A stretch of 64,000 nt of DNA from Skeletonema tropicum (taxonomy: Eukaryota; Bacillariophyta; Thalassiosirophyceae; Thalassiosirales; Thalassiosiraceae): the NCBI GenBank assembly GCA_037178625.1, contig CM074131.1:4216001-4280000 (forward strand), read 5' to 3'. The notes under the pieces are model-generated. The model did no database searches, was not told the DNA's origin, and saw nothing but the letters and a program-made list of their open reading frames with translations. Position numbers and translations under genes: made by a program. Positions 1 to 64,000 of the stretch are shown piece after piece; positions within the stretch are counted from its first letter, which is position 1; every line of letters begins with the position of its first letter.

Positions 1-395
1 TTGATCATTGTGATGATCTAGTTACGATAACTCTCGTTGGGGGGATCCATAGAACCATTTCGTATTTGCCATTTGAGAGCTGGAGGAATGAAATGTATGA
101 AGGGATCGATTGAATCAATCATCTTCTCCCCACTTTGACTCCTGGTCTCAAGACGATTAATATACATCAATGGATGGAGTCGGTTCTAGAGAGAGTTGAT
201 CACTTTAAAGCAGAACATCGGAGATTGTTGGTGGAGGCTACAACACAAATTGAATTGGCTCTGTGGAGTGCCAAGCTTGACGATGAACATCATGTTTCGG
301 GAGTAGATGAAGCACAACGGGCAAAATGTCGTGTCAGCTGTGGGTTGGCCATTATAATTCCAAATGTGCTGGCTTTCCTTGCAATGCCTGCTTAG
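1..395 (+). pseudogene. 3' end of a BspA-like LRR_5 gene, with an in-frame stop
   Basis: The frame ending at 395 matches the C-terminal third of the intact LRR_5 protein at 55528-56490: both carry a VGG(I/V)H...ISYL segment, an ExWR segment, a helix with LELALWKAKL/IELALWSAKL and a final (K/P)NVL(S/A)FL. The similarity continues upstream of the longest open stretch, through positions 30-110, but is interrupted by TGA at 111-113 where the relative has Arg. No ATG lies in the open part, so the gene begins left of the window. The stop could be a real lesion or a base-calling error. LRR_5 (BspA-type) repeats are protein-interaction surfaces; the function of this fragment is unknown. Confidence 0.6.
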
Positions 396-608
396 TTGGA
401 AAGGAGGGGTGGGTGCCTGGTACAAAAGTGGGGAGTGAAATGGACATTGTTTACCTGTTGGAGAGGGGGAGTTAGTATCTTTGATGACTTGCACAGGAAT
501 GTGATCATCTTTCAATACACCAATACTGCATAATAACAATTGTGGCCCTGTAAAAATCAATTTCACCTAAATAAATCTTTAACCCCAACAAACTACTCCT
601 CAACAACT

Positions 609-1538
609 TCAACCAAGGATGAACTTGGAGCACTCTCCAGGGAAATAATACTTCACTACCTTCTCAAACCTCTTCTTCTGAGACTCGCACACTTCGGGTA
701 GAGCCGGTTCATCAATCAGCCCAAGATCGTGGAGGCGCTTCAAACGGAGATAATCCAACATCTTGCCAAAGCAGTAAGGACTGTACTCGATGAGAGTGGC
801 TGTGTCCTGACTTGCTTGCTTGAGTTGCTTGATCTCTTCAGACAAGAGGCAGATGGTTCCTGCACGCTTCACTCCAATCATCTTCAACCCACTTTCGTTC
901 AATGCGAGGAGCTCCAATCCCTTGATATCATTCTCCCAGAATAGGGTGGCAATGTCGTCGGGAACACCCTCCACACTCTTCACCCAGTTAGTGACATCAT
1001 CGGGAGTCCAGTCCTTGACTCGATGGCTTGCAGATCCTTGCTCTGTCCACTTCGAGTCGTCAAACTGCTGCGCAAGCACGGAGTCTTCACAGAGGAGCAA
1101 CGTAGCACGTGATGTGGCCATCATCGTGCCGCTCGCATTGAGATTGACAACACTGTTGGGATCTCCGCTGCCGAATGACTCGATAAATTGCTCTTCATCC
1201 TTGAAGCTTTGTTCGAGGGAGATCAATTCAGCTTCCAGCTCTTGAAGCGCGGCCCACTTGTCATTGATGGCATCGTTGACCTTCTGTGAGAAGATATCGA
1301 CAAGTACAATTTTCTCCACGGAAGTGGAGGATTGTGGCTGCTTCTTTCTTGGATCTTGAAGAGGAGCCGGGTTGTTGGTTACTTGAAAGACTTCCATCTC
1401 CTCGATAGTGTAGTCGCTGTAAAAACCGTTGAAGTTGAGCTGCTCGGAAGGACTGCTCTCATAAGTGTTCCCAATGCAAAGTCGTACTGTTGAACCCTTG
1501 ACGTAAATGTCAAAATTATTGCACCCACCTCCAAAAGC
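609..1538 (-). pseudogene. 5'-truncated duplicate of the BTB/TLDc/SAM gene
   Basis: The reading frame is nearly identical to the C-terminal half of the intact gene at 2730-4607. It holds the end of the TLDc domain (an FGGG-like segment, then a YTIEEMEVFQV segment), a coiled coil, the N-half of a BTB/T1 domain, a SAM domain and the C-half of the BTB. Homology to the intact copy runs to about 1530, and the frame meets a stop at 1539-1541, so the first BTB and most of TLDc are missing. The first internal Met is at 1397. The 3' flank (about 555-608) is also duplicated from 2670-2729, so this is a segmental copy. It could make a short protein of 262 residues but is more likely a relic. Confidence 0.7.
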
Positions 1539-2274
1539 TTACAGTAGAGGTTCGGGGAGTAAGGGGATCAAGTTTCGTGAGAGATTCATTTACAATTGGG
1601 ACGATGGACTTTATGATAATGTTGCAATTCAGGAGGAGGAAACATCTCCCATTATCCCGCTCTGTGCGGCGGATGTTGCTGCTGGTCCCACATCCTCTCC
1701 TCCAAACTCAGTCCACACGGACGCTGCTGCGCAAGATCCCCCAGCAGGAATCCAAGATAATTGCACTGCATCATCTTCCTCTGTCGTCGAAGGATGCAAA
1801 CGAACTGAGACAGGCAGCTCATTGAAAACAGCATCCACCGCTGACAGCACTGTCTTCTCTGGAATGCCAGCATACTATCGTCATAACTCCACAACCTCTC
1901 AAGGCAGTGCATACACCTTCTCCTCCATGAAATCGTACCTCTCCCAAAGTCAAATCCGTCATTTGGAGGATGCTCCTCCAGAACTAGTGGATGTCCTCAA
2001 TCAACAACTGAGTATACTTAAAACTCGACGACAAGATATCCTTGAAAAGGCCAAGTTGCGCAATAATAACTGCGGTCGTAAAAAATTGAACATTGATGAT
2101 TCGATACGAGTGGAGAATAGCATTCAATTCTCATTATTCGTCATGAAGGACAAGGTGGAACAGCTTCAGGATATTTTGGGCCCGTTGAATGTGGATGTTC
2201 CGGATGCTACGGCCGAGAGTGTGTTTAGTGATACTAGTAGTAGTACAGATTCAAATGCCATCTGTGTCCACTGA
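1507..2274 (+). CDS. Ser/Thr-rich protein with a conserved C-terminal 'MKDK' domain
   Basis: This 255-residue ORF belongs to no family I recognise. The N-terminal two thirds is rich in Ser, Thr, Pro and Ala and looks disordered. From about residue 155 comes a predicted helical segment with ILKTRRQDILEKAK and then IQFSLFVMKDKVEQLQDILG. The same pattern (RRSKLLEMVEAQ, then IEFSLFLMKDKLSQLQDLG) ends the protein at 31544-32899, so this is a shared domain rather than chance. The first 10 or so codons overlap, in antisense, the edge of the truncated TLDc duplicate, so the ATG at 1507 may have been captured by that duplication; the next in-frame Met lies near 1863. It ends convergent with the gene at 2730. 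Confidence 0.6.
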   Translation: MSKLLHPPPKAYSRGSGSKGIKFRERFIYNWDDGLYDNVAIQEEETSPIIPLCAADVAAGPTSSPPNSVHTDAAAQDPPAGIQDNCTASSSSVVEGCKRTETGSSLKTASTADSTVFSGMPAYYRHNSTTSQGSAYTFSSMKSYLSQSQIRHLEDAPPELVDVLNQQLSILKTRRQDILEKAKLRNNNCGRKKLNIDDSIRVENSIQFSLFVMKDKVEQLQDILGPLNVDVPDATAESVFSDTSSSTDSNAICVH

Positions 2275-2729
2275 GAGAGTTTAGCGGAGGGTGAAAGATT
2301 GCCGTTTCATACTGATGGTAGAGTTTTATCACCTGAGGTGCTTCGAAATTGATTCCAAGATCACTGTATAAATTTAATTATAAGTTGTATCAATGTATTA
2401 TTTCTTAATCTTAACTGGAAACTACCTTTCTTCGTCGATTTGAACCTAGTTCTCACACAGCGAACATACATCTTCCTATGCCATATGGTTAGTGTGATGG
2501 AGCAAAAGTGGAAAGTATTCTTGAATACGAAAGTAATATTACTTCTTCTAATGTTTGAGCGGACAAGTGGGTACTGAGTGGGTAAGTTTATGTCACTAGG
2601 AGCCACAGCAGGTACTTTCATCTTACAAGCATTTTAACTGCACTTCCAAAGCTGCGTAAGCAAACAATCAATTTCACCTAAATATATCTTTAACCCCTTG
2701 AAACTATTATTACTCCCCAACAACTTCCT
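2275..2729. other. Intergenic region between convergent genes, with a dispersed repeat
   Basis: No gene is seen. Positions 2556-2655 are homologous, in opposite orientation, to 41204-41325. From about 2670 the sequence is duplicated at about 555-608. Confidence 0.55.
2556..2655 (-). repeat. Dispersed ~100-bp repeat, copy 1
   Basis: Read on the minus strand it carries, in the same order as 41204-41325, the blocks GCAGTTAAAATGCTTGTAA, GTGGCTCC, GTGACATAAACTTAC and ACTTGTCCGCTCAAAC, with indels between blocks. In both places it lies just downstream of a gene, reading in the same direction as that gene. Confidence 0.6.
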
Positions 2730-4607
2730 TCAACCAAGGATGAACTTGGAGCATTCGCCAGGGAAATAATACTTCACTACCTTCTCAAACCTCTTCTTCT
2801 GAGACTCGCATACTTCGGGTAGAGCCGGTTCATCAATCAGCCCAAGATCGTGGAGGCGCTTCAAACGGAGATAATCCAACATCTTGCCAAAGCAGTAAGG
2901 ACTGTACTCGATGAGAGTGGCTGTGTCCTGACTTGCTTCTTCAAGTTCAAGCTGCTTGATCTCTTTCAACAAGAGGCAGATGGTTCCTGCACGCTTCACT
3001 CCAATCATCTTCAATCCGCTTTCGTTCAATGCGAGGAGCTCCGATCCCTTGATATCATTCTCCCAGAAAAGGGTGGCAATGTCATCAGGAACATCCTCCA
3101 CACTCTTCACCCAATTAGTGACATCATCGGGAGACCAATCCTTGACGCGAGGGCTTGCAGATCGTTGTTCTGTCCACTTTGAGTCGTCAAACTGCTGTGC
3201 AAGCACGGAGTCTTCGCAGAGGAGCAACGTAGCACGTGATGTGGCCATCATCGTGCCGCTCACATTGAGCATGATAACACTGTTGGGATCTCCGCTGCCG
3301 AATGACTCGATGAATTGCTCTTCATCCTTGAAGCTTTGTTCGAGGGAGAGCAATTCAGCTTCCAGCTCTTGAAGGGCGGCCCACTTTTCGTTGATGGCAT
3401 CGTTGACCTTCTTTGAGAAGATATCGACAGGAGCAACTTTTTCCACGGCAGTGGAGGACTTTGGCTGCTTCTTTCTTGGATCTTGAAGAGGAGCCGGATT
3501 GTTGGTTACCTGAAAGACTTCCACCTCCTTGATAGTGTAGCTGCGACCTCCGCTAAGCTGCGTTGAAGGTCCACTTTCGTAAGTGCATCCAATGCCAAGG
3601 GTTACGTTTGACCCGTTGACAACAAGGTCATTCCCATATCCAAATACGGGGCCACATAAGTTCCAACAATAGATTGCACATTGACATTGGTCATTTGCAT
3701 TCTTGAGCTTCATCTTGCAGGGAGAGGAGAGTCCAAACCCCGACAGCGCGAAAAGGAAGGCTTTGTTTGCGATGGCATAACTACGACTACCACTACTATA
3801 CCAAGCAGCGTTTGTGTATCCTCCAATCACACTACCTTCAGTCGTCTCAATGATCACAACCGTCGGTCCTTTGTTATCGCACTTCGAATGAAATGCTGAA
3901 GCCGACTGACCATCCCTTGACGAGCGATAGATCAGTTCTAGTTCTCCTCCTGATCCATCCTCCTCTAGCCAATCGTGGAGCATCGTTGCATCGGAGTAAT
4001 GAGTAATAATGTTGCTGTCGATTTGCGGATCAGGGCCGACAGAGATTCCAAATAGCTCCATTTGATGCTCAAGAATATGCTGAAGCTCATTGTCCACCGA
4101 TGGCGGCGTGGGTGGTTCGTCTTCGGAGGAGATGGCCAACTCATTCATGTAGTCCACGATGGCCTGGAAGCAGTCACCGTTCACATCCAAAAAGATACGC
4201 CCACTGCCGTCTCTGACTAGCTTCTTATCCCAACGTCCACTAAACATTGCTTCCAATTTTGACCCCTGCAACTGCGTCATGGTTGCGCGCTTCACTGCGA
4301 TCACTTTCCCACCTGCGTTGATGTCGAGGACGTCATCATCAGACACGTCAACTTGACCATTGGCTGAAGCAGTTTGCAGCTTTTCTTCGTCAAGCTTGCT
4401 GAGACGATCAAGCAGCTGATTCTTCTTCAGTTCGAGTTTGTTGTTTTGGATGGCGCTTTCGCGATTGAATTCATCATAGGCGATCTGAAGATTGTTGTCC
4501 GCCAGATCAAGTGTGATCAGTTGGTCGATGCGCTTCCTCGTCGTGCTGCTGACTGCTGCAGCAGGAGCAGAATTGATAGGAGTCTTCTTCTGTGGAGGAT
4601 TGGCCAT
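2730..4607 (-). CDS. BTB-TLDc-BTB protein with a SAM domain inside the second BTB
   Basis: An intact 625-residue ORF with ATG at 4607. Visible order: a coiled coil at about residues 40-80; a KCTD/T1-type BTB at about 93-165 (INAGGKVIAVKRATM, SGRWDKK, FLDVNGDCFQAIVDYMN); a TLDc domain at about 235-365 (GSVIGGYT, FLFALSG, GPVFGYGNDL, YTIKEVEVFQV); a second coiled coil at 395-430; and the first half of another BTB (LNVSGTMMATSRATL). A SAM domain follows at about 488-553 (WSPDDVTNWVKS, LALNESGLKMIGV), then the second half of that BTB (LIEYSPYCFGKMLDYLRLKRL). BTB/T1 and SAM domains oligomerise and TLDc occurs in stress-related proteins; the role here is unknown. No signal peptide or membrane segment. 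A truncated paralogue lies at 609-1538. Confidence 0.85.
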   Translation of the reverse strand: MANPPQKKTPINSAPAAAVSSTTRKRIDQLITLDLADNNLQIAYDEFNRESAIQNNKLELKKNQLLDRLSKLDEEKLQTASANGQVDVSDDDVLDINAGGKVIAVKRATMTQLQGSKLEAMFSGRWDKKLVRDGSGRIFLDVNGDCFQAIVDYMNELAISSEDEPPTPPSVDNELQHILEHQMELFGISVGPDPQIDSNIITHYSDATMLHDWLEEDGSGGELELIYRSSRDGQSASAFHSKCDNKGPTVVIIETTEGSVIGGYTNAAWYSSGSRSYAIANKAFLFALSGFGLSSPCKMKLKNANDQCQCAIYCWNLCGPVFGYGNDLVVNGSNVTLGIGCTYESGPSTQLSGGRSYTIKEVEVFQVTNNPAPLQDPRKKQPKSSTAVEKVAPVDIFSKKVNDAINEKWAALQELEAELLSLEQSFKDEEQFIESFGSGDPNSVIMLNVSGTMMATSRATLLLCEDSVLAQQFDDSKWTEQRSASPRVKDWSPDDVTNWVKSVEDVPDDIATLFWENDIKGSELLALNESGLKMIGVKRAGTICLLLKEIKQLELEEASQDTATLIEYSPYCFGKMLDYLRLKRLHDLGLIDEPALPEVCESQKKRFEKVVKYYFPGECSKFILG

Positions 4608-4996
4608 TGTCGGAGCTTTGATGGAATTTAGTTGTGTTGTTTTGTGATGCTAGAGTTTTGTGTTAAAAGTGTTTGTGAGCGATGCACAGCAGCTGTGAAA
4701 ATTTGACATCAATTTCAATTTATTCGTGCCTTCTTGGATAGAGGAAACATGATGTAGCAACTGAATTGAACTCAAAAAAATTATCTGTGAAATTCTTCGT
4801 CAGAAGAAACATGTGGGTTATTGAATGATTTGGCTAAGTTCAATCGCTGATCGCTGCTAAAAGGGGCTGTCCGAGCAAACCTAATCGTGCGTACGATTTC
4901 GCTTTTCCTAGGTTAAATCGATACCCCTACGTACGATCGTGCAGTTCTCGGATTTTACTAAGTTTCAACAAAAACAAAATCATGCGTACGATTGCA

Positions 4997-5034
4997 CGAT
5001 CATGCAGAAAGCCAACTCGATTTCTGCATGATCG
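4997..5034. repeat. 14-bp perfect inverted repeat
   Basis: CGATCATGCAGAAA (4997-5010) and its reverse complement (5021-5034) flank a 10-base loop inside the left end of the transposon. The outer flanks also share GCGTACGAT, with an 8-base insertion in the left arm. Confidence 0.8.
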
Positions 5035-5141
5035 TACGCTCCACGGCCCGGCCAACTCACGTGTGGATGACATTTTCGGTACTCAAACTGTCCACGTAGG
5101 AATCCGTAGAAATACATTGCGTATATTTTTCAAAATACACC

Positions 5142-5220
5142 CCTGAGAGGAAAACCCCGAACATTTTCGTGATCCCCATGCTTTTGCGAGTTAGAATATG
5201 CTGGGGGTTTTCCTCTCAGG
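5142..5220. repeat. 17-bp perfect inverted repeat
   Basis: CCTGAGAGGAAAACCCC (5142-5158) pairs exactly with 5204-5220 across a 45-base spacer. It lies just before the transposon ORF and could be a hairpin or the ends of a small nested element. Confidence 0.8.
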
Positions 5221-5398
5221 ACTTTGTGTGACGAATAATTAATGTAGTTAAATGGACTATAGATTTGTATAGATTCACAACTTTAAGGTCTTTGTGTGTG
5301 GAATCAGGTCTGCTTTGTGGCAAAAAAGGTTTTTTTTGTTCCCGCCATTTCTAATTTCATTTTCCTTCAGCATTTATCTGTCATTGCACATAGTAACC

Positions 5399-6652
5399 AT
5401 GTCGTCATGCCGCACTACCGGCCCTTCGCCTAGCCGCAACAACGGCGGCGAAAGCATACGAGACTCAGGGAACGTTTCATCAACACCTAAGCTTCGGTCT
5501 AGGACGCAAATTGTAACCCCGGCAACTACCACAAATGAGCAAACGACGTCCTCAACGAAAGGCACAGGTGCACATCGACGCAGGTCGAAGAGGGGTTGCC
5601 AGTCATCTGAACGACTGACACCTCCTAAGTCATATTTTACTGACCGCCAAGGCAAAGTCACATGTTTGATGTTTGGTCTCGATCCCAGCAATGAGGCTCA
5701 TAAGAGAGTGATTTGTGTTGGATGCATGAGATGTGTTGGCAACGCTATTGTGGTGCCGGATGTAGTAAGAAACAAAACAAATCATGAGCGTAATGGCAAC
5801 CGAAAGTGTGAACAGCCTTGGCATATTGGCAATGAAGATCATAGAGAGGAACGGAAAGAAATTGTTCGTCGAGATTTCCTTGCATTATTCGACGTAGACG
5901 AGCCCGAAGTGTGTGCTGATGCAGACATCAACAACAAAAATAATTCGACTCAACCACCATCAAAACGCAGACGAGTACAAACAAAACAAAACGATGCAGT
6001 GATGGAAGATTCTTGGCAACTACCTCCGCCGCCTCCAATAATATTTGACGAGGGAGGTCATTTCACAAAAGACGCAATGGAAGTGATAAGAACACAATTA
6101 TCATCATCCTACAAAAGCAATGATAATCCGCCTAATGAGGATGACATGAGAGTTGCCGGAATGCTGATGCTTTGGATATTTAAATACAGCAACAACGACA
6201 GTAAAGTATCGCTAGCAAAACTTTCTTCGTTTCCAACCTATCGTCAATTCACAGTTGCAAAGGTTCCGACGACTTACGACACTGAGGTGACAGCTCGGCA
6301 GACACGAGAACGGACGAAGAAAGCAAGTGACTGGATTGATGCGCTGATGGAAGGCAACTTTGATACAGCGGATGTACTAGTCAGTTTGTTGGATAAGAAC
6401 AGCAAGAAGAAGTTGCCATTGAAGTACATCATCAAGGAATGGAATGCAAACTATCGATTTGATGTAGACACGACACTTGCAGCTTTAAAATTTTCTGGCA
6501 TAAATCCTACCCAAGCGGAAAAGCTGATGCAATTCACAGATGTTGAAACCCGTCAAGATGGATGTTTGTCAGGGATAAGATGGCTTGCACCAGTGAAACA
6601 AAACTCACAACTACAAATGTCCATCGCGGCTGCTGCGTCTTCAAATTATTGA
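5399..6652 (+). CDS. Transposon-associated protein, N-terminal part (frame 1)
   Basis: The ATG at 5399 in an ACCATGTCG context is preferred because the upstream extension has no ATG. The 417 residues begin Ser/Thr-rich, then show a Cys/His cluster (VICVGCMRCVG, NRKCEQPWH, EDHREERK) that may bind zinc, then a basic stretch (SKRRRVQTK) that could be a nuclear localisation signal. The family is unrecognised. The frame stops at 6650-6652, but the next ORF picks up at the same point in another frame with no ATG until 6714 and with a similar acidic/Ser composition. The two are therefore probably one protein split by a one-base change near 6650, or by a short intron. Confidence 0.55.
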   Translation: MSSCRTTGPSPSRNNGGESIRDSGNVSSTPKLRSRTQIVTPATTTNEQTTSSTKGTGAHRRRSKRGCQSSERLTPPKSYFTDRQGKVTCLMFGLDPSNEAHKRVICVGCMRCVGNAIVVPDVVRNKTNHERNGNRKCEQPWHIGNEDHREERKEIVRRDFLALFDVDEPEVCADADINNKNNSTQPPSKRRRVQTKQNDAVMEDSWQLPPPPPIIFDEGGHFTKDAMEVIRTQLSSSYKSNDNPPNEDDMRVAGMLMLWIFKYSNNDSKVSLAKLSSFPTYRQFTVAKVPTTYDTEVTARQTRERTKKASDWIDALMEGNFDTADVLVSLLDKNSKKKLPLKYIIKEWNANYRFDVDTTLAALKFSGINPTQAEKLMQFTDVETRQDGCLSGIRWLAPVKQNSQLQMSIAAAASSNY

Positions 6653-7787
6653 CAACAATAGTGACAATGATGAAGGCAGTGGTGAAGATTCTTATTGCGT
6701 GAAGTACTTGCAAATGGTGCTTGAGCAGCAATGTATTACGAACGAGACAATCAAAGAGTGTGAAGAATATTTGAAAGATCACAGCAGCAATGCATACAGA
6801 GTTTTCACTGCAGTGATGAAACAGTATGGTGTGGATCAAACTACTTACTTTCAGGGTTCGATCGTCGGAAATCATTGCATGACCTTTGGAGAAAAGTCTA
6901 AGGACATCTACGGTAAAGCGGCCAAAGAATTGGAGCCCATCATTGGTGTAGACGATGAATTGAAGCGCGAATTACATGCATTTACGGATAGACTGAAATC
7001 CATCTCGGAAGTGTGGTTCAAAATCATGAGAGTGATGAAGTCAGTCGAGATTCAATCGGACGAGGCAATTAGTCACTTTCAACAGGATACTGTGACATTG
7101 CGAGATCTGATATATAAACTTGTCGTAACTGATGTTCCGATTTCTGGGTGGAAAAGGAAGTTGACAAGATCGATGAAGGCGCATCTTCTGTTTGGTCTCC
7201 ATCTTTTGAAGCAGCTGCAAATGTGGGGCACTCTTGGTGGTATAGATGAACAAAACATAGAGACCTGTCATGCGATCTGGAATAAGTTATTGCGCCAGTT
7301 TGGAGCTACCCGTGGCAATGAACTCCAGAAGAAAGTGTTGAGTGAGTATCTATTTCAAACTTCACCATTTTTACATTGTGCAAAAGATCATGTGAAGAAG
7401 GAGACCAAGTCAAAACGGAAGAAGAAAACGAACAGTGGAGTCCAGAATTCTCGGCGCTGCGAAGAGGTTACTGATGTCGCATTGGTTGATAGTAATGTCG
7501 TGCTTGGTCCTTTGGCGACTAGCATCAATGACGAAGAGGCTCTCCACCAAGAACTAGTACTCACGGATGAAGTTGTTGCGGATGATGTTGCGGTAGTTAA
7601 CAGTGACGGCAGCGATGATGATGCAGCCATAAAAGTGACAGAAAATGATACTATGATCAAAATTTGCAATCATCCTGGTTGTGGGAAAATGCGGCTTGCT
7701 ATGGCATGGCGTATCCATCAATATGAGTGCCACGAAGTGGTTACCACCGATACCAACAGTGGTGAGGATATGAATGTTGATGGTTGA
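6651..7787 (+). CDS. Transposon-associated protein, C-terminal part (frame 2)
   Basis: The frame is open from about 6651 and continues the protein above. Its middle is helical and contains IDEQNIETCHAIWNKLLRQF and EYLFQTSPF. This resembles a conserved block in uncharacterised transposon-borne proteins that also carry an E/Q-N-x-E-x-x-H-x-x-(F/W)N core. A Lys/Arg run (KSKRKKKT) follows. The C-terminus has an acidic tract and a possible zinc site (CNHPGCGKM...HQYECHE). No DDE catalytic triad could be assigned by eye, so calling it a transposase is inference from the flanking inverted repeats. Confidence 0.5.
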   Translation, partial: DNNSDNDEGSGEDSYCVKYLQMVLEQQCITNETIKECEEYLKDHSSNAYRVFTAVMKQYGVDQTTYFQGSIVGNHCMTFGEKSKDIYGKAAKELEPIIGVDDELKRELHAFTDRLKSISEVWFKIMRVMKSVEIQSDEAISHFQQDTVTLRDLIYKLVVTDVPISGWKRKLTRSMKAHLLFGLHLLKQLQMWGTLGGIDEQNIETCHAIWNKLLRQFGATRGNELQKKVLSEYLFQTSPFLHCAKDHVKKETKSKRKKKTNSGVQNSRRCEEVTDVALVDSNVVLGPLATSINDEEALHQELVLTDEVVADDVAVVNSDGSDDDAAIKVTENDTMIKICNHPGCGKMRLAMAWRIHQYECHEVVTTDTNSGEDMNVDG

Positions 7788-9675
7788 TGCCAATTGGCAG
7801 GCTTAGTATATGTATAAATGTAATTGTGACTATGAGATGGTAGATTGTTGAATTAGTTGCATTTTAATTGGAGATATTCATCATGTAAGGCAGGTGGAAG
7901 AGAGACTCGTCATGGTTGTTAGCTAGAGAGATACCTTGGCTTGATGGAAAAAATGCTATCGCCAACATCGCTAAAATATCCAAAATGTAAGGCTGGTCGG
8001 GCCGTGGCTCCGCTCCGCTCCGCTCACAAGCACATCAAAAAAAAAGATGCCATGACAATGGCACCCCAAGTAAGGCCGCCTATCTCAGTCCATGACTATA
8101 TTTCACAAGGTATCGATGGCCTATCTCTTAGAAGACATATATGGCGACGTATTCGCAGCAGGGTGGCGTTTCGGCTGCTGTAGGGGCGGTGATAATATCA
8201 TTGTAATCCACTTCATTGAGATTTGAAATTAAAACAACCACCTTCCCTGCACCCATAGAAGAAGATAAACAATAATATGCACTACCCCTCCGCTACCCGT
8301 CGCTGATGATGATATGTAGTGAGAATCCGGCTGCTCGAGTGACCATTCAAGCCCCCCCACACCTCCAAAACACCAAGAACACAAGATGTGCACAAAAATG
8401 GCAAATATAATACGATACTCAGACACAACAATAAGCCTGTAGACGGCGGATCGAGCGGCTGTAAAGAAGGGAACTTATCAATATTATTATACATAAGAAG
8501 TGGCGGCTATTTATTGTCCAAAATATTACAATAGGGTGGATAAAAATAGCAACATCATAGACAGAAATGATATTTATGTAGCATGTATTAGTCATTTATT
8601 TATGCGGTGTAGGCAGTAGTAATAATAATACCCTGCGGCTGAATCGTTGTATAAGGTGTTGCCTGCGATATAATTCACTGGATATTACTATTGGTAGGGT
8701 TGGGGCAACGTGGTGGCTATGAGAGTAGCGGCTATCATGGTCGATACGGATTGTCGAATCCGGCCGTTGTCGTAAGGAAAAAAACGTGCAGAACGTGCAG
8801 TTGCTCGGACAGCGCTGCATGTTTTTTTGTAGCGGCTATCAAAATGATACGTACGATGCAATTTTGCTCGGACCGCACCTAAGATAATTACTGAACTTGC
8901 GCAATTCCACTCAGGAGAAGACCGCATGGATAGTGTGGTGTTGATTGGAGCAGACTTCATTTCTGAAGGTTGTTCGACGAATATGTATCAAGGATATTTG
9001 TCTCTGATCAGATTGATACGTCTCTCCTCCTCTCGCTGAATGTTTATTGATCACTGTCTCGATCTAGCATGCATCCCATACAACATCCTAATAATTTTGA
9101 TTTTGATAATCACTTTCGCTTCAATATCAACTCAGCCCTCAAGAAGATCCTGTGCACACTCACAGTCGGCCGACCCTCGTGGGGACATTCATGCGGAAAA
9201 AATGGTATCCGCGCACATTTTGGTTTGACTGGAAAGCACGGCTTTGCTGTGCTTCTTTGTTCATTGTGGCGATGTTATCTTCGATGGTTTGTAGTTGTAC
9301 ACCGCCGATGAGGATGTTGTGGATTGATAAGGAAGATGAAGATGAGGATGTAGATTCCAGATATGAAGATGAGAAGGAGTAGGATGATGGTGAGTGAATC
9401 ATCATCGGCGGTGGTGGAGGAAGATATTATTGGGAGTGATGATTGTTGGACGGTGCGTGTGACTATCAAAAAATATCAAGGTTCACCCGTAGCTACTATC
9501 ATGGATCTTACAGCATTGAAGGAAGTGTCTTCAGCGAAGCGTTCTTATCTTGGGCGAGTGCGACCCCTCCCTGAGCAGTGGTTAGTTATTGTCACGGTGA
9601 TAATGCCGATTGATCGCTTTTTTGGATTGTAGGTGTACCGATTGTCATGTTGTCGTGTCATCCTTCAAATGGACG
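7788..9675. other. Non-coding region, right end of the transposon and flank
   Basis: No gene could be supported; open frames are short and have no family resemblance. The transposon ends at 8801-8880 lie here, and ACGTGCAG and GTAGCGGCTATCA words are repeated near them. From about 9560 there is a weak partial copy of the repeat that starts at 9676. Confidence 0.5.
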
Positions 9676-9976
9676 CTTTTTCGCGAGGGCTTTGCCCGAG
9701 CAGTATTTATTCATTTTGATTGTAATGATAATAACGGTACTAATCGATAGGGCTTTCAAAGAGCTTTCGATTGCTTGTCATATCGTATATATTTATTGGT
9801 CAAATTCTGACGTTACATGTGAAATTCTGGCTCCAGAGCCGGATTGCAAGCCGCCGATCACTTTCTATAGCCCCGTTTCTAACCGATTCGATCTGTGAAT
9901 AGTCGTCCAATCGAGCTCATTACACATCTCATCGATAGAGCTCGATGAGAGCTTTCCAAAACGCCACTGATCGTCT
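9676..9976 (+). repeat. Dispersed ~300-bp repeat, diverged copy
   Basis: Alignable along its length with 22168-22455 and its copies at about 25406-25694 and 28646-28935 in the tandem array. Shared blocks include TTTTCGCGAGG, GTGAAATTCTGGCTC, TCGATAGAGCTCGATGAGAG and CTTTCCAAAACGCCACTGAT. It is clearly more diverged than the array copies are from each other, so it is a dispersed family member and not an array unit. Confidence 0.65.
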
Positions 9977-9987
9977 TCGGTCTAGCT

Positions 9988-10666
9988 CGCAAGTTCAATG
10001 AATTATGGCTCTCAAGATATCCAAGACCCGAAGTTTGCGCTCATGATCAAGGTGGTGAATTTATTGGACCTCAGTTCCAGCGGTTGTTGCACGATGCTGG
10101 TATTGCATCAGCCCCATCGACAGCTCGTAACCCCCAAAGCAATGCGATCATCGAACGCCTGCATCTTACTATGGGAAACTCCATTCGAGCTCAACTTTCC
10201 AATCACAACCCTCGCACCTTGACTGAAGCCGAAGACTTGATGGGAACAATCTTATCTGATACTCTCAGTTCTATCCGTGCAACCCCGTCGCAATCTACTG
10301 GGTATGCCCCAGCAGCACTGGCCTTTGGACGCGATATGATCTTCAACCTTCCAGTTCAATATGATATGAACGAGATCAACCTTCGCCGCCAACGCCGTGT
10401 CGACAAGGATGCCAAACGACTCAACGCCAAGCGGTACAGCTATGTACGATTATCGCGTTGGAGAACAAGTCATGAAGAAGATCTTCGATCCTGCCAAACT
10501 CGATGATCGTTGGAAGGGCCCCTTCACTATCACAAGAATCCATGTCAATGGTAACATCACTATTCAACTCACCCAACATCTACAAGAGCGTCTCAACATC
10601 CGACGCGTCAAGCCCTACAGGCAACCTACACCTCAAGTCTTACAACAAATCGTTGCGCCCTCTTAG
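9988..10666 (+). pseudogene. Ty3-type retrotransposon integrase fragment
   Basis: The frame from about 10000 shows the end of an integrase catalytic core: HDQGGEFIGPQF, then NPQSNAIIER, with 35 residues between the Asp and Glu, as in the DD35E core. It continues to about 10435, then a frame change leads into a second segment with YRVGEQVMKK, RWKGPFTI and a basic end, the usual integrase C-terminal region of Ty3/gypsy elements. The stop at 10664-10666 is followed by a purine-rich tract and an LTR. Everything upstream (gag, protease, reverse transcriptase) is absent, so this is a truncated and frameshifted relic. Confidence 0.75.
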
Positions 10667-10677
10667 GAGGGGTAGAA

Positions 10678-10909
10678 TGTCACATCCACGTCAGTAGACT
10701 GGACATACAATCTGTTCATATGTGTTTCTCGTTTCTTTGTTTGGTACGATCGGAACATTTGATACGATCGAAACAGAGCAGCCCCTCTCAATCCATGTCC
10801 ATTCACGAGAGATGCTGCTTTATTCTTCAGTGTAACGTAATCCTCATAATAATTCTATTCGTTACATCTATTGATCAATAATAAGCTCAATTGTTAGCTA
10901 GATTGGACA
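10678..10909 (+). mobile_element. Probable 3' LTR of the Ty3-type relic
   Basis: It starts TGTCACATCC immediately after a purine tract (AGGAGGGGTAGAA) downstream of the integrase stop, and ends GATTGGACA exactly where the tandem-array sequence begins at 10910. TG...CA ends and a preceding polypurine tract fit a 232-bp LTR. No second copy lies in the window. Confidence 0.55.
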
Positions 10910-11804
10910 CGGCAGTCTCAGTCAGTGCAGTGACAGTGACTTCGACTGCCAATCAGATTATTCATCAACAGCGGAGGAAATAATAATATCATCAAAGAAC
11001 AATTATTGCAATAGCAATACGAGTCGACGAAGAGCACGATCTACCATTCGAAAGTGCGAACAAAATCAAACAGCGAATCAAATGAATACGAATAACTTGA
11101 CAACTTCAACTGCGGCTGACGATAACACTAGATCGTCTCGGTCTCGCACAGCTAAAGCTGCAGCTGCATCCTCATGCTCCGCAACAACATATACACCCCC
11201 TCGCCCTCGCCCTCGTCACAACCATCATAGAAGTCGACGACGCCATCGAAGTTGCAGTGCTAGTCGGACTAACCATCATAATCATAGACATGATCATAGT
11301 CCACAAACACAGACTACTAACAATCAGAATATTACAGTATCAGTATGTCCGCCGATGCCGACATCAACACAGATACAGCCATCTGTATCAACGGTAATAT
11401 CAACATCCAATACAAAAAGACGAAGTAGGAGCGCAAATTTAAATTTGATACGGAAGGAGACTTATACTTACTCGAACTTGAACTTCTATTCACCCTATCA
11501 ATATAATCATCCAAAGCATGATTCTAATCATGATATAAGAAGTATTGATCAAAACGAAACGAATGACTGTGATGGAATGTCATTATTATTTGAGCAGCAG
11601 CAGTTGTTATTGCAGCAAAATAAAAGGCCATCATCATCATGTGCATCTGTCCAGACAGGGAAGAAGAATAATCAACAATTATCGTTTGAGGAGCAGCTGC
11701 TTCGTCAGCAGCCACTGTCATTATTTGAGCAGTATCAGCATCAGCATCAGCGACGTCATCATCCACCATCATCATCGAGCAACAACTTTCGTTTGATGAA
11801 GTAG
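10910..11804 (+). pseudogene. Array gene copy 0, 5'-truncated
   Basis: Open frame ending with NNFRLMK-stop as in the other copies. The first in-frame ATG is at 11082, where other copies have GTG. The 240 residues cover the Arg-Pro repeat (shortest here), the His/Arg-rich and Gln-rich regions. Lacking the first third and the promoter, it is unlikely to be a working gene. Confidence 0.6.
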
Positions 11805-12022
11805 GAGCGATCATGATCATTATTTTATACGACAATCCACCATAATAATATTATTTTGAATAAACTATATGACGTTTTGGTCCATACCATAATATCCCTC
11901 CAAGCAATCGTATGAAGGCAATGAGTAGTGATTTAGAAAGCTCTCGTTGCGCTGTATCGATTGGTTGTAGTATCAAGACCGAATATCGATCCTTTGTCAT
12001 TCATCTCAACTAAAGCGACTCC

Positions 12023-12039
12023 TAGAATCCTAATTTGAC
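12023..12039. repeat. Left target-site duplication of the non-LTR element
   Basis: TAGAATCCTAATTTGAC, identical to 21105-21121. The unoccupied site occurs once at 24343-24359 and again ending at 27600 in neighbouring array units. Confidence 0.95.
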
Positions 12040-12134
12040 ACAATCTCAAGCAGGTTGTCTGGAAAAGATATGAAAAAATGACATAAATACCTACGTAGGA
12101 ATTAGTACATCGTCTACAGCGATCGACATGAACC

Positions 12135-13529
12135 ATGGCAGCCGACACCGCTACCAACTGCACCCTGGGAACAGGGTACGACAACACTATAATGTATAAT
12201 AACCATATGAATGGCTCCTTAAAAACGAGACTTACTACGGCAAAAAAGTACGCATCAATTGACACTACACTCACATTGTTTGGGAAGGGCGGCGGCAGGG
12301 CCATGTGGCCGGCCGGTTGCAACATCAAACAGGAATGGTGTTTTGGAGATATCGGAGGAATGAGGGACGGATTACGGGATGGAAGACTCTGCCGGTCAAT
12401 GGACACAACGCAGGGATGGACGACTTTTAATCTTATAGATGGAGAGGAGGGAAACTGGAACAACAATTGGGTTGTGACACAATCGGTTGGGAAACAAGGC
12501 ATGAAGATGAGAAGGGAGGAAGCAGTCCAACAACTTATTACTGCCAACATTCTACTACATCAAACAGGTGCAATCCCAGCTCCCCCACCTAAACCACCTT
12601 GGCCCCCAACTTGGCATGATGAAGAACCTATATCGGAGCAAATTAGCATGGAAGACGCGGCACTTGTACGCCACAAATATAATTGGAGATGTACACAACA
12701 AAGTAGACCCCTTGGCGCTCTTTCGCATAACAACAACTCTTCTGGCTATAGTCCTTTTAGCGTTGTGAATTGGATGACGTCTACAGTCGAAGTTGTGCTA
12801 CAAAATCATAACAACAGTGACAATATTTTGGAAAATTGTTTTGGAGATATCGGAGGAATGAGGGACGGATTAAGGGATGGAAGACTCTGCCGGTCAAAGG
12901 ACACAACGCAGGGATGGACGACTTTTAATTTCATGGATGGAGAGGAGGGAAACTGGAACAACAATCGGGTTGTGACACAATCGGTTGGGAAACAAGGCAT
13001 GAAGATGAGAAGGGAGGAAGCAGTCCAACAACTTATTACTGCCAACAATCTACTACATCAAACAGGTGCAATCCCAGCTCCCCCACCTAAACCACCTTGG
13101 CCCCCACCTTGGCATGATGAAGAACCTATATCGGAGCAACTTAGCATGAAAGACGCGGCACTTGTATGCCACAAATATAACTGGAGATGTACACAACAAA
13201 GTAGACCCTTTGTCGCTCTTTCACATAACAACAACACTTCTGGCTATTGTCCTTTTAGCGTTGTGAATTGGATGACGTCTACAGTCGAAGTTGTGCTACA
13301 AAATCATAACAACAGTGACAATATTTTGGAAAATGGCAATACGTATTGCGGTGAGGATTCGGATGTGTGTAGCATCTACACCAAATTTATTCTACACAAT
13401 CGCGGTAGTGAATCATTCCTTGTTAGATTGGTATCTAATGACTGCGTCGACGTCTCGGTCTCACAAGCCGAGGCAGCTCTCTCCCAGGCCCCTCCATCTG
13501 ATATAGGTGTTGTGGGGCCCATGGTGTAA
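12135..13529 (+). CDS. Retrotransposon ORF1 protein with internal duplication
   Basis: 464 residues from an ATG in ACCATGG context. It belongs to no ORF1 family I recognise: no CCHC knuckle and no clear RRM. Its centre is a direct in-frame duplication of 498 bp, 12339-12836 and 12837-13334, whose products differ at 13 of 166 residues. Each repeat carries GKQGMKMRREEAVQQLITAN, a Pro/Trp-rich stretch (PPPKPPWPP) and a HKYNWRCTQQSRP segment. The TAA at 13527-13529 shares its last A with the ATG of ORF2. ORF1 proteins usually bind the element RNA; that role here is assumed from position only. Confidence 0.75.
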   Translation: MAADTATNCTLGTGYDNTIMYNNHMNGSLKTRLTTAKKYASIDTTLTLFGKGGGRAMWPAGCNIKQEWCFGDIGGMRDGLRDGRLCRSMDTTQGWTTFNLIDGEEGNWNNNWVVTQSVGKQGMKMRREEAVQQLITANILLHQTGAIPAPPPKPPWPPTWHDEEPISEQISMEDAALVRHKYNWRCTQQSRPLGALSHNNNSSGYSPFSVVNWMTSTVEVVLQNHNNSDNILENCFGDIGGMRDGLRDGRLCRSKDTTQGWTTFNFMDGEEGNWNNNRVVTQSVGKQGMKMRREEAVQQLITANNLLHQTGAIPAPPPKPPWPPPWHDEEPISEQLSMKDAALVCHKYNWRCTQQSRPFVALSHNNNTSGYCPFSVVNWMTSTVEVVLQNHNNSDNILENGNTYCGEDSDVCSIYTKFILHNRGSESFLVRLVSNDCVDVSVSQAEAALSQAPPSDIGVVGPMV

Positions 13530-15958
13530 TGGATAATGGGCAGCCTCTACGGTATTTTGCCCGATACCCCGAGGTGAGCCAATCCATTCAAGAGAGGCAA
13601 CGTAAGCAACAACCTCGCCGCAGTACCTCCAATCAGAAGAAATCGGCCCGGCGTGCACAACAGTACCGACTCTCGAATACACGCAACCACGTCAAATTTA
13701 GAGGGAGGTACAGCAGCGAAAAGAATAATACAAGTGATAAGTTAGATGCAGATACGATGAGGCAGCTCATAGCAAATAGGCAGCGTTGGTGCGATGATCC
13801 GTCAGCAAAGGACCTCAATGAACTGCTTGATGATTATAGGCACAAAGAGAGGGAGAAACAAGATAGAACCTCCTCGACGAAAGAACTCCGTCCACTTGGC
13901 CAGACAGTGGAGAATACGATTGTGCCTATTTACGGGAACTTGAGGGTGGAGGAGAAGGGCAGTGATGTAGTTCGAATAATGTCGTTGAATATCAACGGGC
14001 TCAGTCTGTGGAAGCACAACAACCACAAGGTAGATAGACTCAAGCACGTCCTGCGGACGTATGGTGTGGATGTTCTGGGGCTCCAGGAGACCAACACCAA
14101 CTTCCACCATCTAAAATCATCAGTGACGGTAGCCTCGATGCTAAGACATGGAGATGACAGAATCAAATCAGTACATTCTCAGAACACTCGGGAACTTCAG
14201 AACATTGGTAACGTTCAAGCGGGGGGGACAGCAGTTGTGATTAGAGACGAGTTGTCGGGCTTACCCATGACCTGCGGTAAAGATTCCACTGAGCTGGGAA
14301 TGTTCAGCTGGTATAGGACGGAGCCGGTCAATGGCGTGAGAACAGTCTTCTTAAGTGCCTACGCGCCCTGTAAATCAGAAGGGGTTGGTACATACTATCA
14401 ACATATTGAGAGATACATCCAATCGCACCAGCTGAAGACCAACCCCAAGGATCTGTTCCGGAGACACATTGTCGATGCCATCAAACGGTGGCGCAGCAAA
14501 GGAGACAGGGTTGTTCTGATGATGGATGCTAATGAGAATGTGTTGGACGGAGTCCTCAGTAAACGACTTGCAGAGGATGATATCCGCATGAGGGAAGCAG
14601 TGCACCGTATGGTCCCCGGCAGAAGAGGTCCTGCTACACATTTTCGAGGCAACAGCCAAAAGAATGGGGCCATAGACGGTATTTGGATCTCGGATGACGT
14701 TGAACTAACTGGAGCCAGCTACTTACCGTTCGACGGTGATTTGGGAGATCACCGGCCAGTGGTTGTCGACCTACAGATGCGGTCGGTTATTGGCACTTCT
14801 ATCTGTCGTATTGTGCCACCGAAGGCTAGAAAGCTTAACTCCAAGGTGCCGCGGATTAGAGTGAAGTACCTTGCACAATTAAAAAAAGGCTTCACAGATA
14901 GACGCATCCCCCAGAAGCTCAAAGAAGTAAATAGGATAGCCTCATTCCCGCCCTCGGCTGAAGTGGTGTCCAAGATGGAAATCCTGGACAACATGATTGA
15001 AGAGGAGATGCTACACGCAGAGGCGAAATGCAGAGTGATTTACCCGGCGCATTATGAGTTCTCTCCAGCAATACAATCGTGGATGGATAAATGCCACCTC
15101 CTGAAATGGATACTACGACATCACCAAGGAAAAAAGGTCAATTGGGGCAATTTGAGAAGATTCGCCAGGCGCAAAGGAATGGAGGACGTTCTTCGGTACC
15201 CTGTCGATGAAGTGGTTCAGCTGTACAAGGAGACCAAAAAACGCACACGAGAACTCATGGCTGAATCACCTTACCTCAGAAAGCATTTTTTACACGAGAA
15301 GTTGACCGATGCTGTGATAAATGAACGGGTTGATGAAGCCAAGAGGGTGGAGCTGATCCTCAAAGGGGAGGCTCAGAGAAAACAGTGGCAGGGGATTAAA
15401 CGAGCAACAAAGCAGCAAGGAGTGATGAATGTTACAAGAGTGGAAGTTACACAAGCAGACGGGAAAGTGGTCGAGCACGCAACAAAAGAATCGATTGAAG
15501 AGGCACTGAAGTCAGAACTCCGCACAAGGTTTGGAAGGGCTACTTCTGCCCCAGTTTGCCAAGGGGTACTATTCGACCTCCTGGGAGTCTACGCCGACAC
15601 GAATGCAGCGGTAGAAATACTTGAAGGATCCTTCGCCCCTCCCCCAGACACATATCAACGCACAATACTGATACTGGACGAAATAGCAGCCATCTGGAAA
15701 AAGATTGGCGATGGTGAGATTTCCGTTGTCGTTTCACAGGAAGACTACCAATATTACTGGAGGAAAGTGAAAGAAAGAACGTCATCCTCGATATCGGGAC
15801 TGCATTTTGGTCACTATAAGTCGATAGCTTTCGATGACGACCTGTCCAGGCTGCTAGCAAAGAAGTTCTCTCTTATGATCCAAACAGGAACCGGCCCAGA
15901 ACGTTGGGCTCGGGGTCTGTCGGTAATGCTCGAGAAATTGCAGGTGTGGCATTGGTGA
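13529..15958 (+). CDS. Retrotransposon ORF2, part 1: basic N-terminus and APE-type endonuclease
   Basis: 809 residues. After a basic N-terminal 140 residues comes an apurinic-endonuclease-like (EEP) domain at about 147-415: LNINGL, VLGLQETN, LSAYAPC, VVLMMDANENV, AIDGIWISDD and GDHRPVVV supply the catalytic Asn, Glu, Tyr, Asp/Asn and His motifs. This nicks target DNA for target-primed reverse transcription. The frame continues into the start of the reverse transcriptase. It is lost near 15935 where one base is missing in an A-run; the protein continues in another frame. Confidence 0.85.
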   Translation: MDNGQPLRYFARYPEVSQSIQERQRKQQPRRSTSNQKKSARRAQQYRLSNTRNHVKFRGRYSSEKNNTSDKLDADTMRQLIANRQRWCDDPSAKDLNELLDDYRHKEREKQDRTSSTKELRPLGQTVENTIVPIYGNLRVEEKGSDVVRIMSLNINGLSLWKHNNHKVDRLKHVLRTYGVDVLGLQETNTNFHHLKSSVTVASMLRHGDDRIKSVHSQNTRELQNIGNVQAGGTAVVIRDELSGLPMTCGKDSTELGMFSWYRTEPVNGVRTVFLSAYAPCKSEGVGTYYQHIERYIQSHQLKTNPKDLFRRHIVDAIKRWRSKGDRVVLMMDANENVLDGVLSKRLAEDDIRMREAVHRMVPGRRGPATHFRGNSQKNGAIDGIWISDDVELTGASYLPFDGDLGDHRPVVVDLQMRSVIGTSICRIVPPKARKLNSKVPRIRVKYLAQLKKGFTDRRIPQKLKEVNRIASFPPSAEVVSKMEILDNMIEEEMLHAEAKCRVIYPAHYEFSPAIQSWMDKCHLLKWILRHHQGKKVNWGNLRRFARRKGMEDVLRYPVDEVVQLYKETKKRTRELMAESPYLRKHFLHEKLTDAVINERVDEAKRVELILKGEAQRKQWQGIKRATKQQGVMNVTRVEVTQADGKVVEHATKESIEEALKSELRTRFGRATSAPVCQGVLFDLLGVYADTNAAVEILEGSFAPPPDTYQRTILILDEIAAIWKKIGDGEISVVVSQEDYQYYWRKVKERTSSSISGLHFGHYKSIAFDDDLSRLLAKKFSLMIQTGTGPERWARGLSVMLEKLQVWHW

Positions 15959-16490
15959 ATAAATTGAGAGCTATTCTCTTGCTTGAGGCTGACTTCAATT
16001 TCTGTAATAAGTTGATTTTTGGACATCGCATGCTGGACCTCGCCCGAGCAAAGGGTATGGTCCCGGAGGAGATCTACAGTGGGAAGGGACGCACGGCAGA
16101 GGATGCAATCCTGCAACAAGTATTGATGTACGACATTGCCCGAATCACCAAAAGACCCCTCCTGGTGGCACAGGTTGATGCGGCCCAGTGCTACGACCGG
16201 GTTGCTCTTCCTATAGCCAGCCTCACTCTACAGGCGTTTAAAGTGCCCAAATGTGCGGCACTGTCGATGCTCCGCCCCTTGCATAATATGGAGTTTTTCC
16301 TAAGAACTGGTTTTGGCCAATCTTCTTCATATTTTGGTGGGAAAGAGGACGGGAAACACGGTCTCGCTCAAGGGAACGGTGCAGCTCCTCCGACATGGCA
16401 ACAGATCAGCACGGTCATGATTAATACCCACAAAACTAATGGGCATGGAGTGGAAGTGAAGTGTCCAATCTCACATAAAAAATTAATCAG
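15935..16490 (+). CDS. Retrotransposon ORF2, part 2: reverse transcriptase fingers and palm (motifs A and B)
   Basis: Continuation of ORF2 in a second frame. KLRAIxLLEADFNFCNK precedes palm motif A (AQVDAAQCYDRV, with the first catalytic Asp) and motif B (GLAQGNGAAPPTW). The frame is lost again at a run of six A at 16477-16482, just before motif C. The domain order shows that the two breaks lie inside one polyprotein. They may be true lesions or homopolymer errors in the assembly. Confidence 0.8.
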
Positions 16491-19400
16491 GTGGGAATTC
16501 TGTATGTGGATGATACCAATTTGTGGGAAGGTCTTAGAGCTGACGATGACATTATCTCGACAAGTGCTAGAGGGCAAGAGTCAATCTCGGATTGGGCAGG
16601 TGCCTTGGGGGAAACGGGTGGCGCTTTGAAACCAGACAAATGTGGAGTTACAATACACGATCAAACACCCGATGGAAAGGGCGGCTGGTGTTACACGGAT
16701 CAAAAAGCGATGCCCTCAGACGGCGAAGAGGTTGACATGAGTGAACTGGATGACTTGATTTTCCACGTCCCCACTACTGACGGGGGCTCTGCGCAAATAG
16801 ATAGGTTGCCATCGAATAAAGCTGACAACAACTTAGGTCTCTACGCTAGACCGGATGGGAAACCAGACCAACACTTCGAGCAGATGAGAGAAAAAATGAC
16901 AACGTGGACGGCTCAGATTAAGAGCGGGCAAATACCAACTCGTTCGGTGTGGATGAGCTACACCAATCAGCTATGGTCTGGACTCAGGTACGGTCTGGGG
17001 GCCTGTTCGGCGTCAATCCCTGAGCTCAAAAAAGGATTGATGTCAGCAGATTTCTATATGTTAAGCAACCTAGGTGTCAACCGATCAATTACCAAGGAAT
17101 GGAGATACCTGCCGGCCACGTTTGGTGGAATCGGTCTCTACGACTTGACGGTGGAAACTGCGGCTGCTACTTTATCTTCATTCTTGCAACACTATGGAAC
17201 AACTTCAGCCCTAGGGATCACTTTAAGAGCAGTTATGGAACACCTTCAAGTGGAAATAGGGGTACCGGACTGTCCCTTCAACTATGACTTTGAAGTTTGG
17301 GGTCATTTATCAACCAACGCATGGGCGAAAGCCCTATGGGAGAAGATAGACGAACTGGGAATCGTGCTGGATCTGCAATATGATGACATCCCCATCCCGA
17401 GGAGCAAGGATAGGGCTATTATGGACTGCATGGTTGAACTGGGTCTACGAGGGACGGAGCTACAGCGAGTCAATAGAGTGAGGAAAGCTCAGGAGGCAAT
17501 GTTCCTCTCTGACGTGACTACGCCAAATGGACGATATCTAGAGCAATATCTGCTTGACGGGCATTGGAAGGACTCACCTGAAGGGCGCCTTGGTAAACAG
17601 CGGTCAACTCTGGAATTTGGCACGGAATATCCGACGGAAGCAGATTGGAAATTGTGGAAGAGATCCCTGCAACGTTTGACTGATAGCAAATCGTTGTTTC
17701 TTAAGGAGCCACTTGGAGATTGGATCAACCCATCTAAACGGATCTGGCGTCACTTCCTCAACACGGACACACGGACAGTGGAGATACATTCGGATGATAC
17801 GATTTATGAATACGCTCACGACGTGGAATCGAATGACAGAGTGTCGATCATGCAGCCAGTCCGAGTGCTGGATGAGCCCGCTTCTTCAGTGGTACCAACG
17901 ACGATTCTGGAATACGAAGATGGGTCCATCAAACTGCTAGCACAAGGACCGCCACTGGCCAGTCAGCCAGAAGTCGTCGCCCCTACTACATTTCTTGAGC
18001 GTCTCCGCAGTAAAGGGGGGGAATGGATGTGGGATAGTATCAGCTTCTCATCGGATCCCTCGTGGATTGTGGAAGCTATTCAACGAGGTTCATTGTTCTG
18101 TTGTACAGACGGGTCATACATGAAAAAGCTGGCTCCAGAGATCTGCGGTGCGGCTTGGGTTTTTTACTGCGCAGAGTCTCAACAGTGGCTTAAAGGAGAA
18201 TTCACGGAGCACTCTAAATGGGCAAATAGCTATCGAGGAGAACAGCTAGGGATGTTGGCTATCCACCTTATCCTACTGACAATAGAGGAACACTATGGAG
18301 TGCCGTTGTCCAATGCAAACATCTTTTGTGACAACAAAGGAACTATTCTCACGTTTTCCAGAAAATACGATCGTGTCCCAGGATCGGCGAAGAACAACGA
18401 CATTCTCCGGGTCCTGCGGAAAATCCAAAGTGTCTCGGCTCTTGCGCACAAGCTGTCTCATGTGAAAGCACACCAGGACGACAGCTTGGGCTATGCTTGC
18501 CTGGCTCTGGAAGCTAGACTGAACGTAGACTGCGATTTCAGGGCAAAAGCAGCCATAAAGAGAGCAATTGAAAATTTCTCCTCTCTCCCGGTCACGCTGA
18601 GCTTACCGCTAGAAGCAGCGGTTGTTATCATCGATGGAATCAAACAGACTGCAGACTTAGCAAAGGACCTACGGTATCACGTAGGGAAGGTGAAAGCACG
18701 ACAGTTCTATGCCGATGAACAACTCCTACACCCTGATATATTCGACTCTGTTGCTTGGGAACCATTGCGCCTGCTTCTCGACCGCAGGCCTAAGATGTTC
18801 AATCTGTGGTATGCGAAACAATGCTCCGGGTATTGTGGAACTGGTCAAATGATAACTAGATATGACAAAAATGCCTCCGATAAATGTCCGAACTGCGGTT
18901 GCTTTGAAACAGCGGATCACCTGAACCGCTGTAAGAGTAGAATTAGGAGGGGGCTATTGCTTGACAGTATCAACGATCTACAAGAGTGGATGGAGGGACA
19001 TTGCACGCATACGTGCATACAGAAGTGGCTACCCCTTTTTATCTCTCTTCAGGGCAGCACTCTATTCGTGGACATGGTGCATAGTCAGGGATGGAGGATG
19101 TCTCAACAGATGCGTAGAGTGGGTAATAGCTTAGATAGGATTGGATGGAGAAACGTGATGGAGGGGAAAGTATCCAAGGAGTTTCTCCAGATGCAGAAGG
19201 AGCATCTCCTAAAGAACCATTCGTTTCTGACCATCGACAGTTGGACAAGCGGCTTCCTGGACAAGCTACTCTCGCTCACGCATACACAGTGGATCTGTAG
19301 GAATCTCACGAAACATCATCGAACGCAAGGAACCAAAGCACTTGCATCAAGAGAAGAGATTTTGAAAGAGATCGAACATCAGCTTAATCTTGGATCCGAT

Positions 19401-20603
19401 GGGCTCTCAGCTGAAGCACGATGTCTCCTTGAAATTCCGACGGACGAGCTCTATGGGAAACCGACCTCTGAACTACAATACTGGTTGAACGCAGCGGTAG
19501 CAAGCAGGCAAGCTGCGGGGGATGAATCAGGCGGGCTTTTAGAGCCTCCTTCTGGGCAAGTCACGACTGGTGCCAAGCAACGAGAAGATCGCAAATCAAA
19601 GCCACAGGGTACTTCAAAGACTGCCGCACCTGCGCGCAAACCAAAAGCACTCGCTCCCATCTTTCTCCCGAAAAAAGCAAGGCGTCCAGCCCAGCCGAGC
19701 GCCCTACCTACCCAGCCTCCTACAACTCTACCACCGGCTGTGAGTCCACAACAACAGGACCGCATTGGGCTTCTGCAAAGGAACTCGGATGAAGACTTAC
19801 ACCGCTGTCAAGTTGGAGCCCTTTTGCGGGACGTGCCAGCTAATTTTCAGTTATGCCTCCAAGGAGGGGACAAGGTTCGGCGTGATGCAATGCGGTCTTT
19901 GCGACCCCCTCAGTGGCTCAATGATGAAGTTATCAATGGCTATCTCCTAAGAGTCCTCCTCCCAAAGGTGAATCGGCAACATGTCTACATCTTCAACTCA
20001 TTCTTCATGTCAACCCTCCTACGTACGGGGGCTGACGGCAGGTCTGCTCCGTCCTACAACTTTGACGGCGTTAAACGCTGGGGAAATCGTTTAAGGAGGA
20101 AGAATAAGATTTTGGGAGTGAAAGAGATCTTCGTGCCGATCAACCACTCTAGAAGTCACTGGCTATTACTCAGGGCGAATACAGAAACAAAGGTTATTAC
20201 CCTGTGGGATTCCCAAGGTAGGAAGCCGGGCAATCAATTGTATCTGACTACAATGTTAAGGTATTTGGGGGACAAATACAGTGAACTTCACGGGGTACCG
20301 AGTGACGATTGGAAAGCAGAGTGGTCACTAGTAGATGCCTCCAACAATTCTCCGAAACAAACCAATGGACACGACTGTGGATTGTTTGTCCTCGCTAATG
20401 CGACTATGCTGGCTCAGCAGATCCCTCTGTCCCCTTCCTCGTACAATGAGGGAGATTTCCAGCTGTTAGACACCCGAAGTAGGGTGGCGATGCTGTTGTG
20501 GCTAGCGAGTACCAACAGGCCTGTACCACCTGCAGTACGGGCAGTCCAATCGAGGCGGCGTCAACGCCAAACTCAGAGCAATGAGAGGAGCCGAAATGGC
20601 TAA
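16482..20603 (+). CDS. Retrotransposon ORF2, part 3: RT motif C, RNase H, zinc knuckle, Ulp1 protease
   Basis: About 1370 residues in the third frame (residues counted from 16491). It opens with reverse-transcriptase motif C (GILYVDDTNLW). RNase H lies at about 535-690: CTDGSY, RGEQLG, FCDNKG and HVKAHQDD give the acidic catalytic residues. A CCHC-like knuckle follows at about 798-813 (CPNCGCFETADHLNRC). A Pro-rich linker leads to a Ulp1/C48 cysteine peptidase at about 1138-1340: WLNDEVING, then HSRSHWLLL (His), LWDSQG (Asp) and TNGHDCGLFVL (Gln-region and Cys). Such peptidases cleave SUMO-like proteins. The frame stops at TAA 20601-20603, with an open basic tail beyond. Confidence 0.85.
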   Translation: MNQVGILYVDDTNLWEGLRADDDIISTSARGQESISDWAGALGETGGALKPDKCGVTIHDQTPDGKGGWCYTDQKAMPSDGEEVDMSELDDLIFHVPTTDGGSAQIDRLPSNKADNNLGLYARPDGKPDQHFEQMREKMTTWTAQIKSGQIPTRSVWMSYTNQLWSGLRYGLGACSASIPELKKGLMSADFYMLSNLGVNRSITKEWRYLPATFGGIGLYDLTVETAAATLSSFLQHYGTTSALGITLRAVMEHLQVEIGVPDCPFNYDFEVWGHLSTNAWAKALWEKIDELGIVLDLQYDDIPIPRSKDRAIMDCMVELGLRGTELQRVNRVRKAQEAMFLSDVTTPNGRYLEQYLLDGHWKDSPEGRLGKQRSTLEFGTEYPTEADWKLWKRSLQRLTDSKSLFLKEPLGDWINPSKRIWRHFLNTDTRTVEIHSDDTIYEYAHDVESNDRVSIMQPVRVLDEPASSVVPTTILEYEDGSIKLLAQGPPLASQPEVVAPTTFLERLRSKGGEWMWDSISFSSDPSWIVEAIQRGSLFCCTDGSYMKKLAPEICGAAWVFYCAESQQWLKGEFTEHSKWANSYRGEQLGMLAIHLILLTIEEHYGVPLSNANIFCDNKGTILTFSRKYDRVPGSAKNNDILRVLRKIQSVSALAHKLSHVKAHQDDSLGYACLALEARLNVDCDFRAKAAIKRAIENFSSLPVTLSLPLEAAVVIIDGIKQTADLAKDLRYHVGKVKARQFYADEQLLHPDIFDSVAWEPLRLLLDRRPKMFNLWYAKQCSGYCGTGQMITRYDKNASDKCPNCGCFETADHLNRCKSRIRRGLLLDSINDLQEWMEGHCTHTCIQKWLPLFISLQGSTLFVDMVHSQGWRMSQQMRRVGNSLDRIGWRNVMEGKVSKEFLQMQKEHLLKNHSFLTIDSWTSGFLDKLLSLTHTQWICRNLTKHHRTQGTKALASREEILKEIEHQLNLGSDGLSAEARCLLEIPTDELYGKPTSELQYWLNAAVASRQAAGDESGGLLEPPSGQVTTGAKQREDRKSKPQGTSKTAAPARKPKALAPIFLPKKARRPAQPSALPTQPPTTLPPAVSPQQQDRIGLLQRNSDEDLHRCQVGALLRDVPANFQLCLQGGDKVRRDAMRSLRPPQWLNDEVINGYLLRVLLPKVNRQHVYIFNSFFMSTLLRTGADGRSAPSYNFDGVKRWGNRLRRKNKILGVKEIFVPINHSRSHWLLLRANTETKVITLWDSQGRKPGNQLYLTTMLRYLGDKYSELHGVPSDDWKAEWSLVDASNNSPKQTNGHDCGLFVLANATMLAQQIPLSPSSYNEGDFQLLDTRSRVAMLLWLASTNRPVPPAVRAVQSRRRQRQTQSNERSRNG

Positions 20604-20894
20604 TCTAAGATCAAACCTCTTCCAGCAAAGAAAGCTTCTGCCGCAGTCAAGCACTCCAAAGGCAAGGAGCGCGCAAAGCGACGTCGCAACAACAAGCGAA
20701 TTATCCCGGGAGGTCCCAAAACTCGGGGGAAAATCTTGGTCACAGAACCCACGCCATTGCAACAGACACATTCACTATTGAACAAGAAACGCAAAGCAGA
20801 GTCCGTAGTTTTTGGGGAGGCCACATTGTTAGCTACCACTCAACGCCATGCTCCGCCGAAGAGGAAGAAACGGAAACAGCACCACCCTGACTGA
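20604..20894 (+). other. Open basic tail of ORF2 beyond an in-frame TAA
   Basis: In the same frame as part 3, 96 further codons run to TGA at 20892-20894. They are very rich in Lys and Arg (KERAKRRRNNKR, PPKRKKRKQHH), unlike a random 3' untranslated region. This suggests that ORF2 once ended here and that the TAA is a mutation or a read-through site. Confidence 0.5.
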
Positions 20895-21104
20895 AAGAAT
20901 TGAGTCCCAACTATGTGTCGCAGGAGCACTCTCACCTGGTTACAGACGCTTCGGCGTTTAAGAGGAGTCCTTGACTCCTACGGGAAGTTTCCCGTCTTGC
21001 TGTCTGGAAAGCCATTCGGCAATAGAAAAGACCGTACAGTTGTACCGAAGCAGGTCCCTTTTAGTATCATAGATATCTAATCTGATTAACTTTGTATTTA
21101 TTTA
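20895..21104 (+). other. 3' untranslated end of the non-LTR element
   Basis: No coding signal. The end, ...GATTAACTTTGTATTTATTTA, directly abuts the right target-site duplication; there is no A-tail and no simple repeat longer than (TTTA). Confidence 0.6.
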
Positions 21105-21121
21105 TAGAATCCTAATTTGAC
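21105..21121. repeat. Right target-site duplication of the non-LTR element
   Basis: Identical to 12023-12039 over 17 bases; the flanking bases differ on the element side, which fixes the length. Confidence 0.95.
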
Positions 21122-21440
21122 GCCCCAAATCGAAATCGGCTTCCAAACTCCAGATGTTGACGAATGTAGTAGTAAATCGACACATTGACCTCCAGTATTG
21201 CCATTATTACCATCATTTTCACCAATTTCGACAATAACAACAGCTCCTTCGCCTGACGGCTCCCTCGCTTCAACATCAGTCCCACTAATGATATTATCAT
21301 CGTCGTCAACTTCGATCAGCTCTTGCGCCTCCGGCTCACTCGCTCTTGTCATATTATTGTGTTATCATCATTGGCGATGGTGCTTTCATTATTCTCCTCT
21401 TCCATTGGCTCATCTCCCTTCGGTCGGCTCGCCACAACAT

Positions 21441-21522
21441 AACAACAACATCACTCCACCGCCGCCAGCTCACTCGACTTATAATTTATAATGATCGGCG
21501 GCGGTGGAGTGTTGTTGTTGTT
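21441..21522. repeat. 26-bp inverted repeat with one mismatch (array spacer)
   Basis: Arms 21441-21466 and 21497-21522 pair at 25 of 26 positions around a 30-base AT-rich loop. Present in the other units at 24679-24760 and 27920-28001. Confidence 0.85.
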
Positions 21523-21855
21523 TTGTCGTCACACAACAATCACACTCCTTCGCCTTCGGCTCACTCCACCAGGAGTTGCGGCGGTGGGGGCAGTGGTAGT
21601 TGTCATTATCCAAACTTCTTCTCCATTGTTGGCTGGCTCACCTCCCTTCGGTCGGCTCGCCTACTTCTACTTCTTCTCCACATCCACCGCCGCCGATGAT
21701 GACAAGAAGAACAACAACAAGAACCGAGTGAGCCGCAAGGCGAGGGAGCAGGAGAAGAAGGAGTTGTAATGAAGTAGTATTGTGGCGGTGGTGGAGTTAT
21801 GATGAGGAGGAGTGTTTGTATTGTTTGGAGTATTGATATTATTGTTAGTTGTTGT

Positions 21856-21900
21856 GGCGGTGGTGGATGATGTAATACAATGCTGACATCCACCACCGCC
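21856..21900. repeat. 14-bp perfect inverted repeat (array spacer)
   Basis: GGCGGTGGTGGATG (21856-21869) pairs with 21887-21900. Further GGCGGTGG or CCACCGCC words occur through the spacer. Copies at about 25094-25138 and 28335-28379. Confidence 0.85.
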
Positions 21901-22167
21901 GATGATGATGAGGCTGGTATCGTTCAATGTTGCGGCGGTGGTGGATTCATTATTGGATGGAATGAAGGGTAGTTTGAATTTGTGCCCAGCGCAGCCGAGG
22001 CAAGTTGATGGACTCCAATGTAATAAAGGAAGTGTATTGTGCGAGGGTGAGCGGTAGCGAAGCCGAGCTGTGATTAGTACTTGGATCTTGCATCATTAAA
22101 GTGGTCGCTTTTTGAGATGATTTTCGGCAATCAACCCATCATAGACGGCACTGTATTAAAAAGTCAA

Positions 22168-22455
22168 TTTTTCGCGAGGCCCTCGGCCGAGCAGTGTTTA
22201 TTGTTGCGTTAATAGTGGTACCGATCGATATTGTAGAGCTTGAAGAAAGCTTTTGATCAGTTGTTAATTTGTATTTTGGTCAAAATTTGAATTCGGATGT
22301 GAAATTCTGGCTCTGGATCCGAATTTGAAGCTGCTGGGCGGAAACTAACCCCGTCTTTGACCGGATCGATTCTTAAATTTGGCTCCAATCGGGCTCATTA
22401 TACGCCTAATCGATAGAGCTCGATGAGAGCTTTCCAAAACGCCACTGATCGTCTT
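22168..22455 (+). repeat. Dispersed ~300-bp repeat inside the array spacer
   Basis: Homologous to the diverged copy at 9676-9976. It includes a short hairpin (GGCC-CTC-GGCC) which in the other copy is GGGC-TTT-GCCC. Confidence 0.6.
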
Positions 22456-22947
22456 GATTGGGCGTCTAGGAGACAAGATATCAAAAGATACGGCTCCATG
22501 ATCATCGTGCAGTTCGAATCTGCTGCTCTTGCTTGGCTTGAGTTGATGATTTTTTGATTTGCTTGACACACACAGTTTTACCTGATTACAAACTTCTTGG
22601 TACATTGGGAGAAAGATAGTCTAGTTTGTCACCGCTTCACAGATTCTCTTGCTAGTATTTGGACTAAGTTAGGGAAAGACCTTTCGATTATAGATACGAG
22701 GCATTTGAATTTGGTTCACGGATCTGTCCGTGAACGAAGCGTGGCGTGAAGCTCACAGCTCAACTCATTCATTCAGCAGCAGAGCACGAGCACGAGCCGT
22801 TCAGCAACACGTTGAGCTTGCATGCTCTAGTCTGTCAAAGCACTACATATTCATATCTAACCGAGGCAGCAGCGGCAGCGGTGCCATGAATTAACGAGAC
22901 GCTATATTATATTCGATATCGTATCAGTAAAGTAGCTCTATCTTAGA

Positions 22948-24124
22948 ATGGCCCCTCGACTAATCGCCTCAGCTACAGCCGCAGCATCATGGGTGCATCG
23001 TCATCGTCGTACATCGCGATCCTCCTCTCGAAGTGAAAGTCGATCGTTACGTCTCCGTAATACTACTACTACTAGGACTACCAACAATGCTAACAATGCT
23101 AACAATGCTGATGATAGAGGAGCTCTAGGTCGACAATCATATTCAGAGGATATTCATCATCTCAGCGATGGAAGTGAAAGTGGAAGTGGCGGCAGTCTCA
23201 GTCAGTGCAGTGACAGTGACTTCGACTGCCAATCAGATTATTCATCAACAGCGGAGGAAATAATAATATCATCAAAGAACAATTATTGCAATAGCAATAC
23301 GAGTCGACGAAGAGCACGATCTACCATTCGAAAGTGCGAACAAAATCAAACAGCGAATCAAGTGAATACGAATAACTTGACAACTTCAACTGCGGCTGAC
23401 GATAACACTAGATCGTCTCGGTCTCGCACAGCTAAGCTGCATCTGCATCCTCATGCTCCGCAACAGCAACATGTACACCCCTCGCCCTCGCCCTCGCCCT
23501 CGCCCTCGCCCTCGTCACAACCATCATAGAAGTCGACGACGCCATCGAAGTTGCAGTGCTAGTCGGACTAACCATCATAATCATAGACATGATCATAGTC
23601 CACAAACACAGACTACTAACAATCAGAATATTACAGTATCAGTATGTCCGCCGATGCCGACATCAACACAGATACAGCCATCTGTATCAACGGTAATATC
23701 AACATCCAATACAAAAAGACGAAGTAGGAGCGCAAATTTAAATTTGATACGGAAGGAGACTTATACTTACTCGAACTTGAACTTCTATTCACCCTATCAA
23801 TATTATAATCATCCAAAGCATGATTCTAATCATGATATAAGAAGTATTGATCAAAACGAAACGAATGAGTGTGATGGAATGTCATTATTATTTGAGCAGC
23901 AGCAGTTGTTATTGCAGCAAAATAAAAGGCCATCATCATCATGTGCATCTGTCCAGATAGAGACAGGGAAGAATCATAATCATCAACAATTATCGTTTGA
24001 GGAGCAGCTGCTTCGTCAGCAGCCACTGTCATCATTCGAGCAGCAGTATCAGCATCAGCATCAGCATCAGCGACGTCATCATCCACCATCATCATCGAGC
24101 AACAACTTTCGTTTGATGAAGTAG
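22948..24124 (+). pseudogene. Array gene copy 1, frameshifted
   Basis: Starts at the same ATG as the intact copy at 26181 but lacks one A in ACAGCTAAAGCTGC at about 23433, so the first frame ends at 23529. The rest reads from about 23453 to 24124 in another frame. It also differs by fewer Asn-Ala repeats, a different Arg-Pro repeat number and an extra His-rich insertion near 23975. Probably not functional. Confidence 0.7.
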
Positions 24125-24359
24125 GAGCGATCATGATCATTATTTTATACGACAATCCACCATAATAATATTATTTTGAATAAACTATATGACGTTTTGG
24201 TCCATACCATAATATCCCTCCAAGCAATCGTATGAAGGCAATGAGTAGTGATTTAGAAAGCTCTCGTTGCGCTGTATCGATTGGTTGTAGTATCAAGACC
24301 GAATATCGATCCTTTGTCATTCATCTCAACTAAAGCGACTCCTAGAATCCTAATTTGAC

Positions 24360-27300
24360 GCCCCAAATCGAAATCGGCTTCCAAACTCCAGATGTTGACG
24401 AATGTAGTAGTAAATCGACACATTGACCTCCAGTATTGCCATTATTACCATCATTTTCACCAATTTCGACAATAACAACAGCTCCTTCGCCTGACGGCTC
24501 CCTCGCTTCAACATCAGTCCCACTAATGATATTATCATCGTCGTCAACTTCGATCAGCTCTTGCGCCTCCGGCTCACTCGCTCTTGTCATATTATTGTGT
24601 TATCATCATTGGCGATGGTGCTTTCATTATTCTCCTCTTCCATTGGCTCATCTCCCTTCGGTCGGCTCGCCACAACATAACAACAACATCACTCCACCGC
24701 CGCCAGCTCACTCGACTTATAATTTATAATGATCGGCGGCGGTGGAGTGTTGTTGTTGTTTTGTCGTCACACAACAATCACACTCCTTCGCCTTCGGCTC
24801 ACTCCACCAGGAGTTGCGGCGGTGGGGGCAGTGGTAGTTGTCATTATCCAAACTTCTTCTCCATTGTTGGCTGGCTCACCTCCCTTCGGTCGGCTCGCCT
24901 ACTTCTACTTCTTCTCCACATCCACCGCCGCCGATGATGACAAGAAGAACAACAACAAGAACCGAGTGAGCCGCAAGGCGAGGGAGCAGGAGAAGAAGGA
25001 GTTGTAATGAAGTAGTATTGTGGCGGTGGTGGAGTTATGATGAGGAGGAGTGTTTGTATTGTTTGGAGTATTGATATTATTGTTAGTTGTTGTGGCGGTG
25101 GTGGATGATGTAATACAATGCTGACATCCACCACCGCCGATGATGATGAGGCTGGTATCGTTCAATGTTGCGGCGGTGGTGGATTCATTATTGGATGGAA
25201 TGAAGGGTAGTTTGAATTTGTGCCCAGCGCAGCCGAGGCAAGTTGATGGACTCCAATGTAATAAAGGAAGTGTATTGTGCGAGGGTGAGCGGTAGCGAAG
25301 CCGAGCTGTGATTAGTACTTGGATCTTGCATCATTAAAGTGGTCGCTTTTTGAGATGATTTTCGGCAATCAACCCATCATAGACGGCACTGTATTAAAAA
25401 GTCAATTTTTCGCGAGGCCCTCGGCCGAGCAGTGTTTATTGTTGCGTTAATAGTGGTACCGATCGATATTGTAGAGCTTGAAGAAAGCTTTTGATCAGTT
25501 GTTAATTTGTATTTTGGTCAAAATTTGAATTCGGATGTGAAATTCTGGCTCTGGATCCGAATTTGAAGCTGCTGGGCGGAAACTAACCCCGTCTTTGACC
25601 GGATCGATTCTTAAATTTGGCTCCAATCGGGCTCATTATACGCCTAATCGATAGAGCTCGATGAGAGCTTTCCAAAACGCCACTGATCGTCTTGATTGGG
25701 CGTCTAGGAGACAAGATATCAAAAGATACGGCTCCATGATCATCGTGCAGTTCGAATCTGCTGCTCTTGCTTGGCTTGAGTTGATGATTTTTTGATTTGC
25801 TGACACACACAGTTTTACCTGATTACAAACTTCTTGGTACATTGGGAGAAAGATAGTCTAGTTTGTCACCGCTTCACAGATTCTCTTGCTAGTATTTGGA
25901 CTAAGTTAGGGAAAGACCTTTCGATTATAGATACGAGGCATTTGAATTTGGTTCACGGATCTGTCCGTGAACGAAGCGTGGCGTGAAGCTCACAGCTCAA
26001 CTCATTCATTCAGCAGCAGAGCACGAGCACGAGCCGTTCAGCAACACGTTGAGCTTGCATGCTCTGTCTGTCAAAGCACTACATATTCATATCTAACCGA
26101 GGCAGCAGCGGCAGCGGTGCCATGAATTAACGAGACGCTATATTATATTCGATATTATCGTAAAGTAGCTCTATCTTAGAATGGCCCCTCGACTAATCGC
26201 CTCAGCTACAGCCGCAGCATCATGGGTGCATCGTCATCGTCGTACATCGCGATCCTCCTCTCGAAGTGAAAGTCGATCGTTACGTCTCCGTAATACTACT
26301 ACTACTAGGACTACCAACAATGCTAACAATGCTAACAATGCTAACAATGCTGATGATAGAGGAGCTCTAGGTCGACAATCATATTCAGAGGATATTCATC
26401 ATCTCAGCGATGGAAGTGAAAGTGGAAGTGGCGGCAGTCTCAGTCAGTGCAGTGACAGTGACTTCGACTGCCAATCAGATTATTCATCAACAGCGGAGGA
26501 AATAATAATATCATCAAAGAACAATTATTGCAATAGCAATACGAGTCGACGAAGAGCACGATCTACCATTCGAAAGTGCGAACAAAATCAAACAGCGAAT
26601 CAAGTGAATACGAATAACTTGACAACTTCAACTGCGGCTGACGATAACACTAGATCGTCTCGGTCTCGCACAGCTAAAGCTGCATCTGCATCCTCATGCT
26701 CCGCAACAACATATACACCCCCTCGCCCTCGCCCTCGCCCTCGCCCTCGCCCTCGCCCTCGTCACAACCATCATAGAAGTCGACGACGCCATCGAAGTTG
26801 CAGTGCTAGTCGGACTAACCATCATAATCATAGACATGATCATAGTCCACAAACACAGACTACTAACAATCAGAATATTACAGTATCAGTATGTCCGCCG
26901 ATGCCGACATCAACACAGATACAGCCATCTGTATCAACGGTAATATCAACATCCAATACAAAAAGACGAAGTAGGAGCGCAAATTTAAATTTGATACGGA
27001 AGGAGACTTATACTTACTCGAACTTGAACTTCTATTCACCCTATCAATATTATAATCATCCAAAGCATGATTCTAATCATGATATAAGAAGTATTGATCA
27101 AAACGAAACGAATGACTGTGATGGAATGTCATTATTATTTGAGCAGCAGCAGTTGTTATTGCAGCAAAATAAAAGGCCATCATCATCATGTGCATCTGTC
27201 CAGATAGAGACAGGGAAGAAGAATAATCAACAATTATCGTTTGAGGAGCAGCTGCTTCGTCAGCAGCCACTGTCATTTGAGCAGCAGTATCAGCATCAGC

Positions 27301-27600
27301 ATCAGCATCAGCGACGTCATCATCCACCATCATCATCGAGCAACAACTTTCGTTTGATGAAGTAGGAGCGATCATGATCATTATTTTATACGACAATCCA
27401 CCATAATAATATTATTTTGAATAAACTATATGACGTTTTGGTCCATACCATAATATCCCTCCAAGCAATCGTATGAAGGCAATGAGTAGTGATTTAGAAA
27501 GCTCTCGTTGCGCTGTATCGATTGGTTGTAGTATCAAGACCGAATATCGATCCTTTGTCATTCATCTCAACTAAAGCGACTCCTAGAATCCTAATTTGAC
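24360..27600 (+). repeat. Array unit 2 (3241 bp)
   Basis: Second complete unit; the only one with an uninterrupted copy of the gene. It contains an unoccupied version of the retrotransposon target at its left border (24343-24359). Confidence 0.9.
26181..27365 (+). CDS. Array gene copy 2, intact low-complexity protein
   Basis: 394 residues, no recognised family. In order: an Arg/Ser-rich N-terminus (HRHRRTSRSSSRSESRS), an (Asn-Asn-Ala) repeat, an acidic Ser-rich part (SDSDFDCQSDYSS), a (Arg-Pro)n run encoded by a CGCCCT microsatellite, a basic His/Arg region, and a Gln-rich C-terminus with the repeated word FEEQLLRQQ. RS-like and Gln-rich composition suggests a nuclear, RNA- or protein-binding, disordered protein, but this is inference. 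Copy number and microsatellite lengths vary between units. Compared with the gene at 29424-32899 it lacks the long C-terminal part, so even the intact copy is a truncated derivative. Confidence 0.55.
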   Translation: MAPRLIASATAAASWVHRHRRTSRSSSRSESRSLRLRNTTTTRTTNNANNANNANNADDRGALGRQSYSEDIHHLSDGSESGSGGSLSQCSDSDFDCQSDYSSTAEEIIISSKNNYCNSNTSRRRARSTIRKCEQNQTANQVNTNNLTTSTAADDNTRSSRSRTAKAASASSCSATTYTPPRPRPRPRPRPRPRHNHHRSRRRHRSCSASRTNHHNHRHDHSPQTQTTNNQNITVSVCPPMPTSTQIQPSVSTVISTSNTKRRSRSANLNLIRKETYTYSNLNFYSPYQYYNHPKHDSNHDIRSIDQNETNDCDGMSLLFEQQQLLLQQNKRPSSSCASVQIETGKKNNQQLSFEEQLLRQQPLSFEQQYQHQHQHQRRHHPPSSSSNNFRLMK

Positions 27601-30509
27601 GCCCCAAATCGAAATCGGCTTCCAAACTCCAGATGTTGACGAATGTAGTAGTAAATCGACACATTGACCTCCAGTATTGCCATTATTACCATCATTTTCA
27701 CCAATTTCGACAATAACAACAGCTCCTTCGCCTGACGGCTCCCTCGCTTCAACATCAGTCCCACTAATGATATTATCATCGTCGTCAACTTCGATCAGCT
27801 CTTGCGCCTCCGGCTCACTCGCTCTTGTCATATTATTGTGTTATCATCATTGGCGATGGTGCTTTCATTATTCTCCTCTTCCATTGGCTCATCTCCCTTC
27901 GGTCGGCTCGCCACAACATAACAACAACATCACTCCACCGCCGCCAGCTCACTCGACTTATAATTTATAATGATCGGCGGCGGTGGAGTGTTGTTGTTGT
28001 TTTGTCGTCACACAACAATCACACTCCTTCGCCTTCGGCTCACTCCACCAGGAGTTGCGGCGGTGGGGGCAGTGGTAGTTGTCATTATCCAAACTTCTTC
28101 TCCATTGTTGGCTGGCTCACCTCCCTTCGGTCGGCTCGCCTACTTCTACTTCTTCTCCACATCCACCGCCGCCGATGATGACAAGAAGAACAACAACAAG
28201 AACCGAGTGAGCCGCAAGGCGAGGGAGCAGGAGAAGAAGGAGTTGTAATGAAGTAGTATTGTGGCGGTGGTGGAGTTATGATGAGGAGGAGTGTTTGTAT
28301 TGTTTGGAGTATTGATATTATTGTTAGTTGTTGTGGCGGTGGTGGATGATGTAATACAATGCTGACATCCACCACCGCCGATGATGATGAGGCTGGTATC
28401 GTTCAATGTTGCGGCGGTGGTGGATTCATTATTGGATGGAATGAAGGGTAGTTTGAATTTGTGCCCAGCGCAGCCGAGGCAAGTTGATGGACTCCAATGT
28501 AATAAAGGAAGTGTATTGTGCGAGGGTGAGCGGTAGCGAAGCCGAGCTGTGATTAGTACTTGGATCTTGCATCATTAAAGTGGTCGCTTTTTGAGATGAT
28601 TTTCGGCAATCAACCCATCATAGACGGCACTGTATTAAAAAGTCAATTTTTCGCGAGGCCCTCGGCCGAGCAGTGTTTATTGTTGCGTTAATAGTGGTAC
28701 CGATCGATATTGTAGAGCTTGAAGAAAGCTTTTGATCAGTTGTTAATTTGTATTTTGGTCAAAATTTGAATTCGGATGTGAAATTCTGGCTCTGGATCCG
28801 AATTTGAAGCTGCTGGGCGGAAACTAACCCCGTCTTTGACCGGATCGATTCTTAAATTTGGCTCCAATCGGGCTCATTATACGCCTAATCGATAGAGCTC
28901 GATGAGAGCTTTCCAAAACGCCACTGATCGTCTTGATTGGGCGTCTAGGAGACAAGATATCAAAAGATACGGCTCCATGATCATCGTGCAGTTCGAATCT
29001 GCTGCTCTTGCTTGGCTTGAGTTGATGATTTTTTGATTTGCTGACACACACAGTTTTACCTGATTACAAACTTCTTGGTACATTGGGAGAAAGATAGTCT
29101 AGTTTGTCACCGCTTCACAGATTCTCTTGCTAGTATTTGGACTAAGTTAGGGAAAGACCTTTCGATTATAGATACGAGGCATTTGAATTTGGTTCACGGA
29201 TCTGTCCGTGAACGAAGCGTGGCGTGAAGCTCACAGCTCAACTCATTCATTCAGCAGCAGAGCACGAGCACGAGCCGTTCAGCAACACGTTGAGCTTGCA
29301 TGCTCTAGTCTGTCAAAGCACTACATATTCATATCTAACCGAGGCAGCAGCGGCAGCGGTGCCATGAATTAACGAGACGCTATATTATATTCGATATTAT
29401 CAGTAAAGTAGCTCTATCTTAGAATGGCCCCTCGACTAATCGCCTCAGCTACAGCCGCAGCATCATGGGTGCATCGTCATCGTCGTACATCGCGATCCTC
29501 CTCTCGAAGTGAAAGTCGATCGTTACGTCTCCGTAATACTACTACTACTAGGACTACCAACAATGCTAACAATGCTAACAATGCTGATGATAGAGGAGCT
29601 CTAGGTCGACAATCATATTCAGAGGATATTCATCATCTCAGCGATGGAAGTGAAAGTGGAAGTGGCGGCAGTCTCAGTCAGTGCAGTGACAGTGACTTCG
29701 ACTGCCAATCAGATTATTCATCAACAGCGGAGGAAATAATAATATCATCAAAGAACAATTATTGCAATAGCAATACGAGTCGACGAAGAGCACGATCTAC
29801 CATTCGAAAGTGCGAACAAAATCAAACAGCGAATCAAGTGAATACGAATAACTTGACAACTTCAACTGCGGCTGACGATAACACTAGATCGTCTCGGTCT
29901 CGCACAGCTAAAGCTGCATCTGCATCCTCATGCTCCGCAACAGCAACATGTACACCCCTCGCCCTCGCCCTCGCCCTCGCCCTCGCCCTCGTCACAACCA
30001 TCATAGAAGTCGACGACGCCATCGAAGTTGCAGTGCTAGTCGGACTAACCATCATAATCATAGACATGATCATAGTCCACAAACACAGACTACTAACAAT
30101 CAGAATATTACAGTATCAGTATGTCCGCCGATGCCGACATCAACACAGATACAGCCATCTGTATCAACGGTAATATCAACATCCAATACAAAAAGACGAA
30201 GTAGGAGCGCAAATTTAAATTTGATACGGAAGGAGACTTATACTTACTCGAACTTGAACTTCTATTCACCCTATCAATATTATAATCATCCAAAGCATGA
30301 TTCTAATCATGATATAAGAAGTATTGATCAAAACGAAACGAATGACTGTGATGGAATGTCATTATTATTTGAGCAGCAGCAGTTGTTATTGCAGCAAAAT
30401 AAAAGGCCATCATCATCATGTGCATCTGTCCAGACAGGGAAGAAGAATAATCAACAATTATCGTTTGAGGAGCAGCTGCTTCGTCAGCAGCCACTGTCAT
30501 TATTTGAGC
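27601..30509 (+). repeat. Array unit 3 (ends at the array boundary)
   Basis: Identical in kind to units 1 and 2 until 30509, where after TTATTTGAGCA the sequence leaves the repeat and continues into the unique 3' part of the gene. Confidence 0.85.
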
Positions 30510-31554
30510 ATACTTCTCTCCCCTCCTCACCAAACACAAGCACAATTATCATCCTTTGAACAGCAACTTTTACAACAAGAACCACCACCTCCCTTTATTC
30601 TACCACAGTCACTTACTTCAAATAATAATCATGTGAATGAGGTACTTCCATCATCGACATTCGAAGAACAGTTATTACATCAACCCGAAATCGACCTCAA
30701 CGGAAGTAGCTTTCGAGGAGCAGCAGGTCCTCATTATCCTAGCTACAATGAACAATCGTCATTTGCAGACGCTACTGCCAATTGTGATGGGAGTAGTGTT
30801 ATTTATTTTCGGAATGATAGTAGTACTGGTAGTAATGAGGGGAATGGGAGGAGGAGGTGTACTAGTTTGCCTCCTCCGTTGGTACGTGATGGAAGTGGTG
30901 GGAGTGGCATATTGTCTGGTGGTGGAGTTACAATTTGTGGAAGTGGTGTTGAGGAAAGTAGTATTAGTGAAAGTAGAGGTGGTGCAAGGATGGTGGGGGA
31001 GGAGGGGTCACCACCACCACCAACATTCACGGTTAGGTGGTGGTCGTCCCAATGTGGGGGGAGAGTCTTCACCATCCTATCCCCCCCCACCACTACCACA
31101 AGGAGTAAATAATGATGCAGCCTCATTCCATCGCAACAATAACAGTCGATCGACGTCCATGCCACCACCACTCGTACGAAAAGCACCCTACAATGCTGCT
31201 TCGTCCGAGAGGATTCCACTCCCTCATCATCCACTATTATTCACTCCACCACAATCATCATCACCTCCTGTACCACCCATGAATTACTATCCTCCCTCAC
31301 TTCTTCATCCACAACAGCAACAACAAACAGAGTTAATAGGAGGAGGAGGAGGAAAAGGCACAATTATAACCCCCCAAGAATATCAAAGGCTCCAACAAGA
31401 ATCTGAACTAGTCACTGCACGAATGCGTGAAATTGAAGAGCGGATACGAGATATTGAAAGTAATCGGAGCAATGGTCAAGGTGGTGGTGGTGATGGTGCT
31501 GCCCCCTCCATTGCTATGGGTGGAGGTGCATTATTGATTGGAGATGAGGAATAG
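29424..31554 (+). pseudogene. Parent gene of the array, 5' and middle part, frames broken
   Basis: The N-terminus equals the array gene, but the frame changes near the CGCCCT microsatellite (about 29940). Downstream of 30509 it continues into unique sequence that keeps the array gene's FEEQLL(R/H)Q word (FEQQLLQQE, FEEQLLHQP), which shows that this is the original gene. Three frames are needed to read 29424-31554: up to about 30173, then to 30559 or 31112, then to 31554. Homopolymer runs of G and C at 30990-31090 could explain some changes, or introns could be present. The protein is Pro/Gly/Gln-rich with a short coiled coil (EYQRLQQESELVTARMREIE). Confidence 0.5.
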
Positions 31555-32899
31555 TGTGGAAGGTGGAGGTGATGATCTGATTGATTGTATTGAGGATTGT
31601 AGTGATGAGGGTTCCGAAGTTAGTGAGGATAGTTATTACTCTGATCTTGTGGAGGAGGAAGACGAAGACGATGAAGATACCATTGGGGCTCTTTTGTCAT
31701 CTGTTTCCCTTTTGAATAATAGCAAATATCAGTCTGATGATGATGACGAAGGAGAGGATGAAGAAGAAGAGGATGAAGACACAGTTGGACCTTTTCTATC
31801 TCCCACTTCACTTGCCATTCAACAATTGGAGGGAGAAGAGGAGGAAGAAAAAGAAGAGGGTGAGTCGTATGTTGAAATTCAAGGAAGCCGGGTCTCAGTA
31901 TCAAGCCTGAACCTTTGTGAGAGTACCTCATCACTCGTGTCGATTGATGATGGTTCTGCTGCTTCGACAGACGGCAATAGTAATAATGACACAGAAGAAC
32001 CATCGACTACATCAAGACGAAAGGTTAGATTTGACCGTCATCCAGTGACGAATGTCTCTTCGTCTTCTCCATCCTCGCAAGCATCAATCACATATATTGA
32101 TGATTCAATTTCCCATCAGTCACCGGATGGCAATGACCAAAGGGGAGATCACGAGAAAATTGTCAAGTATCAGAGGCAGAGCAGTAATTGTGGTAGTGTT
32201 GGTAGTGCTGGAAGCTTTGACAGTCATGTGTGTAATGGAAAGAGTTGCGACAGTATCGCTTCAACCACAAGCAGTGCAAGCAACAGCAGCGGTGACTATC
32301 ATACCTTGAAGACCTTACTTGCACGTCCCAAGAAGAATAGAAGAAGAAACGTTTGCAATCACTCGACCATTAGCGAAGAGAATGAGTTCTGCAGTGATAG
32401 TGGTGATAGTGTTTCTGTCCCTACAACAAAAAATGCCTTGACAATGACTCAAAAGAAGGCGGCATCAGACCCAGTAGAAGGCGACAGTGTTCTAAGCCGT
32501 CACGTTGAGCAGACTCGAAACTCCCTAGACCGACAGGGTACACAGAGCTCTACAACCTCTGCGTCAAGCATCAGTACACTTCTGGAGCATGCTCCCCTCG
32601 AAGTACATTTGTCAGAGTTACAAAAACGCCGATCGAAATTACTCGAGATGGTCGAAGCGCAAGAACAAGACAGGGATGATAAGAAAACAAAGCGTTCAAT
32701 CGAGTTTTCTTTATTTTTGATGAAGGACAAATTAAGTCAGCTTCAAGATCTGGGGGTGCTTGGTGAAGAGGATGAAGATGAACTTTTAAAGTCGGGAGGT
32801 ACACGTCGTCTGTTACGGAAGATTAAATCAGAAGGGGCCAATCGTTCTGGAGGAAGAAAGATCTCGCCTTACAAACGATCGTCTACTGCTACAGGTTGA
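31544..32899 (+). CDS. C-terminal part of the array parent gene, with the 'MKDK' domain
   Basis: About 451 residues from the first ATG at 31544; probably the last exon or last frame of the gene above, because the frame change falls within 31538-31554. It starts with long acidic tracts (Asp/Glu runs), then Ser/Thr-rich sequence, and ends in a helical domain: LEVHLSELQKRRSKLLEMVE and then IEFSLFLMKDKLSQLQDLG. This end is homologous to the C-terminus of the 1507-2274 gene. No membrane segment. Function unknown. Confidence 0.6.
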   Translation: MRNSVEGGGDDLIDCIEDCSDEGSEVSEDSYYSDLVEEEDEDDEDTIGALLSSVSLLNNSKYQSDDDDEGEDEEEEDEDTVGPFLSPTSLAIQQLEGEEEEEKEEGESYVEIQGSRVSVSSLNLCESTSSLVSIDDGSAASTDGNSNNDTEEPSTTSRRKVRFDRHPVTNVSSSSPSSQASITYIDDSISHQSPDGNDQRGDHEKIVKYQRQSSNCGSVGSAGSFDSHVCNGKSCDSIASTTSSASNSSGDYHTLKTLLARPKKNRRRNVCNHSTISEENEFCSDSGDSVSVPTTKNALTMTQKKAASDPVEGDSVLSRHVEQTRNSLDRQGTQSSTTSASSISTLLEHAPLEVHLSELQKRRSKLLEMVEAQEQDRDDKKTKRSIEFSLFLMKDKLSQLQDLGVLGEEDEDELLKSGGTRRLLRKIKSEGANRSGGRKISPYKRSSTATG

Positions 32900-34315
32900 A
32901 AGAATCTATGAGTATTAGGCATCTAAGCTAGGTAGTAACTTCAATCCATTAGAGCTAAGTAGACACGAGATGACAGATACAAGAATAGCGTACGTGGCTG
33001 AGTCAATTCCAATCCCCTGTTATGTTTCTTCAAACTTTGATGTATAGTTCTCCTCCTTTGCCTCTCTACTTATTAATTTGAGTTCTTAGCAATAGATACA
33101 CGACCATCAACAAGAAGAATTACAAAAAACTCGTCTCAAATGGGCACAATATCCACCATCAATTGTTGTATACAGCCACCAATAATGTCCAAAACACATC
33201 CAAAACAGAACTAACACATCATTGCGGTAATAATATACATTGTTATTGTTTGGAGTAGTGTTTTCAATCGGATAATATTAAATATTATTTGGTACAATAA
33301 ATTACAAAATGTAAGCCTCTACACCATGATAAATAATATGACATCCACCACCTATTTTGCGGCTGCTGAAGCGTGTATACCCCCCAGACATCCTCTGTTA
33401 TGTTGAGAGTTGAAGATTTGTGTTTGCATTGTTGTTATGGACTGTTTATATGGTTGATTGTTGCATATTAATTATGTGAAACATCACATGTCCGATCACA
33501 TGTGCTCCTAGGTAATAATCAATAGAGGGAGCACTCTCATACGTGGGGCACGACCACGGAAGTCAATATTATATTGCAGATGAGATATGTAAAGTAGGGG
33601 ACCTTTTAGTGCAGCGTATCATTGCCAAAAGGATCATACCACAGGTGGACGAAAATGACCAATTATTATATCGTTGATGGCGACTCGAATATCTCAACGA
33701 CGGCATCTACCTCGACAAAAAAACGCCTCCATAATATACCCAATAGTAATTGGGAGCGATATAGGTGCATATATTGGTTATATTTGAAGCGTGTGCATGG
33801 TTGTGGTCGTCGGTAGGAGCGGCAGCTTCATGGTTGATGTCAAAAAGTGCAGCATTAGGTGGGACTTATAGGTAGTATGTACGTTCTACGATGATTTGAA
33901 TTCCTACGTAGGCCTTAGAACCCGTGGCATCATCGACATCTTGCTGGCTTCAAGATGCGATCAAGATGCTGACATCTTTGGATCTTATGTAGATCTTTGA
34001 CACGACGGTTCACGGCGACCGTTTTCGGTTTACGTCTCTGAGACTTTTTGAGTCTCATGATGTGACACGTTATAACAAAGACGTTGCTGATTAAGTATCT
34101 TTATGTGTCGAATACTAAAATGTGATAAAAAAGAAGAAAAATGACGAGAGACTTAACGGTCAAATTACGGAGGGTGAACCGCTGTGTTGGATCTTCCATC
34201 TGTTGCTTTGCTTCGCAAATGAAAATTCATCAAAAACAAAATCCAACATCCATCCCATAAAACAAAATCATTCTACTTAAAGTAGGAGTAGTTGACTGCC
34301 AAGAAGAACAAGAAC
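32900..34315. other. Non-coding region
   Basis: AT-rich, with no supported gene. It should contain the 3' end of the upstream gene and the promoter of the subtilase. An ATTCCTACGTAGG word near 33899 resembles CTACGTAGGAAT words near 5094, 12094 and 42025. Confidence 0.45.
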
Positions 34316-35664
34316 ATGAAGATCTCTCCCATCGCCCTCACTCTTGCTGCAGTAGCAGCACCCACTGTCCTCGCCTTCGGACCTGGCCTAGCGAGGACTC
34401 ATCGCTCTCGCTCATCTTCTCTTGATGCGCAGCCTCTCATCATGGCTGTTGACGACAAGGAAGACGCGATTGTGAGACCCAAATTCTTCAGGAAGCCGGC
34501 GAGCCCTGAGCAGGTGGACGTCGATGACGAGGCTTTCTTTGACAACCTCCCTCTTGGTGTCGTAATGACTGGCGCCGATAAGCTTCGCGCCGCTGGCCTG
34601 ACCGGCAAAGGTGTAAAAGTGGCTGTTATTGATAGCGGAGTCGACGCTGATCATACCGGCTTTCATGGCCAAGTGAAGGAGCAAATTTGGCATCGCTATG
34701 GCACTCCTCTATCTGAGGATGACCATGGTACTCATGTAGCAGGCACTATCCACATGATGGCACCTGAGGCAGAGATCTACGACTTTCGTGTGTTTGGTGC
34801 GGAAGGGACTGGTATAAATACCAGTATTGCAAGATCTATCAGACAGGCTGTGGAAGATGGATGTGATGTCATCAACATGTCTCTTGGAGGTCCAGTTGCA
34901 AGCTGGGAAATCGGACGCGCTGTCAGATATGCTTATAGGAACAAAGTTCATATGATTGTCGCAGCTGGAAATGAAGGAGATGACAATATTCTCACAAACG
35001 AACGGAGGTAATAAGTTTACAAGATTGTAGCACCATGATTTATTTGTCCTTCATTTCTTCACATTCTCATTTCTAACACTTTTCCTTTGCATGCCCTTTT
35101 TTGCTCCCATGAATAGCTGGCCTGCGATGAGGAAAGAGGTCATCAGCATCGCAGCAGTAGGCAAGTACGAGGGTCTTCCAGTTGCATGGTTTTCCAACAG
35201 CAATGCTCAAGTCGACTATTCAGGTATCGGGGAGGACGTCCACAGCTTTAAGCCAGGCGGAGGACTTCAACAAATGAGTGGTAAGTCTTTCTAGAAATCT
35301 TATGTTAGATACTGTTTGTATGCATTTTGACTATCTGGTGATAAGGATATATAGAGAGTAAAAGCAATCAATCCTTATTGCAACAGCAACACCTGCCACA
35401 TTTTCTCACAATCATCAATGATCCCCTCTCTTTTCTACAGGAACTTCCATGGCCACTCCCCACGTTTGTGGATTGGTCGCGGCTCTATTGACCAAGGATG
35501 GAAAGTACAGCGACAAAATCAAAGATGATAAAAGCCTCCGTAAGTTGCTCAATGAAAATTTTTTGAGAGATATCGGTGTGAAAGGAGCTGACAAAGAGAC
35601 TGGGCTTGGATTCCTCACTTTTCTTGAGGAGTCTGAAGATGATTGGTTTTTGGGCTCTGAGTAA
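34316..35664 (+). CDS. Subtilisin-like serine protease, three exons, probably plastid-targeted
   Basis: Exons 34316-35007, 35117-35280 and 35441-35664, joined by GT-AG introns of 109 and 160 bp, give 359 residues. The S8 catalytic triad is complete: Asp in AVIDSGVD, His in DDHGTHVAGT, Asn in AAGNEGDD and Ser in GTSMATPHVCG, the last formed across the second intron. The N-terminus is a signal peptide (ISPIALTLAAVAAPTVLA) followed by FGPGLARTHRSRSSS. A Phe at the cleavage site followed by an Arg/Ser-rich stretch is the usual mark of plastid import in diatoms. No long inhibitor-like propeptide is obvious. An acidic tail (ESEDDWFLGSE) ends the protein. A duplicate of the 3' end lies beyond the adjacent LTR element. 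Confidence 0.85.
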
Positions 35665-35684
35665 CCCTAAGTTAGCACCCTAAT

Positions 35685-35951
35685 TGTCACAGGGAATGAC
35701 TCTCTTCCGGTATTCCAATACCGTTACGACAGTCATTCTTCCTGTTCACACGTGTCAAGTAGCAACCACGGTAAGAACCCGTGATTGATCATCTCACACA
35801 AGATGACGTCGCACGTTGGTGCTCCTTCATCACCTTTGGGAATAGCCCACTTCTTTAGCTCTTAAGCTTAGTCACCATGATATCCAGTGTTCCTAGTGGT
35901 CTCTTCTGGCTCTAGTTGCACAATCAATACCGGTCCTATTTGCTTGTGACA
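35685..35951 (+). repeat. Left LTR
   Basis: 267 bp, from TGTCACAGGG to CTTGTGACA, so the ends form a short imperfect inverted repeat. Confidence 0.9.
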
Positions 35952-38900
35952 TTATTTATAAATATTTCCATCCAGTTTACTGGGTGCAAAGCAAAAGAAT
36001 CCTTCATCGGTCGGGAAAGATCGACCTTTGAGAAGAAAAAAATTAATATTATTCAGCGCATATCCACATTGGTGGGTTTGTGAACCGTGAGCTAGTACAA
36101 CAAAATCGATTGGCTTCTAGAAGATCCATTTCGTCAACACATGGATGTGCGATGAACGCTCGGCGTTTCGTGCTACCATGGAGATGTGACGGCGTGCGAT
36201 AGAAGTGTGTTTCGACGTTGACAGAAGTGCATCGGAGGTGAGAAAAGAATTTCGATTCTCCTCATGTAGAGGAAGTGCCCATGGCGAGAATGCACCGTGG
36301 CACAGCTCATCACAATAAGGAATTTCATTCCAATAAAAAGACTACGGTCATCTAAATCCAAAGGACATCAGCTGTTGAGCGATGGACTACGATTAGAATT
36401 ACGTGTGGGGGGAGAAGTGTTCTCTCATCCAACCCTCACATATCGAGAGTCATCTGCTGTTAGGCGAGATGATACCCTCACAACAACAGAGTTTGCGGAT
36501 ATAGTTAGCAGACTTAGAAGTATTTATTCCTTATAAGACGCTGGTCGCAATTGGAAAAATACGCACTCTCTTGTCTACCTCTGAGAAGGTGTGGAGAGTT
36601 TTGATCTTTACAGCATGATAGTGCATGTAGCTGGAGCTATTGAGAGCATGTTTGTCGACGCATTCTGTACAGATTGTGATTGTCGCAGCCGCTTAGCCTT
36701 GATGGATTGTTGGTTATTACACAGTGTTGCCGAGGTAGTCTACGCCTTGCTCAAGCGAGTACCTCAGGATGACGAGACGATTATACCCCACTGGGCGAAG
36801 TCGAACGTGCAATTGAACCACCTACCCTAATTAATAAAAATTATATTGCTGTGAAAGCAAATCGTGTTTATTTGTCCCTTTATTTGTCCCTGTTGATTCA
36901 ACATGTGCAGCGACGTCCTGGTTAAAGAAAGATCAAGTCTATTCAGTTGCGCACAGCGTGCTGTTCAAAGAAAGGTCATGTCTATTCAGTTACGCACAGC
37001 GTACTGTTCAAGTCATTTCTATCCAGCGACGAACTATTTCGCGTAAATTCATCCTTATTCACTGGTGCATCTAGGATGACCAGCCTCTTGCTTGCATTGT
37101 GGGAGGAGGAGGAATGAGAGAAACAATTCAAGAGCAATCTGAACTGGAATTACCAAACCAAAATGGTCTGTGCCGCTGTGGCAGCCATGGATTGTCCATG
37201 TTCTCTAAATGTGGTTGGCCAACGTGGCAATCATGCCTAACATATTTCAGAAGACAAGGTCATGGGGGAGTAACGATTGTCTACTCTGCTTCTCCTAGAT
37301 ATCGGATTATATCCTTTGGTGTGCCGTTTCTTCCACCAAAGAGATCTTCCAAAATACTAATGAGCAATTCAGATGTTAGTCTGAAGGGAAGGGGACTTCC
37401 TTGGTACTTTGTGTCCATGGCAAGTGTCCCGCGTCCCGAATCTCGTACCTTGATTCTCTGTCTTGTTTACACGCGACAGTCGAAAGGAATCTCTTGCGCA
37501 AGCTCAAATTCAAACATTATCCGGAGTGGTGGGTCTCGTAGGAGAGACTACTCTATCAATACTAATACGGTGGTCATGCCTAGAAAAGGAAGACTACTTT
37601 CACAACGCAATCTCGCGTCGGCGAATATGATTGTGGTTGGAACCATGCTGCTGCAGATTACCTACGGTGTTCAAAAGGAACCTGCACACACCTCGATGCA
37701 TCCGACTTAACTATCCTTGCTGGATGTACTTCTCACGTGAAGGAGAGGACGTTCAAGGATTGCTCGAGCAAGTGGAAAAGCACATGCGGAAATCAAGGCA
37801 GGGTCGCAAACAGGCGCATACCAGCACAACGAGATGATAACTACAAGACATCGTCCTTCTAAACCGCTGTTGTTGAAGACAACTAGTGGAGGACTTGCGA
37901 GAAAGCTGGCTGCTTGCTCAATGCTCGTCCTACAGTCCGAGAGTGGCTGAGATCCGTAGCCGACTGCTCACCGTGTTTCGGGAGGTTCACCTTCTTCCAA
38001 TGCACTTGAGACATTCATCGGCTGATGGTAAATTTCGTTCATAGTTCGGTGACCTGATTATTGGATACTCAGATGGGACAGAGCTCGCCAAGCCTGCGTC
38101 ATGGAGGGTTCAGTACAGAGCAGGCCATCGAGGGAGCTACACTTGCACCCGGACATCTTCTACTGAAATGTTGTAATACATGATGAGAAAGTGTTTAACT
38201 CTATCGGAACGACCTGTTGTTTGGTGTACACAACGCAGGTAATAATGATCAAATAAGAGAGAAGCGTGCTCAAGGCAGTTCTCGAGGCTTCCAAGTAAAT
38301 GCTGCAAAAGACACTTACCATGCCCAGGAAGTGACTAACACTTGGATACACCATCTGGAAATTGTTCTTTCGACGATGGTGGTTGCCATCTTAGTTCTTG
38401 TGTGTTGTACCAAGACTACCAATAGATCTGCTCCGCTGCTTTTAGTGGCAAATGTGGGGCCTCCTCGAAATTCGGTCAATATGGTACGGGGAGGAGGGAT
38501 GCTGACCAAACAAGGAAGCGTTCCCATGATCAATCGCCAGCGACTAGATGCATGTCTAAGGCGTTTCCAAATTCAGAGTTGATCGGCATTTTGGCTGAGC
38601 TTACTTCATTCAAGCGCAAGGCTTGGGGGAGTATCGATTCTTGAAGACACTCATCGACTGGCATCTGTCGTGGTGCACAACAGGAGATGAAGTGATGAAG
38701 CTTGAACTTCGAAAAGAAGTTCAAGGGCGCGTGTCGGAGTGCGGGTGAGTAATGTGCTATCACCTCCTCTCGGCATTTGTGCCTGGAGTTCTTCCGGTCT
38801 AAAGACAGGGCGAGGGCCGCCATACCCTCCGGGAGACAATCTCTACTCATATTTATCAAATCAACCTCAAACTAATTGCAAGGGGAAGATATTACGACTG

Positions 38901-40726
38901 CGACGGGGCTAGTGCTAGCGAGGCTGCGCTGCCTCAGTTGAGATCCTCAGTGGTCGAGGGTGTGATGCTTCAGCGTAAAGGAAAGTAGTACATACATTAC
39001 CAGCGTTTGACAGCGTCATCCTTCACGACACATGCCACACCTACAAAGGAAGAGGTACCGACAGCAGCTCATTGGAGTGCGCTGTTATAATGCAGACTTG
39101 GGAAGACAGCAGCTCTTTGAGTGGCTGATCTAAAGATGACGAAGACAAATGGTAAGCTCTTGTGACTGCGCATAGTCACACACGACATGGAAGTAGAAGA
39201 TAGTGTTCTGATATAAACGTTGATGAAGCAAAGCTAGCTACGTATGTTCCTGGACCTGCCGCAACATTCTAATGGGATCGAGAAATATTCTAATGATCTT
39301 CGACAGAGATGATGTATGCAGAGCCTATGCAACGATGCAAAAGGAGATACCTCTGTGGTGATTCCGGCAGCTCTTCAATCCAAGATCCAAGACCTTGCTT
39401 AGGGGATCTGGTATATCACGACCGTTTTGTGCCTTAGGCCGATGGATCGTAAGAACGCACTTTACGTCAACGAGGTTCTGACAGGTACTGATGCAAGTAC
39501 GCTTATTTTATCAGGAAGTTATGCAGTTGTGCATGCAGTTGTTGTTGCCCTATCGTCTGATCTGATATTAGATTCGATTGAGGTAGAGGTGCCAAAGAAG
39601 GCTGAGGAGGGAGCTCAGGATGCGCTTACCCCTTTGCAACATTCAAATTGCCATTATTATGTGTGAAACTATGATCGACCTTCCACGGCTCGTTCAAAGT
39701 GGTTGACTTTCCCACTACCAAAGATTCGAACGGGATGTTGGTGAATCCGCGAGATAGAGTGACTCCTCTTCTCACACTTCAAGTGAAGTTCAAGCGGACT
39801 CTCTACCTGTTCTTCAAGACTCTTGATTAAATCGTTTTAGGCAGAAGTGATGAATGCACATGAAGCCAGTGATACTCTTCCAACACGTAAGTCACGATAT
39901 TCAAGAATACAGAGATGATACAACCTCTCTGGACGGAGTGCAATATGTACTTGTTACAATTACAATGCACCCACCGCAGTACTACTGCCGCAAAAACAGA
40001 GTCACTTGTGAACCTGTTGATGCAGCCCGATCGTCAAATCCGAATGCAGCCGGAAGACAATCTGGTCTCTTCGTACCACACCGTTTAACGCAGCCTTGCG
40101 AAGCCAGTAAAGCGTTGTCCAAGATAGACACTTGTTATACTCTGGTCGCCAGGATGGCCGCTGCCGAAAGAAATTGGTGGATAGTTCCAAACGCTCGAAA
40201 GAACTTCGAAGCGTCGCGATCCCAAATACTGATTTGGTTCGTAGGCTTTGATCTAGCCGTTTTTAAAGTCTTAAATCTGCCGAAAGCAGAGACTCCAACG
40301 GAGGTCTCTTCTTCAAGCGACTGAAGTTGACACGAAAGGAACTGTACGATACAAAAACGAGCCTCAGTTAGTTTAGTCTAGTGAGCGCTACAACAATTGA
40401 TAAAGACCCCATAGTATTGAGGAGTACAGGGGGTGTGTATAGAGAAATTATTCGAATTGGAAATGGAAACTGAACGTTGAACAACGACGTCTTGGCCAAA
40501 TCCTATGCACACACAACCGATGTCAAGGAAAGTACATTTGGTTGCTCTAATATCACAAAAGAACTTACGTCCTTGATTCGATCGAAATTGACATTGCCTG
40601 GAGGTCTTTTTTTCCCAAGTTGGGTTTTGGTCTCTATCTGATAGACTGGTTTTTTATCCGGATGGTTTACCATGGGTTTTCCAGTCTTGATAGCTCGTTT
40701 TTGGTTCACACTAGTTCGGGGGAGAA
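35952..40726 (+). other. Interior of the LTR element
   Basis: No protein family recognised on either strand. The longest open frame (37099-37710, 203 codons) has no known motif. A ~40-bp tandem duplication (TCTATTCAGTTGCGCACAGC and neighbours) lies at about 36926-37010. No classical primer-binding site for initiator Met-tRNA was recognised after 35951. Confidence 0.5.
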
Positions 40727-40997
40727 TGTCACAGGGAATGACTCTCTTCCGGTATTCCAATACCGTTACGACAGTCATTCTTCCTGTTCACACGTGTCAA
40801 GTAGCAACCACGGTAAGAACCCGTGATTGATCCTCTCACACAAGATGGCGTCGCACGTTGGTGCTCCTTCATCACCTTTGGGAATAGCCCACTCTTCTTC
40901 TTTAGCTCTTAAGCTTAGTCACCATGATATCCGTGTTCCTAGTGGTCTCTTCTGGCTCTAGTTGCACAATCAATACCGGTCCTATTTGCTTGTGACA
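40727..40997 (+). repeat. Right LTR
   Basis: 271 bp. Differs from the left LTR by two substitutions, a 5-base insertion (CTCTTCTTC region) and one base missing near ATCCGTGTTCC. Confidence 0.9.
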
Positions 40998-41002
40998 CTA
41001 AT

Positions 41003-41140
41003 CGGGCAAAAGGACCTGACAATGAGACTGGGCTTGGATTCCTTACCGACAAGTCTGAGTCTGATTGATGATAACAGAAATCTTTAAGTACTCAGACTTG
41101 GTTTTGGGGCCATAACCCTACTAAGTTCCTAACCCTAACC
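41003..41140 (+). pseudogene. Duplicated 3' end of the subtilase gene
   Basis: Immediately right of the LTR element the sequence matches the subtilase terminal coding region (GAGACTGGGCTTGGATTCC and flanks) and its 3' flank (TTGGTTTTxGGG, AACCCTA). The encoded tail diverges and stops early. So a partial tandem copy of the gene end existed before the LTR element inserted between the two. Confidence 0.7.
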
Positions 41141-41203
41141 GAATAAAGCTGCACGGAACTTATCGAGGTGTGTCAGTGTGTCTCCTCTTCGTATGATGCT
41201 TCC

Positions 41204-41325
41204 AAAGCTGAAATTGCAGTTAAAATGCTTGTAACATTGTACCTGTGGCTCCTTGTGACATAAACTTACACTTGCACACTCAGTAAGTATGTACCCACTT
41301 GCACTTGTCCGCTCAAACGTGACCG
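41204..41325 (+). repeat. Dispersed ~100-bp repeat, copy 2
   Basis: Inverted relative to 2556-2655, with the same order of conserved blocks. It lies downstream of the subtilase 3' end. Confidence 0.6.
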
Positions 41326-42222
41326 ATGCCGATGCTCGTCAAGCAAGGTTTGAATTTATTAGAGGCAGCCGAAGACGCGTCAGAGACATAAAAGCTTGCG
41401 AACAAGAACCACAATGACAAGATATTGTACCGCAAACAACAGTAGATTGATAGATAGATTATTTTAGTCACTACTCTCTAGACACCAGTGTCAGTAGAGA
41501 AAGAAGAATTTAAACCTGGAGGGGCTCGGGCTGGTCCCGAAGACGCCTGTGCAGCCTGCTGGGAACTAACTGGTCGACGGATGTGGAAAGCGAACGCCTT
41601 GGTGCAGGCAAAGCCAAACTGTTGAAGGAAATGGATCTGAGGGGTGGGTGCTGTGTAGGAATAAGTGGCCATAGAATCGCTGGTGGGCTGGTTTGGAAGC
41701 AGACCATGAGGAATTTGCTGTTGTTTGCATGTAGTGTACCACCCTACATAAGAAGTGGGATCTTCTGACACACATGGCATGGAGTCCTCTTCAGAGGGAC
41801 TCTGCATCTCAGCACGTGTGCTGAGTGCTGTGAGTCCTCCCAAGTGACTCAACGCGTCTGAAGATCCTACTTAGTATGTAGGGTGGTACATAAGTACATA
41901 CTTAGTGTACCGGCGCAAACCCGGGTAAAGTATGCGAACCCATATACATAGCTGCACAACGACAAGTTACAACACCGCTAATCCTTCCCACCTGGGTAAA
42001 TGATGCGAACCCATAATCTTATTCTACGTAGGAATCAAGTAATAATCTAGTGAGAGGTTCTGAAGGTTTTACACACACGTTCGTTAATTTCACAAAAATC
42101 ATCAGCTGGCCAGTGGCCAGCAAAAGACACGGCAGCAACCACGAGGAAGTGGCGAGCTAATACTTCCTAAAACTGCTTGGGCAAACTTACGATCATAAAT
42201 AATATTAATAAAAACAGAGACG
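41326..42222. other. Non-coding region with inverted and direct repeats
   Basis: A 124-codon minus-strand frame (41478-41852) has no ATG at its start and no recognisable motif, so it is not called. TGTACCACCCTACATA at 41735-41750 is inverted at 41875-41890. GGGTAAAxxATGCGAACCCATA is repeated at about 41923 and 41993. The promoter of the 42223 gene must lie here. Confidence 0.45.
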
Positions 42223-43344
42223 ATGAGATCAGGATCAATATCACCCTCCACATCCATCCGCTCTTCTGACAGCGAGAACTCCGAAGACACTAGTCGATAT
42301 GCCGGCATGAGCGCAGAAGAATTGAGTTCAATTTGGGAGCGAAGGAATTTAGCCTACTTTGATCGCCGTCAACGTAAGTTGGCGGAAGAGCGGCAACAGC
42401 AGCAGCAACAACAACAGGATTTGAGTGAAGGCGATGACTACTCGGTGGCTCATAGTAGCTGCAGTTCTAATTCTTCAAGTGCCTCTGCTCATCACGAGTA
42501 TCTGGGCGAGGGGATCGCAACCGCCTCAGCGTCGTCATCTTCAGCGTCGTCGTCTTCACCGCCGCCGCAGAGAGGTCAGCAACTTACCCGTCCAGCAGGC
42601 TTTGTCTGTGCAGCCGATGATCCCCAGTGGCAAGCTTTTACATCCCGTAACATCATGGGTGAGTACGACCCAGAAAGAGCTCGTACAGAAATCGCCTATC
42701 ATGATGCGTGGGTATCATGTGAGCGTCTCGTCAACATGCGTAGATCAGGTGCCAACGCTGCTGCTGCCGGAAATTTCATTCCAACAAATCCACGTCTTGC
42801 TGCCTTAATGGAACACCGAAGACTTGAGGTAGCACGTGAGAGGTATGAAGAGGCTCTGCGACAGTTTTCTCAGGCGGGAGCGCATCAACAACACCTCAAC
42901 AACAATAACATGATGCTAGATGCTTCCCAAGAACCCTCCCCTTTCGCATCATTACCTGCACCTGCACAACAAGCAGCCGAACCCGAGCGAATGAATCAAG
43001 CAAACAGGTTACAACAACAAGAATTTGCAGCGCAGGCGCAGGGGAACAACAGTAACCTGAAAACACCTTCCATTGAAAGCGGCGCGGGGGAACGAAAGAG
43101 CGTCCAACAGCCAGTCAAGAAACCATATTATATGGCACTCCCCTATCCCACACAGCAGCTTCCCAAGTCTGTGTATTGTGATCAATGTAATTGTGAATTA
43201 TTAACGTCTCCTCTTGCCAAACGTTTCTTTTGTCAAACGTGTGGATCTATTGCTTGCGTCCCTGTGCCGAATGTTGATGCAGGCTTTGATGAAAAGATGC
43301 AAGATGCTGAGGATCAAGACTATCAGAATATGTCTTATTATTGA
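42223..43344 (+). CDS. Low-complexity protein with C-terminal zinc ribbon
   Basis: 373 residues from an ATG at 42223. The N-terminus is Ser-rich with a basic/Gln helix (ERRNLAYFDRRQRKLAEERQ then a Gln run). A central folded-looking part (DDPQWQAFTSRNIMGEYDPERARTE and LEVARERYEEALRQF) follows. The end holds a four-Cys zinc ribbon (CDQC...CQTCG, with 15 residues between the pairs) and an acidic tail. No membrane segments or targeting signal. Possibly nuclear. The central region is not from a family I can name. Confidence 0.7.
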   Translation: MRSGSISPSTSIRSSDSENSEDTSRYAGMSAEELSSIWERRNLAYFDRRQRKLAEERQQQQQQQQDLSEGDDYSVAHSSCSSNSSSASAHHEYLGEGIATASASSSSASSSSPPPQRGQQLTRPAGFVCAADDPQWQAFTSRNIMGEYDPERARTEIAYHDAWVSCERLVNMRRSGANAAAAGNFIPTNPRLAALMEHRRLEVARERYEEALRQFSQAGAHQQHLNNNNMMLDASQEPSPFASLPAPAQQAAEPERMNQANRLQQQEFAAQAQGNNSNLKTPSIESGAGERKSVQQPVKKPYYMALPYPTQQLPKSVYCDQCNCELLTSPLAKRFFCQTCGSIACVPVPNVDAGFDEKMQDAEDQDYQNMSYY

Positions 43345-43729
43345 GGGGATCAATAACTGTACAGATGGGGGAGCATGGGGTGAATTTAGGATAGATAATT
43401 AGATAATTAAAAGGAAAAAACAAATAAATTTTAGTAATAAATGAAGGAAGCTTATGTTTTTCTCCCTCATCAATTTATTCATTGCTCAGAGTGCTTGGTA
43501 ATAGTCACTTAGCACTCTTCATTGCTCGTATCACTAAAATTCAGCACACCTCTCTCCAAGCTCTTGGTGCCGGCTATTTTTGATATTCTGTCCCAAAACC
43601 CATCTTGAACCCCTCTTCGTATTAAATCCGTGTTCTGCAGCTAAACTCTGCACCCTTCGAACGCTTCCTTGGGCAAGTTACCACAAGAGTATCTTCAGTT
43701 GAGCAGATTCAATAAATACATACATCAGC
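43345..43729. other. Non-coding region
   Basis: Contains the 3' ends of the convergent neighbours; no other structure seen except that 43700-43729 belongs to the repeat shared with 55201-55440. Confidence 0.5.
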
Positions 43730-43915
43730 TCAGTGCCATATATATTGCTGCAATTGTGTCCTTCTCCTCTCTATTTGCTTTTGCAGATCGTCCTCCTCTT
43801 CCTCCACCTTGATACCTTTCATCGCGTCCGCTTGAGGCTGCAATAGTCGCTCCCAAAAAGCAAAGAAGTCTTGATTCTCCACGAATGCTCCTCCTCTCAC
43901 TCTCATGCTATGCAT
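43730..43915 (-). CDS. Small ORF duplicated near 55.3 kb
   Basis: 61 residues from ATG at 43915 (RVRGGAFVENQDFFAFWERL, then an acidic run and a basic/Gln end). The same stretch, with indels that break the frame, occurs at about 55201-55440 on the same strand. Both lie just downstream of an LRR gene. It may be the last exon of a decayed gene or a real small protein; no family is recognised. Confidence 0.35.
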   Translation of the reverse strand: MHSMRVRGGAFVENQDFFAFWERLLQPQADAMKGIKVEEEEDDLQKQIERRRTQLQQYIWH

Positions 43916-43954
43916 TATTCTTTATCATTTCTCGACCCTTTTGGAATCAAACAA

Positions 43955-46858
43955 CTAATAAATACCAAATCCAGCATAATATTCAGCCTGCTTTAGACAA
44001 ATCGCAAACCACGTTCCACAATCATATCCTAGGAGCGTTCTCACATCCAATTGAAAGTCACACAAATCACTTTCTCTGTCGCAGCAAACCTCGCAACATT
44101 CACAAGCATCACAATCCATAACCAACAACGAAGTGTTGTCACAAACGGCTGTCTGTGTAGCTCCATCGGCAAATGAATTCTTTGCACCGATGAGCGAGAC
44201 TAGGTTGCTCATATTTACAAAGCTAGAAGGAAGGGAACCCGTAAAGTTATTGTGCCCAATGTCTACGGCAACACTGTCAGATGTTTCAAAAAACAATCCT
44301 TCAGGAAGAGTTCCACTAAATAAATTCGATCTGATCAGTAGAATGGTCAAGTTCTTCATCGATTCTAAAACATTGACAGTACCATTAAATCTGTTTGATT
44401 CTAGCACGAGGTACTCTGACAAGGCAAAGAGAAATTATGTAAGATGTTGCTCTAGGAAGCTTTGGGTACAGGAAGTTTCATCAATGATATATACTTACTC
44501 AAGCTCTCAAGGTTTCCAAAGGAAGAAGGTATCGTTGACGTCATCTCATTAGACCCCACATCAAGAAGCTTTAGCGTTTGGAGATTTCCAATCGCAGTCG
44601 GTAGCTCTCCTTGTAGCCTGTTATTACTAAATATGAGAACTTCAACCTCAGCCAACTTTCCAAGAGTAGATGGAATTGTTTCAGTGAGATTGTTTTCCAT
44701 CAGGTTGAGATATTTGAGGGAAGAGAGGTTACCGATTCCTGCTGGGATTGATCCATGAAAATTGTTCATTGACAGATCCAACGTCTGCAGATGATTGAGC
44801 TGTGCAATCCAAGTCGGAATAGTGCCAGCGAAATTGTTTCTTTTCAAGACAAGTCGCTCAAGCTGCGCATCGTCATCAATCTCAACGTTTGAGGGAAGAC
44901 TCCACTTGTCCCACAAGTTATCCTGCACATGAATGTGTTTGAGATTCGGCAATCGAAACAAAGAACTTGGGAGCTGTCCGCCGAATGTCGGTCCATTCAA
45001 GATGAGGGATAAACTAAATAGGGTAGTCATGTTCCCCATTGTTTGAGGAAGCTGACCAGTCAACTGGATGTTATTTTCAAGCCCTATGGTCTTGAGATCG
45101 ATCAAGTATCCAAACTCTGGAGGTAGTGGCCCATTCAGGTTATTATCAACTACGCAAATGGATGACATTTAGTTAGGAAAACTCTGGCCATAAGTATAAG
45201 TGTAAGGGAAGAGAATTACAATTGAGACTTACTTCGAAAATTGAATTCCAAATATCTCAGGGGATAATTCTCATCATTCAAGAGGAACTCGTCGTGAATT
45301 TGTATTGGCGAGGAAAGCTCTCCTTTGTCTATGATACAAAATACCCCAACTGGATCAAAGTCTGTGTAGAAAAGGTGAAGTGAAAGCGCGCAAGCGTAAG
45401 CAATTCACTGCAAACACATGAATGCTATACGATATCAATGATGACTTACCCCTAAAAGGAAAATTTCCTCTCGTGTAATTCTTATGCCAATTACATTCAT
45501 GTAGATCTGGAGACAAAAAATTCAGCGAATCTGCCCAAGGACTGACTTGGGAGGTGGAATACATTACTGTTGCCAGAATATACCGCCTAGTTACTTGCTC
45601 TTCCCCTGCATCCCCACTGAGTCGGAAACCATGCTTCTGCTTTGGGAGATCCCCGGTAGAGGCATCTTGATTCCCGAGAAGTTGGACAGAAATGGAATCT
45701 TCACACACTACCCATCGAATTGCTTTACCCTGGGGAGTTGAAATGTCCTCTAGCAAATCTGGTGACGTAATACTGGAGAGGATTGATTTCGCCAGCTCGA
45801 ACCGTGCATCCACTCCACCCGGCAGACAACCAGCATCACTTAACGAAGCTTCTGCATCGGTTGATGCGTTTTCTGCATCCCCCCGCAAACTTAGTGGAAG
45901 AGCAATTGCCAAAATAATACAACCAGCTATCACTATCATCAAAAGCGGGAGATACCAAAGCAAAGAAGAACTGTCACTCTTCTCTGCTTCGTCGTCCTCC
46001 CCTGACCCATTACTTTGTGCAGCTTCCAAACCATTGTTTTCCTCATCACCACCTCCCTCAATAGTGATTGCCCTTACTGCCGAATCATCCAAAGTGACAG
46101 CATTATCAATAAGTCTCTGCACACGCTCCTCTAAACTCTCAACATTATTCGATCTTCTCCGACGTGACGGATCATCGTCGGGTAGAAATCCGTGCAGCAC
46201 GGCGCGCCCCTCATCAATGTTGGTTTCATCTTCGGCATCAGCGGATTCGTAGCCCGTGAAAATTCCCACGCCAGTGTAGTCAGGGCCGGGGATGAAACAG
46301 AATCCTGGTGCGACGATTGACTCAACACTATCGTCGTCGTTAGGAATGGCTCCTCGAACATTCTGGCCGCGAGCCGCATTGGCATTGATGTTATTATTTC
46401 CTTGATCGGGGATCTCGGCAATAGTTCCCTTTTGAGGTAATGTCGTAGTTTCCTGATTTTCTTGCTGCCATTCTTCGCGCACATGAGGTGCAATTTTTTC
46501 GTCTGCGGCGTCCTCAATAGTACATATTATTTTGGAGCGCATCATGTGTCTTTCCTTCGTGCATCACATCAGATGTGTCCTTCATGTAGTCGTCACGTTG
46601 GTCCTCAGGAGTCTTAAGCTGACCACTGCCTCTACCGCTATCGGCGTTGCCAACCTTTTTCTCTTCTGATGGATGATCCGCTTTGAGATGTCCTTCCGTT
46701 TTCTCCCTCTCTTCCAAGTTGTTGCCGCTGCCGGTGTCGCTATTGCCTTCAGCTTCTTGTGCTTCAAATTCAGACGAGATATCATCATTAGAGTCATCCA
46801 CATCATCGACATCAGCCGCAGTATTTTTATCTTCTTCGCTGCGTTTAGACGCCATCAT
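43955..46858 (-). CDS. Membrane leucine-rich-repeat receptor-like protein, multi-exon
   Basis: ATG at 46858 (MMASKRSEEDK). Introns with GT-AG ends are seen at 45362-45449, 45150-45232 and 44416-44498 (83-88 bp). One more frame change, at 46514-46545, is unresolved (a one-base shift or another intron). The N-terminal ~300 residues are acidic and soluble, then a membrane span (LLWYLPLLMIVIAGCIILAI). After a Cys and a domain with TPQGKAIRWVV and ATVMYSTSQ come plant-type LRRs (LNGPLPPEFGYLIDLKTIGL; FAGTIPTWIAQLNHLQTLDL). The end is a Cys cluster (CDACECCEVCCDRESDLC). No kinase domain is present. Likely a type II surface protein in ligand recognition or adhesion, by inference. Confidence 0.75.
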
Positions 46859-47011
46859 GAAATAACAAAAAGGTTTCGCCAATGTTACAACATCGACAAC
46901 GCATGCAAAATAATAATAGGAGTAAAACACATCATCGTCAAGTCTTACTTACTTACGGAGGATTGAGGATGTGTTTTTGCGGCGACAGGCGCGAAGAGAG
47001 TGTGGGTTGAA

Positions 47012-47186
47012 GCGATTCGTTTCTCACACTACGTTAATGATTACGTAATATACAAACTAATCAGTACTACTGCGATAACATCAACTAATAATATAATTAC
47101 ATGGTAAGGATACATAACAAGGATAAAGATTGGTGAGAAGTGAGTGATCGTCTAAGGGAATGAGACGTTCTGTGCTACACGAAACG
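47012..47186 (-). repeat. Terminal direct repeat, left copy
   Basis: Each copy itself begins near CGTTTC and ends GAAACG. Near-identical to 53765-53938. Confidence 0.85.
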
Positions 47187-47951
47187 CTCCCCGTGAATTG
47201 TAAGCTTACGCTTGCGATTCATAAAGCTAAGTCTCATTGGAAATCTTCTCATCCACTATCGTGCACTGATTTGGGTAATATAAAGTTGAATCCTCTTGTA
47301 TAAAGGTGATATCTTCTTGAGTGTGTCCGAGTAGTTGGCTCCGTCCAGGAGGTATTATCGACATTGTAAAGTTCCTGTTGCGGTGTACTCCCCCTTGATG
47401 ATAAGGTGTCTGACTGAGTTTTGTAGCGGATGTTGGAGTATTCGTAACCTTCACCATACTGTCATTGTCACAAAAGAAATCAGGTGTTCAGTCAATTGGT
47501 ACCGCGAATGTGCTCAGTCAGTTGGTACAGCGAACATCTTTAGGTTGATCTTCAGTGCAACTGTCAAACCTCTCGCGAAGCGCATCGTTACCATCTCGGT
47601 GTCGGCTCCAAGATTTGTAAATTCAACCGTACTCTGCTTCTTGTTTATTGAACGATAAGATTCTGATCCTCGCCTTCTCTCCCAACGGAACTGGTATTTC
47701 CGCTGGGTCTTCCTCAATCGTCTCCCGTAAAAATCCTTCCAATCTGTGCTATGCTTTGGGGCTTCTTCGACATGCATTGTAGACATAGCAAGTCTCCTAT
47801 CTGGATACCTATCCAGGTAACGTATAATTCCGTAAACAGCTTTCGAGGTGTCCAAGACGAAGTGCGGTCAAAATGATCCCTACATACCGGCTTGATCAAT
47901 CTTCACTAGCCTCTACGGTCTCCCCGTAAACGTAAATACCTTTCAATGTAC

Positions 47952-48052
47952 ATCCTTTTAAAGTAACTCCTCATATGCATCGCGGTTCTGTATGCCCGAG
48001 TGCATCCTTTCAATGTAACTCCTCATATGCATCTCGGTTCTGTATGCCCGAG
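47952..48052. repeat. 48-bp tandem duplication
   Basis: TAACTCCTCATATGCATC followed by CGGTTCTGTATGCCCGAGTG, with the intervening base differing, occurs twice in succession. Confidence 0.8.
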
Positions 48053-49967
48053 TGTCACGAGATGCTTTGACCACATCGTAGAGACGGTCCAAGTCAAAAT
48101 TGATCGTCGTACAGAAATGAGTTGCTGGTATCTTTACCTCTTTCACCGCTGTAGTCCGGTGTCTAGTTCTATCGTTCTGGATACTTAATTGATTGAGTTC
48201 TCTCTCCTACTTCTCATTCATCGTGTTGTCTCAGAGGCTCTTGCCATGTCCTTCTTCCTGCCCGAGGTCGTTTGTTATTTTCTCAGAGCTTAATCATCAC
48301 CTCGTTCGGGTTCTTGGTTCTTGGTAGGATGTCATCTACGTCGACCAATATTATCTCATAATGGACGATGGATGGTGTCCCTAATCGCGTGTCTTGAGAG
48401 TGACTCTTCATCCTGTATACACCTTTGGCAAGCATAGTTCTGTACGTTGTAAATCATGTTGCGCATAGTGACGAATCTTCACTTCATTCCCTTTATCTTC
48501 ACTATCTCAAGTGATTCTAGCTTCGAGCCACGTTCTCACTTAAATTCAAGCGTGCGTTGCCCATACAAAAATCCGTGGCCGGTACGTCTAATGGCAGTTA
48601 TGTAGATGAGGTAGGCATTGTCCCGTGGGTGACAGATCTGGATCTGTATCTGTGCTGTTTTATGAGCCCAAACCTTGATGCGCCTGGATGTTCTATTCGC
48701 GGCAATGATGCGTCTGGCTGTTCAAGGAATCATTTCCTCGCAACCTCTTCTATGTTCCGATATGTGTCGCCTGTATTGCTTGTGTAACATGTGGGATGTC
48801 GTGCTCCCAGAGTCAGCGTGTGACTTCCTTGGTATGTTGGTGTTGGCTCTCCTGCTATTGCCTCATCACCGCTCGCATATCTCTACATCTTTAAGTCGGT
48901 CTCTTGTTGTCGTGGTTATATCGCCTCGTTTAAGTCGGTCATATCGCCTCGTTCCAGTCATTAACATTTGTGCATCAAATTGTCCAGTGCGCCTCTAGTT
49001 CAACTCGCATTAGCCTGGCCTATATCTCGTGTTTCAGCATCACGAGCGAGGTATATCACTCATATTCTCCCCGTATGCCGAGTCTTTTGTTGGTCGAGTT
49101 GGTGATTGGTCGAATCAGTCTCATGAAGTCTGTGGTGGCTTTACTCCGTCTACCACAATCGGCGTCTAACCGTCCGCGATAACCTATCGATGGCACCCCG
49201 TACTCTGTCAGACCTTCTCGTGCTGTTTGAGATTGGTCTCGCCTGATATATTCAAACTCATTTGCAGCTCCAGTATCGTTTGATAATATGAATTTGCGAT
49301 CCCTAGTCTGAGTGTCCTACTACAAGTAGGTCGATGCAAAGTCTAGTTGTTGTTGTCGTCTCATACTAAGAAGGCTTGTTGTCGATGCATCTAGAATCGT
49401 CTCCAAATGTGTTAGGGCGCTCCCGCAGTGCTTGTCATGCAATTGCTCTCAAGTATTGTCAGCAGTCACCTCAACTGCGGGTCCTACGCGTGGTCTTAAC
49501 GTCCTAGTTTCATGAAACTCACTGACAATAATCACTAAGCTATCGAGTCGGCTTGTCGGAAATGTTTTGCTCTGCTCTGCTAACGCAATTATGCCCATGT
49601 AAGGTGTCACTGTGTTCACACCATAGTTATCACGATACAAGGTCAACTTGATGCTATATAGCCGCTCTGTGGGTCATCCAATCTTTCTCATGTTGCTTCC
49701 ATTCGACCCGACCAAGGCCCAAGGCGTTCTTCAATATCATTTCTTCATTTGCGCTCTTCTGCCGATATCTTGGTCTGTACTACCTCGTTGATTTCCTCTG
49801 CCATTATGTCGGGTGATAAGACGTGCATCGCGTTCTTCCTAGCTTGACATCTGGCGTTTAATCCACATTCATCAGTAGTGTCATATGTACCTTCACGTCT
49901 TGCACTATGATTAGCGTGAGCATCATTAGCAACTGTTATGAGGGCAGTTCCTTGTCACATTGGTCTC

Positions 49968-50105
49968 TGTCTCTCTTATCTGCCTCGTCTATGCCATCTC
50001 TTTTATCTGCCTCTTCTTCTCTGTCTCTTTTATCTGCCTCTTCTTCTCTGTCTCGTTTATCTGCCTCGTCTGTGTCATCTCTTTTATCTGCCTCTTCTGT
50101 GCCAT
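49968..50105. repeat. C/T-rich degenerate minisatellite
   Basis: Repeats of TCTTTTATCTGCCTC with variable CTTCTTCTCTG-type spacers. On the minus strand one frame reads repeated EADKRD, but it has no ATG and is bounded by stops, so coding is not claimed. Confidence 0.65.
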
Positions 50106-52489
50106 CTTGGGAATGTCAAGTATCAATATTCTCCCCTGCTTGACATTCAATTATTGGTCTACACGAGGTATTGCTGCCCCTATTCTTGATCATATCGAGT
50201 GTCTCCCGGTCTTGGATGTCAACCCGTCTCCAGTTCAGTGCGCATTGTTTTCACCATGCTGTTCAATCGTCCTTCACTCTGGACTCCTCATTGGTCAGAT
50301 GCTATGGAGTATTTCGTTATGCCTTGGTAGTCACGGCTCTTACATTTGTTCGTCCCTTATTCTCATACATTTGTTCGTCCCTTGTCCGCAGGGCGTTTCT
50401 CCATCTATCTATTCTCTTCAGCTTTGTTTCCCCTTTGCCGCAGGGCGTTTCTCCATCAATTCGGATTAGATTATCATCCGCTCATCATGATGGATAGTAA
50501 CGTCCTTGTCTGCGGTCCGTTCTTCAAACTACCTCCTCGGCTCATCATGATGGATAATAACGTCCGCGGTCGTGTTGTTCTGGCTACATCCAATTTCTTG
50601 TCTCTTACACATTGTCATAGACTACAGCTTGTATTCGCGCCCGCTGTTATCAAAGCGATATAGCTTGTACTATATATTTGCTACGCTTATACTGAGGGAT
50701 CTTTTGCCAAGAGGAGGTCTTCCTATTTCTTGACATCTCAACCACATCAAGCCTGCGATTCAAAATAAGAATGTTTGTCGATTGTTAATGTTTGTGTTCG
50801 CTTCCGATTCACTTTGAATGCCCGTGCACCATTACACGCATCTAATATTTGCTCCGTCATAAAGTTCCAGGGTAACCAACTCTGTTGCTACGATCTTCTG
50901 TACGCTGATCCCAAGGTATATTGTATGTACAACATCATGGAATTTGTCTTTGTCCCTGTCTCATCACATGGCATGAAGCTACTCCCTATCAAGTACTTGT
51001 TGACAAGCCGTTATTCTTGTTATGATCGAGTTGCCACCTATTCCTTATTTTTACAGCAAGTGCTGTCCATTTCTCTCTTTCTCTCCCTCTCCCTTCCTGG
51101 AGGAGGAGTTGTTAGATGACACACTCTGTGCCATTCTCTCCCCATCTTCCACGCAACATCACGGAGCTCTGTCTGCGGATGTCCTGTACTCAATATACCC
51201 GGGATGCCATTCACTGATCTGGTTTGACCTAAGATGAAGGGATGTTCACACGAATTGTGCCAAGGTACTTGCGCTACATATCATCAGAGTAACAATCACG
51301 CCGGTCGGCTCAAAATGCCATGACCTTAAATGTCATAGCTTTGCTCTAACTGTAAGCGTTCAAGCATTCATCTTGTGTTTCAGTTTCACATTGCTTATAT
51401 TCATGTCTTGAGATCAACCTCTTCCCGGCTTCCATTTGCAATCGGCTTCTCATGCAGAGCAGTCCCGAATACTATTCTCGCATTTATGCCCTCAAAAGGA
51501 TTTTTATTCATACTTGTCGTGGTTTAATGTTTGATCTCATTCTCAAGCAGGGATGCTTGTATATCAAGCAGGGATGCTTGTATATCTCATAGTATCTTGT
51601 CTCCGATTCCATGTCAGATCTCTCCATGAGGTTTTGGATAGTGTACTTGACATCCGTGACGTGCAACCTATTATATTACCAGCCCGTGTTCATTACCGTG
51701 AGCACTCTCGTTCTGGTCCGATAAGTCAGATCTCTACGATCTCTCAGAGTTTATGTGCATCTGTTGGTTAACCGCTGTTCTTGCTATTCATCTGTCTCTT
51801 AGTCCTGCTCAATTTTCTTCGGTATTCTACTCCTCGAATACGGCAGTTGTCCTCTATCGGACTGTCTCCCTGGATATCAAAGACTTCACGTTGATTATCG
51901 TGTTCGACATCTCTCCTTCTAGAGTATCTCCCCTCAGCTTTCATCAGAGGTGCGTCCACTCTAATCTAACTAATATCACATAGTTAACGGTGACCCTATC
52001 TTCTGGGTGCACATTAGTTTTCGTCTATTACTCTGGCCTTTTCAGCTCTCTTGTCGTCTCTCATACGAAATGTTTCTATCTCTCTTCCTGGTCAATCACG
52101 GTCCCTATTCTTTTTCATTTACCAACATTACAGGCACTCCGGCCGTCTCACTTTACGCCGGCACTTCGGCCATCTTTTCTCCATCAGGCACTGCGACCAT
52201 GACTACTACTATTTATGCTCTCCTTCGGGTGTTCGCCTCACTTACTCGGTGATCTATTTCATTCCTTCCTATTCTAGTGGTATTTCTCTTTCTTTTCGAA
52301 GACGATAGGCTCTACTGGCCCCACCTCCTGGTGGTATTTTTCTTTCTTTTCTATCTCCAACGACGACGCGGTGGCACTTTGCCACTTACGTTTACTTTTC
52401 CTTTATCTCTCCAAGAATGTGTCGGCACTTTGCCATTGACTGTTACATCGTTAATACTCTCTGGTATCCCTATTCCTTCCGTGATTCTG

Positions 52490-52634
52490 CTGGCTCCTTG
52501 CAGCGATATTCTTTAATATTCCCTATCTGCTGGCTCCTTGCAGTACCTAATTTCTCGTGTTATCGCTGGCTCCTTGCAGCAATTTCCGTCCGTCGCCCTT
52601 GGCTCCTTGCAGGGTCTATACTGGCTCCTTGCAG
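52490..52634. repeat. Five interspersed 14-mers
   Basis: CTGGCTCCTTGCAG at 52490, 52530, 52566 and 52621, and its last 13 bases at 52600. The intervening 8-26 bases are unrelated to each other. Confidence 0.8.
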
Positions 52635-52680
52635 TATTTCTTTCCTGGGTTTCTATTTCCTATCTATTTTCTAACTTTTC

Positions 52681-53252
52681 TAACCTTCTGCACCTCTTCT
52701 AGGTGATCTGGGTTCTAACCTTCTGCACCTCTCCTAGGTGATCTGGGTTCTTAATATGTTTCTAACCTTCTGCACCTCTTCTAGGTGATCTGGGTTCTAA
52801 CCTTCTGCACCTCTCCTAGGTGATCTGGGTTCTTAATATGTTTCTAACCTTCTGCACCTCTTCTAGGTGATCTGGGTTCTAACCTTCTGCACCTCTCCTA
52901 GGTGATCTGGGTTCTTAATATGTTTCTAACCTTCTGCACCTCTTCTAGGTGATCTGGGTTCTAACCTTCTGCACCTCTCCTAGGTGATCTGGGTTCTTAA
53001 TATGTTTCTAACCTTCTGCACCTCTTCTAGGTGATCTGGGTTCTAACCTTCTGCACCTCTCCTAGGTGATCTGGGTTCTTAATATGTTTCTAACCTTCTG
53101 CACCTCTTCTAGGTGATCTGGGTTCTAACCTTCTGCACCTCTCCTAGGTGATCTGGGTTCTAATATGTTTCTAACCTTCTGCACCTCTTCTAGGTGATCT
53201 GGGTTCTAACCTTCTGCACCTCTCCTAGGTGATCTGGGTTCTTAATATGTTT
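52681..53252. repeat. Higher-order minisatellite of seven 82-bp dimers
   Basis: Monomer A (35 bp, with CACCTCTTCTAGGTG) alternates strictly with monomer B (CACCTCTCCTAGGTG plus a 12-base TTAATATGTTTC-type tail). Seven A-B dimers follow each other almost without change. Each monomer can form a 5-bp CACCT/AGGTG hairpin. Confidence 0.9.
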
Positions 53253-53317
53253 CTACGTTCGATTTCTGTTTCCAGCTCCACGTCTCTAGTGGTGCCTATC
53301 CGTCAATAGTTAGTTTG

Positions 53318-53575
53318 GGCCAATTCCTTTTATGCAGACGGGGGCATTCCTCCCCAGCAGGGCCGATTTATTTATCGCCGGCATTCCTCGGCGATGGTTG
53401 TTGATATCCCAGGTGTCCTTACTGGGGGGCCAATTATTATGCCGGCGTCCTCGGCAATTCATTATATCGATATCGAATCTCTTTCCTTCTTGGGGCCAAT
53501 TATTATGCCGGCGTCCTCGGCAATTCATTATATCGATATCGAATCTCTTTCCTTCTTTCCTCCCGCATTCCTCGG
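53318..53575. repeat. Hairpin repeat family, locus 1
   Basis: Units open with GGGCCAATT-like sequence and hold a hairpin with a GCATTCCT or GCGTCCT loop: 53340-53355 (stem GGGG/CCCC), 53374-53395 (ATCGCCG/CGGCGAT), 53440-53456 and 53506-53522 (TGCCG/CGGCA). The last two belong to a ~66-bp direct duplication. The family recurs at 59351-59550. Confidence 0.75.
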
Positions 53576-53764
53576 CAAATTCTTATCGCTCCTCCCAGTC
53601 AAATATAACCTCAGTGAACTGGTTCCATTTCCTCATACTTATTATGTCCGCGTTCCTCCCCGTCGGAGAATAGAATAAATATTGTCATCATTTTCTCCCC
53701 GTATTCTATTCTTTTCGAACGCTGCCATCGTAGATACAGCCGTGAGAATGGCTGTCTGATAAAC

Positions 53765-53938
53765 CGATTCGTTTCTCACACTACGTTAATGATTACGTAA
53801 TATACAAACTAATCAGTACTACTGCGATAACATCAACTAATAATATAATTACATGGTAAGGATACATAACAAGGATAAAGATTGGTGAGAAGTGAGTGAT
53901 CGTCTAAGGGAATGAGACGTTCTGTGCTACACGAAACG
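53765..53938 (-). repeat. Terminal direct repeat, right copy
   Basis: Near-identical to 47012-47186; followed by GAAG. Confidence 0.85.
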
Positions 53939-53942
53939 GAAG

Positions 53943-55200
53943 TACGTGCGATATTGTGAGTTGCTACATACCAGCGAACAATTGTACCTGGCATTCATTG
54001 GGTGGTTTTGTGTACCTTTAGTGAGTTGTGAGTCGTCTAAGAATTCCTTTGTCTGCTATTTCCACATCAATCGGGACAAGGTCCGGTATCAGGCCTATCC
54101 TGAGATTTACCACGGGAACCGATTTACAAATTACAAACAATCACAAAGGGTTAGATTTTTGTGAATAATACATAAGTAGGACATATGTATGTGCTTATGT
54201 ATCGGTTTCTTTATTATTTAGAGTGGAGGGCACGAAAATAGGAAAAAGAGGAGAGAAAAAGATACTTGGAGGCGAATTTCGGTCGCAAGTAAGATATATA
54301 AGTCGCAACTCCCAACTCCCAACTCCCAACTCGCCTGCCTGCTTGCTTCATCCACAATTAAAACCTGAAGATGTACATATCTTACAAGAATCGATGCCTC
54401 GCGCGCCTACTTATTGATTTATGTATCAATGCTCTGAGAAACACCCTTCGCACGACAAGGGCACCGCAAGTTGACGGCCACCTACCATCGGATGAGACTG
54501 CTGATGTACCATCGCCCCCGGTGGAACAAGAGAGCCCTAAATGTGCTAAGAAGAGATAAGAGTTATTCTATGTTGCTATAAAAAGCTATGATTCTGTTTT
54601 TTTTTTCGCATTGCTAGCCGTTTCATTGCTTAAGCGGGCAGCATTGCTTTATTCGATCAATCGAATTGTCTATGGTGCGAGCGAAACGACTGTAACATTC
54701 GTAACGATTCGAACTTTTCGGGTAACGAAATGTAACAATGACGTAAGTACGATACTCCTAACACCTTGCGATAAATTTAAAATTCAAATGAAAATGAATC
54801 GACACAGATCCGTTCGCTAGTTCCCAGATTTTCTTTTTCTGGCGCTTGCGGGTCCCCACTCGCGCCGGTCTTGCGATGACGTCGGAATAATTCACAGGGG
54901 GGAATAAGGGTTACATGGCGATTCGAACAAGAACAAGACAAGCATTTTGTATTGTTGTGTTGAGCAGTGAGAAGGGCCTCTCGGCTCGCCTCTCCTGCCC
55001 CCAGGTGCACCGCTCTCTCGTATCATCTGGTACATTTGCTGAGATTGGCTGTCTCTCAAGCGAAAGATTGGGGATTGGCTTCCGTCGTTGCATGAGTTAG
55101 AGGTGTAGGTAGTTAATATATTTATGTGGCTATAGGAAAGATTTACATATGAGACTGCTGTTAGTTCCAATCAATGTAAAGTTCAAAGCGATCTTGGAGC
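53943..55200. other. Non-coding region
   Basis: No gene supported; frames are short. A short CCCAACT tandem run lies at about 54308-54332. Confidence 0.5.
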
Positions 55201-55440
55201 AGATTCATTGTGTACGTCACACTCAGTGCCAGTGCCATGCATATTTTGTTGCAATTATGGCCCTTGCTCGATCCTCTTCCTCTCTACTAGCCATGTCCTC
55301 CTCCTCTTCCTCCTCCTTGTTGCCTTCCAAGTATTGAATGTTGCCCTCCAATATGAATCCGCTTTAAGCTACAGCTCCAATAGTCGCTACCAAAGAAGTG
55401 ATACTCCACGAATGCTCCTCCCTTCACTCTCAATAAGTAA
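55201..55440 (-). pseudogene. Decayed copy of the 43.7-kb small ORF region
   Basis: Aligns with 43705-43915 along most of its length (GCAGATTCA, CTCAGTGCCA, TCCACGAATGCTCCTCC, AATAGTCGC) but with several indels that break the reading frame. Confidence 0.6.
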
Positions 55441-55527
55441 ATAATTGAACTCATTCGCTGTCATTTCCTCCTCTTGCGGATCAGCTATTGTATCGAAGTG
55501 TAGGATCCATCTTACTATGTCTCCTTT

Positions 55528-56490
55528 TTATTCTAATCTGAGAAAAGACAACACATTTTTAATCACAATATCTGCTCCAGATGTAATGCGTGCCTCACTC
55601 CTTTTACTGCTGCACCGGCAGATTTTAAGCTTTGCTTTCATAGCATTCTCCAGAGAAACTTCTTCGTTCTCTCCAAGCTTGGCCTTCCAGAGGGCAAGCT
55701 CAAGTAGGATTGCTGCCTCCCTCAACCACCGGTAATGCTCAACTCTGTAATGATTCATCTTGTGATAAGCGATTTCGATCCATCTTTTTATTGCCTCGTT
55801 CTTCCCCCCTACAATAGTACCCGTGGCAGGAGTATGAGGAAGAATTTGATTGATTCGATTGATTTCATCATTCATATCATCTCTCCATCTCTCTAGATTC
55901 AAGTAGGATATCATTTCGTGGACCCCCCCAACCAAATCTACTCTCTCAAGATTTTCACAATGATTGAAGACATTGTTGGCAACCATTCCACTTTTCAATG
56001 GCATGGCGATGCGTCTCATTGAATGGCAGTTTGCAAATGCATACTGTTCCATGCGTTCTACTTCTTCTGGAAGGTCCAACTCCATCAATTGTTCACAACC
56101 ATTGAAAGCTCCAGATTCAATGATCCTAACGCTTTTCAGACTCAACTTTTTCAATGACGTGCATTTGTAGAAGGCACCGACCCCAATTGTTTGCAATTTT
56201 CTGCCGAGTTCCACTTCTATCAAACCTGTACAGTTGTAGAATGCGTTACTACGAAGGATCTTGGCGCCTGTCAACTTTAAGCTTCGTAGAGAGCAGCAGC
56301 CAGGAAACGCCCATTTTCCAACCCTTGATACATTATCATGAAAAGAAATACCCACCAGACGAGTACATTGATTAAAGGCGTAGTCGGGAATGTCATCGAT
56401 GGATTCGCTTACGCAGGCGTTAATTATGTGTTGAGGAGCTCGTCCGCCCGTGTAGACAAAAATCTCTGTAGTATCTGCTTGATCCGCCAT
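55528..56490 (-). CDS. BspA-like LRR_5 protein
   Basis: 320 residues, ATG at 56490. From about residue 15 to 190 there are consecutive LRR_5 repeats of the type (A/S)FxxCxxLxxhxhxxxhxxIGxxAF (DYAFNQCTRLVGISFHDN, NAFYNCTGLIEVELGRKLQT, GAFYKCTSLKKLSL, YAFANCHSMRRIAM). The C-terminal 100 residues are helical (YRVEHYRWLREAAILLELAL), with a pair of Cys and a hydrophobic end (IVIKNVLSFLRLE). No signal peptide, so probably intracellular. Such genes form large families in centric diatoms; function unknown. Its 5' part is duplicated at 61018-61185 and its 3' part resembles 1-395. Confidence 0.85.
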   Translation of the reverse strand: MADQADTTEIFVYTGGRAPQHIINACVSESIDDIPDYAFNQCTRLVGISFHDNVSRVGKWAFPGCCSLRSLKLTGAKILRSNAFYNCTGLIEVELGRKLQTIGVGAFYKCTSLKKLSLKSVRIIESGAFNGCEQLMELDLPEEVERMEQYAFANCHSMRRIAMPLKSGMVANNVFNHCENLERVDLVGGVHEMISYLNLERWRDDMNDEINRINQILPHTPATGTIVGGKNEAIKRWIEIAYHKMNHYRVEHYRWLREAAILLELALWKAKLGENEEVSLENAMKAKLKICRCSSKRSEARITSGADIVIKNVLSFLRLE

Positions 56491-57817
56491 CTCATTATCC
56501 TAATGACGATAACCTGCTTGAAATATTATTGGTATTGTAAGAAGTCAATGCAATGCATTATACTTATGTCTACTTCGCTCATCCTTTAGCCGAAGAGGTA
56601 AGTAGGAATGATGAAGAATTATGACTGACGCGACGATGACGCATCCTCCGATGGACGGAGATGATGACGTCATGGCATGCTTTTTGGCTCTTAAACTTGA
56701 ACTTCACTCGGTACTCGAATTGAGCAGCGAGGAGCGAGCGAGCTCACAAAATCAATTCTGTCGGGATGATTGATGCTTACTTAGCGTTTCTATTTTGCAT
56801 GAATGAGAGGTGTAGAGGTAGAGTGTAGTTACAAGAAATGTAAAATATTTATGACATGAACTTAGTGATCTTGATCCGCCCTCTTCAGAGATGTTCCCAG
56901 ATGTAAATTGTTTATGGCACTGCTTTTCTAAGTCCAATTCCAATGCTAGCTTGATCTCTAGTTATGCTAATCCCTCTTGAGATTCACTCAACAAGTGTGT
57001 ACGTCACGCTCAGTTCCAATACTTATCACTCGCTTGATCATGATCATCCTCTTTTCTACTGCTACATTCAATCCTCCCATATAATGCATTGCTGCTATGC
57101 TACCACCCAATAAACGTCAGGTCAAGAAACCCTTCGTAATTTCTAAAGCTCGACACACCCAGACCTATTTTACTAACCTTGGATGATTTTGGAAAAGCGT
57201 AGCTTCGATTGTCTTCGTATCCGCTTCGGCCGGTTGTGATTCAAAGGTTGAGTTGGTGAAATTTCCTGAGATGCTTAGGAGAAAGATATTCATGAAGCTT
57301 GGGCTGCTCTGCGTATTGTACAATGCACGCCAAGAAAGAGATATGAGTAGTACAGAAGCCAAGGCGAACGTCTGGGTGCGATCTGGGAAATAATAGCTAC
57401 TGCAGCACATGTTCGTTATCACTTAGTGTAGATAATGTCGCCTCTTGAGGGCCCACCAGACGTACTTTAAAATTTCTGTTACATATAAGCCAAGGCGAAC
57501 GTCTAATTCTAAAGACATGGCACTCTCTAGTCTCTAGCTCTATGTAATTAAGCTAATATCTCCTCTCTAGAGAGATGGATTACTACTACTTCAAGAATGA
57601 TTAACAATTCTGCTGCACTGGAGCTGGAGGGTAGAACAGCAGCAGATGCACGCAGCAACGCTTCCAAAGAGAGGCCGACACGAGATTAAAAGAACTCTGC
57701 AAGTCTGCTAACACAAGTCTGCACTTGTTTAAGTGTAGTGCAAGGGAATGTGTCCATCGGTATAAATTGCATCGTCGGGCCCCCTTAAAATGGTCATGTC
57801 AATCAGGGCAGTCATCA
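56491..57817. other. Intergenic region inside duplication copy A
   Basis: Upstream of the LRR_5 gene and downstream of the TFIIS-domain fragment. A minus-strand frame (57165-57422) and its relative in copy B (61912-62118) share a middle stretch, but their ends differ and neither resembles a known protein, so they are not called. Confidence 0.5.
57356..57504. mobile_element. 113-bp insertion with an 18-bp target duplication
   Basis: AAGCCAAGGCGAACGTCT occurs at 57356-57373 and 57487-57504, flanking 113 bp absent from copy B, where the same 18 bases occur once (about 62089-62106). Long target duplication fits target-primed insertion of a short retroelement; no poly(A) is visible. Confidence 0.75.
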
Positions 57818-58253
57818 TTATTTCCGTTTCTTCCCACCACCACCACCACCACCTCTACTCTTCGCCGCCATCTTCTGCTGTAACGATGAAAACTTTCCCG
57901 TCGATTTTCCAGTAGCATTCGATACGGAGGGTAATTTCATCGTTTTACCATTCTGCAACGATAACTGAACTTGAGCCTGTCCCTTATTTCCCATACCAAC
58001 TTTCCGAACTCCACTTTTACTACCAGCCGCACTTGCGACCGAGTTGCCACAGGAAGATTTGGCCCATTTGGCTGCCACCTTGGACGTTTGCCGTATTTGT
58101 GATACCTTAGATGATGATGATGATACTGATGTACTTCCAGTGCCAATGAGGCTACGTTGTTTTTGTATTGCGCGCATTCCTTTGGATTTGTTTAGTATTG
58201 CCCCGTGACGTGCCATTTTTCGTTCCCCTGCAATACTGGCGAGAGTTGCTTTT
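57818..58253 (-). pseudogene. 3' fragment of the TFIIS-domain gene
   Basis: Near-identical to the last ~145 codons of the gene at 62408 (ATLASIAGERKMARH, KGMRAIQKQRSLIGTG, GGGGGGGKKRK end), including the same stop. Homology ends at 58253. The frame can be opened slightly further but has no ATG, so this is a truncated duplicate. Confidence 0.8.
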
Positions 58254-61006
58254 AACATTCTATCCACATTGTCTCCGAAAAGATCCGGATAGACCCTCAA
58301 ACCTCAAAAAAGGCCCGCTGAAAATGATACTATTCAACGTGGGAATTAGTATCCCAGGTTGTTCAGAGAACCCAAAGCCCTTTATGTGTACTTAAATATT
58401 ATGCACTGACGGCGGACGTCATCAGCCAAAAAGTTATTCAAATGACGTTCGGCTCTCAATTATACGATGAAAATGCATTGGCGAAGTCATGTGTGTCATT
58501 TTTGTCGGAAGGAAGTTTCAATACATACTATCACACTCTGCTCGGCTGCACTCTATCTGCACTCTTGATACTCTTTGATGAAAGCAACAAGTATAGACGA
58601 GGACGATATGATCGAGTGATGGTTATTGGAAGAGAGCGTGACATACACACTTGTTGAGTGGATCTCAAGAGTGATAGCATAAGATCAAGCTAGCAGTGGA
58701 ATTGGACTTATTATTTACATCTGACAAACATGAGACAAATTATCATTCATACGACCTAGGAGACGAAAACGCCAATTCCCAATCATCCCGTCTCTCTATC
58801 TCTAGAGAGAGAGGCGGCAAATAATGTGCCATAAGACACGCGACGGCGATGGTCGCAACTTGAGAGAAGGCCCTGCTGGACTGCTCAAACTAAACTTGCC
58901 GTATTTGTTCCTCCCTGCTAGTGAAGGCCTACCGTCAAGAGTCTCTGCTTGGTCCGAGTTGCGGTGGATGTATGGACGCTGGCTGTGTAGCTTTTGATAC
59001 GCCTTGCGAAGAGAGTGCCTCTACATGAACTACAAAGCACTGTTTTTAGAGATAGGAAACAAAACAAAGATTCATTAGAGAGTGTTGGTACAAAGAGACA
59101 TCAGACAAACAAAACAAAGATTTAAAAATGTTGGTGGAGCTGCTTTTCAACGAGATCGAACGGTAGTTTAGCGACGGATTTATGGTCTAGCAAACCCTAA
59201 AGGAACTGTGCCAATCTTTCCCTGAGGAGGACGGACACTCTGTTTAAGCCTCTCAGCACCTCCGAAGGCCGCCGTGACCAACCTTGGAAACCGACCGTTA
59301 CTATCTCTCTCGGAACCCCAAATCGAGTACACCCGAAGGCGTAAAGAAAAGCTGGGCCAATTTGATTAATCGCCGGCATTCCTCGGCGATGGGCCTTATT
59401 TCTATAGCACCGGCTTTGCCTCGGTGCTGGGACTGAGCCCAGGGCCAATTTGTATAGCACCGGCTTCCACGGTGCTGGGCCAATTTATATAGCACCGGCT
59501 TCCACGGTGCTGGGCCAATTTGTATAGCGCCGGCTTTCCTCGGCGCTGAAGTTGTTGCTCAATCAGCCATCAAATTCGGACAGGGGATCATGAATCGGTT
59601 GTTACTCACCTGTAATCATCGGTCATCGGCTGCAGTCGTTAGCGGCGGTGCCTGCTTCAAGGCGGCGGCGATGCTTGCGGGTGAACGTTGGTTGGAAGGC
59701 GGCGGTAGCATAGCAAGCGGCCGGCCAGCGGAAGGCGGAGAATTGGCCGACATGGTGGTTTGGTAGCGAATGATGTTGACAGTTTCCGAAATGAAAAATT
59801 ATGAGCTCTGCAAGCAGCGGCAAGTGGCTTGAGACAGCGATTTGCCATGCATGATTGAATGAATGGCTGTGAGAGCTCTTCATGATGCCGTCTGTCGGCA
59901 TGATTGAATGAAAGCTCTGAGAGCTTTTGGTCGGCATGATTGAATTAACGGCAGAAGAGATGCGGTTCGGTCGTTGATTTTTTGTGAGTGATTTTGGTGG
60001 ACAATTCGAGTACCGAGTGATGTTAAAGTTCAAGTTGGTACGAGAAAAGAAGTCTTGGTCTTACTTAAGTATTTTTTATTATACACGACAGCAAATGAAA
60101 GCCAAGCAAACGCACATTCTTAGCTGCTATTACACGAGACGTATACATTCTGCAGCTTTTTTGTAGAAGGAGATAGTTTGTATCTCGGGCCTGATCAAAA
60201 TGGCACAATAATTATCCTCTGCAGCTGTGTAGAGTCGTTCTTCGTTACCGATACTGCTACTGCGTATGAGAGAGTTATTTTCACACCGTTCCATGGCTTG
60301 CAGAGCCTCCAATGCTCGAAGTTCATTCATCATTCCCTCTGCTTTAGTGGAAGATGGAAGAAACTAACAACTGACAAAAATACCACGTGGCACAATGATG
60401 GATGGATGCAGCTGACTGACTTCTTTGTGGATGAATGCGGCTGGTGTGAGTCGTTGGTCTTCGTCTCTTGAGATTTAGATAGTGAATTCTGACAAATTTG
60501 CTGCGCCAATGATGTGTCGTCCGATTACCGTTCATTGATATGATGTCACAAATGAATCCACGTTGCAAGGATCAACCTTGCTTTTAGTATGCTGTTCGTA
60601 AGACACAAGGATTCACCTTCGTGTGATGGCCAATTAAAGCATATACAACTACAATATTGCGGCGTCAAGCTTCATCTAATGATCGATTCAAATTCAAGCA
60701 CAACATCCATCGGCAAGGCTGCCAACTGCTGCTCTTGTAATGTAGGCGTCATCAGTCAAAAAGACATTCAAATGACGTTCGGTTCTCAATTATATCCTGA
60801 CCGGGATGAACCTGGCCGCAGAGCAGAGGAGAGACGAAGAAGGGGCTGTGGTTCGTTGCGTTGGTGTGGTTGTTGGTTTGTGTGCTAGATACAATAGAGG
60901 TGTGAAGTCACTCACTGCCCAAAATTAACTCCTACATAACTCGGTTTATACCGTTGGTTCGGTGGTTTCGGTGTCTCTTGCTAACCTGAGCACGAGCTGA
61001 CGTTAT
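58254..61006. other. Spacer between the two copies of the duplication
   Basis: No supported gene. Contains the hairpin minisatellite at 59351-59550, a CGGCATGATTGAATxAA repeat with GAGAGCT words at about 59848-59945, and two related ~60-bp stretches around CAAATGACGTTCGG (58436 and 60769). Confidence 0.5.
59351..59550. repeat. Hairpin repeat family, locus 2 (five units)
   Basis: Five units, the last three spaced 35 bp. Stems of 7 bp: 59369-59390 (ATCGCCG/CGGCGAT); 59406-59428, 59456-59476 and 59491-59511 (AGCACCG/CGGTGCT); 59526-59547 (AGCGCCG/CGGCGCT). Loops are GC(A/T)TTCCT-like or GCTTCCA. Changes in one arm are always matched in the other. Confidence 0.9.
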
Positions 61007-61017
61007 CATTTTTCCAA

Positions 61018-61185
61018 TCCTCGATACATTATCATGAAAGAAATACCCACCAGACGAGTACATTGATTAAAGGCGTAGTCGGGAATGTCATCGATGGATT
61101 CGCTTACGCAGGCGTTAATTATGTGTTGAGGAGCTCGTCCGCCCGTGTAGACAAAAATCTCTGTAGTATCTGCTTGATCCGCCAT
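61018..61185 (-). pseudogene. 5' fragment of the LRR_5 gene
   Basis: Matches the first ~55 codons of the gene at 55528-56490, including the ATG context, with a one-base loss near 61040. The rest of the gene is missing. Confidence 0.8.
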
Positions 61186-62407
61186 CCATTATCCTAATGA
61201 CGATAACCTGCTTGAAATATTATTGGTATTGTAAGAAGTCAATGCAATGCATTATACTTATGTCTACTTCGCTCATCCTTTAGCCAAGCCAAGCCAAGGA
61301 GCAAGAGGAATGATGAAGAATGATGCCTGACGCGACGATGACGCATCACTCCGATGGACGGAGATGATGAGCATGCTTTTTGGCTCTTAAACTTGAACTT
61401 CACTCGGTACTCGAATTGAGCAGCGAGGAGCGAGCGAGCTCACAAAATCAATTCTATCGGGATGATTGGTGCTTACTTAGCGTTTCTATTTTGCATGAAT
61501 GAGAGGTGTAGAGGTAGAGTGTAGTTACAAGAAATGTAAAATATTTATGACATGAACTTAGTGATCTTGATCTTATTGTAGCCCTCTTCAGAGATGTTCC
61601 CAGATGTATATTGTTTCTGGCACTGCTTTTCAAAGTCCAATTCCAATGCTAGCTTGATCTCTAGTTATGCTAATCCCTCTTGAGATTCACTCAACAAGTG
61701 TGTACGTCACGCTCAGTTCCAATACTTATCACTCGCTTGATCATGATCATCCTCTTTTCTACTGCTACATTCAATCCTCCCATATAATGCAATGCTGCAA
61801 TGCTACCACCCAATAAACGTCAGGTCAAGAAACCCTTCGTAATTTCTAAAGCTCGACACACCCACACCTATTTCACTAACCTTGGATCATTTTGGAAAAG
61901 CTCTTAGATTGCTACAAGGGTAAAGGAGGCGAGGTAGCTTCAATTGTCTTCGTATCCGCTTCGGCCGGTTGTGATTCAAAGGTTGAGTTGGTGAAATTTC
62001 CTGAGATACTTGGGAGAAAGATATTCATGAAGCTTGGGCTGCTCTGCGTATTGTACAATGCATGCCAAGAAAGAGAGATAAAGCACAGAAGCCAAGGCGA
62101 ACGTCTAATTCTAAACACTCTATCTCTATATGATTAAGCTAATATCTCCTCTCTAGAGAGAAGAATTACTACTATTTCAAGACTGATTAACAATTCTGCT
62201 GCACTGGAGCTGGAAGGTAGAACAGCAGCAGATGCACGACAGCAACGCTTCCAAAGAGAGGCCGACACGAGATTAAAAGAACTCTGCAAGTCTGCTAACA
62301 CAAGTCTCTGCACTTGTTTAAGTGTAGTGCAAGGGAATGTGTCCATCGGTATAAATTGCATCGTCGGGCCCCCTTAAAATGGTCATGTCAATCAGGGGCA
62401 GTCATCA
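61186..62407. other. Intergenic region inside duplication copy B
   Basis: No gene supported. It holds the unoccupied site of the 113-bp insertion of copy A and the sequence downstream of the TFIIS-domain gene. Confidence 0.5.
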
Positions 62408-64000
62408 TTATTTCCGTTTCTTCCCACCACCACCACCACCACCTCTACTCTTCGCCGCCATCTTCTGCTGCAACGATGAAAACTTTCCCGTCGATTTTCC
62501 AGTAGCATTCGATACGGAGGGTAATTTCATCGTTTTACCATTTTGTAACGATAACTGAACTTGAGCCGCCTGTCCCTTATTTCCCATACCAACTTTCCGA
62601 ACTCCACTTTTACTACCAGCCGCACTTGCGACCGAGTTGCCAAAGGAAGATTTGGCCCATTTGGCTGCCACCTTGGACGTTTGCCGTATTTGTGATACCT
62701 TAGATGATGATACTGATGTACTTCCAGTGCCAATGAGGCTACGTTGTTTTTGTATTGCGCGCATTCCTTTGGATTTGTTTAGTATTGCCTCGTGACGTGC
62801 CATTTTTCGTTCCCCAGCAATACTGGCGAGAGTTGCTTTGATAGTACTTACATGATGTGATGATGAAGGTGAATTACTACTTCCCTCCCCACCACCAACA
62901 CCACCATTGCTACTACCATGCTTCTGCATCGATGATCCAATACTCCCACCACAAAGACCAACATCACCCCCCTTCACCCTCCGCACGGCCCTCTTCAAAA
63001 TAACCTTCCCAATCTTCGGCCGATCCCTCTCCAAATGCTCTCGAGTGGCACGTACCCTTTCCCCGTGAGACTTGCGCAATTCCAACTCACGATTGGTCAA
63101 TGAAACATAGAGCGATCTCCAATCTGGTGAGTTGTGGAGTAGGTTCATGTCAATAAGGTGTTGGTCGAGTGAGATGTGTTTGTCTCTTCCACAGGTGGTG
63201 ACGCGTATATTGGTATACTTGTTGTTATTTTTGTTGTTGTTGGTCTTGTCATGATGTTTCTTACGATTGTCATGTTGATCCGATAAAGTGTCCACTCGTC
63301 GCTTCTTCTTCTTTGGAGGGGCAGCAGCAGCAGTAGTAGCAGTAGCAGCACTATCGGAACGAATCTCCACTCCATTATCTGATGCCATTTCTTTCCAATC
63401 ATCCAGTAACTTTTGCAACAATTCAAGTGGTGTTAATTCCACCATTTCTCGTCGTTTATCACGTTGTTGTTGCTGTTGCTGTTGCTGCTGTCTTTGACCA
63501 TCATTGCCACCATCCCGATGTTGAGTTGTCGACGTATAACAAATAATTGGTCCATTCCACCTTACAACCCGCTTCCAAAACATCTCACGTAACTCAATAG
63601 TAGTAGCATCTTCCTCCTCCTCCTCCTCTTCTTCGGATCCACAATTCCCCTTGGCCTTGGTTGTGGCGATTGCTTCTGCTTCAGTTTCATCCTCACTCTT
63701 CTTCTTCTTGCGGCGTTTTTTCAACTTGGTCAATGTCTTGACTGCCTTGGAAACACACTTTCCAATTTTAGTCTCGGCCAGTAATTGCACATCCATTGGT
63801 GATTCGGATAATGTATAGCATGTTCGTTTCAGTGTTTCGAAGTTTCGATTGGCTAGGTTTTTCATGTGTTGTAGATATTGTTGACGGTGTAGTTGCAGTA
63901 GTTCATCATCATTATTATTTGTCTCTTCTCCCTCTATTTGCTGTTGCTGCTGCTGTTCGTCATTATCCGAATCTGATTCCGAATCTTTCAATAACTGCTC
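62408..64000 (-). CDS. TFIIS N-terminal-domain (TND) protein, start beyond the window
   Basis: The frame is open to the right edge and has no ATG near it, so the N-terminus is missing. Visible residues begin Asp/Ser/Gln-rich. Near residues 42-90 comes the hallmark of TFIIS N-terminal (LW) domains: FETLKRTCYTLSESPMDVQL then LAETKIGKCVSKAV. A basic/acidic insert of about 100 residues follows, then the domain end (LTPLELLQKLLDDWKEMAS). Such domains bind short disordered motifs of transcription-elongation factors. A second folded-looking region (ISLDQHLIDMNLLHNSPDWR) and a long Ser/Gly/Lys tail ending GGGGGGGKKRK (likely nuclear localisation) complete it. The 3' part is duplicated at 57818-58253. 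Confidence 0.7.
   Translation of the reverse strand, partial: EQLLKDSESDSDNDEQQQQQQIEGEETNNNDDELLQLHRQQYLQHMKNLANRNFETLKRTCYTLSESPMDVQLLAETKIGKCVSKAVKTLTKLKKRRKKKKSEDETEAEAIATTKAKGNCGSEEEEEEEEDATTIELREMFWKRVVRWNGPIICYTSTTQHRDGGNDGQRQQQQQQQQQRDKRREMVELTPLELLQKLLDDWKEMASDNGVEIRSDSAATATTAAAAPPKKKKRRVDTLSDQHDNRKKHHDKTNNNKNNNKYTNIRVTTCGRDKHISLDQHLIDMNLLHNSPDWRSLYVSLTNRELELRKSHGERVRATREHLERDRPKIGKVILKRAVRRVKGGDVGLCGGSIGSSMQKHGSSNGGVGGGEGSSNSPSSSHHVSTIKATLASIAGERKMARHEAILNKSKGMRAIQKQRSLIGTGSTSVSSSKVSQIRQTSKVAAKWAKSSFGNSVASAAGSKSGVRKVGMGNKGQAAQVQLSLQNGKTMKLPSVSNATGKSTGKFSSLQQKMAAKSRGGGGGGGKKRK

Follow-up and report, generated by a model that had tools for sequence, protein, structure and literature searches.

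The locus raises two questions: does the Ulp1-like protease that shares a frame with a reverse transcriptase (RT) and an RNase H belong to a non-LTR retrotransposon, and what might it do there? The window, that is the whole 64,000-nucleotide stretch of Skeletonema tropicum DNA that was analysed, contains this frame at 16482–20603, and the initial annotation had regarded the fusion as an unusual way for an element to counter SUMO-based silencing or to process its own protein.

Borders and coding regions of the element

The sequence containing the frame (table 1) is flanked by two copies of the 16-base AGAATCCTAATTTGAC, which is found once, between the same outer flanks, at 24344–24359 and at 27585–27600 in sibling host repeats. 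Because the duplication borders it and the sibling repeats hold empty sites, the element is defined as the 9,066 bp between the two copies. The host array on its right (21105–30510) is made of three units of approximately 3.24 kb, 99% identical, starting at 21105, 24343 and 27584, the last one being partly aligned. The element adjoins a partial copy of the same repeat (10910–12039, 96% identical), so that its left flank matches the host units as far as 12039 and its right flank continues them. Self-comparison of the window revealed no LTRs: the two ends of the element are not joined by any repeat reaching 60 bp.

Table 1. Features of the window copy and its insertion site (positions in the window).
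Feature	Position	Strand	Remarks
Target-site duplication, left copy, AGAATCCTAATTTGAC	12024..12039	+	same 16 bases at 21106-21121
Full-length non-LTR retrotransposon, family A	12040..21105	+	9,066 bp, duplication-bounded
ORF1-like open frame	12132..13529	+	498-bp in-frame tandem duplication (12339-12836, 12837-13334)
TAATG, ORF1 stop overlapping ORF2 start	13527..13531	+	
ORF2, broken in window copy	13529..20894	+	two frame breaks (~15.94 kb, ~16.48 kb), premature stop 20601-20603
EEP (exonuclease-endonuclease-phosphatase) endonuclease domain	13979..14752	+	PF03372 E 7.4e-9, residues 151-408 of 13529 frame
Reverse transcriptase, part of fingers and palm, over two frames	15904..16643	+	PF00078 part; YVDD 16503-16520
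RNase H domain	18054..18626	+	
Cys/His zinc-finger-like motif CPNCGCFETADHLNRC	18885..18932	+	
Linker, residues 1021-1115	19542..19826	+	no measurable constraint
Ulp1/SENP-like C48 peptidase domain	19827..20516	+	PF02902 E 2.8e-23
Basic C-terminal tail of ORF2 in siblings	20604..20894	+	behind premature stop in window copy
3' untranslated end, short ATTT-type repeat tail	20895..21105	+	sibling loci
Target-site duplication, right copy, AGAATCCTAATTTGAC	21106..21121	+	identical to left copy

In the 78.4-Mb genome of the same organism, at least 34 matches to the window protein were scored, all of them 95–100% identical. As many as 32 of them extend to the final residue of the query, some with internal stops, so that other copies do keep the protease, as the initial annotation required of a genuine domain; 17 are open over 2,462–2,466 codons without stops. 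The 3' end and its flank were at hand for 20 matches (L001–L020), the remaining 14 being used neither for the analysis of the ends nor for pN/pS. The 5' start ACAATCTCAAGCAGG is common to all 15 copies with the 5' end read, including that of the window, and in 18 of 19 sibling loci the element terminates after TTTGTATTTAT with at most a few additional TTAT-type units; the exception, L011, is rearranged. Direct repeats of 11–19 bp, part of which length may be common to the 3' tail, are present at the junctions of all 14 copies with both ends read and intact (the window copy and 13 siblings); they abut the element start in 11 copies and are separated from it by 1–2 extra bases in three. This count excludes L003, L009, L010, L013 and L014, the 5' ends of which could not be located in the sequence analysed, and L011 owing to its 3' end. 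The flank of L003 consists of element RT sequence, and one copy thus appears to be nested in another. Target-site duplications of variable length, no LTRs and a simple-repeat 3' tail are the features of EEP-type non-LTR elements, and the element belongs to a multicopy family of this type with many near-identical open copies. Judging from the sequences, the termini and junction repeats are those expected of target-primed reverse transcription, and the family was probably moving not long ago.

ORF2 is preceded by an ORF1-like frame, which gave no Pfam family over the cut-off and no NCBIfam family. The two copies of its 498-bp repeat differ by 4 synonymous and 13 non-synonymous changes in the ORF1 frame; for this reason coding by the frame is not established, and its interpretation as a constrained protein is unsupported. 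Among 15 copies, the number of units of this repeat (window 12339–13334) varies from one to three, judged by the position of the 5' end; it is reminiscent of the variable repeats of some leaders or promoters, such as the monomers of mouse L1. The overlap of the ORF1 stop with the ORF2 start may allow stop-restart translation.

The frame at 16482–20603 is the 3' half of ORF2 and begins inside the RT. The stop at its end was considered as a third frame break and rejected, as siblings show it to be a premature stop in the same frame; the basic tail behind it is open in all seven sibling copies inspected and resembles, by eye, the tails of the related proteins P0002, P0003, P0012 and P0052. The EEP endonuclease precedes the RT, as it also does in P0015 and P0052. 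The RT contains a (Y/F)xDD box in the form of YVDD, with RVT_1 matched in the middle piece of the broken frame at E 8.5e-5 and 22.8 bits, under the cut-off of 29.6 bits, as is also the case for the homologue P0003 (29.3 bits). A type I RNase H, a feature of some non-LTR clades only, follows, and then the Cys/His motif, for which the zf-RVT match in P0041 (E 0.012) is under the cut-off. Scans for sigma-70/terminator signals and NCBIfam families gave no matches.

Elsewhere in the window, an open frame at 9949–10506, without a Pfam match, contains letters resembling an LTR retrotransposon integrase motif. An 82-bp tandem array is found at 52677–53255. Dispersed duplications of 92–96% identity pair 56314–58252 with 61010–62839 and 552–1413 with 2662–3540, and frames near these local duplications encode an LRR protein (55531–56490) and a BTB/TLDc/SAM protein (2733–4607).

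The protease domain and its families in the genome

The Ulp1-type C48 peptidase proposed in the initial annotation was borne out by the profile search, with a PF02902 score of 83.3 bits against a cut-off of 20.7. The catalytic residues are the His of NHSRSHW, the Asp of LWDSQG, the Gln of SPKQ and the Cys of DCG, and the His-Asp-Cys triad and the oxyanion Gln are kept in all nine complete element domains; P0011 and P0014 were excluded from this count since their proteins are interrupted within the protease domain. The predicted structure (pLDDT 88.4) has the SENP/Ulp1 fold, with SENP1/2 and Ulp1 as the top matches both by sequence (PDB sequences) and by fold comparison, and the African swine fever virus (ASFV) and poxvirus proteases sharing the fold at lower Z (approx. 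12–13). After removal from 20 copies of L008 and L014, which contain stops, the pN/pS value of the protease was 0.10 among 18 copies (12 synonymous and 4 non-synonymous changes, small counts), to be compared with 1.05 for the linker (2 synonymous and 6 non-synonymous). For the comparison of families A and B pN alone was used, because dS is saturated. Thus, ORF2 ends in a predicted cysteine peptidase of the SENP/Ulp1 type, with its catalytic residues kept and under purifying selection.

The same genome yields 144 PF02902 matches. A second family of Ulp1-containing elements, family B (L027), is 62% identical to family A over approximately 710 residues; L023 and L024 are further copies of it, read in shorter frames, and 12 PF02902 rows have frames of 2,446–2,483 codons and the same profile range, L027 being the one that was read. 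A multicopy family C (L026, L028, L030 and L031) combines Ulp1 with a Cys-rich CKC region in frames that reach 1,044 codons; no RT was seen in the 713 residues read of these four loci, and family C is perhaps a DNA transposon. L021 and L022 are likely host Ulp1 genes, in which the frame or the likeness stops just before the catalytic Cys, possibly at an intron. A further related family is devoid of Ulp1: 16 of its 24 scored matches are open over 2,019–2,039 codons, and in the three loci read (L082–L084) no Ulp1 was found up to 1,470 bases downstream. Since open copies of this family, too, are numerous in the genome, Ulp1 is, as far as sequences tell, an optional accessory module, yet one that is kept in the lineage bearing it.

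With respect to possible substrates, the host has a SUMO-like protein with 46% identity to Smt3. A 55-kb stretch of contig C11, at approximately 2.162–2.217 Mb, contains ten PF11976 matches, and six matches there are 29–39% identical to yeast SUMO, which indicates an expanded array of SUMO-like genes.

Relatives and descent of the protease

Residues 1–1040 were searched against 5.8 billion proteins; scoring of the 7,991 candidates with the most words in common gave at least 43 relatives, or 45 proteins with the window protein and P0052. Of these, 39 cover the shared body to its end, 10 with Ulp1 and 29 without it, and six stop earlier. The 29 proteins without Ulp1 (e.g. P0018, P0019 and P0039) terminate 18–116 residues past the body and are mostly 30–36% identical to the window protein, with P0049 and P0050 at 21–22%. 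Taken with the 16 of 24 open copies of the Ulp1-less family, they indicate that elements of this kind can do without the domain. The order EEP-RT-RNaseH-Ulp1, which the initial annotation had suggested looking for in diatom genomes, is present in deposited Skeletonema marinoi and metagenome proteins: long proteins of this kind include P0012 (58 member sequences), P0015 and P0052, and P0011 (S. marinoi QTG54_000898) has the same order with the interruption in the protease. Among the matches listed, the relatives named by organism are all diatoms (Skeletonema, Mediolabrus and Cyclotella).

A tree of the body, with the protease part left out, was built from 45 rows, namely the 43 relatives, the window protein and family B; P0052 is absent because it was found later. 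All 10 Ulp1-bearing rows fall within one clade of 14 rows (support 100/100), the remaining four of which (P0013, P0016, P0020 and P0022) end before the place of Ulp1 and are, for this reason, taken as uninformative. The tree then needs one change, or five if these four are counted as lacking Ulp1; the tree program warned of long branches, chiefly among outgroup rows. In the protease tree, the element domains and P0004 form one clade (100/99), outside which fall the fungal proteins P0006 and P0010, the proteins P0005 and P0007, and the likely host genes. P0004 is placed inside the element clade, and a clade of the nine element proteases alone is not rejected (p-AU 0.27). Descent of the element protease from the host's own Ulp1 genes is unsupported, L021 and L022 grouping with family C (93/90). 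The two trees broadly agree in placing the window protein, P0002, P0003 and family B together, and P0015, P0017 and P0041 outside; they differ, with weak support, in how P0002, P0003 and B are ordered within the group. These sequence data fit a single acquisition of Ulp1 by the clade's ancestor, element and protease having been inherited together thereafter.

Three proteins deserve separate mention. P0004 (ENA, 1036 amino acids) contains an element-type Ulp1, 47% identical, along with the stretch that precedes it; no RT was recognized in this protein, which is possibly a captured or a donor gene. P0007 (JGI, 757 amino acids) has a C-terminal Ulp1 outside the element clade after a Cys/His motif, presumably like that of non-LTR RT tails, and is possibly a second, independent fusion of a retroelement with Ulp1. 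In P0020 (Mediolabrus comicus ACHAWC_011573) the gene model joins a related EEP-RT to a C-terminal PF13920 domain (RING-type, precomputed), which may be an artefact of the gene model.

Possible roles of the protease and comparison with known systems

The presence of the full catalytic set on the endonuclease and RT protein, the selection acting on it and the host SUMO-like protein point to a putative SUMO deconjugation near the ribonucleoprotein (RNP) of the element. The protease would be an active SUMO deconjugase on the same polypeptide as the endonuclease and the RT; carried with the RNP to chromatin, it would remove SUMO from proteins there, be they host repressors on the chromatin of the element, factors of replication or repair at the target site, or the RNP as such, and would in this way help the element to be expressed or to complete target-primed reverse transcription. 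Counter-silencing may be the outcome, as first suggested; the protease may equally well act on the RNP or on proteins that repair the nick. A non-LTR element carrying an optional protease module that may act in this way is the explanation we favour, with somewhat more confidence than doubt. The accessible part of PMC7676866 reports that R1 and R2 increase approximately 1000- and 300-fold on SUMO depletion in the fly ovary, and that of PMC8585004 that in yeast Ty1 escapes repression when Ubc9, or Siz1 together with Siz2, is lost. Ty1 is also raised when yeast Ulp1 is impaired or displaced, an effect that the authors ascribe to lowered SUMOylation (PMC8585004, same part), so that the effect of an extra protease cannot be read from the yeast work.

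The same fold is compatible with other activities. The clan CE proteases of DNA viruses cut polyproteins at Gly-Gly sites, and the element protease could similarly cut the ORF2 polyprotein, or ORF1, releasing the RT or itself. Families A and B, P0002 and P0003 indeed have a D-x-[S/T]-G-G motif in the stretch separating the protease from the body, IGG is found in both ORF1 repeat units, and the ASFV and poxvirus enzymes belong to the matches by fold. However, the motif was not seen, by eye, in P0012, P0014, P0015, P0017 (which has Gly-Gly in another setting), P0041 and P0052, and a conserved autoprocessing site was rejected, given its presence in only four of the 10 Ulp1-bearing elements. Self-processing, thus made less likely, is also at odds with a fold nearest to that of SUMO proteases, which need a folded SUMO; we consider it unlikely, the evidence leaning towards deconjugation. 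The predicted SENP fold alone would still allow another ubiquitin-like substrate, and an active peptidase for NEDD8, ubiquitin or an Atg8-like modifier has, in our estimate, a likewise small probability, with SENP1/2 and Ulp1 ranking on top in both comparisons.

An inactive or weak domain could instead serve as a tether, as SENP domains bind SUMO, and steer integration to SUMO-rich chromatin, but a tether would not need the four catalytic residues that all complete domains keep, making this reading more improbable still. Finally, the broken window copy and a frame starting within the RT might suggest a chance fusion or a neighbouring gene outside the element; the position of the domain inside the duplication-bounded unit, its recurrence in sibling copies and relatives and the purifying selection rule this out for practical purposes. 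Returning to SUMO deconjugation, a broader and rather doubtful scenario is that of an arms race, in which a diatom EEP-type lineage captured a SUMO isopeptidase long ago and uses it to clear SUMO from repressors at its own loci, the host expanding its SUMO-like genes, as on contig C11. If true, it would represent a retrotransposon counter-defence against SUMO silencing, testable by comparing Ulp1-bearing and Ulp1-less families in one nucleus.

Proteases of a different type are found in some retroelements, namely the OTU protease of Dualen-type elements. The association of Ulp1 with a non-LTR element, which the initial annotation took as unusual, is real at this locus but is not new, since the RT polyprotein of NeSL and Utopia-1_TSP includes a Ulp1-like cysteine protease (PMC4640811, accessible part). 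The likeness is one of domain content. In the nematode NeSL/Utopia-1_TSP the protease is N-terminal and a restriction-like endonuclease C-terminal, and in oomycete Utopia the RNase H is upstream of the RT (PMC4640811, same part). In the window element, in contrast, the EEP endonuclease is N-terminal, the RNase H follows the RT and Ulp1 is C-terminal to both, the C-terminus being formed by Ulp1 and the basic tail in place of a restriction-like endonuclease. The accessible parts of two other papers describe Ulp1-like domains in Ginger1 and Mutator-like DNA transposons (PMC2836005) and in CryptonF/CryptonS (PMC3212892); the C48 peptidase of Ginger1 is likewise C-terminal, but these are DNA transposases or tyrosine recombinases without RT. 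The literature search, with Repbase and most subscription papers outside its scope, yielded no description of an EEP-type non-LTR element that combines RNase H with a C-terminal Ulp1, and the accessible parts of PMC6338049, PMC5348765, PMC5718144, PMC5911963 and PMC7017206 name no such fusion. Judging from its domain order, the arrangement thus appears to be unreported in the literature found.

Ulp1-like proteases have therefore been reported in several classes of transposons, with a role that, in the parts of these papers available, is a proposal; at the present locus, a protease of the SENP type is attached to the enzyme of retrotransposition and is under selection. It differs from cellular Ulp1, SENP1 and SENP2 in being fused to retrotransposon enzymes, and it forms a clade distinct from the likely host Ulp1 genes. 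The Ulp1-less relatives have the EEP-RT-RNase H-zinc finger body in common with it and are devoid of the protease. One genome thus contains two families with Ulp1 and a related one lacking it, open copies being numerous in all three. This provides an internal control for testing whether SUMO proteases are carried to escape SUMO-dependent repression or for some step of integration.
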